A stretch of 64,000 nucleotides of DNA, from contig JADZEX010000068.1 in the NCBI GenBank assembly GCA_020850355.1, positions 1 through 64,000 of the forward strand. Direction: 5' to 3'. This document shows positions 1 to 64,000 of the stretch, piece after piece. Source of the DNA: Fimbriimonadaceae bacterium. GTDB taxonomy: Bacteria > Armatimonadota > UBA10988. How positions within the stretch are numbered: the stretch's first letter is position 1; each line of letters opens with the position of its first letter. Under the pieces are notes generated by a model that saw nothing but the letters and a program-made list of their open reading frames with translations, ran no database searches and was not told where the DNA came from. A program made the position numbers and the translations under genes.

Positions 1-3
1 AAA

Positions 4-33
4 GTGGGGCCGACCCTCGCGGGTGGGCCCCAC
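4..33 (-). terminator. Rho-independent terminator of the pilus assembly operon
   Basis: Positions 4-11 pair perfectly with 26-33 (8 bp), with a further inner CCC/GGG stem (14-16 with 21-23). Read on the minus strand the hairpin is followed by TTT at 3-1, where the window ends. It lies 26 nt after the stop codon of the secretin gene, so it probably ends the pilM-to-secretin transcript. Confidence 0.7.
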
Positions 34-59
34 GGCTACTCAGGTCTCTCGACCAGGCC

Positions 60-1796
60 TCAGCGCACGCTGCTGGGGCCGTTGGTCGGCGCTTCGCGGA
101 TGATCCGCGGCGTCACGAAGATCAGCAGCTCGGATTCCCGAGTGGTCGTCGTGTTGCTGCGGAACAGCGCCCCGATGAACGGCAGGTCGCCGAGCAACGG
201 GATCTTCCGGCTGGAGACGCTGTTGTCCTTGCGCACCAGGCCGCCCATCGCGATGGTGTCGCCGTCCGGAACCCGCACCAGCGTCGAGATGGTCTGGTCG
301 GCGATGATCGGGATCTGGCCCTCCGGGCTGTCCACGAAGCCCGCCACGTCGCTGATGGTCGGACTGAGCACGACGGTGATCGACTCGTTCGGCGGCTGCC
401 CAGTGACGCGCGGCACGACGATCAGGTCGGTGATCACGTCGAACGTCTCGATGTAGGTCGAGGTCGTCGTGGCTGAGTCGGTGACAGTCGTATCGGACAG
501 GACGATCGGGATCTCCTGACTGAACGAAACCACCGCCGGCAAGCCGTTTTGCGTCAACACGCGCGGCGCGTTGACCACCTTGCCGTTGTTGTTGGCCATG
601 ATGGCGCTCAGGAAGACCTGGAAGTTGCCAGTGGCGTACTGGAACGCCACGCTGGCGCCGCCGCTCGACGAGGAGTCGCCGCTGATCGTGGCGCTGCCGT
701 TGGTCAAAGTCCAGTTGGCCCCGAAGGCCTTGCTGTCGTCGGCGCGGAGCGTCACGAAGCGGGACTCGACCTCGATCTGCTGCGGCGGCACATCGAGCAG
801 GGCGACGATGTCGCGCAACTCGTCGATGCCTTCCTGCGTGCCCTGCACAATCAGCGCCGAGAGCAGGTCGTAGCCGATCAGGACGTCGATGCCCTCGGGC
901 AACGGCAGCACGCCTTGCTGGCCACCGCCACCGCCGAGCCCGCCACCGCCGCCGCCGAGGCCACCACCGCCGCCACCGAGACCACCACCACCGCCGCCCG
1001 GCCCACCAGCGCCGCCACCACCCGGCGCGTCGCCGAACTGGTCGCGCGCCAGCAGCGGCTTGTAGTTGCGGATCGCCGGATCGGACTGGGTGCGCTTGCG
1101 CTGACCCAGCTTCAGCAGCTCGTCACTGCCGTTCAGGGTGTCCCCCAAGCGCACCACCGGCGTGCGGCTGACGTTGGCCTTGGGCAGGTACTGCCGCCGC
1201 TGGCCCGTCAGGGTCTCTTCCACTGCCGGGCACCCAAACAGCGCACAGAACGTGCTGGCCTGCGCGAAGTTGAGCTTCAACTTGGTGTAGACGCGAGCCC
1301 GGCCGGCGCCGGCGCCGGAGGACTCCTCGAGATGCGGCGCGCGCAGGTCGACGGTCGTGGCACCGGGCGGCGCGGCCGGCGGTTGGCGCGTCGGCACCAC
1401 CACCTGGACCCGCTCCGGCACCACGGCCGTGCCCCCACCGCCGCCAACCTGGAACACCTTGCCGCTGTCGGACTTGGCCGCCGCGCGTGAGATGGTGTAG
1501 ATCCCGGTGGTCGGGTTCAACTTGATGCTGAGGTCGTTGGCCTCAGCCAGCACGGCCAGGGCCACGTCCAAGGTCTTGTCGGTCAGTCGCAGGCTGACCT
1601 TCTCGTTGCGCAGGTCTTTGTGCACAACGATCGAGACCCCGGCCTCCTGACTGATGATGTCGGCCACCTCGGCGAGGGGCGCATCGGTGAAGTTGAGGTG
1701 CAGCAGATCGCCGCCCCGCTCTTGGGCCGATACGTTTCCCCAGCAGGCCAGACTGCCTAGCAGTCCGGCCAACAGCAAGCTCTTTGTGGCTCGCAC
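60..1796 (-). CDS. pilQ: PilQ-like secretin of a type IV pilus system
   Basis: Forms the outer-membrane channel through which a type IV pilus is extruded. The 578-residue product has a signal peptide (about 1-24), an STN/secretin N-terminal domain (about 30-100), a second short N-domain-like segment (about 168-190), a glycine-rich linker (about 254-295) and a C-terminal secretin domain (about 335-570). The C-terminal domain carries the family signature VPDGDTIAMGGLVRK followed by KIPLLGDLPFIG. The start is GTG at 1796, set by AGGAGG at 1805-1810 with an 8-nt spacer. It is the last gene of the pilM-N-O-P cluster and lies just downstream of a related STN protein. PilQ proteins are commonly around 700 residues; this one is short because it has few N-terminal modules. 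A GspD-type secretin is the alternative, but the pilMNOP context favours PilQ. Confidence 0.93.
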   Translation of the reverse strand: MRATKSLLLAGLLGSLACWGNVSAQERGGDLLHLNFTDAPLAEVADIISQEAGVSIVVHKDLRNEKVSLRLTDKTLDVALAVLAEANDLSIKLNPTTGIYTISRAAAKSDSGKVFQVGGGGGTAVVPERVQVVVPTRQPPAAPPGATTVDLRAPHLEESSGAGAGRARVYTKLKLNFAQASTFCALFGCPAVEETLTGQRRQYLPKANVSRTPVVRLGDTLNGSDELLKLGQRKRTQSDPAIRNYKPLLARDQFGDAPGGGGAGGPGGGGGGLGGGGGGLGGGGGGLGGGGGQQGVLPLPEGIDVLIGYDLLSALIVQGTQEGIDELRDIVALLDVPPQQIEVESRFVTLRADDSKAFGANWTLTNGSATISGDSSSSGGASVAFQYATGNFQVFLSAIMANNNGKVVNAPRVLTQNGLPAVVSFSQEIPIVLSDTTVTDSATTTSTYIETFDVITDLIVVPRVTGQPPNESITVVLSPTISDVAGFVDSPEGQIPIIADQTISTLVRVPDGDTIAMGGLVRKDNSVSSRKIPLLGDLPFIGALFRSNTTTTRESELLIFVTPRIIREAPTNGPSSVR

Positions 1797-1889
1797 GGTT
1801 TGTGCCTCCTTCTCCCCACTGCACCCGTCGCCGGGGCAACCCCGCCGTGCCTTCTGACAACCGGCCCCGGCGTTTGGTCCGTGATCCGC

Positions 1890-2738
1890 CTAGAAACCAC
1901 CGCCGCCGCGACTGCCGCCGCCGCCGAAGCCGCCACCGCCGCCACCGCGACTGCCGCCGCCGCCGAAGCCGCCACCGCCGCCACCGCGACCGCCGCCGCC
2001 ACGACCGCCACCGCCGCCGCCGAAGCCGCCGCCGCCGCCGCGACCGCCGCCACCGCCACCGAAGCCGCCACCGCCATTGCCGCCCAGGCCGCCACCACCG
2101 CCGCCGAGGCCGCCACCACCACCGCCAAAGCCGCCGCCGCCACGGCCACCGAGGGCGCTGGCGAAGCTGTCAATGTCGATGTAGTAGAGTGGCACGCCCT
2201 TGCGGAACATCGAGGCGAAGCCAGGCGCAAACATGAACTTGAGGTCGATCTTCTGGTAGCGCTTCGATTCGACGGTCGGCGTCCCCGCCGTCTCGGTCCC
2301 GCCCGCCGGAGCGGTCGTCGCTCCAGCGCCAGCCCCTGGCCGCGGCGGCGGGGCCACCGGGCGGGCCGGCTGGGTCGGACCGGTCGGAGTGGTCGGCCCG
2401 GTCGGCATCGTCGGGCGGGTCGGCGCGCCGCCGGCGCCACCCTTGATGATGTAGACCCCGTCGACGTTCTCGTAGCTCAGCCCGCCGGCGACCTGCAGCA
2501 GCAGCTTCAGAGCCTGTTCCGGCGTCTTGTTCTCAATCGAAATGGTGACCTTGGTGTCCTTGTTGACGTCGGGCCCGAAGATGAACTGCAGGGCGGCTTC
2601 CTTGCCGAGCAGCCCAATGGCCTCCGACAGGGGCGCGTCCTTCAAGTCCAGGTTGATGCCGTCCTGCTGCGCTGCGGCCGTGCCGACCCAGAGCAGTACG
2701 CCGACGAGCATGGTCCAGCTTGTCACTCGTACCCGCAT
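1890..2738 (-). CDS. STN-domain protein with a Gly-rich tail; looks like a partial PilQ paralogue
   Basis: A secreted protein of about 282 residues: signal peptide, STN domain (about 25-95), a Pro/Thr-rich linker, a short folded segment, then nearly 90 residues of almost pure glycine with Phe, Leu and Arg. No secretin domain is present. Both folded parts resemble the N-terminal half of the adjacent PilQ: DAPLSEA versus DAPLAEV, and a segment KIDLKFMFAPGFASMF versus KLKLNFAQASTFCALF. Two adjacent ATGs (2741 and 2738) are possible starts. AGGAG at 2746-2750 is spaced 7 nt from the second, so I chose 2738. It probably acts in the periplasm with PilQ, perhaps as a pilotin-like or gate-associated partner; that role is inference. 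No named family beyond STN was recognised. Confidence 0.8.
   Translation of the reverse strand: MRVRVTSWTMLVGVLLWVGTAAAQQDGINLDLKDAPLSEAIGLLGKEAALQFIFGPDVNKDTKVTISIENKTPEQALKLLLQVAGGLSYENVDGVYIIKGGAGGAPTRPTMPTGPTTPTGPTQPARPVAPPPRPGAGAGATTAPAGGTETAGTPTVESKRYQKIDLKFMFAPGFASMFRKGVPLYYIDIDSFASALGGRGGGGFGGGGGGLGGGGGGLGGNGGGGFGGGGGGRGGGGGFGGGGGGRGGGGRGGGGGGFGGGGSRGGGGGGFGGGGSRGGGGF
1893..2150 (-). repeat. Triplet-rich tandem repeats encoding a poly-Gly tail
   Basis: Near-continuous CCG/CCA triplets on the plus strand encode the glycine-rich tail of the STN protein. They include one perfect 39-bp tandem duplication (1909-1947 and 1948-1986) encoding an S-R-G-rich, F-containing unit. Such repeats are prone to slippage, so tail length may vary between strains. 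Confidence 0.85.
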
Positions 2739-2806
2739 CATCCATCTCCTCGGTTCGCCCGCCAACGCTGCGGCGATCCACCCCCGCCGGCCGCGCTGCT
2801 GCGCTC

Positions 2807-2836
2807 AGTATACCCGTTTCCAGCCCGACTCGTGCA
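2807..2836 (-). promoter_or_regulatory. Possible internal promoter for the STN protein and secretin
   Basis: On the minus strand a TATACT box (2807-2812, 5 of 6 matches to consensus) lies 18 nt from a weak TGCACG -35 box (2831-2836). It sits in the 127-nt gap between the pilP stop and the STN start and could boost expression of the last two genes. The -35 is poor, so this is tentative. Confidence 0.35.
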
Positions 2837-2865
2837 CCTTTCGGCCGGTCGCCCGCCGAATCGGC

Positions 2866-3582
2866 TTAGCCGCGCCGGAACGGCGCCAGGTAGACCCGCT
2901 TGGTGCGCTCGTTGCGCAATCGCACGCCCTCCGCCGAAATGGCCTCGACGGTCAGCGAATCCGCGCCTGGCGTGGAGATCGGCACCGTGTCGCCCGGCCG
3001 CACCAAGATCGTGCGGTCGCCCTGCTGCAAAATCGCCTTGACCGTCGACCCCCACACAAAGCCCGCGGTCCGGACATCGCTGAGCTGCGTGTCGGACGGC
3101 CCCTGCTGCTCGCGCTCCAACGACGGCGGGGCGACGGGCGCCCGGACCGGCAGGATATGCGCGATGTTGTAGGGTTGCGGCGGCGGCGGTGGCGGCACCG
3201 GCGACGGCTTATCGAGCGCCGCAAAGACGTTGTCCTTGCCCTTGAACCGCGGCTTCGGCCGCAGCGCGGTCGGCACCGCGCCAGCCGGGGCACCCGGCAT
3301 CGTGGGCGGCGCGGGCGCGGCCCCCGGAGCCGGGGCCCCAGGCATCGCCGGCATGCTGGGCGCGGCCGAGGGGGCTGCCGCGGGTCCACCGGGCGCACCG
3401 GGCGGACCGGGCGCACCGGGCTCGCCCGGCGCGCCGGGCGGCATCTCGGCCTGGGTTGTGCCCGCCTCGCCACCCGCCGCCGGCTCCTCGCTCTTGCCGC
3501 CGCAGCCGACCAGCAGCCAGTACGGGCTGATCGCCGCGGCCATCACGAGACCCACTTGCCAACTCTTCAGCCCGCGCATCAT
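2866..3582 (-). CDS. pilP: PilP-like inner-membrane lipoprotein with a collagen-like linker
   Basis: PilP is the inner-membrane lipoprotein that links the PilN/PilO complex to the PilQ secretin. The 238-residue product has a lipobox LVGC (Cys27), a long Ala/Pro/Gly linker (about 45-105) containing six consecutive G-X-Y triplets, a Pro run, and a C-terminal beta-rich domain (about 165-235; AGFVWGSTVKAILQQGDRT... RVYLAPFRR) of the PilP/GspC homology-region type. Its ATG at 3582 overlaps the pilO stop by 4 nt, indicating translational coupling. The assignment rests mainly on gene order and the C-terminal domain, since PilP sequences diverge strongly. Confidence 0.75.
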   Translation of the reverse strand: MMRGLKSWQVGLVMAAAISPYWLLVGCGGKSEEPAAGGEAGTTQAEMPPGAPGEPGAPGPPGAPGGPAAAPSAAPSMPAMPGAPAPGAAPAPPTMPGAPAGAVPTALRPKPRFKGKDNVFAALDKPSPVPPPPPPQPYNIAHILPVRAPVAPPSLEREQQGPSDTQLSDVRTAGFVWGSTVKAILQQGDRTILVRPGDTVPISTPGADSLTVEAISAEGVRLRNERTKRVYLAPFRRG

Positions 3583-4493
3583 TCGTCCCCTCCGCCGCCG
3601 CCGCCGCCGCCGCCGCCGCCATCACCGCCTTCCGGCGGCGCTTCGCCCCCGGCCGGTCCCGGCCCAGCGGCCGGCGCGGCCGGCGCGGGAGGTGGCGCGG
3701 GCGGCTGGGCGTTGTCCGGCCACACGAACAGCCGCAGGCTGGTGTTCAGCCGCATCAGCACGGTTCCGCGGTGGTCAAAGGCCTCGCGGGTCAGGTTGAA
3801 ATCGGTGATCTGCGCGATGCGGTCGTACTTCTCGGGAAACGTCTCGATGAACCGCAGCAACTCCGGCAGCAGTCCATAAACCGTCATCGTAACCGTGCCG
3901 CGCCCCAGCGGCCAGTCCAACCGACCCTCCGGACCGGGCGGCGGCAAGGTGCCCTTGGTCAAGTTGATCGGCGGCGCCGGCACGCTGGCGTCGAACTCGA
4001 AGAACAGGTTCGGATAGGTCTTGTGGACGAACCGGATCAGCCGCGGGCCGGCCTCGTCGCGCTGGCGGTAGAGCAGCTCGTACATGAAGTCGTCAGGCCG
4101 CTCGTAATTGAACTTGGCGCGGCTGATGCCCTTCATGTAGCGGTTGATCAACGCGTCCAGCGCCGCCTTGTGCTTCGCCAGTTCGACCTTCTTGGACGCC
4201 AGGTCGACCTCCCGCTGCCGCTTGGTCTGATCGAACGCGGCCTGATCCTGCTTGCGGTCGGCATCGCCGTCTTTGGCGCGCTGGCTGGCATTGGTCAGGT
4301 CCACGCCGTCCGCCGGCCAGTTGACCTGCGAGGTGGTCGAGCTGCTGTACTTCCCGCGACTCCCATCGCGCGCGGCGAGGTGCTTCGTCCACTCTTCGTT
4401 GATCTTCTTGATCGACGCGAAGTAGACCACCGTCGGAACGAGGATGCTGAGAAAGATCGACACCCCGTGGACTGCGATGCGTGCATTCGACAT
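3579..4493 (-). CDS. pilO: PilO-like type IV pilus alignment-complex protein
   Basis: PilO pairs with PilN in the inner membrane to align the pilus assembly machinery. The 304-residue product has one N-terminal membrane segment (about 8-26), a charged Lys/Gln-rich coiled-coil region (about 70-115), and a periplasmic ferredoxin-like domain (about 150-265) containing VYGLLPELLRFIETF, typical of PilO. It ends in a Pro/Ala/Gly tail with 11 consecutive glycines. Start ATG at 4493, with GGAGG about 9 nt upstream. It lies 30 nt after pilN and overlaps pilP by 4 nt. Confidence 0.85.
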   Translation of the reverse strand: MSNARIAVHGVSIFLSILVPTVVYFASIKKINEEWTKHLAARDGSRGKYSSSTTSQVNWPADGVDLTNASQRAKDGDADRKQDQAAFDQTKRQREVDLASKKVELAKHKAALDALINRYMKGISRAKFNYERPDDFMYELLYRQRDEAGPRLIRFVHKTYPNLFFEFDASVPAPPINLTKGTLPPPGPEGRLDWPLGRGTVTMTVYGLLPELLRFIETFPEKYDRIAQITDFNLTREAFDHRGTVLMRLNTSLRLFVWPDNAQPPAPPPAPAAPAAGPGPAGGEAPPEGGDGGGGGGGGGGGDE

Positions 4494-4523
4494 CGTAGCT
4501 TGCCTCCGCTCTCAGTCCTCGGA

Positions 4524-5603
4524 TCAGGCCGGCGGCGCGACGCCCGCGGAACCGGCGTCCGGCCCGGCCGGCGCGCCACCTCCGGGCGGCGGCGCCCCTG
4601 CAGCCTCAGCACCAGGCGGCATGCCCGGCATCGCACCACCACCGCCGCCGCCGCCCCCTCCGCCACCGCCGTCCGGGGCCGGGATGGGCGTTGCCCAGCG
4701 GGCCGAAACACTCATCAGCAGGTAGGGCTGCGGCCCCGGCTCGACCGACTCCTTGATGTACCGGGCGACCGCCGCGGCGCGCATCCGCCCACCGCCGCCA
4801 CCCCCGCCACCGCCCCCGGAGGCGCCTTCCACGCCGCCCGGCGGCGGCGCCGCACCGGCGCTGGGGGCCGACGGCCCGGACGCTCCTGCCGCGGAGGGTC
4901 CCGCCGAGGGTCCCGCCGAGGGCGCTGCCGGGGCACCCGCTGCTTCGGCACCGGGCGGCCCACCGCCACTGTCGCCACCGCCGCCCGCGGCCGCGCCGAC
5001 CGCGACGTTGGTGCTGCTGTTGACGGCGACCATCCCCGGCACGGCGTAGTTCAAATCCATGTGCGCCACGACGCCCGGCCCGAGTCCCAACGGGCTGGTC
5101 CGGTTCGGCCAGCCGGTCAGCCCGGTGACGTTGACGCTGTCTTGCGCAAACAGACCGCCCTCATAGCCGGCGCGCAGGTTCATCAGCATCCGAGCGACGT
5201 CCTCGGTGGTCTTGGTGCGCACCTGCAACTCAACCCCGGCCGTGGTCAGCCGACACGAGAGGACCTCGACGCGGTTGTAAATGAACGGCGCCAACGCCCG
5301 CATCCGCTCCGGCCAGACATCGCCGTAGTCGCGCAAGCCCTCGATGTAGGACTTCTTGTTGTCGACCGGCTGGATCTGCCCGACGACCGCGGCGATCTCG
5401 CCGTCGAGGGTACCGATCTGGCTCTCGAAGCCGGCCGCGACGGTCTTCTGGTTGTCCATGTTCTGCATCGCATTGCGGCAGGTCAGGAACCAGCCCAGGG
5501 TGCCCCCGATGTTGACCAGGAGCAGCACCACCCAGACCGCCAGGGCCTTCTTGACCCGGGCCGGCTCGAACACCTCACGTGGCAGGAGTTGCAGGCGGAG
5601 CAT
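4524..5603 (-). CDS. pilN: PilN-like type IV pilus assembly protein with long Gly/Ala/Pro tail
   Basis: PilN contacts cytoplasmic PilM through its N-terminus and PilO in the periplasm. The 359-residue product begins MLRLQLLPREVFEPARVKKA, a short cytoplasmic stretch typical of PilN. A membrane helix (about 20-42) and a periplasmic coiled coil and domain (about 45-200) follow. The C-terminal 150 residues are unusual: Ala/Pro/Ser/Gly low complexity with two poly-Gly runs, interrupted by a short ordered segment around MRAAAVARYIKESVEPGPQP. PilN is normally about 180-220 residues, so the extra length is all tail. Gap to pilM is 12 nt, with an AAGGAT ribosome-binding site. Confidence 0.85.
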   Translation of the reverse strand: MLRLQLLPREVFEPARVKKALAVWVVLLLVNIGGTLGWFLTCRNAMQNMDNQKTVAAGFESQIGTLDGEIAAVVGQIQPVDNKKSYIEGLRDYGDVWPERMRALAPFIYNRVEVLSCRLTTAGVELQVRTKTTEDVARMLMNLRAGYEGGLFAQDSVNVTGLTGWPNRTSPLGLGPGVVAHMDLNYAVPGMVAVNSSTNVAVGAAAGGGGDSGGGPPGAEAAGAPAAPSAGPSAGPSAAGASGPSAPSAGAAPPPGGVEGASGGGGGGGGGGRMRAAAVARYIKESVEPGPQPYLLMSVSARWATPIPAPDGGGGGGGGGGGGAMPGMPPGAEAAGAPPPGGGAPAGPDAGSAGVAPPA

Positions 5604-5615
5604 GGCGGATCCTTA

Positions 5616-7397
5616 CTACTTCTCCCACATCGCCAGCCCGACCGCCACCGCCATCACCGGCGCGGCAGCCCGCAGGCGTTCGTCGGTCAATCGGCTGTTG
5701 CTGACCACCAGGTGCTTCAGCGGATCGCCCAGTTCGACTTCGATGTCGCGGCCGAGCTCCTGTTCCAGGAACTCCGCAAGGCCTTCCAGCCGCGCCGTGC
5801 CGCCGACGATCACGACGGCGTCGATCATCGCGCCATCGTAGCGACTGCTGTAGTATTCCAGGCTGCGGGCGATCTCACCGGCGATGTCGCGGACCACCGG
5901 CTCGACGACCTGGCGCACCTGCTGCGCCTCATCGGCTTCGGCGTCCACCTGGACGGCAGCCACCTCGGAGGTCAGCCCGAGATCGGTGAACGAGAAGCCC
6001 CCGGTGCCTTCCTGGGTCGCCTCGCCGAGCTCACCGAGATCGAAGTCGAGCCCCTCGTCGCTGGTGCCGAGGTCGCCCAGATCGAAGCTCGACCCGACGT
6101 CGGTGGCCCCACCGTGGTCCGAGGCCGCGCCCGCCGTGGAGGTCGCCGTGGCGTCGTCGTCGCCGAGACTGAAATCGAAGCCGGCATCGTCGGCCGCCTC
6201 TTCGGCTGGCTCCTCGGCCTCGGCGAAGCCGAAGGAGAACGCCGGGTCGCCGTCAGCGGTCTCCTCCCCAGGCGCCGCAGCGGCGGGCGGCTGCTCCGCG
6301 GCCGGTTTGGCGGGCGGTTCGTCCTCGTCAAAACCGAACGAGAAGGGCTGCTCGGCGGGCACCGGCGGGTCCTTCTCATCATCGGCCGCGGCGAGGCTGA
6401 ACTTGAAGGTCGGCGGCTCGTCGCCGTCGTCTTCCAACTCGAGCCGCGGCTTGTCGTCGTCGTCGTCGTCGGTGTGGACCTCGACGGTGGCGGTGTCTTC
6501 GAAGGCAAAGCCGCCAAAGCCGGCCCCGCTGCCGCCGAAACCGGTGTCGCTCTCCTCGCCCGCGTCGGTCGAGAAGGCGGCGGCGCCGAACCCGAAGTCG
6601 GTGTCGGCCGCCGGCTTCTCGTCCTCGACGGCCGCCGCTGGCGCGACGACGGTGCCGGGCGGGAGCGGCTTGACCGAGGCAACTTCCCGCTTCAGCCGTT
6701 CGGCTTCCTTCTCGCTGACCCCCAGGCCCTCGGAGATCCGCTGCGTGATCGTCCGCCCGCCCGGCGTGATGGTCCGCGGGAAGTGCAACTGCCCATCGCG
6801 CACGATGCACAGTTCGGTCGCGGTGGCGCCGATGTTGACCACCGCCACGGTGCCCCGCTGGCGGCGTTCGTCCTGGCAGGCCACGCTGCGCGCCAGGGCC
6901 AACGGCTGCACGTCGACCGCCACCGGCTTCAACCTGGCGCGCACCATCGCCTGCGCCAGATCGCTGACGGTCTCGTGCAGCACGGCCCCGAAGAGCACGT
7001 CCATGTTCGGCGAGTCGAGCCCCAGGTCGGGCCGCTCGACGACGGCGTAGTCGTAGATGGTGTCGCGGATCGCGAACGGCGTGTTGCGCTCGATGATCCC
7101 CTCAACCTCGGCGGCGAGTTCCTTCGCCGTCAGCCGCGGGTGCTCGACGATCCGGACGACGGTCGACTTGGTGCCTTGGACCGCGCAGATGGCCTTCTTG
7201 GCCTTCAGCTTGTGGGTCCGCACCGTCTCGCGGATGGCGGCCGCCACCGCGTCGGGATCCCGCACATCGCCATCGCTGACGGCGCCTTCAGGGGTCGGGG
7301 TGACCGCCAAGCCCAGCAGCTTATAGCCCCCCCGCGCCCGCGCCATCTCGGCGATCTTGATGGTGTCCGAGCCGATGTCGATGCCCAGAACTGCCAT
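5616..7397 (-). CDS. pilM: PilM, actin-like ATPase of the pilus alignment complex, with a large acidic insertion
   Basis: PilM is a cytoplasmic FtsA/actin-fold protein that binds the PilN N-terminus. The N-terminal half (1-240) has the phosphate-1 loop GIDIGSDTIKIAEM, then NTPFAIRDTIYDYAVV and the VVNIGATATEL phosphate-2 region. The C-terminal part (about 488-593) has the adenosine motif AVVIVGGTARLEGLAEFL. Between them, residues about 245-488 form an Asp/Glu/Ala/Gly-rich linker with repeated F-x-F and FDLGDL motifs, absent from typical 350-residue PilM. I start at ATG 7397 (MAVLGIDIG), the conserved family N-terminus; a GGAGG lies 12 nt upstream, slightly far. An in-frame extension to 7427 lacks family similarity. 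It is the first gene of the operon, 46 nt from the -10 box at 7443-7448. Confidence 0.93.
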   Translation of the reverse strand: MAVLGIDIGSDTIKIAEMARARGGYKLLGLAVTPTPEGAVSDGDVRDPDAVAAAIRETVRTHKLKAKKAICAVQGTKSTVVRIVEHPRLTAKELAAEVEGIIERNTPFAIRDTIYDYAVVERPDLGLDSPNMDVLFGAVLHETVSDLAQAMVRARLKPVAVDVQPLALARSVACQDERRQRGTVAVVNIGATATELCIVRDGQLHFPRTITPGGRTITQRISEGLGVSEKEAERLKREVASVKPLPPGTVVAPAAAVEDEKPAADTDFGFGAAAFSTDAGEESDTGFGGSGAGFGGFAFEDTATVEVHTDDDDDDKPRLELEDDGDEPPTFKFSLAAADDEKDPPVPAEQPFSFGFDEDEPPAKPAAEQPPAAAAPGEETADGDPAFSFGFAEAEEPAEEAADDAGFDFSLGDDDATATSTAGAASDHGGATDVGSSFDLGDLGTSDEGLDFDLGELGEATQEGTGGFSFTDLGLTSEVAAVQVDAEADEAQQVRQVVEPVVRDIAGEIARSLEYYSSRYDGAMIDAVVIVGGTARLEGLAEFLEQELGRDIEVELGDPLKHLVVSNSRLTDERLRAAAPVMAVAVGLAMWEK

Positions 7398-7442
7398 GGC
7401 TGACGCTGTCCTCCGGCCGGTGCGCACTGCGGTCGGTCACCC

Positions 7443-7472
7443 ATTCTACGGGATTCTGAACGCCGCCGTCAA
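7443..7472 (-). promoter_or_regulatory. Sigma70-like promoter of the pilM operon
   Basis: On the minus strand, TTGACG (7467-7472, 5/6) and TAGAAT (7443-7448, 5/6) are separated by 18 nt. The expected start of transcription near 7436 would give a leader of about 40 nt before the pilM ATG. This separates the pilM cluster from the minor-pilin operon upstream. Confidence 0.65.
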
Positions 7473-7497
7473 GCGCGCTGCCGGCTCAGTTCCCGCG

Positions 7498-7515
7498 GGC
7501 CGGTCGCGACCGGCC
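7498..7515. other. Perfect 18-bp palindrome between two pilus operons
   Basis: The sequence GGCCGGTCGCGACCGGCC is a perfect inverted repeat without a central loop. It lies 26 bp upstream of the pilM -35 box and 16 bp from the terminator hairpin of the giant-protein operon. It could be a dimeric regulator's operator or part of a compound terminator; the sequence alone does not decide. Confidence 0.45.
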
Positions 7516-7530
7516 TGCCGGTTCGCCACG

Positions 7531-7565
7531 CTGGGACGCCTCCCTCCCGTCGGGGGACGTCCCAG
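7531..7565 (-). terminator. Hairpin terminator after the minor-pilin operon
   Basis: An 8-bp perfect stem (7531-7538 with 7558-7565), extended by an imperfect C-rich/G-rich inner stem, lies 50 nt after the stop of the second giant secreted protein. No U-tract follows, so termination may be weak or need Rho. Confidence 0.5.
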
Positions 7566-7615
7566 CCGCGGCGCTGCCGAGTCCTCAGACAGCCTGGCCC
7601 GCCGCAAGTTGTGCC

Positions 7616-10600
7616 TCACGGGGTGCTGTCGACTGCATTGAAGTCGGGCAGAAAGGCCCCGTAGAAGACGTTGCTGCCGGACGCGCCCGGCACCGGGCCG
7701 GTGGCGGTCTGCCGGTAGAGCGTGCGGGTCGAGACCCAGGACAGCCAGAAGCGGGTCGACATGATCGGGGCCACCGTGGCGCCGTCCTTGTAGCCGACGT
7801 AGAAGTGCTCCGCCGCGACCGCCGGCTGGGACTCGTTGCTGGCGCCGTCCAGCGGCACCAGCCGCTCCGGTCCGAGTCCCGGCACCACGGCAGCTTCCTC
7901 GATCGGATTGGTGCTCCCGGCAACGCCGCTGTCGTACCATAGCCGCACCCGGCGACCGAGGTCGCTGAAGCCGAAGTGGACCATCGCCGCGGCGTTCCAG
8001 CCGGCGTAGGCCCCCGGCGAGCCACTGCTGCTGGTGCTGCCGGCGATGTTGGCCAGCGTGAAGCCCTGCGCCGTGGCGCCGGTGGTGTAGCTGGAGTAGG
8101 GCCCCGTCCCGCGCAGCGTCGCGCCGGCCGCGTTGGTGAAGCTCCAGGCCCCCAGGGCGGCATCGGCGGCGTTTGCTGCCGCGCCGTTGAAGGCGTTGTC
8201 GCCCCGGGTGTCGTCGTCGTTGACGACCGCCCGCAGGGACGCCACCGGCGCCCGCTGCAACGGCACGGCGAGGCTGAAGGTGCGGTACCAGAGCTGGCCC
8301 TTGCCGCCCTCGACGGTGCGCTTCCAGACCAGGCACATCCGCTCCCACCAGTCGAAGGCGGCGGTCGGCTCCCGGTCGACGGCCGCGTCGGTGGTGATCC
8401 GCCAGGCGGCCGGCCGGTAGGTCGCGTAGACGTAGACCGGCACGGTCGAGCCGCGGCGATAGAGCGGTCGCGGGAAGGTGACTCGGCCGAGTCCCGGGTG
8501 GACCCGCACGATGTCGATCCCGAGGGCTCGCAAGAGCGCCCCGCCGCCGACGTTGCGCAGCGGCAGCACCCATTCGCCCTCGCCGGCGTCGTAGCGCGCA
8601 CTCTCCAGGTCGAAGTCGACTCGCGCCGCCTGGGTCGCCGCCTGGGTCGCCGTGAGCGGCCCGCGGGCGAGTTCGGCCGCGGTCGGCACCGCGCCGGCCT
8701 GTGGCGCCCGCCAGACCCGCAGCACCAGCAACGGGTCGAGGTCGGCGTTGACCGTCCCGCCGCCCAGCGCCGCCAGGCGGTCCTCGTCGAACAGCGGTCG
8801 CGCACTGTCGGCAAAGCCCCGGTGCGCGGCGCGGTCGAGCCGCCAGCCGCCGGCGCCGTCGGGCTCGCTGATCCGGAACTGCTCGGCGGGCATCACCCAG
8901 TCCAGCCCGCTGGCGGCATAGGTGGTGTGATTGGCGTTGCTGGTCAGCAGCTCGTTGGTGTTGCGCGGGAAGGGCACCCGCCCACCCGGCAGCGACCGCA
9001 CGTAGAAGGCCGGCCCGCCGGTCGTCGGATGCGCCGCCAGCGTGCTCAGCCGGTAGCCGTCATCGCCCATCGGCGAGTAGCGCAGTTGCCCGGCCGGCGT
9101 GTTCAGCGGCGCGGCCCCGGCGGCTTCCAACGGCAGGTAGCGCGACCAGTAGACGTCCTGGTTCTGCCACAGCGGCGACCACGCGCTGTAGAGCACGTTG
9201 ATGGCTTCCAGGCCACCGGCCAGGGTGTTCACGGCGTTCCGCCGCGACGGCAGCAGGAACGGCTCCATCACATTGCTGAGCCCGTCGGGCGTGCGCAGCG
9301 CGTAGTTCACGAAGCGGTTCGGCAACTGCGCGATGGCGTCGGTGTACCCGCCCGCCGCGCCGACGCTGTCGGGCATCGTGATGGCGTTGAACCCGAGGCG
9401 GCTGCTGCCGCCCTCGCCCGACTGCCAGCCGACCCACAGCACCTTGGTGCCGGTGGTGTCATCGACAAAGGCGCGCGGGACCTGTTTGTTGACCAGCGCG
9501 GCGCCGCTGCCGTCGTCAGGAATCTGCAGCGTCGCGGTGCTGCCGATGCCATTCGTGACGTCACCGCGGCGGAACTGCAGGAAGCTGGCCCGGCGGCCGT
9601 TGACTTCCTGCTCGCTGTGCCACAGCAACACGAACTGCCGAGCCCCGCTGCCGCTGTCGGGCACGGCGCAGATGTTGGGATACAGATTCCGCTGCGCTCC
9701 CTCGTTGGCCGACAGCAGGGTCTCGCCGGGCGGCATGAACAAGAAGGCGCGGTAGTTGGTCTGCAGCGTGTTCCCGAACTGCGGCCGACCGCCGTCCTTG
9801 AAGAAGACGCCCCAGTTGTTGCCGGCGGTGGTCCCGCCCATCGCCCGCAGGCTGGACCAGCCGAACCAGATCTGGTCGCCGGCGTTCGGCGCGGCCGGCG
9901 GGCTGCTCGGGGTGAACTCCGCCGGGTCCTGCACCACCACCACGGTCGGCGTGGCGTGCGGCGCGTCGGGGTTGCTGAACAGCGGGTTGAAGTTGGGCAC
10001 CGGCTGATAGGTCCCAGGATGCCCCGCGCGGTTCGGATCGTAGGGCGACAGATCCCCCGCCAGGCGGTCGCTGCGGCGGTTGATCTCGTTGTCCCAGAAG
10101 TCCTCGATCCGCCACAGCGGGCTCTCCGAGACGGTCAGCTTCATGGTCACGGAGCCGCCCAGCGCGGTCTCTTCGGCCGAGTTCGGCTGGTTGTCGTTGT
10201 CGGTCCCAATCGCGGGGGTGTCGCCGCCCGGCAGGCCCAGATCGTCGACGAAGGCCCGCAACCGCCCGGTGTAGCTGCCGAGCGGCTGCCCGACCGGAAT
10301 CCGGCGGTCGTCAAGCAGGTTGCCGGTGGTGTCGAGGCGGCCCAGCCGCAGGTAGACGTCCCCCGCCCGGCGCCCCTCGGGCGCCCCGACCGCAGGCGCG
10401 GCGATGCTGCCGATGCCGGTCCCATCGTAACTCTCGGTGGTGCCGTCCTGGCTCATCACGGCGTAGTCCTGCGCGAACCAGGCCGGGACTGGCTGCATCT
10501 GCGCCAGCCGCGCCGCCGAGGCGCGGTCGTCGGCCTGGACCGGCGTGAGGCCCATTTCGAGGAACAGCTTGACCGCCCGCAGCGGCACGTTGCCTTCGTT

Positions 10601-13600
10601 GATCAGCGTCACCGGCACCCATTGCGAGATGCTGCCGTGGATCACGCGGCCGAAGTCGACCAGCTTCTCGACGATCCGCAACCGCCGCTCGTAGGCCACC
10701 GAGAACTCGAAGTCGAAACCGCTGTAGGGCTCCAGGGCGACATGCTGCGGCGCGCCGGTCTGCAGCCGCGCCTGCCGCAGGCCGGTGACGGTCTGCGGTG
10801 AGACCCAGCCGGTGTCCTCCTCGTACCAGGCCACGAACTGGCTGGTCGCCGGCTGCGCCTCCTCGCCGGCGACCGGGGTCCCGGCGGCCCGGTAGGCGAG
10901 CTGGTACAGATTGGAGTCGCGCCGGCGGCCCTGCAGGCTGCTGGCGGGGTACTGCGCATCGACGTCGTCGTCGGCGTCGTAGAGCCCCCGCGCCGGGGCG
11001 CTGTCGTCGACATACACCGCGGCGCTGCCGCGGTAGCGGTCCCAGCCGCTGGCGTCGGCCGGATCCGGCGAGCGGACCTGGCTGACGGTGCTGTAGCTGG
11101 CCGGCGCGCCGCCGGTGTCGACGCGCAACTGGCGTTCGATGGCGTCGTTGCTGGGCGGCTGGAAGGCCGGCACGTTGATCTGCAGCGCAGTCTGCGTGAA
11201 CGGCGTGCCGGTCTCGATCAGACGGTCCGGAATCGGATCCACACTGACCGCTGCGGCGGGGACCGGTTGGGGCGTGATCCCCGGATCCCGCGGCAGCCCG
11301 CCGGTGGTCGGGTAGTAGCGCGGCCCGGTCCCGACGGCGGCCCGGACGTCACCACTGCAGAGCATCTTCAGTTCGTACAGCGCCAGGTCGGCCCCGCTGG
11401 TGTTGCGGGCCCGCAGCCCCAGGATCCCGGCCGCGTCGTCGCCCTGCAACTGCACCGAGGCCGAGTTCGGGGTGTCGATCTGCAGCGTCGAGCCGCTCAG
11501 CGCGGTCCAGGCGAGCCGCGCCGCGGCACCGCTGCCGGTCAGGGCCAGCTTCTCGATGGTCCAGCCGCCGGAGCTGAAGGCGTACAGCTCCAGCCGGTCG
11601 ACGCGACTGGGCTGGTCGAAGGCCTTCCCCACGCTGTAGCCGGCGACGACGTTGTAGGGGCTGGTGCCGGCGGCGATGTTGCCGTCGAAGCAGGTCGCCA
11701 CGTCGGCTTGCGCCGGGCTGTCGGCCGGGCGCACCCCGCGGGTGGCATGATTCGCCGCGACGCCGCCGCTGACCAGGGACTGTCCCAGGTCGTAGCAGTA
11801 GAGCAGCACGCTGGCCCGCGTCTGGGCCGCCGCCGCGCGGACCGCCGCCTCGTCGATGTCATAGGCCAGGTAGCGCGGGATGTCGCCGTCGGTGGTGCCC
11901 GGCGACTGGTCATGACTGAGGTCGCCGACCCCCCGCAACGGGTACCCGCCGCCCGCGACGTAGCCGCTGGCCGCGTCGGTGATGTTGGCTGCCGCGGTCC
12001 AGGCATGCACGCTCCCGCCGGGCTGCCAGTCGAGCACGCTGCGCAGCCAGACCGGGTGGCTCTCACTGCGGGCCCCCGGTCGCACCGGGTAGAAGTAGTC
12101 CTGCCCCGGTCCAGCAGCCGGGTTGGCCTCGTCGGCGGTCAGGATGTCGGCCCGGTAGCCGAGCAGGAAGTTCGCCCGTTCCCATTCTCGCAAGGCCGGC
12201 GTGATGAGGCTGACGGTCCGCAACTGCGGGTAGTAGCGCCCACTACCCGGGTCGTAGGCCGCCAGGGTCTGCAGGTCGGTGACCCCCGCGGTCTTGTCGG
12301 CGCGCTGCTCCTCGGGCACCGCCCGCACCGGGGCGACCACGAAACGGCAGATGATCGGGCCGCCCTGATAGTCCCGCGGCGAGGTGTAATCCCGGTCGAT
12401 CAGCCGCGGGCTGTAGGGCCAGCCACTGTAGCGGCGGATCCGCCAGCGCGGCGCCTTGCCCGCGGTCGGGTGGACCTCGGTGTCGTCGACCACCTCCTCG
12501 GTGCGGGTCAGCGAGAGCGGGTCGCGGACGTACTGCCGGCTGCCGCCCCCCTGGTTGTCGACGTCGGCGGTCTGGTAGGTCAGGTGGTCGTGTCCCAGCG
12601 TGAAGGGCCCGCCCGCGCCGGTCAGGTCGGTCAGGTCGGTGTCGCTGGGATCGCCGTTGCTCCAGCGGCGATTCGGCTCCTCGGCCCGCACGCAGGTCTC
12701 GTATTCGAACTGCAGCTCGACCAGGCCGATCCCCGGCGTCAGCACCTGGCCGTCGCCGTTGAGCTGGATCGTCAGGTCCATCGGAGTGGCCAGCAACTGG
12801 AAGTCGGCCCCCGGCAACGGCGCCGCGGCGGAGTCGCCGAGCAGCAGGTTCGGGTCCATCCCGGTGGCCAGCGGAGCGCGCGACGGACCGCTGGTGTTGA
12901 TGCCCTGCACCCACCAGTTGTTGTTGCTCTCGCTGAGCGCGCTTTCGAGCACCGGCCCGTCGTCGGGCGTGCCGACGATGCTGTCCGGCCCGCGGTCGTC
13001 GAGGGCGTGGATCAGGAACTCCAGCGGCCGGTTGGCGGCACTCAGCGCGCGGTCGCCGTCGGCCAGCGGGTCCTGTGTGAAGCTGCTGTGCTCCCCCGGC
13101 TGCTGGTCGGTGGCGTGCCCCGCCCCGGGGTCGGCCAGGGCGCTGGGCAGGCGGTCGTTGGTGGTCACGTCCGGCCCGGCGGCGTCGGCGTCGAGCTGGC
13201 GGTTCTCCCAGAACGAGGCTGCGTCGAAGAACGCCGCCTGGTCAGCCCCGCTGCGCAGCGCGTCGTAGTCGGCCTGCGTCGGGCGCTTGCCGGCGGCGTC
13301 GTAGACACTGCCCACCTCGCAGCGCGTGACGTAGTCCAAGGGGTCCTGGAGCAGCCGCGGGATCGGCAGCAGGCCGAAGTCCTGGTCGGCCTGGGTACGG
13401 CAGTCGGCCGGGTCGCCGGTGATGTAGATCTCGCGGATCCACTCGTCCCACTGCCGCCAGCGGAACTTCATGTTGCCCCAGAAGTTGGCCACTTCCTGGT
13501 CGGTGAAGTTGGCCACCGCGGCCGGCTGCTGGGCATTGGTCGGGGAGTCTGGGGCGATCTCCCCGACGGCTTCGCCGTAGAACAGCGACGGCGCTGGCGG

Positions 13601-14170
13601 GGCGCCCTTGCCGCGGGGCAGGTGGACCAGCACCCGCCAGCGACCGGTCGCGACGGCATCCTCGCTGTGGCGGTAGCCATCGTCCGGGTCCCCGGGCAGC
13701 AGGCCCATCCGCATCATGTGGTTGACGACCTTCTGACAGGCCCCGCGGGTCGGCAGCTTGAAGATCCGGAGGTGCAGCAGGACCTGGTCGTCGGCGGTGC
13801 CGTACTGGCCGTCGGTCCCGGGATGCACCGTGATCGGCTGCTGCGGGAAGCGTTCCTCGGCCGTCATCATGCGGCTCAGCACGGTGTAGCTGAGACCGGC
13901 CGCGTTGAGCCCCGAGGGCGGGTTGGTCAACCCGCTGGCCGGCTCGCCCTGCATCGGGCCGGCGATGAAGGACTCATACCCCAGTTCGCGGACCGCGCGC
14001 GCGCTGAGGCTGACGGTCCCGACGTTGTACGGCGCGTTGGCCGTCGCGTCGGGCAGCGCCCGGTAGGTGCTCAAGATGGCCGGCGTCTCGAGCGCGTTCG
14101 GCGGTACGTCGGCCGCCAGCGGCAACGCCGCGGCCAGTAGCGCCAGGGCCCAGTGCATTCGCTTGATCAT
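7616..14170 (-). CDS. Giant secreted protein 2 of the minor-pilin operon, unknown function
   Basis: A 2,184-residue exported protein. ATG at 14170 begins a clean signal peptide (MIKRMHWALALLAAALPLAAD); the frame extends upstream to 14356 but only through non-conserved Arg/Pro-rich sequence overlapping the previous gene. No family was recognised over most of its length. A segment near residue 1170 (VDFGRVIHGSISQWVPVTL, then INEGNVPL) looks like an ASH/choice-of-anchor-D type Ig strand pair, and a stretch near residue 840-960 is weakly discoidin-like. It is rich in Thr, Asp, Gly and Trp, typical of large surface proteins. It is the last gene after the pilins, 25 nt downstream of another giant secreted protein, so it is probably exported or displayed with the pilus. 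That role is inference. Confidence 0.85.
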   Translation of the reverse strand: MIKRMHWALALLAAALPLAADVPPNALETPAILSTYRALPDATANAPYNVGTVSLSARAVRELGYESFIAGPMQGEPASGLTNPPSGLNAAGLSYTVLSRMMTAEERFPQQPITVHPGTDGQYGTADDQVLLHLRIFKLPTRGACQKVVNHMMRMGLLPGDPDDGYRHSEDAVATGRWRVLVHLPRGKGAPPAPSLFYGEAVGEIAPDSPTNAQQPAAVANFTDQEVANFWGNMKFRWRQWDEWIREIYITGDPADCRTQADQDFGLLPIPRLLQDPLDYVTRCEVGSVYDAAGKRPTQADYDALRSGADQAAFFDAASFWENRQLDADAAGPDVTTNDRLPSALADPGAGHATDQQPGEHSSFTQDPLADGDRALSAANRPLEFLIHALDDRGPDSIVGTPDDGPVLESALSESNNNWWVQGINTSGPSRAPLATGMDPNLLLGDSAAAPLPGADFQLLATPMDLTIQLNGDGQVLTPGIGLVELQFEYETCVRAEEPNRRWSNGDPSDTDLTDLTGAGGPFTLGHDHLTYQTADVDNQGGGSRQYVRDPLSLTRTEEVVDDTEVHPTAGKAPRWRIRRYSGWPYSPRLIDRDYTSPRDYQGGPIICRFVVAPVRAVPEEQRADKTAGVTDLQTLAAYDPGSGRYYPQLRTVSLITPALREWERANFLLGYRADILTADEANPAAGPGQDYFYPVRPGARSESHPVWLRSVLDWQPGGSVHAWTAAANITDAASGYVAGGGYPLRGVGDLSHDQSPGTTDGDIPRYLAYDIDEAAVRAAAAQTRASVLLYCYDLGQSLVSGGVAANHATRGVRPADSPAQADVATCFDGNIAAGTSPYNVVAGYSVGKAFDQPSRVDRLELYAFSSGGWTIEKLALTGSGAAARLAWTALSGSTLQIDTPNSASVQLQGDDAAGILGLRARNTSGADLALYELKMLCSGDVRAAVGTGPRYYPTTGGLPRDPGITPQPVPAAAVSVDPIPDRLIETGTPFTQTALQINVPAFQPPSNDAIERQLRVDTGGAPASYSTVSQVRSPDPADASGWDRYRGSAAVYVDDSAPARGLYDADDDVDAQYPASSLQGRRRDSNLYQLAYRAAGTPVAGEEAQPATSQFVAWYEEDTGWVSPQTVTGLRQARLQTGAPQHVALEPYSGFDFEFSVAYERRLRIVEKLVDFGRVIHGSISQWVPVTLINEGNVPLRAVKLFLEMGLTPVQADDRASAARLAQMQPVPAWFAQDYAVMSQDGTTESYDGTGIGSIAAPAVGAPEGRRAGDVYLRLGRLDTTGNLLDDRRIPVGQPLGSYTGRLRAFVDDLGLPGGDTPAIGTDNDNQPNSAEETALGGSVTMKLTVSESPLWRIEDFWDNEINRRSDRLAGDLSPYDPNRAGHPGTYQPVPNFNPLFSNPDAPHATPTVVVVQDPAEFTPSSPPAAPNAGDQIWFGWSSLRAMGGTTAGNNWGVFFKDGGRPQFGNTLQTNYRAFLFMPPGETLLSANEGAQRNLYPNICAVPDSGSGARQFVLLWHSEQEVNGRRASFLQFRRGDVTNGIGSTATLQIPDDGSGAALVNKQVPRAFVDDTTGTKVLWVGWQSGEGGSSRLGFNAITMPDSVGAAGGYTDAIAQLPNRFVNYALRTPDGLSNVMEPFLLPSRRNAVNTLAGGLEAINVLYSAWSPLWQNQDVYWSRYLPLEAAGAAPLNTPAGQLRYSPMGDDGYRLSTLAAHPTTGGPAFYVRSLPGGRVPFPRNTNELLTSNANHTTYAASGLDWVMPAEQFRISEPDGAGGWRLDRAAHRGFADSARPLFDEDRLAALGGGTVNADLDPLLVLRVWRAPQAGAVPTAAELARGPLTATQAATQAARVDFDLESARYDAGEGEWVLPLRNVGGGALLRALGIDIVRVHPGLGRVTFPRPLYRRGSTVPVYVYATYRPAAWRITTDAAVDREPTAAFDWWERMCLVWKRTVEGGKGQLWYRTFSLAVPLQRAPVASLRAVVNDDDTRGDNAFNGAAANAADAALGAWSFTNAAGATLRGTGPYSSYTTGATAQGFTLANIAGSTSSSGSPGAYAGWNAAAMVHFGFSDLGRRVRLWYDSGVAGSTNPIEEAAVVPGLGPERLVPLDGASNESQPAVAAEHFYVGYKDGATVAPIMSTRFWLSWVSTRTLYRQTATGPVPGASGSNVFYGAFLPDFNAVDSTP

Positions 14171-14195
14171 GGCTACGCTCCCCAGGTCCGGCCTA

Positions 14196-17100
14196 CTATT
14201 GGTGGACGAAGACGGGCGACGAAGCAGGATAGCTGCCCGTCTCGGGCCGCCGTCGGGTGGCGGCCTGACCAGCCGGATAGGTGCTGGTGGTGCTGAGGTC
14301 CGGCAAGACATACTCGACCCGCCGGTTGGTCGGATCGTTCGGATCGAAGCGGACAATCAGGATTTCCGAGGCCGAGCCGGTCTGATTGACGCTGTTCGGC
14401 GCGCCGTTGACGATGGCCAGCAGATTCTGGTTCGGCAGCTTGCTGACCGCGACCGGGTTCCAGGCTTTGCGGCCGTTGGCGTACCACTGCTGGTAGCGCG
14501 TCGCGTAGGCGATCCCGCGGCGCTGATAGTAGCTGTCGTTGGCGGCGTTGTCGTAGACCATGTCGCGGTAGTCGTTGCGGCCGAAGGTCCACAGCGCGGT
14601 CAGCCCGCCGGCGGTGCGCTGGCTGATCTGCACTTCGCTCTCGCCACTCGACCCGGCCGCGGCGGCGATCACCGCCAGGCAGGGCGTCTCACCGACGCGG
14701 AAGCGCCGGAAGAAGCGCAGGCCGCGGAAGGTCTGCCCGCCGGACCAGTTGTCGGCGAGGTTGGCGAGGTTGGTCTGCACGCCGTCGATCACCCCGTTGT
14801 TGTCGTCGTCGAAGTCGCCGTCGTTGTCCGGGTCGGGATCGATCAGCAGCAACTGGTCGGTGCCCTCGGCGCGCACCACGAGGTACCAGTCGCGGGGATC
14901 GTTGGCGGCGTCGTAGAGGCCGTCGAAGTCGGTGCTGGTCGGGTCCCAGACCTGTAGTTGGGCGTACGGCAGTTGCAGCCACTGGCCGCTGACCGGGCTG
15001 AAGACGCTCGGCGCGGTCAGCTCCCACGGTGCGCCGAACCCGGTCTGGGTGCGGCTCAGCGGCTCGTAGTAGGTGTACGTCCCGGACTGCACGTTGCCGT
15101 TGTCGTAGAACCGCGGCCCGGCGGGATAGGTGACCGCCATGACGATCCGCTTGTGGCCGGTGTCGGCGATGATGGTGGCGTCCTTGGTGACGACATCCTG
15201 CGGGTCGCCGACCGCGCCGTCGCCGTCGACGTCGTACAGCGAGAGCGGGTGGACGACCTGGTTGAAGCGCAGCCGCGCGGCGTCCTGCGGGCGGTTCAAC
15301 CCCAGGTCCCGCAACCCGAGGTAGCGCAAGACCCCGTCGGGGTAGCCCGTGCGGCTGTCCCAGGGCCACAGCACCAGGCCGGCCTTGTCCGTTTCGACGA
15401 CCCGGTTGTTGCCGGTATCGACCAGCAGCACCCGCTCGCCCGGCAGGTTGTAGGCCTTCGACGGGCGGCTCAGCCCGACCGTCGTGAGGTCGGTCGGCTG
15501 CGGGCTGTTGGTGATCAGGTCGGCCTGCCGCAGCGCGCCGATCTTCTCCTTGGTGCCGGTGTACTGCGTGATCACCCGCCCCTCGTAGTCCATCTTGGCG
15601 ACTCGCTGGCCTTCGGTGACCAGCAGCTCGCTGGCGCCGAGGGCGAACAGCGGAGCGATCAGGCTGTTGTTGTCGGCGCCACTGCCGGTGCCGTCGCCCT
15701 GGACCCCGCAGGCGATGAAGGCGGCGCCGTCCAGCACCAGCGGAATCCCGCGGACGAAACTGGCGGCCACCCCGGCGTTGAAGTTGGTCCAGCCGGGCAC
15801 GCTGTCGGGCCGCAGGTACTGCATGTTGACGACATGGTCGTCGGCGCCGTAGCTGAAGGCGTAGACCCCACCGTTCATTGGCGATGCGTTGCGGGTGCCG
15901 CCGTACAGTTGGTGGCGCCAGTCTACCGAAGCATCGGCGTCTCGAAGATCCAACGGGATCGCGAGCGCCCGTTGTGTGCCCAGTTCGGTACCGGCCAGGA
16001 AGACCGTCGCGCCCGCCACCACCGGCGAGAACCCGAAGGCCGGCGCCGGGCGGTGGAAGCGGTGGTTCTCGCTGTGCGAGATCCCGTCGACGGTGTTGTA
16101 GGTGACGGTCACATCCACATATTCGGCGTCTGGCCAAGCCCGCAAGAACAGCAGTGGGCGATCGGCGTCGAGGGTGTAGTCGGTCCCCAGCGCCAGCGCG
16201 GTGGTCGACCCGCGCAGCGTCACGGCGACGCTGGCCGGCACGATCCAGCGGCGGGCGTCCAAAAGCACAGTACCGTAGAGCGCCATCCACTTCAGCGGCG
16301 CCGGCACGTAGACCTCGGCGACCGGGTCGTTGGCGGCCAGGTAGGCGCCGTCGCCGTCGTTGTCCTGGACCAGCCAGAGGCGCCGCCCGTAGAGCGGCAG
16401 GCGCAACGCCTCGGGGTAGGGCTGCGCCGCCGCGGCGTCGGAGACCGGCTGCGCCAGCCGGGTCAGGTGCGCCTCGGGACCGTCGAGCTGCAACTGCCCG
16501 GCGGCGTGGTCGACGCTGTACTGCCGCCCATCCACGACGTAGGCCCGCAGGTTGGCGGTGGTCAGACCGCTGACCGCGGCGAGGCTGTTGTTCGGCGCCG
16601 CGAAGGCGGCCGGGTCGCGGGTCAGCAGGTAGGACCGCCGCTGGCTGTTGAGGCTCCCGGCCGAGAGCGTCAGCGGCGTTGTCAGCAACGGGTTCGGGTC
16701 GACGGCGAAGACCGCCCCGTAGGCCCGGTCGCGGGTCGTTGCGCCATGCACCGCGGCGGCCGCCACGACGGCGGTGCCGAGCTTCACCGGCGCGCCACAG
16801 AAGCTCGCCACGGTGCGCGCGACCGGGTTCGGCGGCAGGCTGTTGAGCGCATTGAGGCTGCCCGGCAGGACCACCGCCGGGTCGAACACCCAGCGCACGC
16901 CCTGGAAGTCGTTGGAGTTCGGCTCGGTCGGGTCCTGGCTGTCGGAGCCGGCCCGGAAGAAGGTCACGGTGCCACTGGCGCGCACCTCGTAGGGGCTGCC
17001 GACGGCGCCGGCGGCTGGCACCCCGCCCTCATAGTCGGCGGCCGGCTGGCTGAGACCGCGCCACAGCGCGGTGGAGGTCGCCACGACGGTGTCGGGATCC

Positions 17101-20036
17101 AAGATCATCGGCGCGCCGTTGCTGTAGCCCTGCAGATCGACCACCCCCAGCGCGCTGCTCTCGTAGCCGCTGTGGCGGTCACCGCGCAGCAACCGCTGGC
17201 GCGGGTAGATCAGCCGACTCTCGCGGACCAGCCGCAGGTTGCCCCCGACGCGCAGTTGGTAGACCATCTGGACCGGCGTGTAGGGCACCACGTCGCGGAA
17301 GATCGCCGGGTCGATCAAGACCTGTTCGGCCAGCACGGTGCCGTTGGCGTCGACCTCCTCGGCGAAGGTGATCTCGGTCCCCACCACCAGCGTCCGGCTG
17401 GGCGTCGTCTGGATCACCGCGGTCGGCGTGACCGTCGCCGCGGGGAGGCGCTCGTTGCCGGTGGCGATGTCCCCGGCGATCCGCCAGCCGAGCCCCTCGG
17501 GATCGGCGCTGACGGCCCAGACGTCGCCGTTGGTGCGGTTCAGGTAGACCGTCGGCACGGTCAGCCCGGTGCGCTCGTCGGTGGTCAGCCCAACCGCCGG
17601 CGTGAGGTTGGTGCTGTCCCGCAGCGTCGGCAGCACGGTCGAGCCGGCCGGGTCGCTCTGCAGGGTGTGCCCCCCGGCGGCGCCGGCGCTCAGGAAGTTC
17701 GGCATGCTGCTGCCGGAGAACCCGAACGGCCAGCTCTGCATCAGGTCGCACAGCTTCAGGGCGTTGGCCCGCAGGTAGTCCCGCGGGTCGGCGGTGTCGA
17801 TCGTCAGCGGCCCGCTGATCACCGTCGGGTCGAGGCTCTCCCCGCGCAGGGTGCGGCCCGGGAACTCCCAGACCAACTGCCCGGCTGGCCGGCTGTTGCC
17901 CGGGTCGGGGACCATCCGCAGCGCGAAGACCCGCGCCCACTCGCCGCCCGGCGTGACCTGCGTGCCGCTGGCGTTGAACCACTGCAGGTTGTAGCCGAAC
18001 GAGCCGGTGATGTAGAGCCGGTCGTCGTAGGCCACCGGCGCGCTGAGCTGACTGCTCTGAAAGACTCCCCCGCAGTCCAACTGAACAAAGCCGTCGCCGC
18101 CGGCGACCGGGGTCCAGAGCGCCGCGCCGGCGGCCGCCGTCCAGTTGTAGAAATAGCCGCCAGGCACGTCGGTGACGGCGCCGGCATGGTTCTGGGCATA
18201 GTCCACGGTGGCGTGGAAGGCCGACACCCGGATCGTCCCGGGGGCCTCGGCCTGGGTCACGAAGAGCACATCGCAGGGGACGTTCTTGCTGGCGTGCTGG
18301 ATGCTCACGACGGTGCCGCCCAGCACCGGCTCGCTCCCCAGATCGCGCCGCCAGAGGGTGTCGCTGGTGGCCCCGAAGCGGTCGATCTCGCGGACCCCGT
18401 AGGGCGTCCCGGCGTCGCCGTCGTCGGCCAGCCCGTCGCCGTCGAGATCCTGGTCGGGCTCGCTATCAACCGCCGCCAGCCAGTAGTTGCCGCCGGCCTG
18501 GTACTGCAGGTAGACGATCCCGTTCTTGGCGCACAGCGGCTCCTTCAGCAGGTAGTTCGGATCGCTCTGCAGCGCGGCCGCGTTGGCGCTCTGGGCGTCG
18601 ATCGTGTTGAAGGCCTGGGCGCTCGGACCGGCCCAGTTGGTCGACTCGTGCCACACAAACTTCGGCTGCAGCGTCACCGGCGGCGCGGTCGCGCCGACGC
18701 CGGGGTTGTTGGCCCCACCCCGGCGGTCCCCGCCGGCGGCCGTCTTCCAGGCCATCAGGTTGAACATGAACTTGATGTCGGGCAGCCAGTCGGCGGTCGG
18801 CTCCTGGTTCAGCTCGAACGGCTTGGCGCAGTCGTCGACCGCGTCCACGCCAGACAGGACCAGCTTGCCCGAGCCGATCTGCGCCACCGCGATGGCCGGC
18901 TCACCAACGCCGCTGGGGCTGCCCCACTGGCTGTCGGTGTTGGTCGTGCGGAGCACCTCCTCGACCCGGTAGACGGTCGACGCCGACCGCAGGATGAGGT
19001 GGTCCTTGGCCCGCACGTCGCCGATCCGGTCGGCCTCGTTGGCCGGGATCTGGTGCAAAATGTTGAGCAGCGCGTGGTTCGCGTTGACCACCGTCTTGGA
19101 GGGCGTCAGGGTGCTCACCCCGCCGCGGTTGACCGGATAGCCGTCAGGCCGGGTGCCGCCGTTGCCGCCGCCGATGGCGAAGGGGAAGCCGTCGACGAAC
19201 TGGAACGGCAAGAAGAAGTCGACATCCTGCGGCAGGGTCTCGTCGCCGCCGGCGCGGACCGCCATGCGACAGCCGTGGCTGTCGTCCAGCAGCAGCGTGC
19301 CACCGGCGTCGAGGAACTGCCGCAGCAGGACCTGGTCCTCGGGCGTGAAGCGCAGGTTGCGGTGGGTGTTCACAAAGACCGCGTCGAAGTTGGCGAGCTG
19401 CGAGACGGTCAATGGCGTGAGGGGCACTTCCCAGTAAGCCGGATGCGTCTTCGGCACCGGCTGCCCGGCCGCCGGCAGGCGCGGCACGCCGCTGATGCCG
19501 CCCAGCCCGGCGACCACCGGACCGCTGCCGATCTGCGCCAGGGTCAGCGGGTTGCAGTGCGCCAGGTAAGAGTTTGGCCCGCCCGGGTTGCCAGCACTGT
19601 TGTACGCGCCGACGTTGAGGTTGACCTCGGCGGGCAGGTCGTTGCCGTTGTCCAGGAAGTCGTTGTCGAGGTTGGCGCTGATCCCGTCGAAGGTCACCTG
19701 GACCAACCCGCTGGCCCCGCTGCCGGCGTCCCAGAGCCGCGCCAGGGCCGGCGTCACGACCGGCGGCGCGAGCGGATTGACGAGGTTCCAGTTGCTCGGC
19801 CGCAGGTTCTTGACCCGCTGGAAGGTGTCCCCGGCCAAGACCGGCAGGAAGAACGGCTCGGGGTTCTCCCAACTGGTCGCCTGCAGCAGCAACATGCAGA
19901 CCTTGACGTCGCGGGTGGCGCCGCTGTCGTCGTTGCTGAAGACCGGCTCGAGCGCCCGGCCGGGCGCCGCCAGGAGCACACCGGCGGCCGCCAGCAGCAG
20001 CGCCGGACGCCGTAGCCAACGCGAAGAATGCGGCAT
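14196..20036 (-). CDS. Giant secreted protein 1, PilY1-position protein with Asp-rich calcium-type loops
   Basis: A 1,946-residue exported protein. The signal peptide is near residues 1-29. Residues about 210-265 (AVFVNTHRNLRFTPEDQ, then LLRQFLDAGGTLLLDD) resemble the glutamine-amidotransferase-like fold of DUF4159 proteins. Later parts have beta-propeller/NHL-like strands (VLLVDTGNNRVVETD; IIADTGHKRIVMAV). Four Asp-rich EF-hand or dockerin-like loops occur near residues 530, 1225, 1600 and 1730, for example DVDGDGAVGDPQD. The start is ATG 20036; a GTG at 20045 lies only 2 nt from AGGAG. It sits 14 nt after the PilX-like gene, where pilY1 lies in classical fimU-pilVWXY1 operons. PilY1 also has a C-terminal propeller with a calcium loop. 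I saw no clear sequence similarity to PilY1, so analogy is inferred from position and architecture. Confidence 0.85.
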   Translation of the reverse strand: MPHSSRWLRRPALLLAAAGVLLAAPGRALEPVFSNDDSGATRDVKVCMLLLQATSWENPEPFFLPVLAGDTFQRVKNLRPSNWNLVNPLAPPVVTPALARLWDAGSGASGLVQVTFDGISANLDNDFLDNGNDLPAEVNLNVGAYNSAGNPGGPNSYLAHCNPLTLAQIGSGPVVAGLGGISGVPRLPAAGQPVPKTHPAYWEVPLTPLTVSQLANFDAVFVNTHRNLRFTPEDQVLLRQFLDAGGTLLLDDSHGCRMAVRAGGDETLPQDVDFFLPFQFVDGFPFAIGGGNGGTRPDGYPVNRGGVSTLTPSKTVVNANHALLNILHQIPANEADRIGDVRAKDHLILRSASTVYRVEEVLRTTNTDSQWGSPSGVGEPAIAVAQIGSGKLVLSGVDAVDDCAKPFELNQEPTADWLPDIKFMFNLMAWKTAAGGDRRGGANNPGVGATAPPVTLQPKFVWHESTNWAGPSAQAFNTIDAQSANAAALQSDPNYLLKEPLCAKNGIVYLQYQAGGNYWLAAVDSEPDQDLDGDGLADDGDAGTPYGVREIDRFGATSDTLWRRDLGSEPVLGGTVVSIQHASKNVPCDVLFVTQAEAPGTIRVSAFHATVDYAQNHAGAVTDVPGGYFYNWTAAAGAALWTPVAGGDGFVQLDCGGVFQSSQLSAPVAYDDRLYITGSFGYNLQWFNASGTQVTPGGEWARVFALRMVPDPGNSRPAGQLVWEFPGRTLRGESLDPTVISGPLTIDTADPRDYLRANALKLCDLMQSWPFGFSGSSMPNFLSAGAAGGHTLQSDPAGSTVLPTLRDSTNLTPAVGLTTDERTGLTVPTVYLNRTNGDVWAVSADPEGLGWRIAGDIATGNERLPAATVTPTAVIQTTPSRTLVVGTEITFAEEVDANGTVLAEQVLIDPAIFRDVVPYTPVQMVYQLRVGGNLRLVRESRLIYPRQRLLRGDRHSGYESSALGVVDLQGYSNGAPMILDPDTVVATSTALWRGLSQPAADYEGGVPAAGAVGSPYEVRASGTVTFFRAGSDSQDPTEPNSNDFQGVRWVFDPAVVLPGSLNALNSLPPNPVARTVASFCGAPVKLGTAVVAAAAVHGATTRDRAYGAVFAVDPNPLLTTPLTLSAGSLNSQRRSYLLTRDPAAFAAPNNSLAAVSGLTTANLRAYVVDGRQYSVDHAAGQLQLDGPEAHLTRLAQPVSDAAAAQPYPEALRLPLYGRRLWLVQDNDGDGAYLAANDPVAEVYVPAPLKWMALYGTVLLDARRWIVPASVAVTLRGSTTALALGTDYTLDADRPLLFLRAWPDAEYVDVTVTYNTVDGISHSENHRFHRPAPAFGFSPVVAGATVFLAGTELGTQRALAIPLDLRDADASVDWRHQLYGGTRNASPMNGGVYAFSYGADDHVVNMQYLRPDSVPGWTNFNAGVAASFVRGIPLVLDGAAFIACGVQGDGTGSGADNNSLIAPLFALGASELLVTEGQRVAKMDYEGRVITQYTGTKEKIGALRQADLITNSPQPTDLTTVGLSRPSKAYNLPGERVLLVDTGNNRVVETDKAGLVLWPWDSRTGYPDGVLRYLGLRDLGLNRPQDAARLRFNQVVHPLSLYDVDGDGAVGDPQDVVTKDATIIADTGHKRIVMAVTYPAGPRFYDNGNVQSGTYTYYEPLSRTQTGFGAPWELTAPSVFSPVSGQWLQLPYAQLQVWDPTSTDFDGLYDAANDPRDWYLVVRAEGTDQLLLIDPDPDNDGDFDDDNNGVIDGVQTNLANLADNWSGGQTFRGLRFFRRFRVGETPCLAVIAAAAGSSGESEVQISQRTAGGLTALWTFGRNDYRDMVYDNAANDSYYQRRGIAYATRYQQWYANGRKAWNPVAVSKLPNQNLLAIVNGAPNSVNQTGSASEILIVRFDPNDPTNRRVEYVLPDLSTTSTYPAGQAATRRRPETGSYPASSPVFVHQ

Positions 20037-20050
20037 CGTCGTCACCTCTC

Positions 20051-23005
20051 CTACCGCTTGTTCTCTTCGCCGAGGTGGATCACCCCCGGCGAGGCCGGCA
20101 GCGCCGGGAAGCGCGGCAGGTTCGCCCGCGCACTGTTGCGCAGACCCCAGTCGTAGGTGTATTTCACGGCATCGTAGTCGTTGCAGACGGCCTGCCCGCT
20201 GAGCGTGCTGGCGACCAGGGCGTCGCCGTTGTCACGCATCACGTCGCTCGGGTAGCACCACTTGTCGGTCCACTCGCCGACCTCCATCAGGCTCGGCAGC
20301 GTGTTCACGACCAGCGCCCCGTGGATCGCGACGCGATAGTTGAAGCGCCGCAGCCGCGCGAACTTGGCGACTTGCTGCCCCTGACCGTCATCCACAGCAG
20401 ACTGACTCTGAGCACGCGGGTCGAACCAGTCGCCGGGGATCACGTAGAAGGTCCCTCGTTCTGCGAAGAGGAGGGCACTGATCCGCAGTTCGAGCCCTGG
20501 GCGCGGCCGTTCGTTGTGCGCGCCGGCGTTCTCAACCTTCAGGTTCTTAACAATCAGGTCGCTCCGGCTCGGTGTGGCACCGCTGGCCGCCAAGTCCGCG
20601 CCGCCCGCCAGATGCACGTAACTGGGAACTCCTAGCTCGGCCGCGACGGGATCGTCGTTCATTGTCGCCGCGTAGCCCAGCTCAATGGAATCTGGCACGT
20701 ACCCCAGGGGCGTTCCGGCCGGTGCGTAGATCGCCTGCGCTAGATTGGCCCAGTCCGCGAGGAAGACCGGTTGCCGCACGCTAACGGTCTGCGGGAGGAT
20801 TGGCAGGACGCCAGGTACGTAGAGCGGAGTCAGCCATGGTTGCGAGCCCGAGTTGGTGCCACGAACTAGGCTCGGCTCGAGGCCAAGAACTTGCCTGACC
20901 TTGGCTACCTGGACGGCGACCGTGGCGGGCAGCCCGTCGTCTGTGTTGCCGTCGGCGACCATGTAGGTCGCCCACTTGTCTTCCCATGCAGGGATGCTTG
21001 TGGCGCCATCATCCGGTCGACCGCAGATACTCGCCGCAATGCCAACCGCCTGGGTGCCGTTCGGGTCGAGCACCCAGTGCGCGTCGTCGGGCGCCTCGGC
21101 CGGCCGCGTGAAGGGCGCCGGCGGCAGTCCGGGCAACGCGCCGGGGGCCAGCGCCGTCGGGTTGATCACCACGTTGTCGTGCGCCAGCAGGGCGATCCGG
21201 GTGTTGTCGACGTGCAGCTCGCTGATCGCCGAGGAGTAGTCCGACGGCCGCAGCAGCGGCCCTTCGACGTAGATGTTGCCGCGGCTGATCACCGACAGGT
21301 TGTAGTCCAGCCCGCTGCCCTGATCACTGCGCGGCAGCCGGCCCCGGATCCGGATGTTGCCCTCGCAGAGCAGCACGCCGTTCTGCGGCGTCGGCCAGCC
21401 GTTGGCGCCGTTCCAGTAGACCCAGGTCCCGGCGGCGCCCTTGTTGGGAAAGTTGAAGACCTGCGTCCGGCGGCCCGTCGAGCGGCCGGTGTTGGGATCG
21501 GTCCAAGTGCTGCCGTCGGTGCGGGTGATCACAATCGCTGGCGGCTGGTTGAGGTCCAGCTCGTCGGGATAGTGGGCGTACAGCTCGATCAGCACGCCCC
21601 GCGGCAAGAACTGCCGGCCGCCCCAGGTCTCGGGGCGCAGCCAACTGTTGGCGGCGGTCGTGAAGTTGTCGCGCTGCTCGTCGTTGGCGACGTAGATCCC
21701 CCGGCCGTAGCCCAGCTCGCCGGTGTTGAGCATCGTTCCGCCAACGCTCAGCTCCTCGCCGCTGTACTTCGTCAAGCGGTCCCAGCGCGCCACGCCGGTG
21801 GCCTCTTCGTAGCTCTCCAGCGCCGGCGCCTCGATGTCGCGGGCCGCGCCGACCTCGAGCTGCGACGGCCAGGCTGCCCCGCTGGGGGTGGTGCTCTGCG
21901 TGCTGTTGACCGCGGCCGCGTTGTCGTCGGAGTAGACCGTCAGCCCGGGCGTGCCGCCGCTGACGTGGCTCACCAGCACTTCGCTGTTGCCGCTGGCGCT
22001 GCCCCCCGCGCGGGCGGCGGCGTCGATCGTGCTGCTCAGCGTCCCGGCGATCTCGACCTTCTCTTCCCAGGCCGGATTGCCGACCCCGGCGTTGTGCTGC
22101 AGGGTGTCGAGCCGCAGCGGCGCCAGGAGCTGCAGATTCTTGTTGCTGCGCACCGGCCCCCGCAGAATCAGCGGGATGAAGTCGTTGAGACCGCCAGCTT
22201 CCCAGTCCTGGGCCGCGCCGTAGGCGGCCCGGTTGCTCGACCCGGTGCTGCCGTCGCCGTTGACATCGACCGCCGGCTGGCCGAGCGTGGCGGTGCTGGC
22301 ATCGCGCTGGCGGTCATGCACGAAGAGCAGGTAGTCGGTCAGCGCCAGCGGCTTGTAGGCGACCAGCTCGTGGAACGCCGTGAGGCTGTTGCCGGGCCGT
22401 CCGATGGCGGTGATCTTGAGGTACTTGCTGAGCGGATCGGTGGGGCTCGGGGCGTACTCCACGCGGACCAGGAAGTGGTCGTGCGGGGCGGTCTCCTCGG
22501 CGTTCTCGATCGGCGTGACGGGCACCGCCGGGTCGACGAAGTCCTGGCTCGGGTCGTCTTCTGGGGTCTCCTGGACGGTCGACGGCGCGTCGGGCTCCAT
22601 CTGGAAGCGGCACTTCTGGTAGTAGACCGGCGTCTGCGTCGCCGGGGTCTGGTCGGAGATGCTCTGCGTGTCCCAGCCGCGCAGAATCTCGAAGCTGTCC
22701 CAGGTCAGGTCCCAGGTCGCCTGGTCAAACGCCGCGCCGGCGCGCGGGTCGATCGCCGCCGCCACGCCCGGCCGCCAGTCGGCCCCGAGGGTCGAGTTGC
22801 TGAGCTGGTCGTCGGCGTAGCGGATGCCCGCCTCGGCCAGCCAGCGCGCCCGGACCTTCTGCTCGTCGCGGACCGTCGAATCGATCCCGCCCGACACCAG
22901 CACCACCAGCCCGGCGGCCATGAAGGCCAGCAGGAGCATGATGATGACGGCCAGGATCAGAGCCTGTCCGCGCTGTTGCCAGCGACCTGTGATGCGCTTC
23001 CTCAT
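20051..23005 (-). CDS. PilX-like minor pilin/pseudopilin, very large
   Basis: The N-terminus (RRGQ-type: QQRGQALILAVIIMLLLAF) is a single hydrophobic helix preceded by a basic, Gly-containing leader, as in PilX. It lacks the Phe-Thr-Leu-Ile-Glu motif and Glu5 of ordinary pilins, also as in PilX. The remaining ~940 residues of the 984 are an extracytoplasmic, Asp/Gly/Asn-rich domain of unknown fold. PilX proteins are usually under 200 residues. It lies 69 nt after the PilW-like gene and 14 nt before giant secreted protein 1. It probably joins the pilus tip or priming complex; the big ectodomain could be an adhesin or a scaffold, which is inference. Confidence 0.8.
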   Translation of the reverse strand: MRKRITGRWQQRGQALILAVIIMLLLAFMAAGLVVLVSGGIDSTVRDEQKVRARWLAEAGIRYADDQLSNSTLGADWRPGVAAAIDPRAGAAFDQATWDLTWDSFEILRGWDTQSISDQTPATQTPVYYQKCRFQMEPDAPSTVQETPEDDPSQDFVDPAVPVTPIENAEETAPHDHFLVRVEYAPSPTDPLSKYLKITAIGRPGNSLTAFHELVAYKPLALTDYLLFVHDRQRDASTATLGQPAVDVNGDGSTGSSNRAAYGAAQDWEAGGLNDFIPLILRGPVRSNKNLQLLAPLRLDTLQHNAGVGNPAWEEKVEIAGTLSSTIDAAARAGGSASGNSEVLVSHVSGGTPGLTVYSDDNAAAVNSTQSTTPSGAAWPSQLEVGAARDIEAPALESYEEATGVARWDRLTKYSGEELSVGGTMLNTGELGYGRGIYVANDEQRDNFTTAANSWLRPETWGGRQFLPRGVLIELYAHYPDELDLNQPPAIVITRTDGSTWTDPNTGRSTGRRTQVFNFPNKGAAGTWVYWNGANGWPTPQNGVLLCEGNIRIRGRLPRSDQGSGLDYNLSVISRGNIYVEGPLLRPSDYSSAISELHVDNTRIALLAHDNVVINPTALAPGALPGLPPAPFTRPAEAPDDAHWVLDPNGTQAVGIAASICGRPDDGATSIPAWEDKWATYMVADGNTDDGLPATVAVQVAKVRQVLGLEPSLVRGTNSGSQPWLTPLYVPGVLPILPQTVSVRQPVFLADWANLAQAIYAPAGTPLGYVPDSIELGYAATMNDDPVAAELGVPSYVHLAGGADLAASGATPSRSDLIVKNLKVENAGAHNERPRPGLELRISALLFAERGTFYVIPGDWFDPRAQSQSAVDDGQGQQVAKFARLRRFNYRVAIHGALVVNTLPSLMEVGEWTDKWCYPSDVMRDNGDALVASTLSGQAVCNDYDAVKYTYDWGLRNSARANLPRFPALPASPGVIHLGEENKR

Positions 23006-23074
23006 GGCCTTCTGCCACCTTCGCCAGACAGCGGATCTTTACCCGCGGGCGCCCGGCCCCACACGCGTCTGAGG

Positions 23075-25198
23075 TTACAGCCGACTGCCGACCGGAATGG
23101 TTGTCGCGATGGTGACCCGCTTGCGGGCCCCGGTCGGCCGCTCGATCGGCGCGCTCGCCAGCGGATCGCTGTAGCTCTCATCCTCGCCGCGGGTGGACTC
23201 CACCGGCACGTCGAGGGTCAGCCCCAGCTCGATCGCCTGCAGCGAGCGGTAGGTCGCCTGCACGACATCCTGCACGGTGTCCTCGCCCAACAGCAGATCG
23301 GCCACCGTCGGCAGGTTGTTGCGGTACTCGTAGGTCACCCAGATCACCGGCACCAGCAGCCCGTTGTTGCCGCCCGCCACGACCGCCGGCGGGTTCAGGC
23401 CGTCGCGGGTGGTGGTGGCGTCCTGGTCCTGCTGCGCGTCGTAGAACGTCAGCCGCCCGCTGCTGGGGTCGAGGTGGTACCGGAAGGGCGCCAGGTCGCC
23501 GGCATTGACAGCCCCCGCGACGGTCGTCCGGAGCGGCTGGTAGACCAGTCGGCGGACCGGGCTGGCGGTGGCCACATCGCTGACCGCGGCGACGTCGTAC
23601 TGCACCACCACGACCTGCTCGCTGCCAGGGACCAGCGACATGTTGAGCTGCCGGTCGCCGACGCTGGGGGTGCCACTGAAGGAGCGGTCGGTGCCGCTGG
23701 CGAGGCGCTCAGGACGGCAGACGCTGACGGTGTAGCTGTCCCAGACGCCCGCCGCGGCGCCGGCGGCGTCGAGCACGTAGTCATCGAGCAGACTGCCGTT
23801 GACGCCGACCTGCGGCGTGCCGTCGGGGGCCCGGGTGGTCAACTCCAGGCTCTGCCAAACCCCGTTCGGCGAGTTGCTGCCGCCCTGGTACAACGGCAGC
23901 GTCGGCGCGGCGGTCGAGGCCGGGTCGCTCTCGGCATGGATCCGCGCCTCGGCGAAGTTCGGCGCCGGGCAGATCACGTCGCGCTGCGGGAAGCTGGTGA
24001 CTAGCTCGCCGCTCTCCCAGTTGAGGCCGCAGCCGAACTCGCCGCTGTTGGCGCTGCCGGGCGGCGCCCCGAAGACGCGGGTGGGGTAGCGGGTGAGGTC
24101 GTAGACCGGAATCGGATCGGCGGTGACGCTGGTGTCCTGGGGCATCCGGTAGAGGATCGGGTGCCCCTCGGTGGGCGCGCCGGGGGTCTGGTCAAGCGAA
24201 ATGAAGTACTCCTCGGAGAGCAGCGCGGAGCGGCTGGCGGAGGCCCGGAAGGCCGCCACCACCGGCAGCGTGCCGCCGCTCGAGAGGTTCACCACGTCGC
24301 CCGCCGGGAGCACCCAGACGGGCTGCCCGCTGCCGTTCGGGGTTTCCCGCTGGTACGGCTGCACCCAGCGGTTGAGCCGCCCGCGGTAGGCCGTGCCGTT
24401 GGTGTTGCGGGCGAGGCTTTCGCTGGTCTGCTGGGCCGGCAGGAAGCTCAGGCTGCGGACATCGGACTCCTGCGGCGTGAGCGCCGTGACGGCGCCGATC
24501 CCGGTGGCGTTGGTCTCCGCGGCGCCGGCGGTCGGCGAGCGCAAGATCCGGTTGGCAGCGCTCGGGTTGAGCCGGTCGAGGTCGCAGATCAACCAGTTGA
24601 ACGGCCCGGCCGCGCTGAACAGCGGGCCGTAGGCGGCGTCGGCCCCGACCGCCGCCAGCGGCTGCCCGAGACTGAGCGCCAGGTTCCAGAGCTCGTCGGG
24701 CGTGCGGGCGGTGTTGGCCAAGGCCGTGGCGTCGTAACTGTGGACAGCGCGGTAGAGCCGGTAGGGGTTGAGCTGCGGATCGTACTCCCGTTGCGGGTCG
24801 TGGCGCATCCGCCAGTAGGAGACCACCACCGGCTGGTCGGGGTTGCCCCCAACGTTGGCGGCGTGCGGCGGCGTCAGCAGCTTGCCCTGCGCGTCGCGCG
24901 CCGGCAGCACCAGGTCCAGGCGCGCGGTCTGGACCGTCCGCCAGCGCACCCCGCCGGCTGTCGAGAGGTCGTAACAGGTCAGGTTGGAGTAAGCCTTCAG
25001 GGCGCCCTGCAAGTCGTCGTTGAGCTGGTTGACGACCTGCCGCGAGATCACCTGCGACTGCTGCTCGCCGCGACCGATGCTAAGGACCTCCAGGCCCATC
25101 AGCACGGGGCGCATCAGGAGGACCATCAGGATCCCCAGAATCGCCAGCGAGACGAGGATCTCGATCAGTGTGAAGCCGGTGAACCGGTACCGCTTCAT
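23075..25198 (-). CDS. PilW-like prepilin-type protein, large
   Basis: A 707-residue protein starting with a class III prepilin leader MKRYRFTG followed by FTLIEILVSLAILGILMVLL, with Glu at +5, a substrate for prepilin peptidase PilD. The rest is a large extracytoplasmic domain without a recognised family. Gene position between FimT/GspH-like and PilX-like genes supports a PilW role. The start ATG has AGGAGG 5 nt upstream, and this ribosome-binding site overlaps the TAG stop of the preceding gene. PilW is typically about 250-350 residues, so this is roughly twice the usual size. Confidence 0.85.
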   Translation of the reverse strand: MKRYRFTGFTLIEILVSLAILGILMVLLMRPVLMGLEVLSIGRGEQQSQVISRQVVNQLNDDLQGALKAYSNLTCYDLSTAGGVRWRTVQTARLDLVLPARDAQGKLLTPPHAANVGGNPDQPVVVSYWRMRHDPQREYDPQLNPYRLYRAVHSYDATALANTARTPDELWNLALSLGQPLAAVGADAAYGPLFSAAGPFNWLICDLDRLNPSAANRILRSPTAGAAETNATGIGAVTALTPQESDVRSLSFLPAQQTSESLARNTNGTAYRGRLNRWVQPYQRETPNGSGQPVWVLPAGDVVNLSSGGTLPVVAAFRASASRSALLSEEYFISLDQTPGAPTEGHPILYRMPQDTSVTADPIPVYDLTRYPTRVFGAPPGSANSGEFGCGLNWESGELVTSFPQRDVICPAPNFAEARIHAESDPASTAAPTLPLYQGGSNSPNGVWQSLELTTRAPDGTPQVGVNGSLLDDYVLDAAGAAAGVWDSYTVSVCRPERLASGTDRSFSGTPSVGDRQLNMSLVPGSEQVVVVQYDVAAVSDVATASPVRRLVYQPLRTTVAGAVNAGDLAPFRYHLDPSSGRLTFYDAQQDQDATTTRDGLNPPAVVAGGNNGLLVPVIWVTYEYRNNLPTVADLLLGEDTVQDVVQATYRSLQAIELGLTLDVPVESTRGEDESYSDPLASAPIERPTGARKRVTIATTIPVGSRL

Positions 25199-25207
25199 GG
25201 CTTCCTC

Positions 25208-26203
25208 CTAGGGCGCCGTCGGCCGCAGCACGGCGCGTGCGTCGGCGGCGTCGGCCGGCCCGCGGACGATCTCGATGTGACCATCTTCGTAGAGCACCAC
25301 ATCGCAGCCCCATTCGCCGTAGGTTTCGAAGGAGCGGCGTTCGTCGATCCGGAACAGCGAGGACCAGGTCACCACGGTGTCGCTGGCCGGCAGGTAACGC
25401 GGCGAGTCGTCGTCGGTCCAGCGGTGGCTGAGTTGCCGGTGGTAGTACAACGGCTGCGCGCTATCGCCGGCCGGGAAGCTGTTGGTGCCGCTCCCGCCGA
25501 CTGCCTGGGTGGCCCGCACCGGCCGGTACTTCCACTCCCGGGTGTAGGGGTCCTGCATCATCCAAGAGCACCAGTTCTCGTAGTTTTCCTCGGCGTACCC
25601 GTTGAAGGTCCCAAAGCCGCTCCCCACGGCCGGCGTGACGTGCGCCGCGGGGCGCGCCAGGAGCGTGTAGGTGAGGTACTCCTCGCGCGGTGTCAGCTCG
25701 CGCCCGACTGGGCTGATGGCCGGCTCGCCGAGCGCGCTGGCGTAGGCGTTGAAGGCCGTGCCCATCGACAGCGGGTCGTTCGGCACGACCTCGTAGCGAC
25801 CGCCCGCGCCGTCGTCGACCCACGGGTCGTTGCCGCCGTAGTTGCCCCCACCGGCGCCTTGGCCGATGAACGGCGGGCGGTTGGCGTCGGTCAACATGCG
25901 GTAGTTCGGCAGGTAGTCGAGGTAGTACAGCGCCCACAGCCCCGGCCCGCTGGGATCGGCGTTGCCGTCGCCGTCGTAGTCCGCAGCGGTCGGGTTGTAG
26001 GGCGGCACATCGCCCCAATCGTCGCGGTACAGCCGCAGTGCCAGACTGACCGCCTTGAGGCGCGCGACGGTCTCGGTGCGGCTGTTGCGCACCTCGAGGT
26101 TCTTGAGGCTGCGGACGGTGATCGCCAGCACCAGGCTGAGCATCACGATCACCACCAGCATTTCGATCAGAGTGAAAGCCGCTGTGGCCCTGCGGGTGTT
26201 CAT
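25208..26203 (-). CDS. FimT/GspH-like prepilin-type protein
   Basis: A 331-residue minor pilin with leader MNTRRATA followed by FTLIEMLVVIVMLSLVLAI and Glu at +5. The C-terminal end (CDVVLYEDGHIEIVRGP) resembles the final beta strands of GspH/FimT or GspG-type pseudopilins. ATG at 26203 overlaps the stop of the PilV-like gene by 4 nt (ATGA), so translation is probably coupled. It likely belongs to the initiating minor-pilin complex together with its neighbours. Confidence 0.85.
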   Translation of the reverse strand: MNTRRATAAFTLIEMLVVIVMLSLVLAITVRSLKNLEVRNSRTETVARLKAVSLALRLYRDDWGDVPPYNPTAADYDGDGNADPSGPGLWALYYLDYLPNYRMLTDANRPPFIGQGAGGGNYGGNDPWVDDGAGGRYEVVPNDPLSMGTAFNAYASALGEPAISPVGRELTPREEYLTYTLLARPAAHVTPAVGSGFGTFNGYAEENYENWCSWMMQDPYTREWKYRPVRATQAVGGSGTNSFPAGDSAQPLYYHRQLSHRWTDDDSPRYLPASDTVVTWSSLFRIDERRSFETYGEWGCDVVLYEDGHIEIVRGPADAADARAVLRPTAP

Positions 26204-28116
26204 CGCTGGCGCCTCACGTAGGTCGACACCTCGACCAGTTGCTGAGCGGTGTAGGTCCCCGCCCCCGCGTCCACTGGCTGTCCGCTGGTATCCTCGTCAT
26301 ACCCCACCCGAACCGCCAGGTTGCGGCCCTCGATGCCGTGGATCAGCGGCCGGCCGGTCCCGTCGACCGCCACGTTCGGCTCCCGCAGCACCAGCGCGTG
26401 GCGCCAGGAGGCGACACTGGCGGCCGGCCGGCGGTTCGCCTGGGTCGGCACGACGTGCAGCTCGCCACTGATCAACCGCCGGGCGCCGGCGGCGCCGACC
26501 TCGTAGGTCACCGCCACCACGCGCCCCGCCTCGCTGGGTCGGAACTGCAGCTCGAGCCGCGTCGGATCGGCGGTCACCGGGGCGGTGTCGACCAGCAGGC
26601 CGAGCACCGGGAAGCCGGCCCCGCCCATCGTCGGGGCGTCGACCGCCAGCAGGTAGCTCGACGGCGCGACGCTCGGGGCGACCTGCCAGTTGTTGATCCG
26701 GCGGTAGAAGACCCAGGCGTCGGTCGGCGCCGTGAGCGGCTGGGCGAGGGTCGGGTTGACCGGCACCAGCCCGTTCCCGGCGAGGTCCGGGTTGGCGGTC
26801 CAGGTGGCGGTATCGAGCGGAATGCGGGTGCCGTCGGCGAGCATCACGACGCGCGGCTGGAAGGTCTCGTCGAGATTCCGGGCGGTCAACTGCAGGCAGG
26901 TGCCGTTGCTGGCGTCGTTGTCGTGGTCGTCGATCAGCCCATCGGCCCCCGGGGCGCCGGTGGTGTCGACCTGGTCGGTCAGGGTGACCTTCTCGCGCAG
27001 GATCCGCCAATCCTCGACGACGTACTCCAGCGCCAGCTCCTCACCCGCCAGCAGCGGCGAGAAGCGCAACACGCCGTGGCTGTAGAGCTGGTCGTCGAAG
27101 TTGAAGCGGTTGGCCGGCTGGTCGTCGGCGACGCCCCGCGGGAGGGCCTGGCGGACCAGCAGGGAGTCCTCGACGACGTCGGTGATTGGGGTCTCGGCGA
27201 CGTCCGGCAGCCGCAACTCGACCGTCGCGTAGGACTCGGTGGCCGGCACGGCCGCCCCACTGACCTGCGGGTCGGCGGCGGCGGCGGTCGGGCTGCTGGC
27301 GTAGAAGGGCGCCAACTGCACATACTTCAGGAGCCCCGTGGCGTCGCGGTAGGCGCAGCGGATGGCGAACTGGCGGGGGCTGCTGTCGAGTTCCAGCAAC
27401 AGCTTGTCGGGCAGCGCGGCGCCGGTGAAGGGGTCGCTGCCGCCGTCGACCACGGCGAAGACCGGCCGGTCGCGGTAGACGTCGCCGCCGGCCAGCGTGA
27501 CGCGGGTCACCCGCAACTCCAGCGGCTCGACCGGCGCGAACTCACGGAACACGGTGAGGTCGCCGGCCGGCCCGCCGGGGGCGGCCTGCAGCGGACCGAA
27601 CAGCGCGTGATAGGCCCGCGGCCGGAGCAGCGTCGGGCCGGGGCTGCCGGGCGCTTCGCTGCGGGCGCCGAGCAGCACCCGCTCGCCGACCACCAGCCGG
27701 GTGTTGCCGATCATGCGGTGCAGCAACTGGCTCTCGGCGGGGTCGATGTTCGGCTCGCTGGTGTTGGTGAGATCGCCGTAGGGCCGGCCGTAGTCGTATG
27801 GTCGCAACTCCTCCTGGCCGGCCAGGAAGCGCAAGAACCCGAACCCGGTATTGGGCGTCCCGCCGCCGGGAGTGACGTCGGTCGGGCGGCCGGCCGGCAG
27901 GATCATGTCCGGCAGCCGGTCCTGCACATCCTGCAGTTCCTGCATGCGGCTCTCGGCCAGCAGAATGGCCGATTGCTTGTCGGTCTGCCGGACGAGCGTC
28001 CCGAGCCCGGTCGGGAAGATCCGGAGGACCGCCAGGATGCCGATCAAGAAGACCGCCAGGGCGATCAGGATCTCGATCAGGCTGAGCCCGTGGATCCGCT
28101 TGCGCAGAGGTGTCAT
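26200..28116 (-). CDS. PilV-like prepilin-type protein, large
   Basis: A 638-residue protein with leader MTPLRKRIHG and helix LSLIEILIALAVFLIGILAV, including Glu +5. The SLIE.LIAL.V..IG.L pattern and the following Gln/Glu-rich stretch (QSAILLAESRMQELQD) are characteristic of PilV. The remaining ectodomain of about 590 residues has no recognised family; PilV is normally about 180 residues. A GAGGA ribosome-binding site lies 6 nt before ATG 28116. The gap to the preceding pilin gene is 59 nt. Confidence 0.85.
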   Translation of the reverse strand: MTPLRKRIHGLSLIEILIALAVFLIGILAVLRIFPTGLGTLVRQTDKQSAILLAESRMQELQDVQDRLPDMILPAGRPTDVTPGGGTPNTGFGFLRFLAGQEELRPYDYGRPYGDLTNTSEPNIDPAESQLLHRMIGNTRLVVGERVLLGARSEAPGSPGPTLLRPRAYHALFGPLQAAPGGPAGDLTVFREFAPVEPLELRVTRVTLAGGDVYRDRPVFAVVDGGSDPFTGAALPDKLLLELDSSPRQFAIRCAYRDATGLLKYVQLAPFYASSPTAAAADPQVSGAAVPATESYATVELRLPDVAETPITDVVEDSLLVRQALPRGVADDQPANRFNFDDQLYSHGVLRFSPLLAGEELALEYVVEDWRILREKVTLTDQVDTTGAPGADGLIDDHDNDASNGTCLQLTARNLDETFQPRVVMLADGTRIPLDTATWTANPDLAGNGLVPVNPTLAQPLTAPTDAWVFYRRINNWQVAPSVAPSSYLLAVDAPTMGGAGFPVLGLLVDTAPVTADPTRLELQFRPSEAGRVVAVTYEVGAAGARRLISGELHVVPTQANRRPAASVASWRHALVLREPNVAVDGTGRPLIHGIEGRNLAVRVGYDEDTSGQPVDAGAGTYTAQQLVEVSTYVRRQR

Positions 28117-28175
28117 CGCCGTTCCTCGCGACCGTCGCCGCCCCGCCGGGGGGCGGCGCGGCGGTGGGCCGTCGG

Positions 28176-28949
28176 CTAGTTGCTGCCGGTTTCGGCCTGG
28201 GTCGCCCAGTTGAACGCCGAGCGCACGACCTTGTCGGTCGCCCCGTCCACCCGCACGATCAGCGAAACCCCGTTGCTGCTGCCCTCGTCATGCTCGCGGC
28301 AGACGGTGATGATGGTGTTGCTGGGAGCGTAGGGGTTGTTCAGCCGGGGTGACTTGCGGCCGCCGGCCAGCTCGTTGGCCTTGCTGACAATCGGCACCCC
28401 CGGCGCGCTGACGTCGCCGAGCGCGGTGTTGTTGTAGCCGAAGGCGTTGTAGAGGTCGTCGTAGGTGCTCGCCGAGCCGTCGCCGCCGACATCCAGGACC
28501 ACCACCGGATCCTGCCCATTGAGGCTGCTGGCGCCATCGACGCCGGCGATCAGCAGGCTGTCCTGCTCCTCATCCGGGCAGATCAGCGCCTTCTGCGACT
28601 CCAGGTAGTTGGGATAGAGCGCGTTGATCCGCGTCTTGCGCCCATTGGCGGCGGTGTTGTAGGCCGCGCCGGTGAAGGCCGCCTGGCCGGTGTCGTCCTT
28701 CAGCCCGGCCCCGGCCAGGCTGTTCCAGGTCGGGTCCAGCGCGGCGTTCGGGTAGCGCTTGTACTCGTTGCGGTAGAGCTTCATCGCCAGCCCGATGCTG
28801 TGCAGGTTGCTGAGGCAGCTCGCCTCGCTGGCCTTTTTCTGAACCGAGCTGTAGACCGGGAAGATGATCGCCGCCAGGACCACGATCACTGCCAGGACGA
28901 CGAGCAGCTCGATGAGCGTAAAGCCCGACCGTCGGAGCCTGCAAACCAT
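28176..28949 (-). CDS. GspG/PilE-like type IV pilin, first gene of the minor-pilin operon
   Basis: A 257-residue pilin with leader MVCRLRRSG, then FTLIELLVVLAVIVVLAAII and Glu +5. The sequence SEASCLSNLHSIGLAMKLYRNEYKRYPN is the conserved post-helix segment of GspG/DUF1559-style bacterial prepilins. ATG 28949 has a perfect AGGAGG 5 nt upstream; the longer open frame to 29297 is antisense-like sequence over the previous gene. It may be the major subunit or a GspG-like pseudopilin. No clear promoter was visible in the 100 nt before it, so transcription may start inside the upstream gene. Confidence 0.88.
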   Translation of the reverse strand: MVCRLRRSGFTLIELLVVLAVIVVLAAIIFPVYSSVQKKASEASCLSNLHSIGLAMKLYRNEYKRYPNAALDPTWNSLAGAGLKDDTGQAAFTGAAYNTAANGRKTRINALYPNYLESQKALICPDEEQDSLLIAGVDGASSLNGQDPVVVLDVGGDGSASTYDDLYNAFGYNNTALGDVSAPGVPIVSKANELAGGRKSPRLNNPYAPSNTIITVCREHDEGSSNGVSLIVRVDGATDKVVRSAFNWATQAETGSN

Positions 28950-29049
28950 GACTGCCTCCTGAAGCCCACACGGGCCGCCCGCCGCTGACGCAGGTCGGCG
29001 ACGGCACTCTGCACTTTCCCCACCACCCGGACCGTTAAACGACTCCCCG

Positions 29050-29820
29050 TTACGCGGTGGGAACACCCACCACCTGCAGCCGCTGGCGGCGCCAGCGGGT
29101 TTCGGCGTCCAACAGCCGGCTGTCCTCGATCCGACCGCGCAGTTCGAGCACCCCGGCGGCCAGCGCCCGGACGAACGAAGTGACCCAGGCCGCGCCCGCG
29201 GCGGCCACCAGGTCGGCCGCCAGCGCCTGCAGCTTCTCCTCCCGCCGCAGCCCGGCCCGGCCGCCGGCGGCGAGGTACGCATAGTTAAAGGCGACACTGT
29301 CGATTCGACAATAGCCGGGCGTCGGTGGGGCGAACACGAGGTCCAGCAGGACCTGCCGCGGGGGCCCCTCGTCGTCGCCCTCGGCGACCAGCCGCAAGCT
29401 CGCCGGCCCGGCCGCGGCAGGCCCGGCCAGCAGCTCCGCCGGGCCGCGCTCGTCCTTCTCCAGCAGCGCGCCGGCGAGCAGTTGCAGGTTGCCCCAGGGC
29501 CAGCGGCGGACCCGTTGGCGGTGGTCCTCGACGGCCAGGGCCGCCGGCTCGACCGCCGCGCGGGTCACCGGCCCGGGTCGCTCCAGCGGCAACAGCGCGG
29601 CCTGCGGCAGGCAGCAGGTCGGCAGCCCGAGCGCCGCCAACTGCCGGCCGAGGTCTTGCGCCGGCCCCAGCGCGAGATGCTCCGCCAGCAGGCCGCGCCC
29701 GCGGTGGAGGCGGCCGGCGACATCGATCAGCCGCTCGCCGCAGACCGTGGCGATCGCCTGGGTCAGCGGCGCGAGGTCGCGCGGCAGGCTGGCCGCCGCC
29801 AGCAGGGCGTAGTCGTTCAC
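29050..29820 (-). CDS. Conserved-looking protein of unknown function coupled to a histidine kinase
   Basis: A 256-residue soluble protein, rich in Leu, Ala and Arg, with no signal peptide or membrane segment and no family recognised. It starts at GTG 29820, overlapping the kinase stop by 4 nt (GTGA), which indicates coupled translation. Its N-terminal region (LAPLTQAIATVCGERLIDVAG, then RLHRG) could be a sensor or effector-type fold, but this is not established. Because it is made with the kinase and lacks a receiver domain's conserved aspartates, it is not a canonical response regulator. Confidence 0.7.
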   Translation of the reverse strand: MNDYALLAAASLPRDLAPLTQAIATVCGERLIDVAGRLHRGRGLLAEHLALGPAQDLGRQLAALGLPTCCLPQAALLPLERPGPVTRAAVEPAALAVEDHRQRVRRWPWGNLQLLAGALLEKDERGPAELLAGPAAAGPASLRLVAEGDDEGPPRQVLLDLVFAPPTPGYCRIDSVAFNYAYLAAGGRAGLRREEKLQALAADLVAAAGAAWVTSFVRALAAGVLELRGRIEDSRLLDAETRWRRQRLQVVGVPTA

Positions 29821-31169
29821 GCCGCCCCGGCCGCCGCGGCGGCGTGTTGCAGCGGAATGCGAATCGTGAAGACGGTGCCCTGGCCCTGCTCGCTGGCGAC
29901 GGTGATCCGCCCGTCGTGCGCCTCCACCACGTTGCCGACGATCTTGGTGCCGAGCCCGGTGCCGCCCGGCTTGGTCGACACCGCGTCCTTCGTGAAGAGC
30001 TTGGCGCGGACATGCTCGGGCATCCCGCTGCCGGTGTCGCCGACCTCGATCACAAGGTGTTCGGCGCCGGCGCCGAAGTCCGCGGCCTGGTCGGTGCGGG
30101 TGGCAACCCAGATCGTGCCGCCCGCCGGCGTTTCGGGGATGGCGTTGTTGACCAGGTTGTAGATGCAGTTGTACATCTGTTTCTGGTCCAACTCGGCGGC
30201 CGGCAGGTCGGGGCCCAGCCGCAGGTCGATCCGCAGGTCCTGCCGCTCGGCGACCAGCTTCAGCGGCGTCGCGACCATCTGCACGACGTCGTTGATCACG
30301 GTCGGTTCGAAGGTCGGCTCGGCGACGATCCCCTTGACGCAGTCGGCGATCTCGCGGACCCGCGCCTGGACCTGGTCGGAGCCGTCGAGGAACATCTTGA
30401 CCGCTTCGGGGTAAAACTCCCGCAGCATCCCGCAGACGTCTTCGAGGCGTTCGGCCTGCTCGGCGGCGAGGTCGGTCTTGAGGCGGTCGATGTCCTCGAA
30501 GAAGCCCTCGAACATCATCTCGAGGGTCTGCGCGCAGACCGCCACCGGGGTCACCATGTTCTTGACATCGTGGCTGATGTCGCCCATCAGCTTGACGACC
30601 ACCGCCAACTGCGCCTCCATGAACAGGCGGGCGTTCTCGATGGCGCTGGCGGCCTGCGCCGAGAGGATCATCAGGGTGTCGATGTCGTGCTCGTCGAAGA
30701 ACCCGCCGCCCTCTTTGTTGAGGATCTGCATCACCCCGACGGGGTCCCCGACAATCGACTTGATGGGCACCGAGACCATGTTGCGGGTCTGGTAGCCGCT
30801 GACCTGGTCGATCCCCTTGAAGTGGCTCTTGTCCTGCGTCACGTCGGGCGTGATCTTCGGCTCGCCGGTCCGGAAGACCTCGCCGGCGATGCCCTGTTGG
30901 GGGTCCATCTTGCGGCCGGTCAGAATCGCGGCGGCCTCGCCGACGACGTACTTGAACTCCAACATGCCGTCGCCCTCTTCGTAGAGCAGCAACGACCCGG
31001 CGTTGGCGCCGACGGCGCGCAGGCAGGAGGTCAGCGTTTCCTGCAGGATCTCGGCGAGGTCCGTCTTCGACGAGAGTCGGGCGGTGATGTGATGCACCGC
31101 CTCCAACTGCTGCGTGCGCTGCTCCAGCTCCTGCCGCAGCAGGTCGAGTTCGGCTTCGCTGACGGGCAT
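29817..31169 (-). CDS. GAF-domain sensor histidine kinase
   Basis: A cytoplasmic two-component sensor of 450 residues. It has a short N-terminal coiled coil (1-30), a GAF domain (about 35-185; ligand unknown), a dimerisation and phosphoacceptor region with H-box GDISHDVKNMV (His200), and an HATPase domain with N-box YNLVNNAIPE (Asn342), G1 box DTGSGMP (378-384) and G2 box GGTGLGTKI (402-410). No membrane segment was seen. ATG 31169 is preferred over an upstream in-frame start at 31223, which adds an Arg-rich stretch unlike the family. It has its own promoter (31262-31291). No response regulator is present in the window, so the phosphoryl acceptor is unknown. The pilus genes downstream are possible targets only by proximity. 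Confidence 0.9.
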   Translation of the reverse strand: MPVSEAELDLLRQELEQRTQQLEAVHHITARLSSKTDLAEILQETLTSCLRAVGANAGSLLLYEEGDGMLEFKYVVGEAAAILTGRKMDPQQGIAGEVFRTGEPKITPDVTQDKSHFKGIDQVSGYQTRNMVSVPIKSIVGDPVGVMQILNKEGGGFFDEHDIDTLMILSAQAASAIENARLFMEAQLAVVVKLMGDISHDVKNMVTPVAVCAQTLEMMFEGFFEDIDRLKTDLAAEQAERLEDVCGMLREFYPEAVKMFLDGSDQVQARVREIADCVKGIVAEPTFEPTVINDVVQMVATPLKLVAERQDLRIDLRLGPDLPAAELDQKQMYNCIYNLVNNAIPETPAGGTIWVATRTDQAADFGAGAEHLVIEVGDTGSGMPEHVRAKLFTKDAVSTKPGGTGLGTKIVGNVVEAHDGRITVASEQGQGTVFTIRIPLQHAAAAAGAA

Positions 31170-31261
31170 GTTGGCGATCCTGTCGAGCCGCTTCGACGGT
31201 GCCTGCTCCCGGCGGCCGGGCACCGGCGCCCTGGCGGCGGGGCGCGGACGGCAGTTGGCTC

Positions 31262-31291
31262 ACTATGCTACAGCGCCGCGGGCGATGTCAA
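31262..31291 (-). promoter_or_regulatory. Promoter of the histidine kinase unit
   Basis: A perfect TTGACA (31286-31291) and CATAGT (31262-31267, 4/6) lie 18 nt apart on the minus strand. The -35 box overlaps the stop codon of the last glycan-operon gene. A transcript starting near 31255 would have a leader of about 85 nt. Confidence 0.55.
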
Positions 31292-32391
31292 CCCTCGGAC
31301 CGCCGACCGAAGGGCGAATGCTCCGGCCAGGCTCGCCGGGCGAGGGCTTCCTGGACCGCGCGGCAGACGCTGCCGACCGCCACGTTGCGCAGACAGCGCA
31401 GTTCGTCGCCGGCGCGATCGCAGCTCCACTGGCGGCGTGACTGGACGTTGTCGGGCCGGTAGCAGGGGCCGCACTCGGGGGGCTCCCAGAGGTAGCGGTG
31501 GCGCGGACCGAGCGGCGCTACCAGGCGCGGGTCGGTCGGCCCGAACAGCGCCACCGTCGGCACGCCGAGCGCGGCGGCGATGTGCAGCGGGCCGGTGTCG
31601 TTGGCGACGACCGCCGCGCAGCGCGCCAGGACCGCGGCGAGGTGCGGCAAGACGGTCCGGCCGCAGAGGTTGGCAACGCCCGGACTGGCGGCGCGGACGG
31701 CGGCGCAGAGGTCGGCCTCGTCGGGGCTGCCGACGACCACCACGCCGACCCCGAGGGTCGCTCGCAGCGCCTGGGTCAGTTCGACGAAGCGTTCCAGCGG
31801 CCAACGCTTCATGGTCATCGTGGTGCCGGGGTTCTTGCCCCCGCCGGGCGCCACCGCGACCAACGGCCGGGGCAGCTCCAGCTCCTGCAGCAGCAGCTCG
31901 GCGCTGACCTGGGCCTCGGCGGTGAGCCCAATCCGCATCCCCGGGTTGCGCACCTCAGGGCCCAGCGCGCGCAGCAGGTTGAGGTACCGCTCGGTCTCGT
32001 GGACGCGGTCGTCGAAGGCCACTTCGCAGGTCATCGTGCGGTGACTGAGGCCGAGCTGGAAGCCGACCCGCTGCGGCGCCCGGGTGCCCCAGCAGAGCAA
32101 CTGCGCGGCGAAGTTGCGGTGCAGGCAGAAGACCAGGTCGTAGTTCTGGGCCCGCAGGTGGAGCATGATCCGGCGGTAGGCGATCAGGCTGGAGAGCCCC
32201 GACCCGCCCCACGGGCCATCGTAGACGATCCGCCGCCGGAGGCTCGGGTGGTCCCGGAGGATTGGCTCACTGTGCCGCCCCAGCAGCCAGTCGACGGCGG
32301 CCTCCGGCCAGACCTGGCGACACGCCTCCAGCAGCGGCGTGGCGAACAGCACGTCGCCGATGGCGTTCAGCTTGACGATCAGGATCGTCAC
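31288..32391 (-). CDS. Glycosyltransferase family 9, heptosyltransferase-like
   Basis: A 367-residue GT-B enzyme of the ADP-heptose:LPS heptosyltransferase family, cytoplasmic and peripheral to the membrane. Family marks are the N-terminal ILIVKLNAIGDVLFATPLL, the C-domain donor motif VVANDTGPLHIAAALGVP, and TVALFGPTDP. A Cys-rich C-terminal segment (CGPCYRP... CLRNV) is also common in GT9. The start is GTG 32391, overlapping the epimerase stop by 4 nt. It is the final gene of the glycan operon. The donor may be ADP-heptose or another nucleotide sugar; the sequence does not settle this. Confidence 0.9.
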   Translation of the reverse strand: MTILIVKLNAIGDVLFATPLLEACRQVWPEAAVDWLLGRHSEPILRDHPSLRRRIVYDGPWGGSGLSSLIAYRRIMLHLRAQNYDLVFCLHRNFAAQLLCWGTRAPQRVGFQLGLSHRTMTCEVAFDDRVHETERYLNLLRALGPEVRNPGMRIGLTAEAQVSAELLLQELELPRPLVAVAPGGGKNPGTTMTMKRWPLERFVELTQALRATLGVGVVVVGSPDEADLCAAVRAASPGVANLCGRTVLPHLAAVLARCAAVVANDTGPLHIAAALGVPTVALFGPTDPRLVAPLGPRHRYLWEPPECGPCYRPDNVQSRRQWSCDRAGDELRCLRNVAVGSVCRAVQEALARRAWPEHSPFGRRSEG

Positions 32392-33311
32392 GAGCGGTAG
32401 CTGTCCAAGGTCCGGCGGATGCCTTCGCGGAAGGCCACCTGCGGGGTCCAGTCGAGCAGTTCGCGGGCCTTCGCGACGGCCAGCGCGATCCGCTTCACCT
32501 CACCGGTGCGGGCCGGCTCGTGGACCAGGTGGTAAGGCCGCCCCCAGGCGGCTTCGAGCGCCGCGGCGACTTCGTTGACGGTGGTCTCGACGGCGGTGCC
32601 GATGTTGATGATCTCGCCGTCGGCGCGGGTCGTCGCGGCGACCACGGCGCGAGCGACGTCGCCGACGTAGACGAAGTCGCGAGTCTGCTCGCCGTCGCCG
32701 AAGATCTTGCAGACGCCGCCCTCCAGGATCCGCACCGTGAAGATGGCGACCACGCCGGCCTCGCCATGCGGGTCCTGCCGCGGGCCGTAGACGTTGCTGA
32801 AGCGCAGCACGGTGTAGCGCTGGCCGTGGTTGACGGCTTCGGCGTCGAGGTAGTGTTCGACGGTGTGCTTGGTGATCCCATACGGCGCCAGCGGCCGCGC
32901 CGGGCAGGTCTCGGGCACCGGCAGCAGGCTCGGATCAGGGTCCCCGTAGGCCGCGCCACCGGTGCTGCTGTAGACGATTTTCGGTTGCCCGTGACGGCGG
33001 GCGGCCAGGATCACGTTGAGGCTGCCGCCGATGTTGCGGCGCATGTCGTCGAACGGGTCCTTCATGGACTCGATCACGCTGACCTGGGCGGCGAGGTGGA
33101 TCACCACCTCCGGCTGCACCGCGGCGAAGGTCGCGTCGACGAACTCGGCGTCGGTCAGGCAGCCGACATGGAGCGGCACGTCGGGGGCAAGGTTCGCACG
33201 CTTGCCGTTGCTCAGGTTGTCGAGCACCGCCACCTGGTGCCCCGCAGCCTGCAGCAACTCCACGACATGCGAGCCGATGAAGCCCGCGCCTCCGGTGACC
33301 AGCGCCTTCAT
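32388..33311 (-). CDS. NAD-dependent epimerase/dehydratase, UDP-glucose 4-epimerase-like
   Basis: An extended SDR of 307 residues that probably interconverts UDP-sugars for the glycan operon. Key residues: NAD-binding GGAGFIGS (7-14), Ser/Thr cluster YSSTGG (114-119), and catalytic Tyr144/Lys148 in YGITK. The segment GPRQDPHGEAGVVAIF matches UDP-glucose/UDP-GlcNAc 4-epimerases, as does GDGEQTRDFVYVGDVA. ATG 33311 overlaps the preceding stop by 4 nt. The exact substrate is unknown; GalE-like or a UDP-GlcNAc C4-epimerase are equally possible. Confidence 0.9.
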   Translation of the reverse strand: MKALVTGGAGFIGSHVVELLQAAGHQVAVLDNLSNGKRANLAPDVPLHVGCLTDAEFVDATFAAVQPEVVIHLAAQVSVIESMKDPFDDMRRNIGGSLNVILAARRHGQPKIVYSSTGGAAYGDPDPSLLPVPETCPARPLAPYGITKHTVEHYLDAEAVNHGQRYTVLRFSNVYGPRQDPHGEAGVVAIFTVRILEGGVCKIFGDGEQTRDFVYVGDVARAVVAATTRADGEIINIGTAVETTVNEVAAALEAAWGRPYHLVHEPARTGEVKRIALAVAKARELLDWTPQVAFREGIRRTLDSYRS

Positions 33312-34993
33312 ACTGCGATCCTCCGCCTGCTGAGCCAGGCCCACAGGCCCCCAAGGTACACCCAGGCGAGGCAGTTTGCCAAGCCGCTGGCGCCGACCGT
33401 CGGCAGCAGCGGCGCCAGGGTCGGCAGCAGCGCCAGCCAGAGCGGCTGCACGCCGCCGCTGGGCAACAGGCCGGGATAGCGCAGCCGCGGCAGCACCGCG
33501 CCGGCCGCCAGGAGCAGGGCGCTGGCGGTCAGCAGCGCGCGCCGCAGGCGACCGTCGCCCAGCGTCTGCCAGCCCGCCTGCAGCGCGGGCAGGGTGAGCG
33601 CCAGGGCAGGCAGCAGTTGACGCCCGCCGGGGGCGAAACCCGAGCGCCAGAGCAGGAAGCTGGCGATCAGCGCGAGGTGCCCCAGCGCCGCCAGCAGCAG
33701 CGGGCGGGCCCGGCGGTCGGCCCAGGCCAGGCGCCAGCCGGGCAGCAGTAGGAGCCATGCCGGGCTGACCGCGAAGAGGCCGTCCTGGGGATCGACCAGC
33801 AGGCCCGGCAGTCCCAGCAGCGGATTGCCGCTGCCCGGTCCGGGGAACTTGCCGCCCCCGCAGCGTTGCGGCGCATCGAGGGCCCAGGAGCCGTAGACCG
33901 CGGCGAACCAGGCCAACTGCGTCAGCAGCCCGACCGCCAGCCCGAACAACGGTCCGCTCGCCGCCACCCGCCGCTGTCGCCAGGCGATCGTCAGCGCCAG
34001 CAGGGCCACCAGCGGCAGCAGCTTGAGGTGAATCCAGACCAGCCCTCCCGCCAGCAGCGCGCCGAGCGCCAGCTCGCGGCGCCGCGGCGCGGGGTGGACG
34101 GCGAGGTGGCCAAGCCAGGCCAGCCCCCCCAGCGCCGCGCCTTCGGTGTGCAACGTCGGACCGAGGGTCAGCAGCGGCGAGGTGAACAGCACCAGGCAGG
34201 CGGCGTCCCAGCCCTCCTCGCCGGCCAAGGTGGTGGCCAACCGGACGACCGCCACAGCCGCCAGGACCGCCAGCAGCAGGCCCGTCAGGCGCGCCCCGGC
34301 CACCCCGCCAAGCGCGTAGCCCGGCAGCAACAGCAGCGACAGCCCGAGTTGGTGGATGGGCCGCCGGCGACCGTCGGGACCGCCCACCTCGTGGGGGTCC
34401 AGCAGCGGACCGGGCAGGCCGGTGGCGCGGCGCAACCAGTCGCTTGGAAAGAAGGCCCGCCAGCGCCCCTGACCGTAGTCGTTGCCGAGGTCGGCGTCGC
34501 CGTCCTGCCAGAGGCTGACCGTCTGCAAGAGGTAGTGCGGCTCATCGCCGGTCAGGGTCTGCAGCGGCGCAGCGCTGACCGCCAGGGCGCCGTAGATGGC
34601 GGCGACCGCCAGCGCCAGCCGCCAGCCGCGGGGCCGCGCCGCCCAACAGCGCAGCACGGCGTCGAGGGCCACCGCGGCGGTCAGCCAACTACCGGCCAGC
34701 AGCACGGCCAGCAGCCGCCCGGCCGGCGCCGGCAGCGCCGCACCGTCGGCGAAGCGGGCCAGCAGCGGCGCCAGCAGGCCGCCTGGCAGCGCCGCCAGCA
34801 GCAGGCTGCCGGCGAGTCCGCCGACCGCCGCCGGCCAACGTGGTGGGCCCAGCAGGAGCAGGCTGCCGGCGACCAGCAGCCCGCGCGCCAGCGGCCCGCT
34901 GGGCGCCGCGCCGCAGCGCGCGGCGGTCAGGCTGGCCGCCGCTCCCAGCAGCGCGCCGGCGAGTCCGACCAGCAGCCAGGGCAGCCGCTTCAT
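33308..34993 (-). CDS. Multi-pass membrane protein, probable GT-C glycosyltransferase
   Basis: A 561-residue integral membrane protein with about 12-14 hydrophobic segments. After the first group of helices it has TGDEPHYLLQTVSLWQDGD, the Asp-Glu-containing first periplasmic loop expected in GT-C (GT39-like) enzymes that use polyprenyl-phosphate sugars. Overall similarity to named families is not obvious. ATG 34993 overlaps the GT4 stop by 4 nt. It likely adds a sugar on the periplasmic side of the membrane, which is inference from the motif and operon. Confidence 0.78.
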   Translation of the reverse strand: MKRLPWLLVGLAGALLGAAASLTAARCGAAPSGPLARGLLVAGSLLLLGPPRWPAAVGGLAGSLLLAALPGGLLAPLLARFADGAALPAPAGRLLAVLLAGSWLTAAVALDAVLRCWAARPRGWRLALAVAAIYGALAVSAAPLQTLTGDEPHYLLQTVSLWQDGDADLGNDYGQGRWRAFFPSDWLRRATGLPGPLLDPHEVGGPDGRRRPIHQLGLSLLLLPGYALGGVAGARLTGLLLAVLAAVAVVRLATTLAGEEGWDAACLVLFTSPLLTLGPTLHTEGAALGGLAWLGHLAVHPAPRRRELALGALLAGGLVWIHLKLLPLVALLALTIAWRQRRVAASGPLFGLAVGLLTQLAWFAAVYGSWALDAPQRCGGGKFPGPGSGNPLLGLPGLLVDPQDGLFAVSPAWLLLLPGWRLAWADRRARPLLLAALGHLALIASFLLWRSGFAPGGRQLLPALALTLPALQAGWQTLGDGRLRRALLTASALLLAAGAVLPRLRYPGLLPSGGVQPLWLALLPTLAPLLPTVGASGLANCLAWVYLGGLWAWLSRRRIAV

Positions 34994-36138
34994 CGCGAGC
35001 TCCCGAGCGCCGCGTAGACGGCCAGCACGGCGGCGGTGACGCGCGGCTGGGCGAACAGCGCGGCGACCCGCGCCTGGCCCGCGGCGACCCAACCGGCGGC
35101 GCAGCCCGGCTGCGTCAAGACCTCGCCCAGCGCGGCGGCCCAGGCGGCGGGCTGGGCGGGCGGCAGCAGCCGACCGGACTCGCCGTCCACCAGCACCTCG
35201 GCCAGCCCGCCGGTGGCCGCGGCCAGCACCGGCCGGCCGAGCGCCAGCGCCTCGACCGCGACCAGTCCGAACGCCTCCCCGCGAGAGGGCACCGCCACCA
35301 CCTCGGCCAGCGCCATCCAGGGCGCCACCGGGGTGCGGAAGCCGACGAAGCGGCAGGCCGGCAGCACGCCCAGCCGCGTCGCGAGCGCCGTCAGCGCCGG
35401 CCGGTCGGGCCCGTCGCCGACCAGCACGAAACGCGTCGCCGGGACCGCGGCCAGCACCGCCGGGGCAGCCTGCAGCAACGTCGCCTGGCCCTTGCGGGCG
35501 GTCAGCGACCCGACGCAGAGCACCACCCGGGCGCTGTCCGACAGCCCCGCGGCAGTCCGCGCGGCGGATACGGCGGCCGGGCTGGCCGCCGCCTGCAGGC
35601 GCGCCGGTTGGACGCCGTTGGGCACCACCAGCAGCCGCTCCGGCGGCAGCGGCAGGAGTCGCTGGACCTGGGCCGCGACCGCCTGGCTGACGCAGATCGC
35701 GCGGTCGGCGAGGGCGGCGCTGCGGGCCTCGGCGAGCACCTGCAGCCGCCGCCTCAACCGTGCCGCGCCGCGCAGGTGGTCGTAGTACAGCAACTCGTGG
35801 TAGCTGGTGACCTGTCGGCAACCTGCCGCGGCGGCCGGGCCACGGGCGATCGCCCCGGCGCGCAAGTCGTGAACGTGCACCACGTCCGGCCGCTGCGCCG
35901 CCAGCAGCGCCCGCAGCGCGCGGCGGGCGACGGGCAGCCGGGCCCGCAACGGCAGGGCGTGCCCCGCCACCCCGGCGGCGCGCAACGCAGCGGGGTAAGG
36001 GCCCTCGGCGTTGACCGTGGCCGCTGCCCAGGCGACCGCCTCGCCGCTGCTGCTGACGAGGTCCAGGATCACCTGCTGCGCGCCGTAGATCAGCCCGCGC
36101 GTGTCGGCCGCATCGACCAGCAGCACGCGCGGCCTCAC
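34990..36138 (-). CDS. Glycosyltransferase family 4 (GT-B)
   Basis: A 382-residue cytoplasmic retaining glycosyltransferase. The C-terminal domain has LCVGSLTARKGQATLLQA, VLVGDGPDRPALTALA and the EX7E donor-binding motif as EAFGLVAVE. The N-domain has RPDVVHVHDLRAGAI and VTSYHELLYYDH. The start is GTG 36138, overlapping the GT2 stop by 4 nt; reading further upstream in this frame is non-coding relative to the GT2 gene. It builds the repeat unit with the neighbouring GT2 enzymes; donor and acceptor are unknown. Confidence 0.92.
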   Translation of the reverse strand: MRPRVLLVDAADTRGLIYGAQQVILDLVSSSGEAVAWAAATVNAEGPYPAALRAAGVAGHALPLRARLPVARRALRALLAAQRPDVVHVHDLRAGAIARGPAAAAGCRQVTSYHELLYYDHLRGAARLRRRLQVLAEARSAALADRAICVSQAVAAQVQRLLPLPPERLLVVPNGVQPARLQAAASPAAVSAARTAAGLSDSARVVLCVGSLTARKGQATLLQAAPAVLAAVPATRFVLVGDGPDRPALTALATRLGVLPACRFVGFRTPVAPWMALAEVVAVPSRGEAFGLVAVEALALGRPVLAAATGGLAEVLVDGESGRLLPPAQPAAWAAALGEVLTQPGCAAGWVAAGQARVAALFAQPRVTAAVLAVYAALGSSR

Positions 36139-37022
36139 GAGTCGCCTCGCAGGGCGGCCTGCCAGACCGGCTGCCAGAGCTCGGTCGCGGCTGCTCCACC
36201 GCGGCCCCGGCCCCAGGCCGCGCGCAGCAGGGTGACCGCGCGGAGCACGGCGGACTGCCAGCGCGGGGTGTGGTGGCGGTAGTACCACAGCCGGCTGAGG
36301 TAATGCGCCCGCCGCTTGAGCAGCGGCACCTGCCCGGTCGAGCAGCCGCCGTCGTGGTCCACCGCCGCCGCCGGCACCAGGTACAGCGGCCAGCCCGCGC
36401 GCACCAAACGGGCGCTGAGGTCGGCCTCCTCGAAGAATAGGAAGGTGGCCGTGGTGAGCCCCCCGATCCGCCCCCAGACCCAGCTCGGCAGAAACAGCGC
36501 GGCCAGCCCGACGGCCCGCACCCGGCGCGGCGCGCGCCAGCGCCGCACCATCTGCTGCCAGCCGGCCGAGGCCACCCGGCGGCGTTGCCAGAGCACCAGC
36601 CAAAGCTCGGACCAGAGGCTCGGCTGGTAGTCCCAGCAGTACTGCAGGCTGCCGTCGGGCGAGTGCAGCAAGGGTTGTAGCGCGGCCGCCGCGGGCAGCG
36701 CCTGGGCCGTCGCCAGCAGCGTCTGCAAGGCCCCCGGCCGCAGCCGCGCATCGCTGTTCAGGAGCAGCGTGTAAGCGCCGCGGACCCGCCGCAGGCCGAC
36801 GTTGTTGCCGCCGGCGAAGCCCAAGTTGCGGCCGGTCTGGATCACCCGGACGGTGGGAAACTCCGCCCGCAGCCGGGTCACGGTGTCGTCGCGACTGGCG
36901 TTGTCCACCACAATCACGTCCAGCTCGGCGGCGACCTCCTGCTGCAACACGCTGCGCACCGCGGCGCAGGTTAGCGCGGCGGTGTTCCAACTGACGATCA
37001 CGACGCTGATGGTCGGTTTCAC
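36135..37022 (-). CDS. Glycosyltransferase family 2, rhamnosyltransferase-like
   Basis: A 295-residue GT-A enzyme. The N-terminus SVVIVSWNTAALTCAAVRSVL, nucleotide-binding VIVVDNASRDDT, NLGFAGGNNVGL and the metal-site equivalent LLLNSDARL are classic for the GT2 subgroup that includes WbbL-type rhamnosyltransferases. FFEEADLSARLVRAGW supplies the acceptor-side acidic motif. The start is GTG 37022, with a GTGA overlap with the gene before. The product is probably a membrane-associated cytoplasmic step in glycan repeat synthesis. Confidence 0.9.
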   Translation of the reverse strand: MKPTISVVIVSWNTAALTCAAVRSVLQQEVAAELDVIVVDNASRDDTVTRLRAEFPTVRVIQTGRNLGFAGGNNVGLRRVRGAYTLLLNSDARLRPGALQTLLATAQALPAAAALQPLLHSPDGSLQYCWDYQPSLWSELWLVLWQRRRVASAGWQQMVRRWRAPRRVRAVGLAALFLPSWVWGRIGGLTTATFLFFEEADLSARLVRAGWPLYLVPAAAVDHDGGCSTGQVPLLKRRAHYLSRLWYYRHHTPRWQSAVLRAVTLLRAAWGRGRGGAAATELWQPVWQAALRGDS

Positions 37023-37795
37023 CGGCGCGGCTCACTGGCCGGCGGGGGATCGTCGGCGGGGCACTGCAGTTCCCAGGCTTTGGCGCGCGCGACGAAGATG
37101 TAGCAGGCCATCAGCACCGCCAGCACCAGCCCGGCGGTGCCGTCGCGCCAGGCGCCTAACACGACGTACCGCCGCAGGAAGTCGCGGAGCGGTGACAGCA
37201 GCATCTTCCAGCCCGCCGGCGCACGTCCCTCGGCGGCGCGGGCGGCGGCTTCCTGGTCGGTGTAGCGGTCCAGCTTGCGCAGAAACTCGGCCACGTTGCG
37301 GTGCGAGTAGTGCAGCATCGCGTAGCGCAAGGTACCGAAACTGGCGGCGTGGCGGACCTGCTCGTGAACGGCGCCCGACCACTCGACATGGCGCCGGAAC
37401 AGCCGCGTCAGCGGGTCGCCCCAACCGCCGCGCCAGATCCAGCGGCCGAGCATCTGATGCACGAACGGAATGCCGTAGACATCGGCCGCGTCGGGGCGGG
37501 CAATCACCTCCTGGATCTCGGCCGCCAGCTCCGCGGGCACCACCTCGTCGGCGTCGATCGACAGGATCCAGTCGCAGGTGGCCTGCGCCCGGGCCCAGTT
37601 GCGCTGGGTGTCGAAGCGGTCCAGCCGCCGCGTGTAGACCTGCGCGCCGGCCGCCGTGGCAACCTCGCGGGTGGCGTCGCTGCTCTCGTCGTCGACCACC
37701 ACGAGCTGGTCCACCCAACCCAGACTGGCCAGGCAGCGCGGCAGCACGGTGGCCTCGTTCTTGACGATCAACACCGCTGCAATGGTCGGTTTCAT
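37019..37795 (-). CDS. Glycosyltransferase family 2, WaaE/KdtX-like
   Basis: A 258-residue GT-A enzyme with IAAVLIVKNEATVLPRCLAS, LVVVDDESSDAT and the metal motif SIDADEVV. The motif GDPLTRLFRRHVEWSGAVHE is characteristic of the lipopolysaccharide core beta-glucosyltransferase WaaE/KdtX group. A C-terminal hydrophobic helix (about 222-243) may anchor it to the inner membrane. ATG 37795 overlaps the upstream stop by 4 nt. Confidence 0.9.
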   Translation of the reverse strand: MKPTIAAVLIVKNEATVLPRCLASLGWVDQLVVVDDESSDATREVATAAGAQVYTRRLDRFDTQRNWARAQATCDWILSIDADEVVPAELAAEIQEVIARPDAADVYGIPFVHQMLGRWIWRGGWGDPLTRLFRRHVEWSGAVHEQVRHAASFGTLRYAMLHYSHRNVAEFLRKLDRYTDQEAAARAAEGRAPAGWKMLLSPLRDFLRRYVVLGAWRDGTAGLVLAVLMACYIFVARAKAWELQCPADDPPPASEPRR

Positions 37796-38679
37796 CGGCC
37801 CCACCAGCCCATTCGCCACTGTGCCGCGTGCCACTGCCGGCGGGCCGGCGAGCTGCTGGCCCAGGCCGCGGCCCACTTCGGCGGCGCGCTCAGCAGCAGC
37901 CCCAGCCGCAACGCGGCAGCGGCCAGCGGGCCGTCCCACCGGCGCACCAACCGCAGCAGACTGCGCAGGCTGTGCTCCCGCCGCAGGAACTGCCGGTCGC
38001 CGTAACTGGCTCCCTCGTGATGCTGCACCGTGAGGTCGCTGGCGATGGCACAGGTCCAACCGGCGGCGCGCAGGCGGCAACACCAGTCGACATCCTCAGC
38101 GTACATGAAGTACCCCGGATCGAGTCCCCCGATCGCGCGCCAGATGGCCCTGCTGGTCAGCAGACAGGCGCCGCAGACGTACTCCACCGCGGCGGGCGGC
38201 GGCGTCGGCCGGGGCCAATGCAGCAGGTCCGCGAGCAGCGGCAGCGCCCGCGGGCAGCGGCCATCGTGAGGCTGCGTGCGACCATCGGGCAGCTCCAGCC
38301 GACAGCCCAGCGCGCCGCAGCCGGGCGTCACCCGGAAGCGCTCCAGGAGCTGCGCCAGGGTGTCGGGCGTGGGCAGCACGGTGTCGGGGTTGAGCAGCAG
38401 CAGGTACTCGCCGCGGGCGCCGGCCAGGGCGCGGTTGGTGCCCCGCGCAAACCCCAGGTTGACCGCCGAGCGGACCAGCCGCACGGCCGGGAACTCGCGC
38501 CGCACCAGCCGGGCCACGGGTTCGGTGCTGGCGTTGTCGACCACCACCACCTCGGACGACAAGCCGCGCTGCGCCGCCAGGCTGGCGAGGCAGGCCCGTA
38601 GCTTGGCGGCGGCATTGTAGGCGACGATTCCGATGGTCAGGTCGAGCAAGGCCGGTCCCACCACCTCATACCATGCCAC
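37792..38679 (-). CDS. Glycosyltransferase family 2, WbbL-type
   Basis: A 295-residue GT-A enzyme: LTIGIVAYNAAAKLRACLAS, VVVDNASTEP, NLGFARGTNRAL, metal site LLLNPDTVLP, and YFMYAEDVDWCCRLRAAGW. It is a paralogue of the GT2 gene at 36135. The start is GTG 38679, 4 nt after the flippase stop, with TGAGGT overlapping that stop acting as ribosome-binding site. In-frame GTG or TTG codons a few residues later are possible alternatives. Rhamnosyl or similar transfer is likely but unproven. Confidence 0.9.
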   Translation of the reverse strand: MAWYEVVGPALLDLTIGIVAYNAAAKLRACLASLAAQRGLSSEVVVVDNASTEPVARLVRREFPAVRLVRSAVNLGFARGTNRALAGARGEYLLLLNPDTVLPTPDTLAQLLERFRVTPGCGALGCRLELPDGRTQPHDGRCPRALPLLADLLHWPRPTPPPAAVEYVCGACLLTSRAIWRAIGGLDPGYFMYAEDVDWCCRLRAAGWTCAIASDLTVQHHEGASYGDRQFLRREHSLRSLLRLVRRWDGPLAAAALRLGLLLSAPPKWAAAWASSSPARRQWHAAQWRMGWWGR

Positions 38680-38683
38680 AACC

Positions 38684-40126
38684 TCAGGTCGGCGCGCGCC
38701 GGAAGCTGCGCAGCATCGCCCACTCGCGTGGTTCCAGCGGCCGTACCAGCGCCACCGCCCCGGCGTAGGCCGCCAGACAGGCCGCCAGGCGCGGCCCCGG
38801 GCTCAGCGGCAGCAGCAGCCAGAGCGCCGCTGGAGCCGCCGCCAGGAGCGCCAGCGGCGCCAGCAGGCGCCACCAGCCGACGACCAGCAGCCGCGACAGC
38901 AGCGCCCCCGAGAGCAGCACGATGGCGCCCTCGGCAGTGACCCGCGCGGCGGCCGCGCCGAGCAGGCCCCAGCGCGGCACCAGCCCGGCGCACAGCCCGC
39001 TGTTGAGCGCCCAGGCCACCGCCAGGGTCAGCGTCGGCCACCACGGCCGGCCGGCGAAGATCAGCACCCAGTGCAGCACGGCCCCGCAGAAGACCAGCGG
39101 CGCGACCCAGATCAGCAGCGCCAACGGCGCACTGGCGGCGGCGTAGTCGGGCCGGAAGAGCCGCACGATCCAGGGGGCGGCCCCGCTGATCAGCAGGCCG
39201 ACCGGCAACCACAGCAGCAGCCCGAAGCGGAGCACGGTGTGCAGCCGCGGCAGCAGCGCCTCCGGCCCGGCGGCCTGGGCCCGCGCCAGCATCGGCAGGA
39301 GCGCGGTGTGCAGCACCATCGTACCGGCCATCACCACGTCCAGCGCCCGGTAGGGCACCGCGTAGACCCCCAGCTCGTGCTGCCCCCGCAGCCGCTCGAC
39401 GGCGATCAGGTCGGCCCGGCCGTACCACGCTCCGAGCTGCGCCGAGACGGCCACCCCGAGGGCCAGCGTGAGCATCGCGCGGGCCCGCACAGTCGACCAG
39501 ACCGCCCGCCGCAGGGGCTGGCCGTAGGTCCGCTCGGCGAGCCGCCAGCAGAGCAGCAGCCAGACCAGCGCCCCGACCATCTGCGCGCCGACAGCCCAGA
39601 CGATCGGCCGGCCGAGCTGCACCCCGAGGATGATCCCACCACTCACCAGGAGGCCCTGCACGACCGCCGCGGCGGCCGACGAGCGGAACGCCTCCCGCGC
39701 CTGCAGGGCCTCGTCGAAGGTCGCCGCCAACTGCTGCAGCAGCGCCGCCGCCAGCAGCAGCTCAAAGATCCAGCGCTCCCGCGGGGTGGCAAACTTGGCG
39801 GCGCACCAGACCGCGGTGCCCGCGGCGACCAGCAGCGCCAGCAGCAGCCGGAGGGCCAGCACCTGGCCAATCGCCGCCGCCGGATCCTCGTCGGCGGTCA
39901 CCGCCCGCAGCAACGGGGCCTTCAACTGAAAGTTGGCCAACACGGCCCAGGCGGCGGCGATCTGCAGGGCGTAGGTGTAGAGCCCGAAGGTCTTCGGCTC
40001 GACCGCCCAGGTCAGCAACGGGAAGGCCACCAGCCCGGCGATTCGCACCACCGCCTGCGCTGCCGCGAGCACCGCGGTGTGCTCCAGCAGCCGCCGCGCC
40101 CGGGCGCCGTGGGTGACCTCGCTCAC
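38684..40126 (-). CDS. Wzx-like polysaccharide flippase (MOP superfamily)
   Basis: A 480-residue membrane protein with about 12-14 transmembrane helices and the pattern of the PST/Wzx branch of the MOP exporters (N-terminal AVVRIAGLVAFPLLTWAVEPKTFG with FGLYTYALQIA). It would flip the undecaprenyl-linked oligosaccharide made by the operon's GT2 and GT4 enzymes across the inner membrane. The start is GTG 40126 with a GTGA overlap. No Wzy polymerase was recognised with certainty among the membrane proteins nearby. Confidence 0.88.
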   Translation of the reverse strand: MSEVTHGARARRLLEHTAVLAAAQAVVRIAGLVAFPLLTWAVEPKTFGLYTYALQIAAAWAVLANFQLKAPLLRAVTADEDPAAAIGQVLALRLLLALLVAAGTAVWCAAKFATPRERWIFELLLAAALLQQLAATFDEALQAREAFRSSAAAAVVQGLLVSGGIILGVQLGRPIVWAVGAQMVGALVWLLLCWRLAERTYGQPLRRAVWSTVRARAMLTLALGVAVSAQLGAWYGRADLIAVERLRGQHELGVYAVPYRALDVVMAGTMVLHTALLPMLARAQAAGPEALLPRLHTVLRFGLLLWLPVGLLISGAAPWIVRLFRPDYAAASAPLALLIWVAPLVFCGAVLHWVLIFAGRPWWPTLTLAVAWALNSGLCAGLVPRWGLLGAAAARVTAEGAIVLLSGALLSRLLVVGWWRLLAPLALLAAAPAALWLLLPLSPGPRLAACLAAYAGAVALVRPLEPREWAMLRSFRRAPT

Positions 40127-41868
40127 CCCGGCGGCTCCGCCCGGCGGCGCCAGATGCTGATCATCTCACCCCCCGGCATCGGCAGCTCGGCGGCCAGGTC
40201 GTAGGCAGTCAGCAGCTCGCTCGGCCGCCGCGCCAGGGCCGCGGCCAGCGGCCGGATCCGTTCGGCATGAGCGCCCTGCTCACCGTTCAGCAGCACGATG
40301 GTGTCCCAGCCGCCGGCGAGCACCTCCCGCACTGTTGGCAGCGGCCCGTTGGGGGTCGGGTGGACCAGTGGTTCAACCCGCACGGTGTGCGCCGGGTCCA
40401 GCAGCAGCGGCAACGTGAGCTGCGCCTGGTAGTACCGCAAGGTCAGGTAGTTGACGTGCGCCGTGTTCGGCAGCACGCCGATCCGGCCGCCGGGCGGCGT
40501 CACCTGGGCGATCCGCCGGGCCAGTTCGGCGTGTGGCCAGCGACGCTGTTCGGGCAGGCAACTGAGGTGTGCCTGGCTGCTCCACAGCGGCGCCGCCGCG
40601 AGGCCGATCCGCGGCGGCAGACCGGGCACCCCGAAGGCCACCGCCTGCTGCAGGAAGAGCGCCGCCAGCAGCACCGCGGCGAGCACCAGGCCGCTGCGCT
40701 GGCGCCAGTGTGGCGGGCGGCGGCGGCCGGGCGGCGGCGGCGCCAGCCACGCGGTGCTGGCAATCGCCAGGGCCGGCAACAGCGGCATCGTGAAGCGCGG
40801 GTCCTTGTTCGGCACCAGCGTCATCACGACCCAGCCGGTGGCGATCCAACAGCCCAGCCAGCGGGCGCCAGCCAGCTCGGCCCGGCGCAGCCAGACGATC
40901 GCGCCGCCGCAGAGCGCCAACAGCGTCAGCGGCAGGTGGATCTGGTCGGCCAGCAAGACCCGCAGGTAGTAGGTCAGGCCGCCCAGGCTGAGCACCGCCG
41001 GGTCGTCGTCGATCCGCCAGGTCTGGTTGCTGACCCGCAGCTCCTGCAAGGTGGCGCCCGGGTGCGAGAGGTACCAGGGCCCGGCCAATAGCAGCAGTCC
41101 GGCCAGCACCACCACCAGGTTGAAGACCAGCCGGACCCGCGTCAGATCGGGATTGTCGCCCGCCCGCAGCCGCTGCCAGCCTTCGCGCAGCGCCAGGACC
41201 AGGGCCGGAGCGATCAGCAGCAGGAACGACCACTTGCAGAGGAAGGCGGCCCCGGCGGCGAGGCCTAGCGGCCAGACCAGCAGCGGGTGCGTCAAGCCGC
41301 GGCTGGCCACCAGCAGGGCGAAGGTCAGCGCGGTCAGCGCCGTCAGGGGGTAGTCCAACAGGAACAGCCGCGACTGCCCGGTGAGGATCGGGTAACAGGC
41401 CACCAGAGTCGCCGCCAGCAGCCCCGCCGCCTGGCCGTGCCAGCGGGCCGCCAGGCTGTAGGTGCTGAACAGCAGCACGGCCATCCAGAGCAGGTTCGCC
41501 AGCACGGGAATGTCGTCGGCGGTCAGCCCCGGCAGCGTCGGCTGGACCACGCCGTAGCGCATCCAGGCCAAGGCCCCGAGAAGGTGCGTCAGCGGCGGGT
41601 AGTACTTCGACGTCAGCCCCAGCCCGCCCAGCGCGTCGGCGAACGACCATTGGGTGAGATAGGCGTAGTAGTAGGTGCTGTGGGTCAGGTGAACGGCACT
41701 GTCCCAGGCAGGCGGGGTGTTGTCGGCCCGCAGCCAGGCGAGGTTGGTGGCCGCGCTGAGCAGCCAGATCAGGAAGACCACCAGCAGTGGCGCACAGCGC
41801 AGCGCGACCGCCGCGACGAACGACGGCTCGGGCGCCTCGGCGCCAGGGGCCGGGGCAGCAGCCCTCAT
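40123..41868 (-). CDS. GT39-like membrane glycosyltransferase (ArnT/PMT fold)
   Basis: A 581-residue integral membrane enzyme using polyprenyl-phosphate sugars on the periplasmic side. It has an N-terminal helix, then a periplasmic loop with acidic residue and His (PPAWDSAVHLTHSTYYY), and about 10-12 helices. A C-terminal soluble part (about 450-581) includes GRIGVLPNTAHVNYLTLRYY. ATG 41868 overlaps the upstream stop by 4 nt; the open frame up to 42000 lacks family character. Acceptor could be lipid A, a glycan or protein. Confidence 0.87.
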   Translation of the reverse strand: MRAAAPAPGAEAPEPSFVAAVALRCAPLLVVFLIWLLSAATNLAWLRADNTPPAWDSAVHLTHSTYYYAYLTQWSFADALGGLGLTSKYYPPLTHLLGALAWMRYGVVQPTLPGLTADDIPVLANLLWMAVLLFSTYSLAARWHGQAAGLLAATLVACYPILTGQSRLFLLDYPLTALTALTFALLVASRGLTHPLLVWPLGLAAGAAFLCKWSFLLLIAPALVLALREGWQRLRAGDNPDLTRVRLVFNLVVVLAGLLLLAGPWYLSHPGATLQELRVSNQTWRIDDDPAVLSLGGLTYYLRVLLADQIHLPLTLLALCGGAIVWLRRAELAGARWLGCWIATGWVVMTLVPNKDPRFTMPLLPALAIASTAWLAPPPPGRRRPPHWRQRSGLVLAAVLLAALFLQQAVAFGVPGLPPRIGLAAAPLWSSQAHLSCLPEQRRWPHAELARRIAQVTPPGGRIGVLPNTAHVNYLTLRYYQAQLTLPLLLDPAHTVRVEPLVHPTPNGPLPTVREVLAGGWDTIVLLNGEQGAHAERIRPLAAALARRPSELLTAYDLAAELPMPGGEMISIWRRRAEPPG

Positions 41869-43322
41869 CGCGGCACCTCCGGCAACTGCCAGAGGCCCCA
41901 GCCTGGCCCGCCGGCGACCTCGCGGCAGCCGGCCAGGTAGCCCCGCAACGCGGCGCCAGCCGGGCTGTCGATCAGGTCGCGCCGCCCGCTGACGAACCAC
42001 CGCAGCCCGGCCTGGGCGGCGTCGCGCAGGGAGCGTGGTTCCATGAAGCTCGGTTCAGTGATCAAGAAGTCACCACGACGGTCGGCCGCGTAGAGCAACT
42101 GCGTGCCGTAGCAATGGGTGTAGACCAGGTCGCCCGGTGGCGTCAGCCGCCGCACGGCGGCCGCCGCGGCGACTTCGCTGCCTCGAACATCGTACCACGA
42201 GGTCACCAACCCCGTATCGAGCAGCCAGAGCGGCCCGCCGACCGCCAGCAGCACCGCGATCCAGCGCAGCCGCGGCCGCGGCCAGGTGCAGCCCTGCGCC
42301 AGCAGCAGGGCCAACGGCGGCAGCAGCGCCAGGTTGTAGTAGTAATGCGTCACGGTGGCCCCGTTGGCGACCAGTGCCCCGGCCAGCGCCACACCGGCCC
42401 AGGCCAGCAAGACCGCTTGCCCATCCTGCGGCCGGCGCAGGCCGCAGAGCGCCAGCAGCGGGGCGCTGCCGCAGCCGACCAGCAGCAGCAGCACCGCCGC
42501 CAGCCGTCGCCAGAAGGTCGGCTGCGACCACAGCGAGGGGTTGATCAGTCCGCTGCCGCCGCCCACCGCGAAGTGGCCCGCGTAGTGCGTGCCCAGCCAG
42601 CCGGCCCAGCGATCCCAGGCGAGACATGCCAGCAGCGGCAGCGCGACCACCAGCCAGCGCCGCGGCCGCCGCCAGGCGGCCCAACCCTCGCGCACCGTGA
42701 CGGCCACCGCCAGCGGCAGGACCACCCCGATCGCAGGCTGCTTGAGCAGGGGCGCCAGCGTCCCGCAGCCCAGCGCCAGGCCGGCCGCCCAGCGGTCGCC
42801 AACGGCCACCCAGCGGACTGCAGCGGCGACCGCCAGAACCGTCGCCGCGAGCATCCAGGCCTCCGGCAAGAAGGCCCGCGTGTAGAAGATGGAGAGCGGC
42901 TGCAGCGCCCACCAGCCGGCCGCCACGGCGCCCAGCCAGCCGCCGCCCAGGCGGTTGCCGAGGGCGTATAGCGCCAGCGTCACCACCACCGCCGCCAGCG
43001 CCGCCAGCAGCCGCCCGACGGACTCGTGGACGCCGGTCAGGTGGTAGACCAGGGCGACGGTCCAGGGGTACAGTGGGAACTCGCTGTTGGTGTAGGCCGG
43101 CGCGCCGGCGGGCTGCTGATGGCCCGGCACATCGATCTCAGGCCACGGCAGCCGGTAGCCGTGGCGGTGGAAGTTGCGCGCCAGCATCGCCGTGACCGAC
43201 TGCCGCCAGGCGTGGCCCTCCTCCAAGAGCGGCAGGTCGTGCCCCGGCAGGCGCACCAGCAGGCACCACAGCGCCAGGCTGGCGGGCACCCACCACGGGG
43301 CTGCACGCGAGGCCTCAGCCAC
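41865..43322 (-). CDS. GT39-like membrane glycosyltransferase
   Basis: A 485-residue multi-pass protein. After the first helix it has LPLLEEGHAWRQSVTAMLARNF, the E..HAWRQ loop seen in many bacterial GT39-like proteins. About 11 helices follow, with a C-terminal soluble region (about 385-485). Start GTG 43322, overlapping the preceding gene by 8 nt. Likely transfers a lipid-phosphate sugar in the same pathway as its two neighbours. Confidence 0.85.
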   Translation of the reverse strand: MAEASRAAPWWVPASLALWCLLVRLPGHDLPLLEEGHAWRQSVTAMLARNFHRHGYRLPWPEIDVPGHQQPAGAPAYTNSEFPLYPWTVALVYHLTGVHESVGRLLAALAAVVVTLALYALGNRLGGGWLGAVAAGWWALQPLSIFYTRAFLPEAWMLAATVLAVAAAVRWVAVGDRWAAGLALGCGTLAPLLKQPAIGVVLPLAVAVTVREGWAAWRRPRRWLVVALPLLACLAWDRWAGWLGTHYAGHFAVGGGSGLINPSLWSQPTFWRRLAAVLLLLVGCGSAPLLALCGLRRPQDGQAVLLAWAGVALAGALVANGATVTHYYYNLALLPPLALLLAQGCTWPRPRLRWIAVLLAVGGPLWLLDTGLVTSWYDVRGSEVAAAAAVRRLTPPGDLVYTHCYGTQLLYAADRRGDFLITEPSFMEPRSLRDAAQAGLRWFVSGRRDLIDSPAGAALRGYLAGCREVAGGPGWGLWQLPEVPR

Positions 43323-44685
43323 GGCGGGCCTCCTGCCAGAGCAACCAGCCGCCCGCCGCCGCCGGCGCCAGCCGCAGGACTCCCTGCGCCAGGGCCAGGG
43401 CCGGATCGACCCGCGCCAACTGCCACCACAACAGGTCCACCGTGCTGGCGTCGGCGACCCGCCAATGACCGATCAGCGGCGACCAGGCCGGGTCCCAGAG
43501 CAGCCGCTGCAGGCCACTGGGCTGCCGGAACAGCAGGTCCTGGTAGAGCCCGTTGTAGACCACCAGACCAGCCCCGGCGCCGGCCAGGCCGGCCAGCGCC
43601 AGCAGGGTGGCGAGCGCCCAGCGTCGCCGTCCCGCCCCCTCCAGCGCCGGCGCCGCCAACAGCGCCAGCAGCGGCAGCACCGGCACGAAGTAGCGCGGGC
43701 CCCAACACCAGTTGCCCCACCAGGTCGACCGCAACGAGTAGAACAGCCCCTGCCAGGCGACCAGGCCCAGCAGCACCGCGGCCAGCCGCGGATCGCGCGC
43801 CCGCAGGCGGCGGTAACCCCAGGCCACCAGCAGCACCGGCGGAGCGTACCACAGCAGCCCGCGGCCGGGCGAGAGCAACTGCCCGGCCAGGCCCGCCGGC
43901 AGCGCCCGCAGCGAGAAGTCCTGCTGGATGCCCTGTTCGTACCCAAAGTCGAGCGCCGCCCCGAAGCGCTGCAGGTTGAACCAGAGCCACCAGCAGACCA
44001 CCAGCAGCAGCGGCAGCAAGAGCCCCAGCAGGCGCCGCGCGCGGCCCTCACGGGCGCCGCCAGTTAGCCAGAGATAGCCCGGCAGCAACACCAGATTGTG
44101 CGGCCGCAGCAGCACCGCCGCGGCCAGTGCCCCACCCGCTCCCCAGCCGTGGCCGCGCCAGGCGAACCAGGCGGCAGCCAGGTAGAGCAGCGCGCTGAGC
44201 GGTTCGGACAGGAAGGTTTTGGCGTAGGGCCAGGCCATTGTCGCCAGGGCGTACCCCAGCCCGCCCGCCACGGCCACCCGCCGACCGCACCCCAGCCCGG
44301 CCAGCCAGTACGTCAGCAGCCCGGCGGTGAGCGCCGTAAGCAGTGGATTCAGCGCGCTCACCCAGCGCACCCGGGTGGCTCGCTCGCCGTCGGCCAGCAG
44401 CCCGGCGGCCAGGTACAGCGGCGCCGCGACGAAGGCTTGGGTCGGTCCGTAGACGGCGTACCAGCGCCCGTCGCGGGCGGGTACCAGGGCGTCGCGCCAG
44501 ACCGAGCTGCGCTGCGCCACCTCGGCGCGCTCGGCCGGATCGAAGGCAAGGTCGCGCTGGCGCACCAGCGAGGCGGTCTGGACGAAGACGATCTCCTCGT
44601 CCTGCCCGCCGCCGAAGGCGCCGCGCACGGTGACCAGAGTCGCCCCGGCCACCGTCAACGCGACAGCCAGCGCAAGGCGCCTCAC
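43315..44685 (-). CDS. GT-C-type membrane protein, probable glycosyltransferase
   Basis: A 456-residue membrane protein with about 11 helices. The first periplasmic loop reads GGQDEEIVFVQTASLVRQRDLAF, giving the paired acidic residues of GT-C enzymes, and a later loop has RSTWWGNWCWGPRYFVP, common in bacterial GT39-like proteins. The start is GTG 44685 with a GTGA overlap with the beta-propeller protein gene. Function within the operon is inferred. Confidence 0.82.
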   Translation of the reverse strand: MRRLALAVALTVAGATLVTVRGAFGGGQDEEIVFVQTASLVRQRDLAFDPAERAEVAQRSSVWRDALVPARDGRWYAVYGPTQAFVAAPLYLAAGLLADGERATRVRWVSALNPLLTALTAGLLTYWLAGLGCGRRVAVAGGLGYALATMAWPYAKTFLSEPLSALLYLAAAWFAWRGHGWGAGGALAAAVLLRPHNLVLLPGYLWLTGGAREGRARRLLGLLLPLLLVVCWWLWFNLQRFGAALDFGYEQGIQQDFSLRALPAGLAGQLLSPGRGLLWYAPPVLLVAWGYRRLRARDPRLAAVLLGLVAWQGLFYSLRSTWWGNWCWGPRYFVPVLPLLALLAAPALEGAGRRRWALATLLALAGLAGAGAGLVVYNGLYQDLLFRQPSGLQRLLWDPAWSPLIGHWRVADASTVDLLWWQLARVDPALALAQGVLRLAPAAAGGWLLWQEARRG

Positions 44686-47600
44686 TCGACCAGCACAGGC
44701 ACCCGCAGTGGTGTGACGCCCTTCTCACTGAACCAGAAGGTGCCCGCAAAGAGCAGGTCCCACTCGAGATCGTAGCGCCCGGGCTGCGGCGGTGCTTCGA
44801 GCCAGGCGGCGATCTCGACGCTCTCACCCGGCTGCACCGCGCGCGGCAGCACCGAGCGGACCTGCTGTGGCGCGGTCACCTGGTCGCCCGCGGCGTTGTA
44901 CCAGCGGTAGCCCAGCACCACCGGCACCGTGCCGCCGGCCTCCCACGGAATCGTCCCGCCGTTCTGCAACCGCAGGTTGACCCGGTAGCGCTGCCCGGCG
45001 ACAAGCCGCGTCGGGGTATCGTGACTGAGGTAGGCCGCGCCGTAGATCACCTGCACGTCGACCGGCAGATCGAGCGTCGCCGCGCCGCGGGTGCTGAAGT
45101 AGTCGTAGCCGCCCTGATATAGGTCCCACTTGAGCATGTACCGCCCGGCTCGCTCCGGCGCCTGCACCCGCGCCGTCAGCCGCAGCCCGCGGCCCGGCTC
45201 GACGACTTGCCCCAGTTCGGTGAACAGCGGCGCCCGCGCCAGCTCCTCGCCGCTCGGCCGGACCCAATGGTAGCCCAGCTTGATGCCCTCGTTGCCGCTC
45301 GGCGCCCAGGCCATCGCACCGCTGTTGGTGAGCCGCAGTTCGACCGTGTAGAGCGACCCGACGACCATCTCGACCGGATGCTGCAACTGCTCCCACTTGA
45401 CGCTGTGGGTCGGCGAGCCGACCATCACCGGCACCTTCAACGGCAGGTTGCCGAGCTCCTGGAAGCGCCGGCCGCCGGTCTGCGTGAAGTCCCAGACGAG
45501 CGTGTACTCGCCCGGCGCGCCCGGCGCCTGGACCCGCCCGTTGAGCGCCGCGCTCTGCCCCGGCAGGACGTCATAGGGCAGCTCGGTCAGCAACTCATGG
45601 CTGCCAACCACGGCACCCTGGCGGTCGAGCCACTGGTAGCTCAACCGAATCGGCTGCGGCCCGTCGGCGCGCCACTTCAGGCTGCCGGCGTTGCGGGCCT
45701 GCAGGTTGACCGTCTGGATCTCGCCCGGGAACATCCGCCCCGGCGTGGTGTGATCGCCGAACTGCGCCCCGTAGGGCGAGGCCACGGTGACCTCCACACC
45801 GGCAGCCGGCGCGGCGCCGGAGCGCTCGCTGAAGGAGCCCCCGGAGTCTTTGAGGTCGAAGCTGAGCCGATAGTGGCCGTTCACCGCCGGCGCCTGCACC
45901 CGCGCCAGGAACGTCGTCTGCTGGCCGGGCGCGACGTTGGTCGGCAGCGGCGTGGTCTGCGGGTTGGCCTCGACCAGCCCGCCGCCGAGGTCTTGCCAGC
46001 GGCTGAACAACTGCACGGTGGTCGGTCCCGCTGCGGCGGCACCGGCCAGCCCGTTCCACGGCGCGGCTCCGGTGTTGGCAAGCTGCACCTCGACCGTGTA
46101 GATCTGTCCCGGCACCATCACCGTCGGCGGCGAGGGCACCTGGGCGGTGAAGGCGTAGGGCACCGTCACGGTGACCGGCAGCTCCAACGGGGTGGCGCCC
46201 AGTTCATGGAACCAGACCTGCCCGCCCTGCCGCAAGTCGAACCGCAGGGTGTAGGTCCCGCCGGCCGCCGGGGCCTGAATCCGCGCCTTCAGGGCGACGG
46301 CCCCCTCGGCGTCGACCTGCCGCGGCAGGTCGGCCCGCAGCCCCTCGGCGACGACCACCCGCCCATTGCGATCGAGCCACTGGTAGCTGCCATAGACGGC
46401 AAACTGCCCGTCGTTGCGCCAGCTCATCGTGCCGTTGTTGCGAACCTGCACCTCGGCCTCGACCAGCTCACCGGCGCTGAGCTGCAGCGGCAGCCCGTGA
46501 CGCTCCCAGACCACGCCGTACTGCCCGAAGACCGTCACCGGCACGGCGCTGACGCTGGTCTCGCCGGTCTCGGCGACGGCGGTCAGCCGCAGCGTGTAGG
46601 TCCCTTCCAGCCCGGCGGTCTTCCAGGTCGCCAACGATCCGTCGGCGGTGCCGGTGCCTTCGGCCACCAACTGCCACTGCCGCGGACTGGCTCCCTGCCC
46701 GGCCTCGAGCCGCCAACTGGCGATCGCCACGCCCTCCCCACCGACTCGCGCCTTGACCGTCACAGCGCCCCGCACGGAGCTGCCGCCGAGCGGTTCGAGC
46801 AGCGCGGCCTGCGGCCGACTCTCGGCCAGACTGGCGGCGAAGATGCTCTTGCGGTCGCCGGCGCTGGCTTCGTAGAGCAGCGTGCTGCCACCGCCGGCCC
46901 AGGCCGGCCAGGCGAGGCCGGTCAACAACGGGCTGACGGCGCTGGCGCTGTCGCGTTGCAGGTCGATCAGGTAGAGCCGGTCGCCGCCGGCTTCGGACTT
47001 GACGGCCGCGAGGTACCGGCCATCGGGGCTCCAGGCCGGCATCCGGCCACCTTCGAGGACCAGCTTGGCCTGGTCGGGGGCGTCGGGCGAAAAGACATAG
47101 ACCCCGTCGGCCTGACCGACGATGCGATAGGCCGCCAGGTTGCGACCGTCGGGGCTCCAGGCCGGCTCGTAGGTCAGGTCGGCGACCTTCTTGAGTCCGC
47201 TGCCATCGATTCCGATCAACCACAGTGCATCGCCGCCGAGGCGGTCGGAGACGAACGCCAGGCGCTCCCCGTCGGGGCTCCAGGCGGGCATCCAGTCGAG
47301 CGCCGGCTCGGTGGTCAGCGGCCGGTCGCTCTGGCCGTCGACACTGCTGATCCAGAGGTCAAAACTGCCGCTGGTGCCCTTGTTGGAGCTGTACACCACG
47401 TAATCGCCGCGCGGGCTGAAACGCGGGCCGGTGAACTGCACGTCGGCCCGCGTCTCGCGGGTCAGCGGCAACGGCTCGCCGCCGGCCAGCGGCAGCAGCC
47501 ACAAGTTCTCACTGCCGCCGCGGTCGCTGACGACCACCGCGCGGCTGCCGTCGGGCGCCACGGCCGGCTTCTGGGCCCGCCCCAGGTCGTCGCGCAGCAG

Positions 47601-47708
47601 ACGCGCTTCGCCCAGCGCCGGCGCCGCCACGACCACGCGTGAGGCCGCCACCAGAGCGATTCCGCAGACCAGCCAACGGGAGATGCGCTGCGTGTGCCGC
47701 CTGTCCAC
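44682..47708 (-). CDS. Secreted TolB-like beta-propeller protein with five NBR1/FW-like Ig domains
   Basis: A 1,008-residue exported protein opening the glycan operon. A signal peptide (about 1-28) is followed by PD40/TolB-type propeller repeats (about 40-300; RFSPRGDYVVYSS, AWSPDGERLAFVSD, AWSPDGRNLAAYR, AWSPDGRYLAAVK) and an Ig-like linker. Five repeats of about 120 residues (from about 397 to the end) then follow. Each repeat has a PGQ.Y.V.V...NTG...W core, a Y.W.D..G strand and an APG.YTL.WD.....F strand, matching the four-tryptophan (FW) Ig domain of NBR1. I start at GTG 47708: AAGGAG at 47717-47722 is 8 nt away, whereas it abuts the upstream GTG at 47717. It may sense or bind glycan or envelope partners; that is inference. 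Confidence 0.88.
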   Translation of the reverse strand: MDRRHTQRISRWLVCGIALVAASRVVVAAPALGEARLLRDDLGRAQKPAVAPDGSRAVVVSDRGGSENLWLLPLAGGEPLPLTRETRADVQFTGPRFSPRGDYVVYSSNKGTSGSFDLWISSVDGQSDRPLTTEPALDWMPAWSPDGERLAFVSDRLGGDALWLIGIDGSGLKKVADLTYEPAWSPDGRNLAAYRIVGQADGVYVFSPDAPDQAKLVLEGGRMPAWSPDGRYLAAVKSEAGGDRLYLIDLQRDSASAVSPLLTGLAWPAWAGGGSTLLYEASAGDRKSIFAASLAESRPQAALLEPLGGSSVRGAVTVKARVGGEGVAIASWRLEAGQGASPRQWQLVAEGTGTADGSLATWKTAGLEGTYTLRLTAVAETGETSVSAVPVTVFGQYGVVWERHGLPLQLSAGELVEAEVQVRNNGTMSWRNDGQFAVYGSYQWLDRNGRVVVAEGLRADLPRQVDAEGAVALKARIQAPAAGGTYTLRFDLRQGGQVWFHELGATPLELPVTVTVPYAFTAQVPSPPTVMVPGQIYTVEVQLANTGAAPWNGLAGAAAAGPTTVQLFSRWQDLGGGLVEANPQTTPLPTNVAPGQQTTFLARVQAPAVNGHYRLSFDLKDSGGSFSERSGAAPAAGVEVTVASPYGAQFGDHTTPGRMFPGEIQTVNLQARNAGSLKWRADGPQPIRLSYQWLDRQGAVVGSHELLTELPYDVLPGQSAALNGRVQAPGAPGEYTLVWDFTQTGGRRFQELGNLPLKVPVMVGSPTHSVKWEQLQHPVEMVVGSLYTVELRLTNSGAMAWAPSGNEGIKLGYHWVRPSGEELARAPLFTELGQVVEPGRGLRLTARVQAPERAGRYMLKWDLYQGGYDYFSTRGAATLDLPVDVQVIYGAAYLSHDTPTRLVAGQRYRVNLRLQNGGTIPWEAGGTVPVVLGYRWYNAAGDQVTAPQQVRSVLPRAVQPGESVEIAAWLEAPPQPGRYDLEWDLLFAGTFWFSEKGVTPLRVPVLVE

Positions 47709-47778
47709 AGGCCCCACTCCTTACTCGCGGCGGCGGCGTGCCCCACCGCTCCCGCCGCGGCTCCGTGGCGAGGCTTTC

Positions 47779-47808
47779 ATCATAGCATAGCGCAGTTCCT
47801 TTCGACAA
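47779..47808 (-). promoter_or_regulatory. Extended -10 promoter of the glycan operon
   Basis: On the minus strand, TTGTCG (47803-47808, 4/6) is spaced 18 nt from TATGAT (47779-47784, 5/6), preceded by TGC so that it forms an extended -10 (TGnTATGAT). The predicted transcript starts near 47772, leaving a leader of about 64 nt before GTG 47708. It lies in the 298-nt divergent gap shared with the porin genes. Confidence 0.6.
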
Positions 47809-47890
47809 CGGCGGCCACCGCCGAACTGTCGCCCGCCACGGGCCGGGAGGGGCCATGTCAGGTTCGTGTGAGCTAGAGGTTTCGATTCGG

Positions 47891-47919
47891 TTGACAGCGT
47901 GCTCAACTTCCGCCATGCT
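47891..47919 (+). promoter_or_regulatory. Candidate promoter of the first porin
   Basis: A perfect TTGACA (47891-47896) is followed after 17 nt by CATGCT (47914-47919, 3/6, keeping the key A2 and T6). A transcript would have a leader of about 80 nt to the TTG start at 48007. The weak -10 makes this moderate only. Confidence 0.4.
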
Positions 47920-48006
47920 GGAGCGTCCAAACTGCAGATGGCCCCGCCACCGAAGTGCGTGGGGCCGGGCCGGCGGGGGCACCTCGCTGGCTGAAAGGAG
48001 ACTGCG

Positions 48007-49179
48007 TTGCGCACGCATGCTTCGGGTCTGACCCGGCTGCTCTCCGGTGCGGCGCTCCTGCTGACCTGCGGCCTTAGCTGGGCGGATACAGGGACCACGC
48101 CCGTGCAGGCTGCCGGTGGCGGCGCGGCAGCGGAAGAGTACGTCAAGAAGTCGGACCTGGGATTCCAGTGGACCGGTGATGCGCGGCTGCGCATCGACGC
48201 GCGGGACCGTTCTGACATGACCGCCGACCCGCGGTTCCGGCTGCGCCTGCGCGCCGGCGCCAAGGGCGCCTTCGCCAACGGCAAGGGCGGCTGGGGCTTC
48301 CAGCTCGCCACCAACCCCGGCGATCCGGTCTCGAAGAACGTCACCCTCGGCGGTGGCGACGTCAACGGCGGTGGTGGGGTGATCGGGGTCGACCTGGCCT
48401 ACTTCACCTTCAAGCCGCACGCCGACGTGGCGTTGACGCTGGGCAAGATGGCCAACCCGTTCTGGACCGGGACCGGGATCTTCGATCCGGACCTGCATCC
48501 CGAAGGGGCGGCCGTGGCCTGGAGCCCGTTCCAGGGTGGTAAGGGCGACCTGCTCAAGAACATCACCCTCAAGGGCGGCCTCTTCGCGATCCGGGAGTTC
48601 GGGGCGCTGAGCGCCGATCCGTACAACGCCAGCGTGCAGTTGACCGGCGACATCGGCCCGGTCAGCACCGGCATCGGGCTCTACTACTACAGTGGCCTGA
48701 ACGCCGGTAACCCGTTCGGCGCGGCGGCTATCAACGGTGGCGCCCAGGCGGTCAACCAGCTCGTCGGCGGGGCTTTCCCGAGCGACAACATGGCGGTCGT
48801 CGCCGGGCGGGCCAGCTACCCGTTCCAGATCCGCAGCTTCCCGCTGACGATCCACGGCGAAGCGGCCTACAACACCGTCGAGAACACCCAGAACTTCATG
48901 TACGAAGTGGGCGTATCGATGCCGCAGATCTGGAAGGGCTCGGCCCGGCTGGTCTACCGCGACAGCGGCCAGTTCAGCGCCTTCAGCCCGTGGGCCGACA
49001 CCGAACTTGGTGAAGGCACCGGCTACCACTCCGGGATCATGGCGTCGTACACCCGGCCGCTCGTGAAGGGCGTCGACGTGACGGCCACCTACTACCACTA
49101 CGACCGCTTCCAGCCCATCTCGGGCGCGGCGGCGCGGACCACCAACCGCTTCCAGCTCGACCTCAGCACCAGCTTCTGA
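48007..49179 (+). CDS. Outer-membrane porin (putative porin family), copy 1
   Basis: A 390-residue beta-barrel protein. The signal peptide ends near SWA (about residue 26). A short Ala/Gly spacer (AAGGGAAAEEYV) follows, then amphipathic strands from FQWTGDARLR to the C-terminal aromatic FQLDLSTSF; a terminal Phe is typical for BAM-dependent barrels. Strand pairs include LGKMANPFW and GEAAYNTVENTQNFMYEVG. The start is TTG 48007, fixed by AAAGGAG (ending at 48000) 6 nt upstream and by exact conservation of the same leader in the second copy. It likely allows passive entry of small solutes; specificity is unknown. A strong terminator follows, so the two copies form separate units. Confidence 0.88.
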   Translation: MRTHASGLTRLLSGAALLLTCGLSWADTGTTPVQAAGGGAAAEEYVKKSDLGFQWTGDARLRIDARDRSDMTADPRFRLRLRAGAKGAFANGKGGWGFQLATNPGDPVSKNVTLGGGDVNGGGGVIGVDLAYFTFKPHADVALTLGKMANPFWTGTGIFDPDLHPEGAAVAWSPFQGGKGDLLKNITLKGGLFAIREFGALSADPYNASVQLTGDIGPVSTGIGLYYYSGLNAGNPFGAAAINGGAQAVNQLVGGAFPSDNMAVVAGRASYPFQIRSFPLTIHGEAAYNTVENTQNFMYEVGVSMPQIWKGSARLVYRDSGQFSAFSPWADTELGEGTGYHSGIMASYTRPLVKGVDVTATYYHYDRFQPISGAAARTTNRFQLDLSTSF

Positions 49180-49200
49180 GGCGGGCTCGAACCTTCTGCC

Positions 49201-49235
49201 AAGGGCCGGCGAGCGCGCTGCGCTCGCCGGCCCTT
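49201..49235 (+). terminator. Terminator between the two porins
   Basis: A perfect 16-bp stem (49201-49216 with 49220-49235) with a 3-nt GCT loop is followed by GTTTGTCGTCTT. It is the strongest hairpin seen in the window and should end the first porin transcript, implying that copy 2 has its own promoter in the following 110 nt. Confidence 0.85.
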
Positions 49236-49346
49236 GTTTGTCGTCTTAACGCAACGCGAGCGGTTTCTGTGCGCGTCTCTCATGTTGCCGTGCTATCACC
49301 AGTCGGTGACATGGTCGGCAATCTGGCCGGCCGAAAGGAGACTGCG

Positions 49347-50534
49347 TTGCACACGTCAGTGACGGGTCTGACCCGCCTGCTCTCCGGTGCGGCGCTCCTG
49401 CTGACTTGCGGCCTGAGCTGGGCGGATACAGGGACCACGCCCGTCCAGGCTGCTGGTGGTGGGGCGGCGGCTGAAGAGTACGTCAAGAAGTCGGACCTCG
49501 GTTTTCAGTGGACCGGTGATGCGCGCCTGCGGCTCGATACCCGCGACCGCACCACCGGCGGTCCGGCCGACCCGCGGTTCCGCGTGCGCCTGCGGGCCGG
49601 GGCCAAGGGGTCCTTTGCCGACGGCAAGGGCGGCTGGGGCTTCCAGCTCGCCACCAACGCCGCCGACCCGGTCTCGCGCAATACGACGCTCGGCGGCGGT
49701 GACGTCAACGGCACCGGCGGGATGCTCGGCATCGACTTGGCCTACATGACCTTCAAGCCGCACGCCGACGTCGAGCTGCGGCTGGGCAAGATGCAGAACC
49801 CGTTTGTCGCCAGCACCGCGATCTTCGACGGCGATTTGACGCCCGAAGGCGCGGCGGTGATCTGGTCGCCTTTCAAGGGCGGCGACGGCGATCTGATCAA
49901 GAAGGTCCAGTTCAAGGGCGGCCTGTACGCGGTGCGGGAGCTCGGTGGCTTCACCGGCGATCCGTACAGCGCCATGGCGCAGTTGACGGCGGACCTCGGT
50001 CCGGTCAGCACCGGCCTGTCGCTGTTCTACTTCGGCGGGCTCAACGCTGGGGTCAACGGCGCTCTGCCGATCCGCGCTGGCACGGCCGCGACGATGCTGC
50101 AGGCGGCGAACCAGCTCGTCGGCAACCGCTTCCTGTCCGACAACATGGCGATCGTCACCGGGCGGGCCAGCTACCCGTTCAGCATCCAGGACTTCCCGAT
50201 CACCGTCCACGGTGAGGCGGCCTACAACACCATCGAGAACTCCCAGAACTTCCTCTGGGAGCTCGGGTTGACCCTCCCGAAGCTGTTCTCGGGCAAGGGC
50301 GCGCTGGTCGTTCGCGATAGTGGGCAGTTCAGCTCCTTCAGCCCGTGGTCGGACTCCGACCTCGGCGAAGGCACCGGCTACCATGCCGGCGTGCTGGCGA
50401 CCTGGACCCGGCCGGTCCTCAAGAACGTCGACTTCACGGCCAGCTACTACCACTACGACCGCTTCCAGCCGTTCTCCGGCACTGGCCGCCGGACCACCCA
50501 TCGGCTGCAACTCGACCTCAGCGCCAAGTTCTGA
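49347..50534 (+). CDS. Outer-membrane porin (putative porin family), copy 2
   Basis: A 395-residue paralogue of the preceding porin with the same layout and a C-terminal LQLDLSAKF. I start at TTG 49347: the leader GAAAGGAGACTGCGTTGC is identical to that of copy 1 and gives a 6-nt ribosome-binding-site spacing. An open frame starting at GTG 49269 adds about 26 residues with no counterpart in copy 1 and would bury the signal peptide. The two proteins are nearly identical through the signal peptide and first strand, then differ in loops (for example DRTTGGPADPRF versus DRSDMTADPRF). Confidence 0.88.
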   Translation: MHTSVTGLTRLLSGAALLLTCGLSWADTGTTPVQAAGGGAAAEEYVKKSDLGFQWTGDARLRLDTRDRTTGGPADPRFRVRLRAGAKGSFADGKGGWGFQLATNAADPVSRNTTLGGGDVNGTGGMLGIDLAYMTFKPHADVELRLGKMQNPFVASTAIFDGDLTPEGAAVIWSPFKGGDGDLIKKVQFKGGLYAVRELGGFTGDPYSAMAQLTADLGPVSTGLSLFYFGGLNAGVNGALPIRAGTAATMLQAANQLVGNRFLSDNMAIVTGRASYPFSIQDFPITVHGEAAYNTIENSQNFLWELGLTLPKLFSGKGALVVRDSGQFSSFSPWSDSDLGEGTGYHAGVLATWTRPVLKNVDFTASYYHYDRFQPFSGTGRRTTHRLQLDLSAKF

Positions 50535-50557
50535 GTTCGCGGTCTGCAGTGTGCTCC

Positions 50558-50587
50558 GGTCGGCGCGCGGCTTGCCGCGCGCCGGCC
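50558..50587 (+). terminator. Terminator after the second porin
   Basis: A 14-bp GC-rich stem (50558-50571 with 50574-50587), with a single mismatch or G-T pair, is followed by TTGCTTTGG. It lies 23 nt after the porin stop codon. The short loop means the top pair probably opens. Confidence 0.7.
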
Positions 50588-50639
50588 TTGCTTTGGGACC
50601 GCCGCGCAGGTAAGCTGCCAGCCGTTGCCGGAGGTTGCC

Positions 50640-51587
50640 GTGACTGGCAAAGAGCGGATGCAGACGACCCTGCGCTTCGTTGAGCCCGACCGCCCCCCAC
50701 ATTTCGAGTCGATGTTCGAGCTGGAATGGGAGGCCTTTGGCCTGCGGTTCCCCGACCGCCGGGACTGGGCCACCTTCACGCCTCGCGAGCACGCCGCCGC
50801 GGTGGCGCAGTGCCTCACGGTGTACGAGCGGATCGTGCGGCAGTACCGCTGGGACGGGCTGCTGGTCTACTGGCCCTGGAGCGACCCGGCCGGCGTGGCG
50901 GCGGCGCGCGAGGCCTTCCCCGACCTGCTGGTCGGCGGCGTGGTCGGCGGCGCGCTGTGGTGCATCGACAGCATCCACGACTGGGAGCAGTTCGCCGTCG
51001 ACCTGGCCGAAGCCCCGGAGCGGCTGCACGCTGAGGCCGAGCGGCGCTGTCGGGCTGGGATCGAGCGCGTCACGCGACTGACCGCCGCTGGGGCGGAGTT
51101 CGTGCTGCTGCCGCACGACGTCGCCTTCAACACCGGGCCGTTTGTTTCGCCCGCCCAGTTCGGGGAGTTCGTGGCCCCCTACTGGCGGCGCCTGGTGGAG
51201 GCCGTGCAGGCCGGCGGGGCCTACGCCTTCATCCACAGCGACGGCCAGATAATGCCGATTCTGGACCACTTGCTGAGCCTCGGGGCCGACCTGCTGCACA
51301 GCCTTGACCCGATGGCCGGGGTGGACCTCGCGGCGGTCAAACGGCGCACCGCCGGGCGGCTGGCGCTGATGGGCAACGTGCAGTGCAATCTGCTGCAGGA
51401 CGGTCCACCCGAGGCGATTCGGGCCTCGGTCGAGTACGCCCTGGAGCATGGCACGCCCGGAGGGGGATACGTCTTCAGTTCGTCGAACACCATCTTCCCG
51501 GGCATGCCGTTGGCGAACTACGAGTGGATGCTGGCATGCCGCGACGAGTGGCTGGCGCGGCGCGCCAGGGGAGGTCCGAATGGCTGA
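50640..51587 (+). CDS. URO-D-family protein, corrinoid methyltransferase-like
   Basis: A 315-residue TIM-barrel protein of the uroporphyrinogen decarboxylase/MtaA-CmuA superfamily, starting RMQTTLRFVEPDRPPHFESM as many members do. At the site where corrinoid methyltransferases have a zinc-binding H-x-C-G motif it has HSDG, so Cys is replaced by Asp. It is too short for, and lacks the substrate Arg pattern of, true HemE. GTG 50640 is the start, with GGAGG 5 nt upstream; a TTG at 50625 is less well placed. It overlaps the next SDR gene by 8 nt. Together with two SDR enzymes it may serve a small-molecule demethylation or sugar-related pathway; the substrate is unknown. A weak TTGCTT-17-TAAGCT promoter (50588-50616) precedes it. 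Confidence 0.85.
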   Translation: MTGKERMQTTLRFVEPDRPPHFESMFELEWEAFGLRFPDRRDWATFTPREHAAAVAQCLTVYERIVRQYRWDGLLVYWPWSDPAGVAAAREAFPDLLVGGVVGGALWCIDSIHDWEQFAVDLAEAPERLHAEAERRCRAGIERVTRLTAAGAEFVLLPHDVAFNTGPFVSPAQFGEFVAPYWRRLVEAVQAGGAYAFIHSDGQIMPILDHLLSLGADLLHSLDPMAGVDLAAVKRRTAGRLALMGNVQCNLLQDGPPEAIRASVEYALEHGTPGGGYVFSSSNTIFPGMPLANYEWMLACRDEWLARRARGGPNG

Positions 51588-52335
51588 GCGAGTGGTCCTG
51601 ATCACCGGCGGCGCGCGGGGCATCGGCTACGGCATCGCCGAGTGCTTCGCGCGACAGGGCGAGCGGGTTGCGCTGGCCGACCTGAATCCCGCCGCCGCGG
51701 CGCAGTCGGCGGCCGCGCTGTTGCCGCTCGGCGCGCCCGACGCGGCCGGGTTCGCCGTCGACGTGGCCCACCGCGCCTCCGTCGAGGCCCTGCTGGCGGC
51801 CGTCAGCGAGCGTCTCGGGGCGGTCGACGTACTGGTCAACAACGCCGGCATCTGCCCGTTCGAGGAGGTCATGGCGATGACCCCGGAGACCTGGCAGCGG
51901 ACCCTCGATATCAACCTGACCGGCGCCTTCCACTGCACGCAAGTCGTCGGCCAGCAGATGATCGACCGCGGCCAGGGCGGTCGCGTGATCTGCATCACCT
52001 CGCTGGCCGAGAACGTCACCAGCTCGGCGCAGGTCGATTACGGCGCCAGCAAGGCCGGCTTGCGGATGACCACGGTCGGGTTCAGCATCGCCCTCGGCCG
52101 ACACGGCATCACCTGCAACGCCATCGCGCCGGGCATGATCTTGACCGACCTGACGCGCTGGCACTGGGAACAGCCGGAGCACGCCGCCTTCATCAAGCAG
52201 CGCGTGCCGGTCGGCCGGATCGGCACGCCGACCGACATCGGCCACGCCGCCGTCTTCCTGGCCTCGCCCGAGGCGGCCTACATCAACGGCATCACCCTGC
52301 GAGTCGACGGTGGGCACCAGGCCTGCTGCGTGTGA
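51580..52335 (+). CDS. SDR-family oxidoreductase, FabG-like
   Basis: A 251-residue classical short-chain dehydrogenase/reductase. Residues: cofactor motif TGGARGIG (9-16), NNAG (87-90), and catalytic Ser141, Tyr154 and Lys158. An Asp after the second strand (ALADLN, Asp34) suggests NAD rather than NADP. ATG 51580 overlaps the URO-D gene by 8 nt, with GGGGAGG 6 nt upstream. It probably oxidises or reduces a hydroxyl or keto group on the same substrate as its neighbours. Confidence 0.92.
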   Translation: MAERVVLITGGARGIGYGIAECFARQGERVALADLNPAAAAQSAAALLPLGAPDAAGFAVDVAHRASVEALLAAVSERLGAVDVLVNNAGICPFEEVMAMTPETWQRTLDINLTGAFHCTQVVGQQMIDRGQGGRVICITSLAENVTSSAQVDYGASKAGLRMTTVGFSIALGRHGITCNAIAPGMILTDLTRWHWEQPEHAAFIKQRVPVGRIGTPTDIGHAAVFLASPEAAYINGITLRVDGGHQACCV

Positions 52336-52342
52336 GGGCACC

Positions 52343-53107
52343 ATGATACCCATCGATCTGAGCGGCCACCTGGCGGTGGTGACGGGCGGCAGCGGCGAGC
52401 TGGGCCGCGCGATCTGCCGCACCCTGGCCCGCGCCGGCGCCGACGTGGCGGTGCAGTACCTGCACGGTGCCGACCGCGCGGCGGCGCTGGTCGCCGAGCT
52501 GCGCGAGCTGGGGGTCCGCAGTCTGGCGGTGCAGGCCGACATCACCGACGCCGCCGCGGTCAACGCGCTGCAGCAGGCGATCGCCGCGGCGCTGGGCGAC
52601 CCCGACATCTGCGTCAACAGCGCGGTGATCCAGTACGCTTGGACCAGTGTGCTGGAGCAGGACCCGGCCGACTACGAGGGCCAGTTCCGCAGTTGCGTGC
52701 TGCACAATGTGCTGATGGCGAAGGCCTTCTTGCCGGCGATGATTGCCCGCCGCTGGGGCCGCTTCATTGCGCTCAATACCGAGTGCGCGATGCAGTGCTG
52801 GCCAGCGCAGTCGGCCTATGCGGCGGGCAAGCGTGGCCTCGATGGGCTGTTGCGGGTCTTGGCGAAAGAGGTCGGCGAGCATCAAATCACCGTCAACCAG
52901 GTGGCGCCGGGCTGGATGATCAGCGAGACCCGCCCCGACCGCGACGACCCCTTCACGAATCGCTACCGCGAGCAGGTCCCGTTGCGCCGGCGGGGGCACG
53001 ATCAGGACATCGCCAACGCGGTGCTGTTCCTGGCCAGCGACCTGGCCGGCTTCATCACCGGCTGCCACCTGCCGGTCAGCGGCGGCAGCCAGATGCCCAC
53101 GATCTGA
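52343..53107 (+). CDS. SDR-family oxidoreductase with altered NNAG and catalytic Ser
   Basis: A 254-residue short-chain dehydrogenase. It has the cofactor motif TGGSGELG (14-21) and catalytic Tyr159 and Lys163, but the usual active-site Ser is Thr146 and the NNAG motif reads NSAV (92-95). Thr can replace Ser in some SDRs, so activity is possible. ATG 52343 follows the previous stop by 7 nt and has GAGGG upstream. It is not a close copy of the preceding SDR, so the two may catalyse successive steps. Confidence 0.88.
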   Translation: MIPIDLSGHLAVVTGGSGELGRAICRTLARAGADVAVQYLHGADRAAALVAELRELGVRSLAVQADITDAAAVNALQQAIAAALGDPDICVNSAVIQYAWTSVLEQDPADYEGQFRSCVLHNVLMAKAFLPAMIARRWGRFIALNTECAMQCWPAQSAYAAGKRGLDGLLRVLAKEVGEHQITVNQVAPGWMISETRPDRDDPFTNRYREQVPLRRRGHDQDIANAVLFLASDLAGFITGCHLPVSGGSQMPTI

Positions 53108-53114
53108 GGAGCCG

Positions 53115-53681
53115 ATGGACGACCGCGTCGGCGAGGTGCTGAGCAGTTCGACGGTCGCCTGCACGGCGCAGGCCCCGGCCAGCGAGCTGGCGCCCGACCT
53201 CGGCGCCTTTGTGGTCACGGTCAGCCCGCCCGAGGCGCTGGGAGTGGTCACCGCGGTGCGCGTCGCCGGGTTCGACAGCCACCGCCGGCCGTTGGCTTAC
53301 GGCCTGCCGCCGGATGAGCTGGAGCGCCAGCAACCGCAACTGCGCGAACTGCTGGTGACCGAGTTCGACCTGGTGCTGCTGGGCGCCTGCGAGCTGGACG
53401 GCTGGCGCCAGCGCCTGCCGGCCCGGCCGCCGCGGCTGCACAGCTTCGTGCGCCTGGCGACGGCGGCCGAAGTGCGGACGATCACCGCGCAGCCCGACTG
53501 GCTGCGCACCCTGGCGGCCGCCGAGCCGCGCGACGACGTACTGGCGGCGGCGATCCGCGCGGCCGCGGCGGCACGGCCGGGAGACCGGCAGCACCTGGTG
53601 CAGACCGGCCGGGCCCTGGCCCGGCTGTGGGCCGACGATTACGAGCGGCTGCAGGCGCTGCTGCGGCGGGTGCAGCCATGA
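53115..53681 (+). CDS. HAS-barrel-like protein, probable HerA partner
   Basis: A 188-residue soluble protein. Its N-terminal half has the pattern of the HAS (HerA-ATP synthase) barrel: VGEVLSSSTVACTAQAPAS, a central strand turn at AFVVTV and LGVVTAVRV, then a loop and further strands (EFDLVLLGACE). The C-terminal half is helical and Arg/Ala-rich. Two genes downstream is a HerA-type ATPase, and pairing of a separate HAS-barrel protein with that ATPase is known in several bacterial groups. ATG 53115 is 7 nt after the SDR stop with GAGGAG upstream. Assignment is by pattern, so moderate confidence. Confidence 0.6.
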   Translation: MDDRVGEVLSSSTVACTAQAPASELAPDLGAFVVTVSPPEALGVVTAVRVAGFDSHRRPLAYGLPPDELERQQPQLRELLVTEFDLVLLGACELDGWRQRLPARPPRLHSFVRLATAAEVRTITAQPDWLRTLAAAEPRDDVLAAAIRAAAAARPGDRQHLVQTGRALARLWADDYERLQALLRRVQP

Positions 53682-54556
53682 AGCTCCGCCGCCGCGAGCT
53701 GCTGGCCCTGCCGCTGGCCACCGCGGCGCGGGCCGGAGGGACGACGATGCGGGTGACCACCGACTACTACCAGGAGTTCGACGCCGACTACACCCGCGAG
53801 GTCCCGGCCGAGGGCTACGGCGGCTGGCGGCAGACGGTCTTGGAGCTCGATCCCAGCAAGCTGGCGGTGGTCTGCATGCACGCCTGGGACCTCGGCAGCC
53901 TGGCCGAGGCGCCGGGTCACTGGCGGTCGGTCGAGTACGTCCCCCGCAGCTACGCCATCGCGGCGCAGGTCTTCCCGCCGCTGTTCGCCGCCGTCCGCCG
54001 CTCGCCGGTGCGGCTGTGGCATGTCGTCGGCGGCGGGGTCGACTACTACAGCCACCTGCCCGGCTACCAGTTGGCACGGTCGCTGGCGTCGCCCGAGCCG
54101 CCCGCCCCGGAGCGGGTGCCCAGCGACCCGGTGCTGCAACGGTTGCAGCAGTTCCGGGCCGACCAGGTCTGGCGCGGCGCCGCCAACAACGCCGCCGCGA
54201 GCAGCGAGCGGCAGCGCCTCGACTTCCTGCCGGCGGCCCGCCCGCAGGGCGACGAGGGCGTCGCCGAGAACACCGCGCAGCTCTTCGCGTTGTGTCGCCA
54301 CTACGGCGTCAACCACTTGCTCTACTGCGGCTTCGCGCTCGACGCCTGCCTGCTGCTGTCGCCCGGCGGGATGCACGAGATCAGCCGCCACGGGGTGCTC
54401 TGCTCGGCGATCCGGGAGGCCACGCTGGCGGTCGAGAGCAAGGAGACGGCGCGCACCGAGGGCGCCAAGGCCGTGGCGCTGTGGCGGGTCGCGGTGAGCT
54501 ATGGCTTCGTCTTCGGCGCGGCGGCGCTGCAGGCGGCGCTGGAAGGGACCGCTTGA
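53678..54556 (+). CDS. Isochorismatase-like hydrolase with a twin-arginine N-terminus
   Basis: A 292-residue cysteine-hydrolase-superfamily protein. Visible marks are LAVVCMHAWD (Asp of the triad) and GFALDACLLLSPGGM, where the Cys is the nucleophile position; the Lys of the triad was not located with certainty. The N-terminus MKLRRRELLALPLATAARA looks like a short Tat signal, which is unusual for this family. ATG 53678 overlaps the preceding gene by 4 nt, and the HerA gene follows after 1 nt. Substrate is unknown: members cleave amides, nicotinamide or isochorismate ethers. Confidence 0.75.
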   Translation: MKLRRRELLALPLATAARAGGTTMRVTTDYYQEFDADYTREVPAEGYGGWRQTVLELDPSKLAVVCMHAWDLGSLAEAPGHWRSVEYVPRSYAIAAQVFPPLFAAVRRSPVRLWHVVGGGVDYYSHLPGYQLARSLASPEPPAPERVPSDPVLQRLQQFRADQVWRGAANNAAASSERQRLDFLPAARPQGDEGVAENTAQLFALCRHYGVNHLLYCGFALDACLLLSPGGMHEISRHGVLCSAIREATLAVESKETARTEGAKAVALWRVAVSYGFVFGAAALQAALEGTA

Positions 54557-54557
54557 G

Positions 54558-56180
54558 GTGGAACGCCTGCGACTCGGGTTGCTGGTCGGCGGGAGTCTGC
54601 TGGACGGGCTCGACCTGAAGCTCGACCCGGGCCTGTCGCCCGAGCGGCTGCGAGCCGGGCAGTACGTCGTGCTCGACGGCCAGCAGCACCGCTTCTACAC
54701 GATGGTCACCGACGTCCGCCTGGGGGCGGTCAACCCGCGCATCGCGGTGCGTCCGCCGGCGGCCGACGACGACCTCTTGCGCGAGGTTCTGGCGGGCGAG
54801 TCGACCTACGTCACGCTGCACCTCCGACCGCTGCTGCAGCTGCCCCTGGCGGCCACCGCCGAGGCGGTCGACAGCGCCCAGGTGAAGACTGTGCCGGGCC
54901 ACTTCGAGGTCGGCTGGCTGGCCGGCGAGGAGGACGTCACGCGGGTCTTCGGCGAGCGCGACGCCGCCGACCGCTTCCACATCGGCGAGCCGCTCGAAAT
55001 GGAGTCGCCGGTCTGCCTCAACCTGACGCGTTTCGTCGAACGCTCCAACGGGATCTTCGGCAAGACCGGCACCGGCAAGACCTTTCTGACCCGGCTGGTG
55101 CTGGCCGGCCTGCTGCAGAAGTGCCCCGGCGAGGTGGTCAGCCTGGTCTTCGACATGCACAACGAGTACGGCAACGGCTCGCGACAGGAGGGCAAGGCGA
55201 CGCGCGTGCAGGGCCTGCGGGAGCTGTTCCCCGGCCGCGTCGCGGTCTACTCGCTGGACCGCGCGTCGACCGTCACCCGCGGCGGCAAGGCCGATGCTGA
55301 GGTGCAGTTGGCCTACAGCGACCTCGAGCCGGTCGACATCTTCGCAATGCGCGGCGAGCTGGACCTCAGCGAAGCGGGCTGCGACACCGTGAATCTGGTC
55401 GCCGAGGCCTCCGGCGAGCAGTGGCTGGCGACGCTGCTGGACCGCGACCCCGAGGAACTGGCGGCGGAGGTCCACGCCCACCCCGGCGCGGTGGCGGCGG
55501 CGCGGCGCAAGCTGTCCCGGCTGAAGAGCCTGAAGTTCCTGCATCGCACGCTGCCGGCCGGGGCGCCCCGCTCATTCGACCAGATCGTCAGCCAGTTGTC
55601 CGCGCAACGGCAGCACGTCATCTTGGAGTTCGGGCGGATCACCAGCCTGACAGCCTATCTGCTGGTGGCGAATGTGCTGACCCGCAAGCTGCACCACGAG
55701 TGGGTGGAGCGCGCGGAGCGGTACCATGGCAGCCAACAACTCGCGGACCGGCCGCCGCATCTGGTGATCGGCATCGAGGAGGCCCACAAGTTCTTGAACC
55801 CCGAGGCGGCGCGGCAGACCAGCTTCGGTCAGATTGCGCGCGAGCTGCGCAAGTACTTCGTCTCGCTGCTGGTGATCGACCAGCGTCCCAGCGGGATCGA
55901 CGACGAGGTCCTCAGCCAGCTCGGCACGCGGATCGTGGCCCAGCTCAATGACGACGCCGACCTCAACGCCGTGTTGGCCGGGACCACCGGCGCGGCGGGG
56001 TTGAAGGGGGTCTTGGCCGGACTCGACAGCCGGCAGCAGGCGCTGGTGTTCGGCCATGCCGTGCCGATGCCGGTGGTCTTGCGGACGCGCTCCTACGACC
56101 AGGCGTTGTACGACGACCTGCGGGAACACGTCGCCGGCACCTTGACTGCTGACGGGAAGTCCGATCTGTCCGCATGGTGA
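54558..56180 (+). CDS. HerA/VirB4-type hexameric ATPase (DUF87)
   Basis: A 540-residue ring ATPase of the HerA-FtsK superfamily. It has an N-terminal HAS-barrel (about 1-110), Walker A GKTGTGKT (168-175), Walker B LVIGIEEAHKF (about 402-412) and the sensor/arginine-finger region IDQRPSGIDDEVLSQLGTRIV (about 440-460). HerA ATPases pump or translocate DNA, classically with NurA nuclease; no nurA gene is in view. The start is GTG 54558, one base after the previous stop; the open frame upstream lies inside the isochorismatase gene. Possible roles are DNA processing, conjugative-type transfer or defence; the genomic setting does not decide. Confidence 0.9.
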   Translation: MERLRLGLLVGGSLLDGLDLKLDPGLSPERLRAGQYVVLDGQQHRFYTMVTDVRLGAVNPRIAVRPPAADDDLLREVLAGESTYVTLHLRPLLQLPLAATAEAVDSAQVKTVPGHFEVGWLAGEEDVTRVFGERDAADRFHIGEPLEMESPVCLNLTRFVERSNGIFGKTGTGKTFLTRLVLAGLLQKCPGEVVSLVFDMHNEYGNGSRQEGKATRVQGLRELFPGRVAVYSLDRASTVTRGGKADAEVQLAYSDLEPVDIFAMRGELDLSEAGCDTVNLVAEASGEQWLATLLDRDPEELAAEVHAHPGAVAAARRKLSRLKSLKFLHRTLPAGAPRSFDQIVSQLSAQRQHVILEFGRITSLTAYLLVANVLTRKLHHEWVERAERYHGSQQLADRPPHLVIGIEEAHKFLNPEAARQTSFGQIARELRKYFVSLLVIDQRPSGIDDEVLSQLGTRIVAQLNDDADLNAVLAGTTGAAGLKGVLAGLDSRQQALVFGHAVPMPVVLRTRSYDQALYDDLREHVAGTLTADGKSDLSAW

Positions 56181-56232
56181 GTCGACGACGGGGGCCGCGC
56201 CGCAGCGGGCGGACCCACAAGGAGAGATGGCG

Positions 56233-56760
56233 ATGAGTCTGCAGGTTGGCGCGCCGGCGCCGTGTTTTGACTGCGAAGCGCTGGTCGACGGGGAGTTCAA
56301 GCAGGTCAAGCTGGGCGACTACAAGGGCAAGTGGGTGCTGCTCTACTTCTACCCGCTCGACTTCACCTTCGTCTGCCCGACCGAGATCGTGGCCTTCAAC
56401 AACGCTGTCGAGGACTTCGCGGCGCGCAACTGCTGCGTGCTGGCCGCCAGCACCGACTCGGTCTTCTCGCACCTCGGCTGGACCACCAGCCATCCCGAGC
56501 TGCGGAACATGCGCCACCCGATGCTCGGCGACACCTCCCACGCGCTGTCGAAGGCCTATGGCGTGCTGCTCGAAGAGAAGGGCATCACCCTCCGCGGGAC
56601 CTTCCTGATCGACCCCGATGGCGTCCTGCAGTGGGCCAGCATCAACCCGCTCAACGTCGGCCGCAGCGTCGGCGAGACCCTGCGGGTGCTCGACGCCCTG
56701 CAGACCGGCGGCCTGACGCCGTGTGAGTGGAAGGCCGGCCAGGAGACCCTGAAGGTCTAG
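56233..56760 (+). CDS. ahpC: AhpC/Prx typical 2-Cys peroxiredoxin
   Basis: A 175-residue cytoplasmic thiol peroxidase that reduces hydrogen peroxide and organic hydroperoxides. The peroxidatic Cys48 lies in DFTFVCPTE, the resolving Cys164 in GGLTPCEWKAGQ, and Arg121 is at the conserved active-site position. It is slightly shorter than usual at the C-terminus (about 187-200 residues is typical), which may affect sensitivity to overoxidation. ATG 56233 is chosen because AAGGAG (56219-56224) is 8 nt away; the ATG at 56227 is only 2 nt away. The electron donor (AhpF, thioredoxin) is not encoded here. Confidence 0.95.
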   Translation: MSLQVGAPAPCFDCEALVDGEFKQVKLGDYKGKWVLLYFYPLDFTFVCPTEIVAFNNAVEDFAARNCCVLAASTDSVFSHLGWTTSHPELRNMRHPMLGDTSHALSKAYGVLLEEKGITLRGTFLIDPDGVLQWASINPLNVGRSVGETLRVLDALQTGGLTPCEWKAGQETLKV

Positions 56761-56788
56761 GCCGCGGCGTCCCGAATACGTTCTGCGC

Positions 56789-56816
56789 GCAGGGGCACGG
56801 TTCGCCGTGCCCCTGC
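56789..56816 (+). terminator. UUCG-loop hairpin after ahpC
   Basis: A perfect 12-bp stem (56789-56800 with 56805-56816) closes on a TTCG tetraloop, a very stable RNA fold. It lies 28 nt after the ahpC stop and 26 nt before the next start. Only a weak T-run follows. Confidence 0.7.
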
Positions 56817-56842
56817 CGCGTTGGGACCGCCAGGAGTCGACC

Positions 56843-57322
56843 GTGAAGCGACGCACACTGCTCCGCACGCTCGCCGCCGGGGGCGGCGGCAGCGTCTGGC
56901 TGCTCGCCGGTTGCGGCAGCGGCGGGCTGCTCAGCGACATCGTCGACGCCACGCTCGGCCTGTTGGGGCTCTACCGGCAGGCCACCGCCTTTACCCCAGG
57001 CGGGCTGCTGATCGACGCCGCGCTGCTGCTGTTTGGCGAGCTGGTGGCCGCCGAGACCCCGCTCAGCCTCAGCTTCAACCGCAACCACGGGGTGATCTTC
57101 CAGGCCCTCAGCGGCGACTCGCCGCTGACCGTCAGCGGCACCTACACCGCGGGCGACGCGGCCGGTCAGATGCGGATCACCCTCGAAGGCCCAACCCGCA
57201 GCTTCACGGTCAACTCGGTCAGCGAGGGCGACAACCTGCGCTGGACCTGGGCCGCCGACGCCCCGGCGCTGGCCGGCGAGGGCACCATCGCCGCCGAGTC
57301 GCGGGTGATCTGGACGCGCTGA
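56843..57322 (+). CDS. Small lipoprotein of unknown function
   Basis: A 159-residue protein with a basic N-terminus (MKRRTLLRTLAAGGGG) and lipobox LAGC (Cys24). The C-terminal part (about 75-155) alternates polar and hydrophobic residues (PLTVSGTYTAG, GQMRITLEG, FTVNSVSEGDNLRWTW), suggesting a small beta domain. The start is GTG 56843 with AGGAG 6 nt upstream. The two consecutive arginines may mean Tat export. It converges on the YchF-like gene with only 9 nt between stops. No family recognised. Confidence 0.75.
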   Translation: MKRRTLLRTLAAGGGGSVWLLAGCGSGGLLSDIVDATLGLLGLYRQATAFTPGGLLIDAALLLFGELVAAETPLSLSFNRNHGVIFQALSGDSPLTVSGTYTAGDAAGQMRITLEGPTRSFTVNSVSEGDNLRWTWAADAPALAGEGTIAAESRVIWTR

Positions 57323-57331
57323 GCGCGCAGC

Positions 57332-58393
57332 CTAGACGTTGAAGCGGAAGGTGATCACGTCACCGTCAGCGACGGGGTATTCCTTGCCCTCCAGCCGCAG
57401 CAGCCCCGCCTCACGACAGGCCGCCAGGTTGCCCAGCCGGTCGAGGTCGGCGAAGGCCACGGTCTCGGCGCGGATGAAGCCCCGGGCCAGGTCGCTGTGG
57501 ATGGTGCCGGCTGCCTCCTGCGCGCTGCAGCCCCGCGGAATCGGCCAGGCGCGCACCTCGGTCGGGCCGCCGCCGGTCAGGAAGGCGATCAGGTCGAGGC
57601 TCTGGTAGCAGGTCCGAATAGCCCGCTCGCGGACCGGTTCGGCGATCCCGTAGTCGGCCAGGAAGGCCGCCTGCTCGGCCGGCTCCAGACCGGCGATCTC
57701 GGCCTCGACCTGGGCGCAGAAGGCCAACGTCTCGAAACCCCGACTGGCGGCGTGGGCGACCAGCGCCGCCGGCGCCGGCTGGCCAAGGCCCGCCTCGTCG
57801 ATATTGGCCAGCACCAGGGCCGGCTTGCGGGTCAGGAACTGGAAGCCGCGCAGCAGCCGCTCCTCTTCGACGTCGAGCGTCAGGCGCGAGAGGGGCTGCT
57901 CCTGTTCCAAGAGCACCAGCCCCTTCTGCAGCACGGCCTGCTCGGGCAGCAGCTCCTTCTTGCCGCGCTTCAGGTCGACGTCGATCTTGTGCAGCCGCTT
58001 CGCGACGACGCTATGGTCGGCCACCACCAGCTCCAGCAGCACCTCGTCCAGCGCCGCCACCGGATCCGGCTGCAAGGCCGCCAGCTCCGGGTCGCTGAAG
58101 CAACTGACCACCATCGCCAGCATGTCGGCGGTGCCCAGCGCGGCGGTGAAGCGGTCGGCGTGGCGGCCGGCCAGCTCGGTCGCCTTCTGGGCGAAGATGT
58201 CGCAGAAAATGATCTCGGCAAAGACCTTCTTGGCCGGCTGGAAGATCTCGAACAGCCGGTCGACTCGCGGGTCGGGCACCTTCACCACCCGGCGGTGCCC
58301 CACCTCGCGGTCGCCGACGAGCGCCTCGAAGGCCGTCGTCTTGCCGCTCTGCGCCGGGCCGATCAGGTACACTTCCAAGGCATTCGCGTCCAA
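57332..58393 (-). CDS. Divergent YchF-like GTPase with TGS domain
   Basis: A 353-residue protein with the length and layout of YchF/OLA1: N-terminal G domain, a central coiled coil (KRLHKIDVDLKRGKKELL), then a C-terminal TGS domain (about 275-353; GFIRAETVAFADL... GKEYPVADGDVITFRF). The specificity motif is NIDE, as the NxxE type of YchF, which prefers ATP. However the P-loop reads GPAQSGKTT rather than the near-invariant GLPNVGKST, and the G2/G3 region is changed (FCDIFAQKA). It is therefore likely a paralogue, not the housekeeping YchF. The start is TTG 58393 with AGGA 8 nt upstream. Confidence 0.85.
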   Translation of the reverse strand: MDANALEVYLIGPAQSGKTTAFEALVGDREVGHRRVVKVPDPRVDRLFEIFQPAKKVFAEIIFCDIFAQKATELAGRHADRFTAALGTADMLAMVVSCFSDPELAALQPDPVAALDEVLLELVVADHSVVAKRLHKIDVDLKRGKKELLPEQAVLQKGLVLLEQEQPLSRLTLDVEEERLLRGFQFLTRKPALVLANIDEAGLGQPAPAALVAHAASRGFETLAFCAQVEAEIAGLEPAEQAAFLADYGIAEPVRERAIRTCYQSLDLIAFLTGGGPTEVRAWPIPRGCSAQEAAGTIHSDLARGFIRAETVAFADLDRLGNLAACREAGLLRLEGKEYPVADGDVITFRFNV

Positions 58394-58465
58394 CGGGGTT
58401 ATCCTATTCGGGAACCCATTGTAGCCGATGCGGCGTCAGGTGCGATGGGCTCTCTGGAGGTGGTG

Positions 58466-60619
58466 ATGCGGACGAGGTGGCTGCTCCTGGGACTGCTCTG
58501 GCTCGGCACGGCCACCGCCGCGACCAACATTCGGCGGGTCGACCTGGAGGGCTTCCAGCGCGTCCCTCTGGCCGGCATCCGGCGCCAGCTCCCGGTGCAG
58601 CCCGGGCAGCCCTACGACGCCGCCGAGACCCAACGCGCCAAGGACTGGTTGCTCGGCCTTGGGCTGTTCCTGAACGCCGAGGTCAGCGCCAAGACCGAGG
58701 GCCAGGTGGTCGACCTGCTGTTCAAGGTGGTCGAGAACCCCGACGTGCGGGCGGTGCGGATCGAGGGCAACACCCAGATCGCGTCCGCCGCCCTGCGGCC
58801 GTCGTTGCTGACCCAACCGCGCCAGATTCTGAACCGCCGCTACCTGGCCCTCGACGCCAATAGCATCGGCAAGGCCTACCTCGACAACGGCATGCGGATC
58901 GTCGTCGACATCAGCTTCGACCCGGCGCCCGAACAGAGTGATCAGCCCGTCGTGGTGGTCTTCAAGATCACCGAGGCAACCGTCGGCGCGGTCCGCATCG
59001 AGCCGCTGGAGTACCTCCGTCGGCCGGCGCTCGAACCGCTGGTGACCCTCCGTGGCGGGGAGCTGATCGAGGAGAAACGCCTCGTCGAGCAGCGCCTGCG
59101 ACTTGCCCAGAGCGGGCTCTTCAAACTGGTGGAGAACCCGGCCACCAGCGATCCCGACGACCAGGGCCGGATGAATATCCTGTTCCGCGTCGCCGAGCAG
59201 GACCTGCCGCTGCTGACCGCTGCCAATCTGCCCCTGGTGGACCTCGCCAAACTGGCCCGGTTCGTCCGCTTCAGCGCGGTCGAAGTGCCGATCGAGGCAC
59301 CTGACTTCGAGCTGTACCTGACGCCCGACGAGCTCGCGCAACGGCGCGCCGCCGCCGAGCAGGCCGTCGCTGCGCGCCCGAACGACGCCGCCGCGCTCTA
59401 CGACCGCTGGCTCTGGACACGTCGCGGCGGACTTGCCGCCGTCACCGCGGCACAGGCCGCGTTGGCCGCCTGGCCGGCCGCCGGCACGCCGCAGCAGCAG
59501 TTGCAGCGCGGTCTGCTGTGCGACTATCTGGGCCAACAAGAGCCGGCGCTGACCGCGCTGCAGGCCGCGGCGGCCAGCCCGGCCTCGGCGGTGGCCGCCT
59601 ACGAGGCGCTGCTGACGCTGCACACCTCGCGGCTGCAGCGCGGAGTCGAGGCGGTCGATGCCCTGCGCCAGACGCTGGTCGACGGCCTGGCGGCGGTCGC
59701 CAAGCTGCCGGACGACGCCGATCTGGCTGCCCTGACGGCGGCCTGCCGGTTCTACTACACCGCCCTGACCGTCTCGATGCTGGGCTTCGACGTCAACGTC
59801 ACCGACAGCCTGCGGATCGATGCCCCGGCCTGCCGCCGGCTGGTTGCCACGGTGGCCCGGTTGTTCGACGCCAAGGGCAACCCGGCCGCCGCGCGACACC
59901 TCGGGCGGCTACTCACCGCAGTCGGCTTCGCGGCGCAGGTGGCCGGACCGAAGGTCGCTCCCGAAGCGGCTTGGAAGAGCTACCTCGAGATCCTCGGCGA
60001 AGCGCGGGAGATCCTGTTGCCGAAGGGCATCGCCGAGACCAGCGACCCCGCGGCGTGGTTCTTCCTGGCCCTTGCCGATGTCCTCCGCGACGACGCGCCA
60101 GCGGCCCGGGCCACCGTCCTCGACGGACTCAAGGCGCTGCCGGCCAACGAGCGCCTGGCCGACGTCTACGTGCTGACCTGTGTCCAAGCCCGCTACGCCG
60201 CCAACGACAACGGCAAGTCGCTGATCCTCTTGCAGGAGTCGATCCGCGACGTGCAGGCCCGGCTGGCCGGCGGCACGCTCCCCGGCTGGGGCCCGCTGCT
60301 GCTGCTGGCGAAGCTCAACCTGGCCCTCCGCGACGCCTTGCCCGACGACCGCACCGCCGAACGCGAACAGGCCCGCCAGGCCGCCGATGCCGCCGCCAGC
60401 GCGGCCAGCTCCGCCGCGCCGCAGGTGGCCGGCAACTGGTGGATCCTCGGCCTCTGCCAGCTCAAAGGCCCGCAACCCGCGAGCGCCTTGTCCAGCTACC
60501 AGAAGGTCGCCGCCCTGCAGCCGAACTACCGCGAGGTGCAGTACGCCCTGGGGTTGACCCAGTTGCTGTCCGGCGACCAGGCCGGCGGCCTCGCCACGCT
60601 GGCCAAGCTGCGGCGCTGA
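58466..60619 (+). CDS. Periplasmic POTRA-TPR protein, BamA/Omp85-like N-terminus without a barrel
   Basis: A 717-residue exported protein. Signal peptide about 1-19, then three POTRA-like domains: 21-92 (NIRRVDLEGFQRVPLAGIRR), 93-170 (VRAVRIEGNTQIASAALRPS) and 172-246 (VGAVRIEPLEYLRRPALEPL). The rest is Ala/Leu-rich helical repeats of the TPR type, with the clearest copies at the C-terminus (WWILGLCQLKGPQPASALSS). There is no beta-barrel after the POTRA domains. ATG 58466 has GGAGG 5 nt upstream. It may handle outer-membrane proteins or act as a scaffold with a barrel encoded elsewhere. It is transcribed divergently from the YchF-like gene with 72 nt between starts. Confidence 0.85.
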   Translation: MRTRWLLLGLLWLGTATAATNIRRVDLEGFQRVPLAGIRRQLPVQPGQPYDAAETQRAKDWLLGLGLFLNAEVSAKTEGQVVDLLFKVVENPDVRAVRIEGNTQIASAALRPSLLTQPRQILNRRYLALDANSIGKAYLDNGMRIVVDISFDPAPEQSDQPVVVVFKITEATVGAVRIEPLEYLRRPALEPLVTLRGGELIEEKRLVEQRLRLAQSGLFKLVENPATSDPDDQGRMNILFRVAEQDLPLLTAANLPLVDLAKLARFVRFSAVEVPIEAPDFELYLTPDELAQRRAAAEQAVAARPNDAAALYDRWLWTRRGGLAAVTAAQAALAAWPAAGTPQQQLQRGLLCDYLGQQEPALTALQAAAASPASAVAAYEALLTLHTSRLQRGVEAVDALRQTLVDGLAAVAKLPDDADLAALTAACRFYYTALTVSMLGFDVNVTDSLRIDAPACRRLVATVARLFDAKGNPAAARHLGRLLTAVGFAAQVAGPKVAPEAAWKSYLEILGEAREILLPKGIAETSDPAAWFFLALADVLRDDAPAARATVLDGLKALPANERLADVYVLTCVQARYAANDNGKSLILLQESIRDVQARLAGGTLPGWGPLLLLAKLNLALRDALPDDRTAEREQARQAADAAASAASSAAPQVAGNWWILGLCQLKGPQPASALSSYQKVAALQPNYREVQYALGLTQLLSGDQAGGLATLAKLRR

Positions 60620-60630
60620 CGGCTGGCGTT

Positions 60631-60645
60631 GTCCGCAGCGCGGAC
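60631..60645. terminator. Small hairpin between convergent genes
   Basis: A 6-bp GTCCGC/GCGGAC stem with a 3-nt loop lies in the 54-nt gap between the stops of the POTRA-TPR and URO-D genes. It is weak and lacks a T-tract, but could serve as a bidirectional terminator together with the adjacent GGCC-rich sequence. Confidence 0.3.
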
Positions 60646-60673
60646 GGGCTGGCCCCGGCCGTCGCTGGACCGC

Positions 60674-61807
60674 TCAGTACACCCCATGCCGCCGGCAGGC
60701 CTCGAAGTAGGCCACCAGATTCTCCGGCGGCGTGCCCTCGCGGAAGCTGTCGGAGCTGCCCAGGATCAGACCACCACCAGGCTTGCCGATCTCCATCGCC
60801 CCGGCCACGGTCTGCTCGACCAGTTCCGGCGAGCCCCGGAGCACAACGTAGAGCAGGTCGATGTAGCCCTTCAGGCAGACCCGGTCGCCGATGCTGGCCT
60901 TGGCGGTCGCCAGATCGAAGTCGCAGAGCGGCGGTGGCGTGCAGGTTTCCAGGACATCCACCCCGCAATCGGCGAGCGTCCCCATCGTCTGGGCCAGGTG
61001 GCCGTCGTCGTAGTAGTCCACCAGCGCGCCGTAGGAGTGAGTCAGGCCCACCAGTTGCCGCACGTGCGGCGCAAAGACCTCAGCAAAGTGGGCCGGCGAC
61101 CAGCCGGCGGAGACGCTGTTGTAGTAGTTGTTCGCGAAGATCCACTCCACCCCCGCCTCCAGGGCCGCCCGCGCCTGGGCCAGGGTGCGCTGCTGGAAGA
61201 TCGCCAACAGCTCATCGAACAGTGGCCGGTCCAGATAGTAGTCCTGCATCAAGTCCTGCATCGCCCGAGCGTCGCCCGCCTGGTGGCACAGCTCGCTGTA
61301 GATGTTGACCAGCACCACCCCATCCTCGCCCAGTTCGCGCTGGCGAGCCACGACATGGTCGAAGTTGGCGTCGATCGGCGGGAGCAGGTAGCGCAGCGCC
61401 GGCAGGTCGTCGCGTGACTTCACCAGGTACTCGGTCTGGATCGGGTTCGGCGCCATGCCGTACTCGCGCCCAGCGGGCGGGATGCGCGTGACATCACGCA
61501 GCGTGCCGGCCGGGGCTTGGAAGGTCCGGTCGACCACGTCGTACGGCTCGTCGTGCCAGCGCCGCTGCGTGACGCGGACCTCCGGCAGGTGGTACTCGGC
61601 CGGGTAGGTGGTCAGGTAGTTGGGGGTCCGGGGGCTGAGGATCTCCATCGGGTCGAGCCACGGCTCGTAGCGCTGGCGCAGGCCATGGCAGCCGTGGGGA
61701 TCGATCCAAGCCCAGTGCAGCCGCGGGGCGATGGGCACCCGGTCCGGCTCCTCATGGCGCACTGCCGCCAGCAGTCGCTGCCGGCTACTCATCGGTGCAC
61801 CAGCCAT
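60674..61807 (-). CDS. URO-D-family protein, corrinoid methyltransferase-like
   Basis: A 377-residue TIM-barrel protein of the uroporphyrinogen decarboxylase superfamily, starting with SSRQRLLAAVRHEEPDRVPIAPR, the usual N-terminal pattern. The expected metal-site region reads DYYDDGHLAQTMGTLADCGVD followed by ETCTPPPLCD. It therefore differs both from HemE and from the HSDG form of the other URO-D gene at 50640. A C-terminal GGGLILGSSDSF loop is conserved in this group. ATG 61807 shares one base with the stop of the truncated GntR fragment (TGATG), and GGAGG lies 7 nt upstream. This suggests it was once cotranscribed with that regulator. Confidence 0.87.
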   Translation of the reverse strand: MAGAPMSSRQRLLAAVRHEEPDRVPIAPRLHWAWIDPHGCHGLRQRYEPWLDPMEILSPRTPNYLTTYPAEYHLPEVRVTQRRWHDEPYDVVDRTFQAPAGTLRDVTRIPPAGREYGMAPNPIQTEYLVKSRDDLPALRYLLPPIDANFDHVVARQRELGEDGVVLVNIYSELCHQAGDARAMQDLMQDYYLDRPLFDELLAIFQQRTLAQARAALEAGVEWIFANNYYNSVSAGWSPAHFAEVFAPHVRQLVGLTHSYGALVDYYDDGHLAQTMGTLADCGVDVLETCTPPPLCDFDLATAKASIGDRVCLKGYIDLLYVVLRGSPELVEQTVAGAMEIGKPGGGLILGSSDSFREGTPPENLVAYFEACRRHGVY

Positions 61808-61965
61808 CAACTCACCTCCGTCGCGGCGGCCTGGGCCGCGAACCTCTCGCGGGCCGCGGCCAGGTGTCGCCGCATCGCCGTCTCCGCGGCCGCCGCGTCG
61901 CCGGCGTCCAGGGCTGCGAACAGCGCCGCGTGCGGGTCCTCCGGCGCCGGGCGGACCGGCCGGGC
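61807..61965 (-). pseudogene. 3' fragment of a GntR-family regulator (FCD domain end)
   Basis: About 48 codons end at TGA 61807-61809. The translation HAALFAALDAGDAAAAETAM followed by RRHLAAARERF matches the last helices of FadR/GntR FCD domains, where H..I..AL...D...A...M..HL is conserved. No DNA-binding winged helix or earlier FCD helices were found upstream in any frame, so the gene is truncated. The open frame continues to 62271 only as Pro/Arg-rich sequence. A complete copy would probably have regulated the URO-D gene it overlaps. Short length limits confidence. Confidence 0.5.
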
Positions 61966-62330
61966 CAGAGGGCGTGCCGCGGAGCGGCGGCGAAACACGG
62001 GTCTGGACTGACGGTACTCCGCCGGTCCTGACCCGTTTTCGACGCCACCACCCCTAGCCGGCCCGGCCCGCCGGTCGCCAGCGGGGGTGGCCGGGTGCTG
62101 CCGGACCGCCGCCGGAGGGCGCCGCGCAGCCGGCGGTCCCGGTAGCGGCAACCCTGGCGGTTGCCGACGCTGACGACCCGGTGCGCCATGGCGCGAGGCG
62201 CTCGCTGGCTGGGCGACCGCCAGAGTCGCCCCTACAGACGCTGGAGCGCGGCGCGGCCGTGCGCAGGACAAGCCGGTTGGGGTTGTTAGCTTGGGTGGAC
62301 GTAGTTACCCACGGCGGCGGCGCGCCGGAG
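61966..62330. other. Gene-free stretch with several palindromes
   Basis: About 365 nt without a convincing gene between the regulator fragment and the GH16 stop. It holds a long imperfect inverted repeat (61992-62040) and a smaller hairpin near 62150 (GGCAACC... GGTTGCC). It also holds a third near 62210 (GGGCGACC... GTCGCCC) followed by CCTACA, a pattern often seen in intergenic repeats of environmental bacteria. It looks like decayed or repeat-derived sequence. Confidence 0.55.
61992..62040. repeat. Imperfect inverted repeat, candidate REP/MITE-like element
   Basis: Arms CGGGTCTGGAC (61998-62008) and GTCCTGACCCG (62025-62035) pair except for one central mismatch, with outer GAAA/TTTC bases extending the stem and a 16-nt middle containing GGT/GCC pairing. 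It sits about 30 bp beyond the broken end of the regulator fragment. No terminator T-run fits either neighbour. Confidence 0.45.
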
Positions 62331-63563
62331 TCAAGGCTGTTCGCGCTGCCAGACCTTGACGTAGTCGACGTCCATCGAGGTGCCGTCGATGGCGTCGGTG
62401 ACCGGGCCGGCCCAGCGGATGATTGCCAGGCTGAGCCAGACTGCCGCCGGGCCGTGGCAAATGTCGTTTGGGGTGCGGCGGATCTCCTGGCCGTCGAAGT
62501 AGTAGATCAGCTCCTGGGGGTTCCACTCCAGGGCGTAGTTGTGGAACGAGTGCGCCAGGTCCGGCTGCGCCTCCGGCGCATTGGGCTGCAGGGCCGCGCG
62601 GCTGGCGCCGGGGATTGGCTTCCAGGCTGTGCCGTCGAGGTATTCCAGGCGAAAGTCCTGCACGATGCTGCGCCAGGCGGTACCGTCCTGCCAGCCGCTG
62701 ATCAGTTGCAGGCAGCCCAGGGCGACTGGTTGCGGGAAGGTCAGTTGCAGCCAGTGCGGGCCGTCGACGGCACTGACCCAGCGGGAGGCGGTGCCCAGCG
62801 CGCCGTCGTTGGCCTTGCTGGCGGGGTAGCGCGGGTCAAGCACCGAGCTGGCCGTGGCGACGGCGCCAAGGGCCAGGTTGGCGCCGGGTGGCTGCGCCTC
62901 GGCGGGGTTCGGGAAGACGCTTGGGTAGCCCTCGGCACTGGGCGCGAAGGCGCGCAGCTCCATGATCCGCACCGCGTCGGTGTCGTCAGAGACCAGGCGC
63001 ACCGCGGTGGTGGTGAGCGGCTGCGGCAGCGGGAAGTTGAAGCCGGCGTCCTCTTGCGCTTCGCCGGTCGGACCCCGGCCGTAGTACCAGCGGCCGCCAC
63101 GGGCCCAGTGCGTGCCGCTGTGGTTGTGCAGGTTGAGGTTCAACTCGTTGGGCACCTGGCCCTCGTTGATGTCGATCTCGAAGCGCTGGGCCGGCTTGCC
63201 CGTGGTCATGATCCAGAACGAGTTGTTGGTGCCGGTCGCGGCGGCGTAGCGGTAGCGGCACTCGAAGTAGCCGTAGCAGAACTCCTGGCGGGTCCACAGA
63301 CTGGCGGCGGTCCAGTCCTGCCCGCCCCGCTGCTCGCGGCGGGCGAGCAGCCGCAACAGGTCGTCGCCGAGCACGGCGTTCTCGCGCCAGCGGCTGCACA
63401 GGATGTGCCCGCTCGGGCCGTTCTGCGAGTGCCACTTGGCATCGAGCGCCGCGTCGTCACCGTCGAACTCGTCGTTGAAGACGAGCTTCCAGCCGTCGCC
63501 CAGAGGACCCGCCGGCGCCGCCACAGTCAGCCAGGCCAGCGCGCAGCCCGCCAAGATCAGCAC
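62331..63563 (-). CDS. Secreted GH16-family glycosidase with inserted discoidin-like (F5/8C) domain
   Basis: A 410-residue exported enzyme of the beta-glucanase/agarase clan. The N-terminal half has WKLVFNDEFDG, YGYFECRYRYA and the catalytic signature FEIDINE, with Glu129 (nucleophile), Asp131 and Glu134 (acid/base). The C-terminal half has FHNYALEWNPQELIYYFDGQ and a final MDVDYVKVW strand typical of GH16. Between them (about 165-335) lies a discoidin/CBM32-like domain (NLALGAVATASSVLDPRYPA... DGPHWLQLTF). The start is GTG 63563 with GGGAG about 7 nt upstream, followed by a signal peptide. Substrate is probably a beta-1,3/1,4-glucan or galactan; this is not decided by the sequence. Confidence 0.88.
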   Translation of the reverse strand: MLILAGCALAWLTVAAPAGPLGDGWKLVFNDEFDGDDAALDAKWHSQNGPSGHILCSRWRENAVLGDDLLRLLARREQRGGQDWTAASLWTRQEFCYGYFECRYRYAAATGTNNSFWIMTTGKPAQRFEIDINEGQVPNELNLNLHNHSGTHWARGGRWYYGRGPTGEAQEDAGFNFPLPQPLTTTAVRLVSDDTDAVRIMELRAFAPSAEGYPSVFPNPAEAQPPGANLALGAVATASSVLDPRYPASKANDGALGTASRWVSAVDGPHWLQLTFPQPVALGCLQLISGWQDGTAWRSIVQDFRLEYLDGTAWKPIPGASRAALQPNAPEAQPDLAHSFHNYALEWNPQELIYYFDGQEIRRTPNDICHGPAAVWLSLAIIRWAGPVTDAIDGTSMDVDYVKVWQREQP

Positions 63564-63670
63564 ATCGGTCTCCCACCGCTGTTCGACGTCAGTCTGTGAC
63601 CAGCGGGTCCCCTCTGGCAGGATCGTGCCGACCGTAGTCGAACGACCGGTTGGTCGGTTGGAGCATCACG

Positions 63671-64000
63671 ATGTCGGTGGAACGGATCGCGATTCCGGCG
63701 GACCGCCTGGCGCTGGGCACCTACCGGCAGTGGGAGCCGGGCTGGTTTCTGCTCACCGCCGGCGACTTCGCCAGCGGCGAATACAACTGCATGACCATCT
63801 CGTGGGGCACCTACGGCATCCTCTGGGGGCGCCCGCAGGTCCATGTGCTGGTCCGCCCGCAGCGCCACACCTACGGCTTCATGGAGCGCTACGACACCTT
63901 CACGGTGACCGCCTTTGGCGAACAACACCGCGCCGCGCTGCAGCTCTGCGGCAGCGTGTCGGGCCGCGAGGTTGACAAGATCGCCGAGACGGGCCTGACG
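63671..64000 (+). CDS. Flavin-reductase-like FMN-binding protein, 5' part, cut by window end
   Basis: An open reading frame of 110 codons runs from ATG 63671 through the last base of the window. The product (GWFLLTAGDFASGEYNCMTI followed by SWG, then RPQVHVLVRPQRHTYGFME and FTVTAFGE) matches the flavin reductase-like domain, where MTISWG and the RP.R.T loop contact FMN. GGAG lies about 8 nt upstream of the ATG. It is divergent from the GH16 gene with 107 nt between starts. Role is probably an NAD(P)H-flavin oxidoreductase or an FMN-binding protein of unknown substrate. Confidence 0.85.
   Translation, partial: MSVERIAIPADRLALGTYRQWEPGWFLLTAGDFASGEYNCMTISWGTYGILWGRPQVHVLVRPQRHTYGFMERYDTFTVTAFGEQHRAALQLCGSVSGREVDKIAETGLT

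Follow-up and report, generated by a model that had tools for sequence, protein, structure and literature searches.

The window, as we call the whole stretch of 64,000 nucleotides analysed here, carries a type IV pilus locus on its minus strand, recognised as such because genes for PilN-, PilO- and PilP-like proteins and secretin genes follow pilM, and a pair of giant genes, one PilX-like gene and three prepilin-like ones precede it. The pilM gene itself (5616..7397; this and all features below lie on the minus strand) encodes 593 amino acids from an ATG start at 7397, or 603 from an alternative GTG start. It is followed by a pilN-like gene (4524..5603), whose product has the N-terminus MLRLQLLP, a transmembrane helix and a Gly/Pro-rich tail. 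BLAST also connects it with the genes that follow pilM at 16 other loci of Armatimonadota; the N-terminus resembles the PilM-binding peptide of PilN and may be compatible with that role. Then come a pilO-like gene (3579..4493), named from its position and the single N-terminal transmembrane-like segment of its product, and a pilP-like gene (2866..3582), named from its position and its product's lipoprotein-like N-terminus and Gly/Pro-rich linker; the pilN-, pilO- and pilP-like products had no match in the family libraries. The secretin N-domain and channel are two separate genes, one for a secretin-type N-domain (STN) protein (1890..2765; PF07660) and one for a PilQ-like secretin (60..1796; PF00263 with E = 6.9e-41; TIGR02515 at 178 bits, short of the 284 required). 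Throughout 60-5603 the PilN-, PilO- and PilP-like proteins and both secretin genes have Gly/Pro-rich low-complexity stretches, including long poly-Gly.

Directly upstream of pilM lies a gene (7616-14356) for a protein of 2246 amino acids with no Pfam or NCBIfam match, relatives of which precede pilM in 12 of the 17 other Armatimonadota loci; it is possibly a secreted pilus-associated protein. The region 14196-28116 holds a gene for a protein of 1949 amino acids with a weak DUF4159 match, then the PilX-like gene and the three prepilin-like genes, which have N-methylation motifs.

PilM and its acidic linker

By every test made the 593-residue protein is PilM. It is matched by Pfam PilM_2 (PF11104; E = 2.9e-53, 181.4 bits against a cut-off of 27) and by the NCBIfam pilM family (TIGR01175; 183.8 bits against a cut-off of 133); scores for FtsA (TIGR01174; 73.2 against 175.85 bits) and for the Amuc_1101 family (NF045709; 116 against 650 bits) fall below the respective cut-offs. 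The AlphaFold model has the PilM-type actin-like fold and subdomain arrangement, with a core pLDDT of about 95, and its ten best PDB matches by Foldseek are all PilM (Thermus, Pseudomonas, Myxococcus). Gene order, together with PF00263 for the secretin, places it with pilN, pilO, pilP and a secretin gene.

The Pfam and NCBIfam matches fall into two pieces, amino acids 2-238 and about 490-590, with none between; positions 1-236 of the PilM_2 profile correspond to amino acids 5-238, and positions 245-337 match at the C-terminus only. Both parts of the core are modelled at the same high confidence. The N-terminal part, amino acids 1-241 (6675..7397; Pfam 1-236), we take from the PilM/FtsA fold to comprise subdomains 1A and 1C, the first part of 2A and the start of 2B, and the C-terminal part, amino acids 483-593 (5619..5951; TIGR01175 profile 250-345), holds the rest of 2B, with its long helix 483-519, and 2A.

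Between them lies an acidic linker of 241 residues (amino acids 242-482; 5952..6674), with 62 D/E, 7 K/R and 21 F, a net charge of -55 and no NCBIfam match within it. The preliminary description of this DNA had noted a PilM of 593 residues with some 240 extra, acidic residues, and both points are borne out. It had placed the insertion at 5934-6665 (amino acids 245-488), separating the two halves of the actin-like fold. The insertion is real and does split the actin-like core, but the helices of the AlphaFold model set its boundaries as given above, and since it sits between helix 229-238 and helix 483-519, an interval that we take from the known PilM/FtsA domain order to be a surface loop inside subdomain 2B, it cannot be said to lie between the halves of the fold.

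All the Phe motifs named at that stage are present in the linker: FGFG (amino acids 268-271; 6585..6596), FKFSL (331-335; 6393..6407), FSFGF twice (352-356; 6330..6344 and 387-391; 6225..6239), FDFSL (407-411; 6165..6179), FDLGDL (438-443; 6069..6086), DFDLGEL (451-457; 6027..6047) and FSFTDL (468-473; 5979..5996). Example linker peptides are SSFDLGDLGTSDEG and EQPFSFGFDEDE, and the stretch GATDVGSSFDLGDLG, in which FDLGDL is extended to the left, is conserved in L006, a relative of the same family. The pattern F.[FL] occurs 13 times in the window linker against 2.7 expected from shuffles of the same residues, and none of 5000 shuffles reaches 13.

The linker is predicted to be disordered. AlphaFold2, run with 45 related sequences, gives it a pLDDT of 35-50 over most of amino acids 260-470 and almost no secondary structure, such low confidence being a proxy for disorder in a single-chain model whose alignment is shallow in the linker; with a second species modelled likewise, the linker is unstructured in both, which leads us to reject the ordinary folded domain that would have undone the earlier suggestion of disorder. 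The charge-hydropathy boundary places the window linker, and 67 of the 96 linkers, among disordered sequences, but 0 of 96 cores. Disorder, together with motifs that exceed chance and are kept better than their spacers (see below), is what is found in a disordered region with short linear motifs.

Distribution of the linker among PilM proteins

PilM was matched in all 61 genomes of relatives and in 196 of the 201 genomes sampled from Armatimonadota, the phylum to which the window genome belongs. Because E-values and alignments of a low-complexity linker are unreliable, we set its boundaries from the flanking core profiles and took its length as the gap between them, the same measure serving for 102 distinct Armatimonadota PilMs and 61 PilMs of other phyla; boundaries may be off by a few residues. 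The 102 leave out the window genome's distant PilM-like copies (L002 and L004) and a divergent Capsulimonas copy with 15 amino acids at the site (L060). A linker of at least 50 amino acids lies at the same core position in 96 of the 102 (median 115.5, range 21-400) and in 0 of the 61 (median 8, maximum 34), a comparison sample drawn from the phyla that a scan of the genome collection, and genomes centred on its hits, reached, Eremiobacterota and Cyanobacteria not being among them. The insertion is accordingly present in close relatives, and neither an assembly artefact nor an oddity of one genome accounts for it. In one relative of the same family (L007; G001:C18:75141-77237) the PilM frame is broken by a TAG within the linker, which is either a sequencing error or real.

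The six short Armatimonadota linkers are one of 47 amino acids (L198) and five of 21-22 in two genera of family f30; the five look like secondary losses, since their PilMs nest inside the linker-bearing tree. Second-copy PilMs of the same Armatimonadota genomes (n = 20) have 12-34 amino acids at the site, and the linker therefore belongs to one PilM paralogue.

Elsewhere, PilM frames in the Bacillota sample (149 genomes; the phylum of L068) are mostly 320-445 amino acids long and matched in one piece, and long PilMs of Planctomycetota (59 genomes; the phylum of L093, Kuenenia) are mostly extended outside the core. Two Planctomycetota PilMs (L233, L234) have an acidic Gly/Glu/Phe-rich loop of 83-88 amino acids at the same site, with ETEGF/DETGF motifs, and one further PilM from the 59 genomes has 65 amino acids there. 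The loops of L233 and L234 are probably of parallel origin, and their position indicates that the site is permissive.

Enrichment, conservation and selection of the motifs

It had been suggested that the FxF/FDLGDL pattern be sought in related PilMs, and motifs of this kind are enriched there: across the 96 linkers FD[LF] occurs 148 times against 8.6 expected from composition-preserving shuffles, a 17-fold excess, and F.[FL] occurs 248 times against 83. Since F[FL] and F..[FL] are rarer than expected in the same linkers, the i,i+2 spacing is specific. The profile around Phe reads (N/D/P)-F-D-L-(G/S)-D-E-E. Among 43 pairs of related linkers, for which percentages are descriptive because the pairs are not independent, Phe is the best-kept residue (83%) and hydrophobic motif positions are kept at 81% against 55% at other positions; Phe and the motif positions are also more conserved than the acidic residues. 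Net charge is negative in 96 of 96 linkers, with a mean of -0.17 per residue. The dN/dS of the linker exceeds that of the core but is mostly far below 1, lying at 0.03-0.20 in all unsaturated close pairs except one (L122/L126, 0.51, with few changes). Judged from these sequence comparisons, the motifs are genuine features held under constraint and the spacers drift, which is more than low complexity.

The motifs take different forms that follow the tree: FDL and FSFG in the window's family and many others, NPF in f14, MPFDF in f9 and parts of f25, SVFE with T(H/Q)(L/V)(E/D) in f11, f21 and f27, and T-x-(D/E)-G-P-x-F in f18, f35 and f39. None of the counted motifs occurs in f5, f16 and parts of f25, and in many clades there are just 0-2 FDL motifs in a linker of 60-120 amino acids. 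Since both type and number of motifs differ between clades, there is no single universal linker motif. Nine linkers without FDL (L018, L170, L173, L178, L180, L184, L187, L188 and L194) keep S-[VI]-F-E and A-T-[HQ]-[LV]-[ED]; the Thr motif of this clade could, as a guess, be a phosphorylation or FHA-type site. Outside PilM, no FDL clusters were seen in the other armatimonad proteins of the sampled loci and the window, and a scan of the window genome with a DNA pattern for two FD[LF] and its open reading frames, which covers closely spaced pairs, gave no other convincing case.

Interpretation and comparison with known systems

PilM lies on the cytoplasmic side of the inner-membrane platform, and in several species it is a binding partner of the motor ATPase. 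From the position, predicted disorder, motif enrichment, conservation, purifying selection and restriction to one paralogue described above, we infer binding, its multivalency and the kind of partner, and we lean, by a slight balance of probability, towards the linker being a tethered multivalent docking strap for cytosolic partners of the pilus machine. On this view it is a long disordered outgrowth of subdomain 2B in the principal type IV pilus PilM of nearly all Armatimonadota, in which each short aromatic motif, with the core F-D-[L/F]-[G/S]-D/E and clade-specific variants such as FSFG, NPFA and MPFDFS, could act as a weak binding site, and the acidic residues would keep the hydrophobic motifs exposed and soluble. 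Several motifs per chain, multiplied over a PilM ring, might enrich one or more cytosolic partners locally, beneath the inner-membrane platform, and a long acidic chain starting from 2B could extend as far as the motor or soluble regulators and retain them through its weak aromatic motifs. The likeliest partners would be the motor ATPases (PilB/PilT paralogues) or proteins that regulate them, since of all platform parts PilM is the one known to touch the motor: Thermus PilM pulls down the PilF motor, and PilMN raises PilF ATPase activity about two-fold (PMC6325625). A more specific proposal, which we regard as doubtful, is that the Phe-motif array makes PilM a phylum-specific hub that captures and exchanges motor ATPases or their regulators; if true, this way of docking would be new among the type IV filaments described.

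The 25 Armatimonadota genomes searched with the PilT family profile have 3-14 matches each, with PilB-type motors among the weaker ones, and there are tandem pilT copies (for example G000:C30:38177-41511). Loss of PilT-family motors alongside linker loss in f30 was considered and rejected; the two genera without the linker still keep these motors, so a pilus machine can exist in its absence. Together with the differing motif types of the clades, this speaks against a motor-docking role that is universal. Additional MshEN domains on the motor, of the kind known from Thermus PilF, were likewise rejected, the window genome having one per motor. A conserved extra cytosolic gene beside pilM was sought as a receptor and none was found, the recurring neighbours being the giant upstream gene and the PilN/O/P/Q-like genes.

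The main rival to docking is an acidic entropic spacer, a charged brush in which length and negative charge matter and the motifs have no specific receptor, and which would keep PilM subunits or the ring apart and away from nucleic acids and the membrane. The constant negative charge of all 96 linkers despite their wide variation in sequence and length speaks for it, as does the AlphaFold prediction, in which no docking on the PilM core appears; it leaves unexplained the 17-fold FD[LF] excess, the i,i+2 register and the conservation of Phe and motif positions above that of the acidic residues, and we think it unlikely. Quite improbable, in our estimate, is self-docking, in which the motifs would bind PilM itself, at the groove that receives the N-terminus of PilN or on an adjacent subunit of the ring, and control assembly or the nucleotide state: like the PilN-type peptide (MLRLQLLP in this locus), the motifs are short and hydrophobic, but the linker has no confident placement in either AlphaFold model (pLDDT 35-50; single chain, shallow alignment).

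The preliminary description had further proposed that the linker could drive condensation or clustering, its multivalent Phe stickers gathering pilus machines at a pole. The layout is indeed one of stickers and spacers (13 F.[FL] in 241 amino acids), but a net charge of -55 over that length should disfavour homotypic condensation, and the many clades with 0-2 FDL motifs per linker offer few stickers; polar clustering is unsupported, the strong and uniform negative charge argues against simple self-condensation, and we consider the proposal very improbable. Least credible is neutral expansion, the filling of a permissive surface loop by functionless GC-rich low-complexity repeats, which would fit the Gly/Pro-rich stretches of the neighbouring PilN-, PilO-, PilP-like and secretin genes, the growth of the same site in a few Planctomycetota and the loss in two f30 genera, but which the selection tests largely refute (in most pairs a dN/dS well under 1, Phe as the best-kept residue, motifs in excess) and which fits poorly with a charge of constant sign and with near-universality in the phylum alongside absence from the paralogue in the same genomes.

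PilM being a conserved component at the core of type IV pili, docking by the linker would bear on how motors are chosen and held at the ring, and it is directly testable, since the second PilM paralogue of the same genomes and the two genera without the array are natural controls.

The protein itself is a known one; what is new is that a core pilus protein contains a disordered array of motifs, kept under selection and spread phylum-wide. The claim that no such PilM insertion had been described holds for the open-licence literature searched, in which queries on PilM with Armatimonadota or disorder returned no account of one. PilMs of type IVa pili (Thermus 2ych, Pseudomonas 5eou, Myxococcus 3jc8) share its actin-like core and family, with a Foldseek TM-score of 0.89 to 2ych by target length, and window pilM is likewise followed by PilN/O/P-like genes and a secretin; the corresponding loop, however, is a few residues in 3jc8 and about 14 in 2ych, against 241 disordered residues here. 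Amuc_1101, the only long PilM-like NCBIfam family with a score, below its cut-off, for window PilM, is also a long PilM-like protein of a pilus complex (608 positions), but its C-core (249-347 of 608) directly follows the N-core and its extra length is C-terminal, whereas that of window PilM lies between the core parts, and we reject identity with it. The Planctomycetota loops of L233 and L234 are acidic and occupy the same site, but they are shorter, carry ETEGF/DETGF rather than FDL and are few among the matches from 59 genomes. Eukaryotic FxFG nucleoporin repeats and acidic activation domains also place aromatic stickers in a disordered chain for weak multivalent binding; the likeness is one of analogy and not of homology, the linker being bacterial, set inside an actin-like protein and putative in its binding. 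The linker also adds, for bacteria, a clear example of a disordered region that is long and drifts fast while selection preserves its short motifs.
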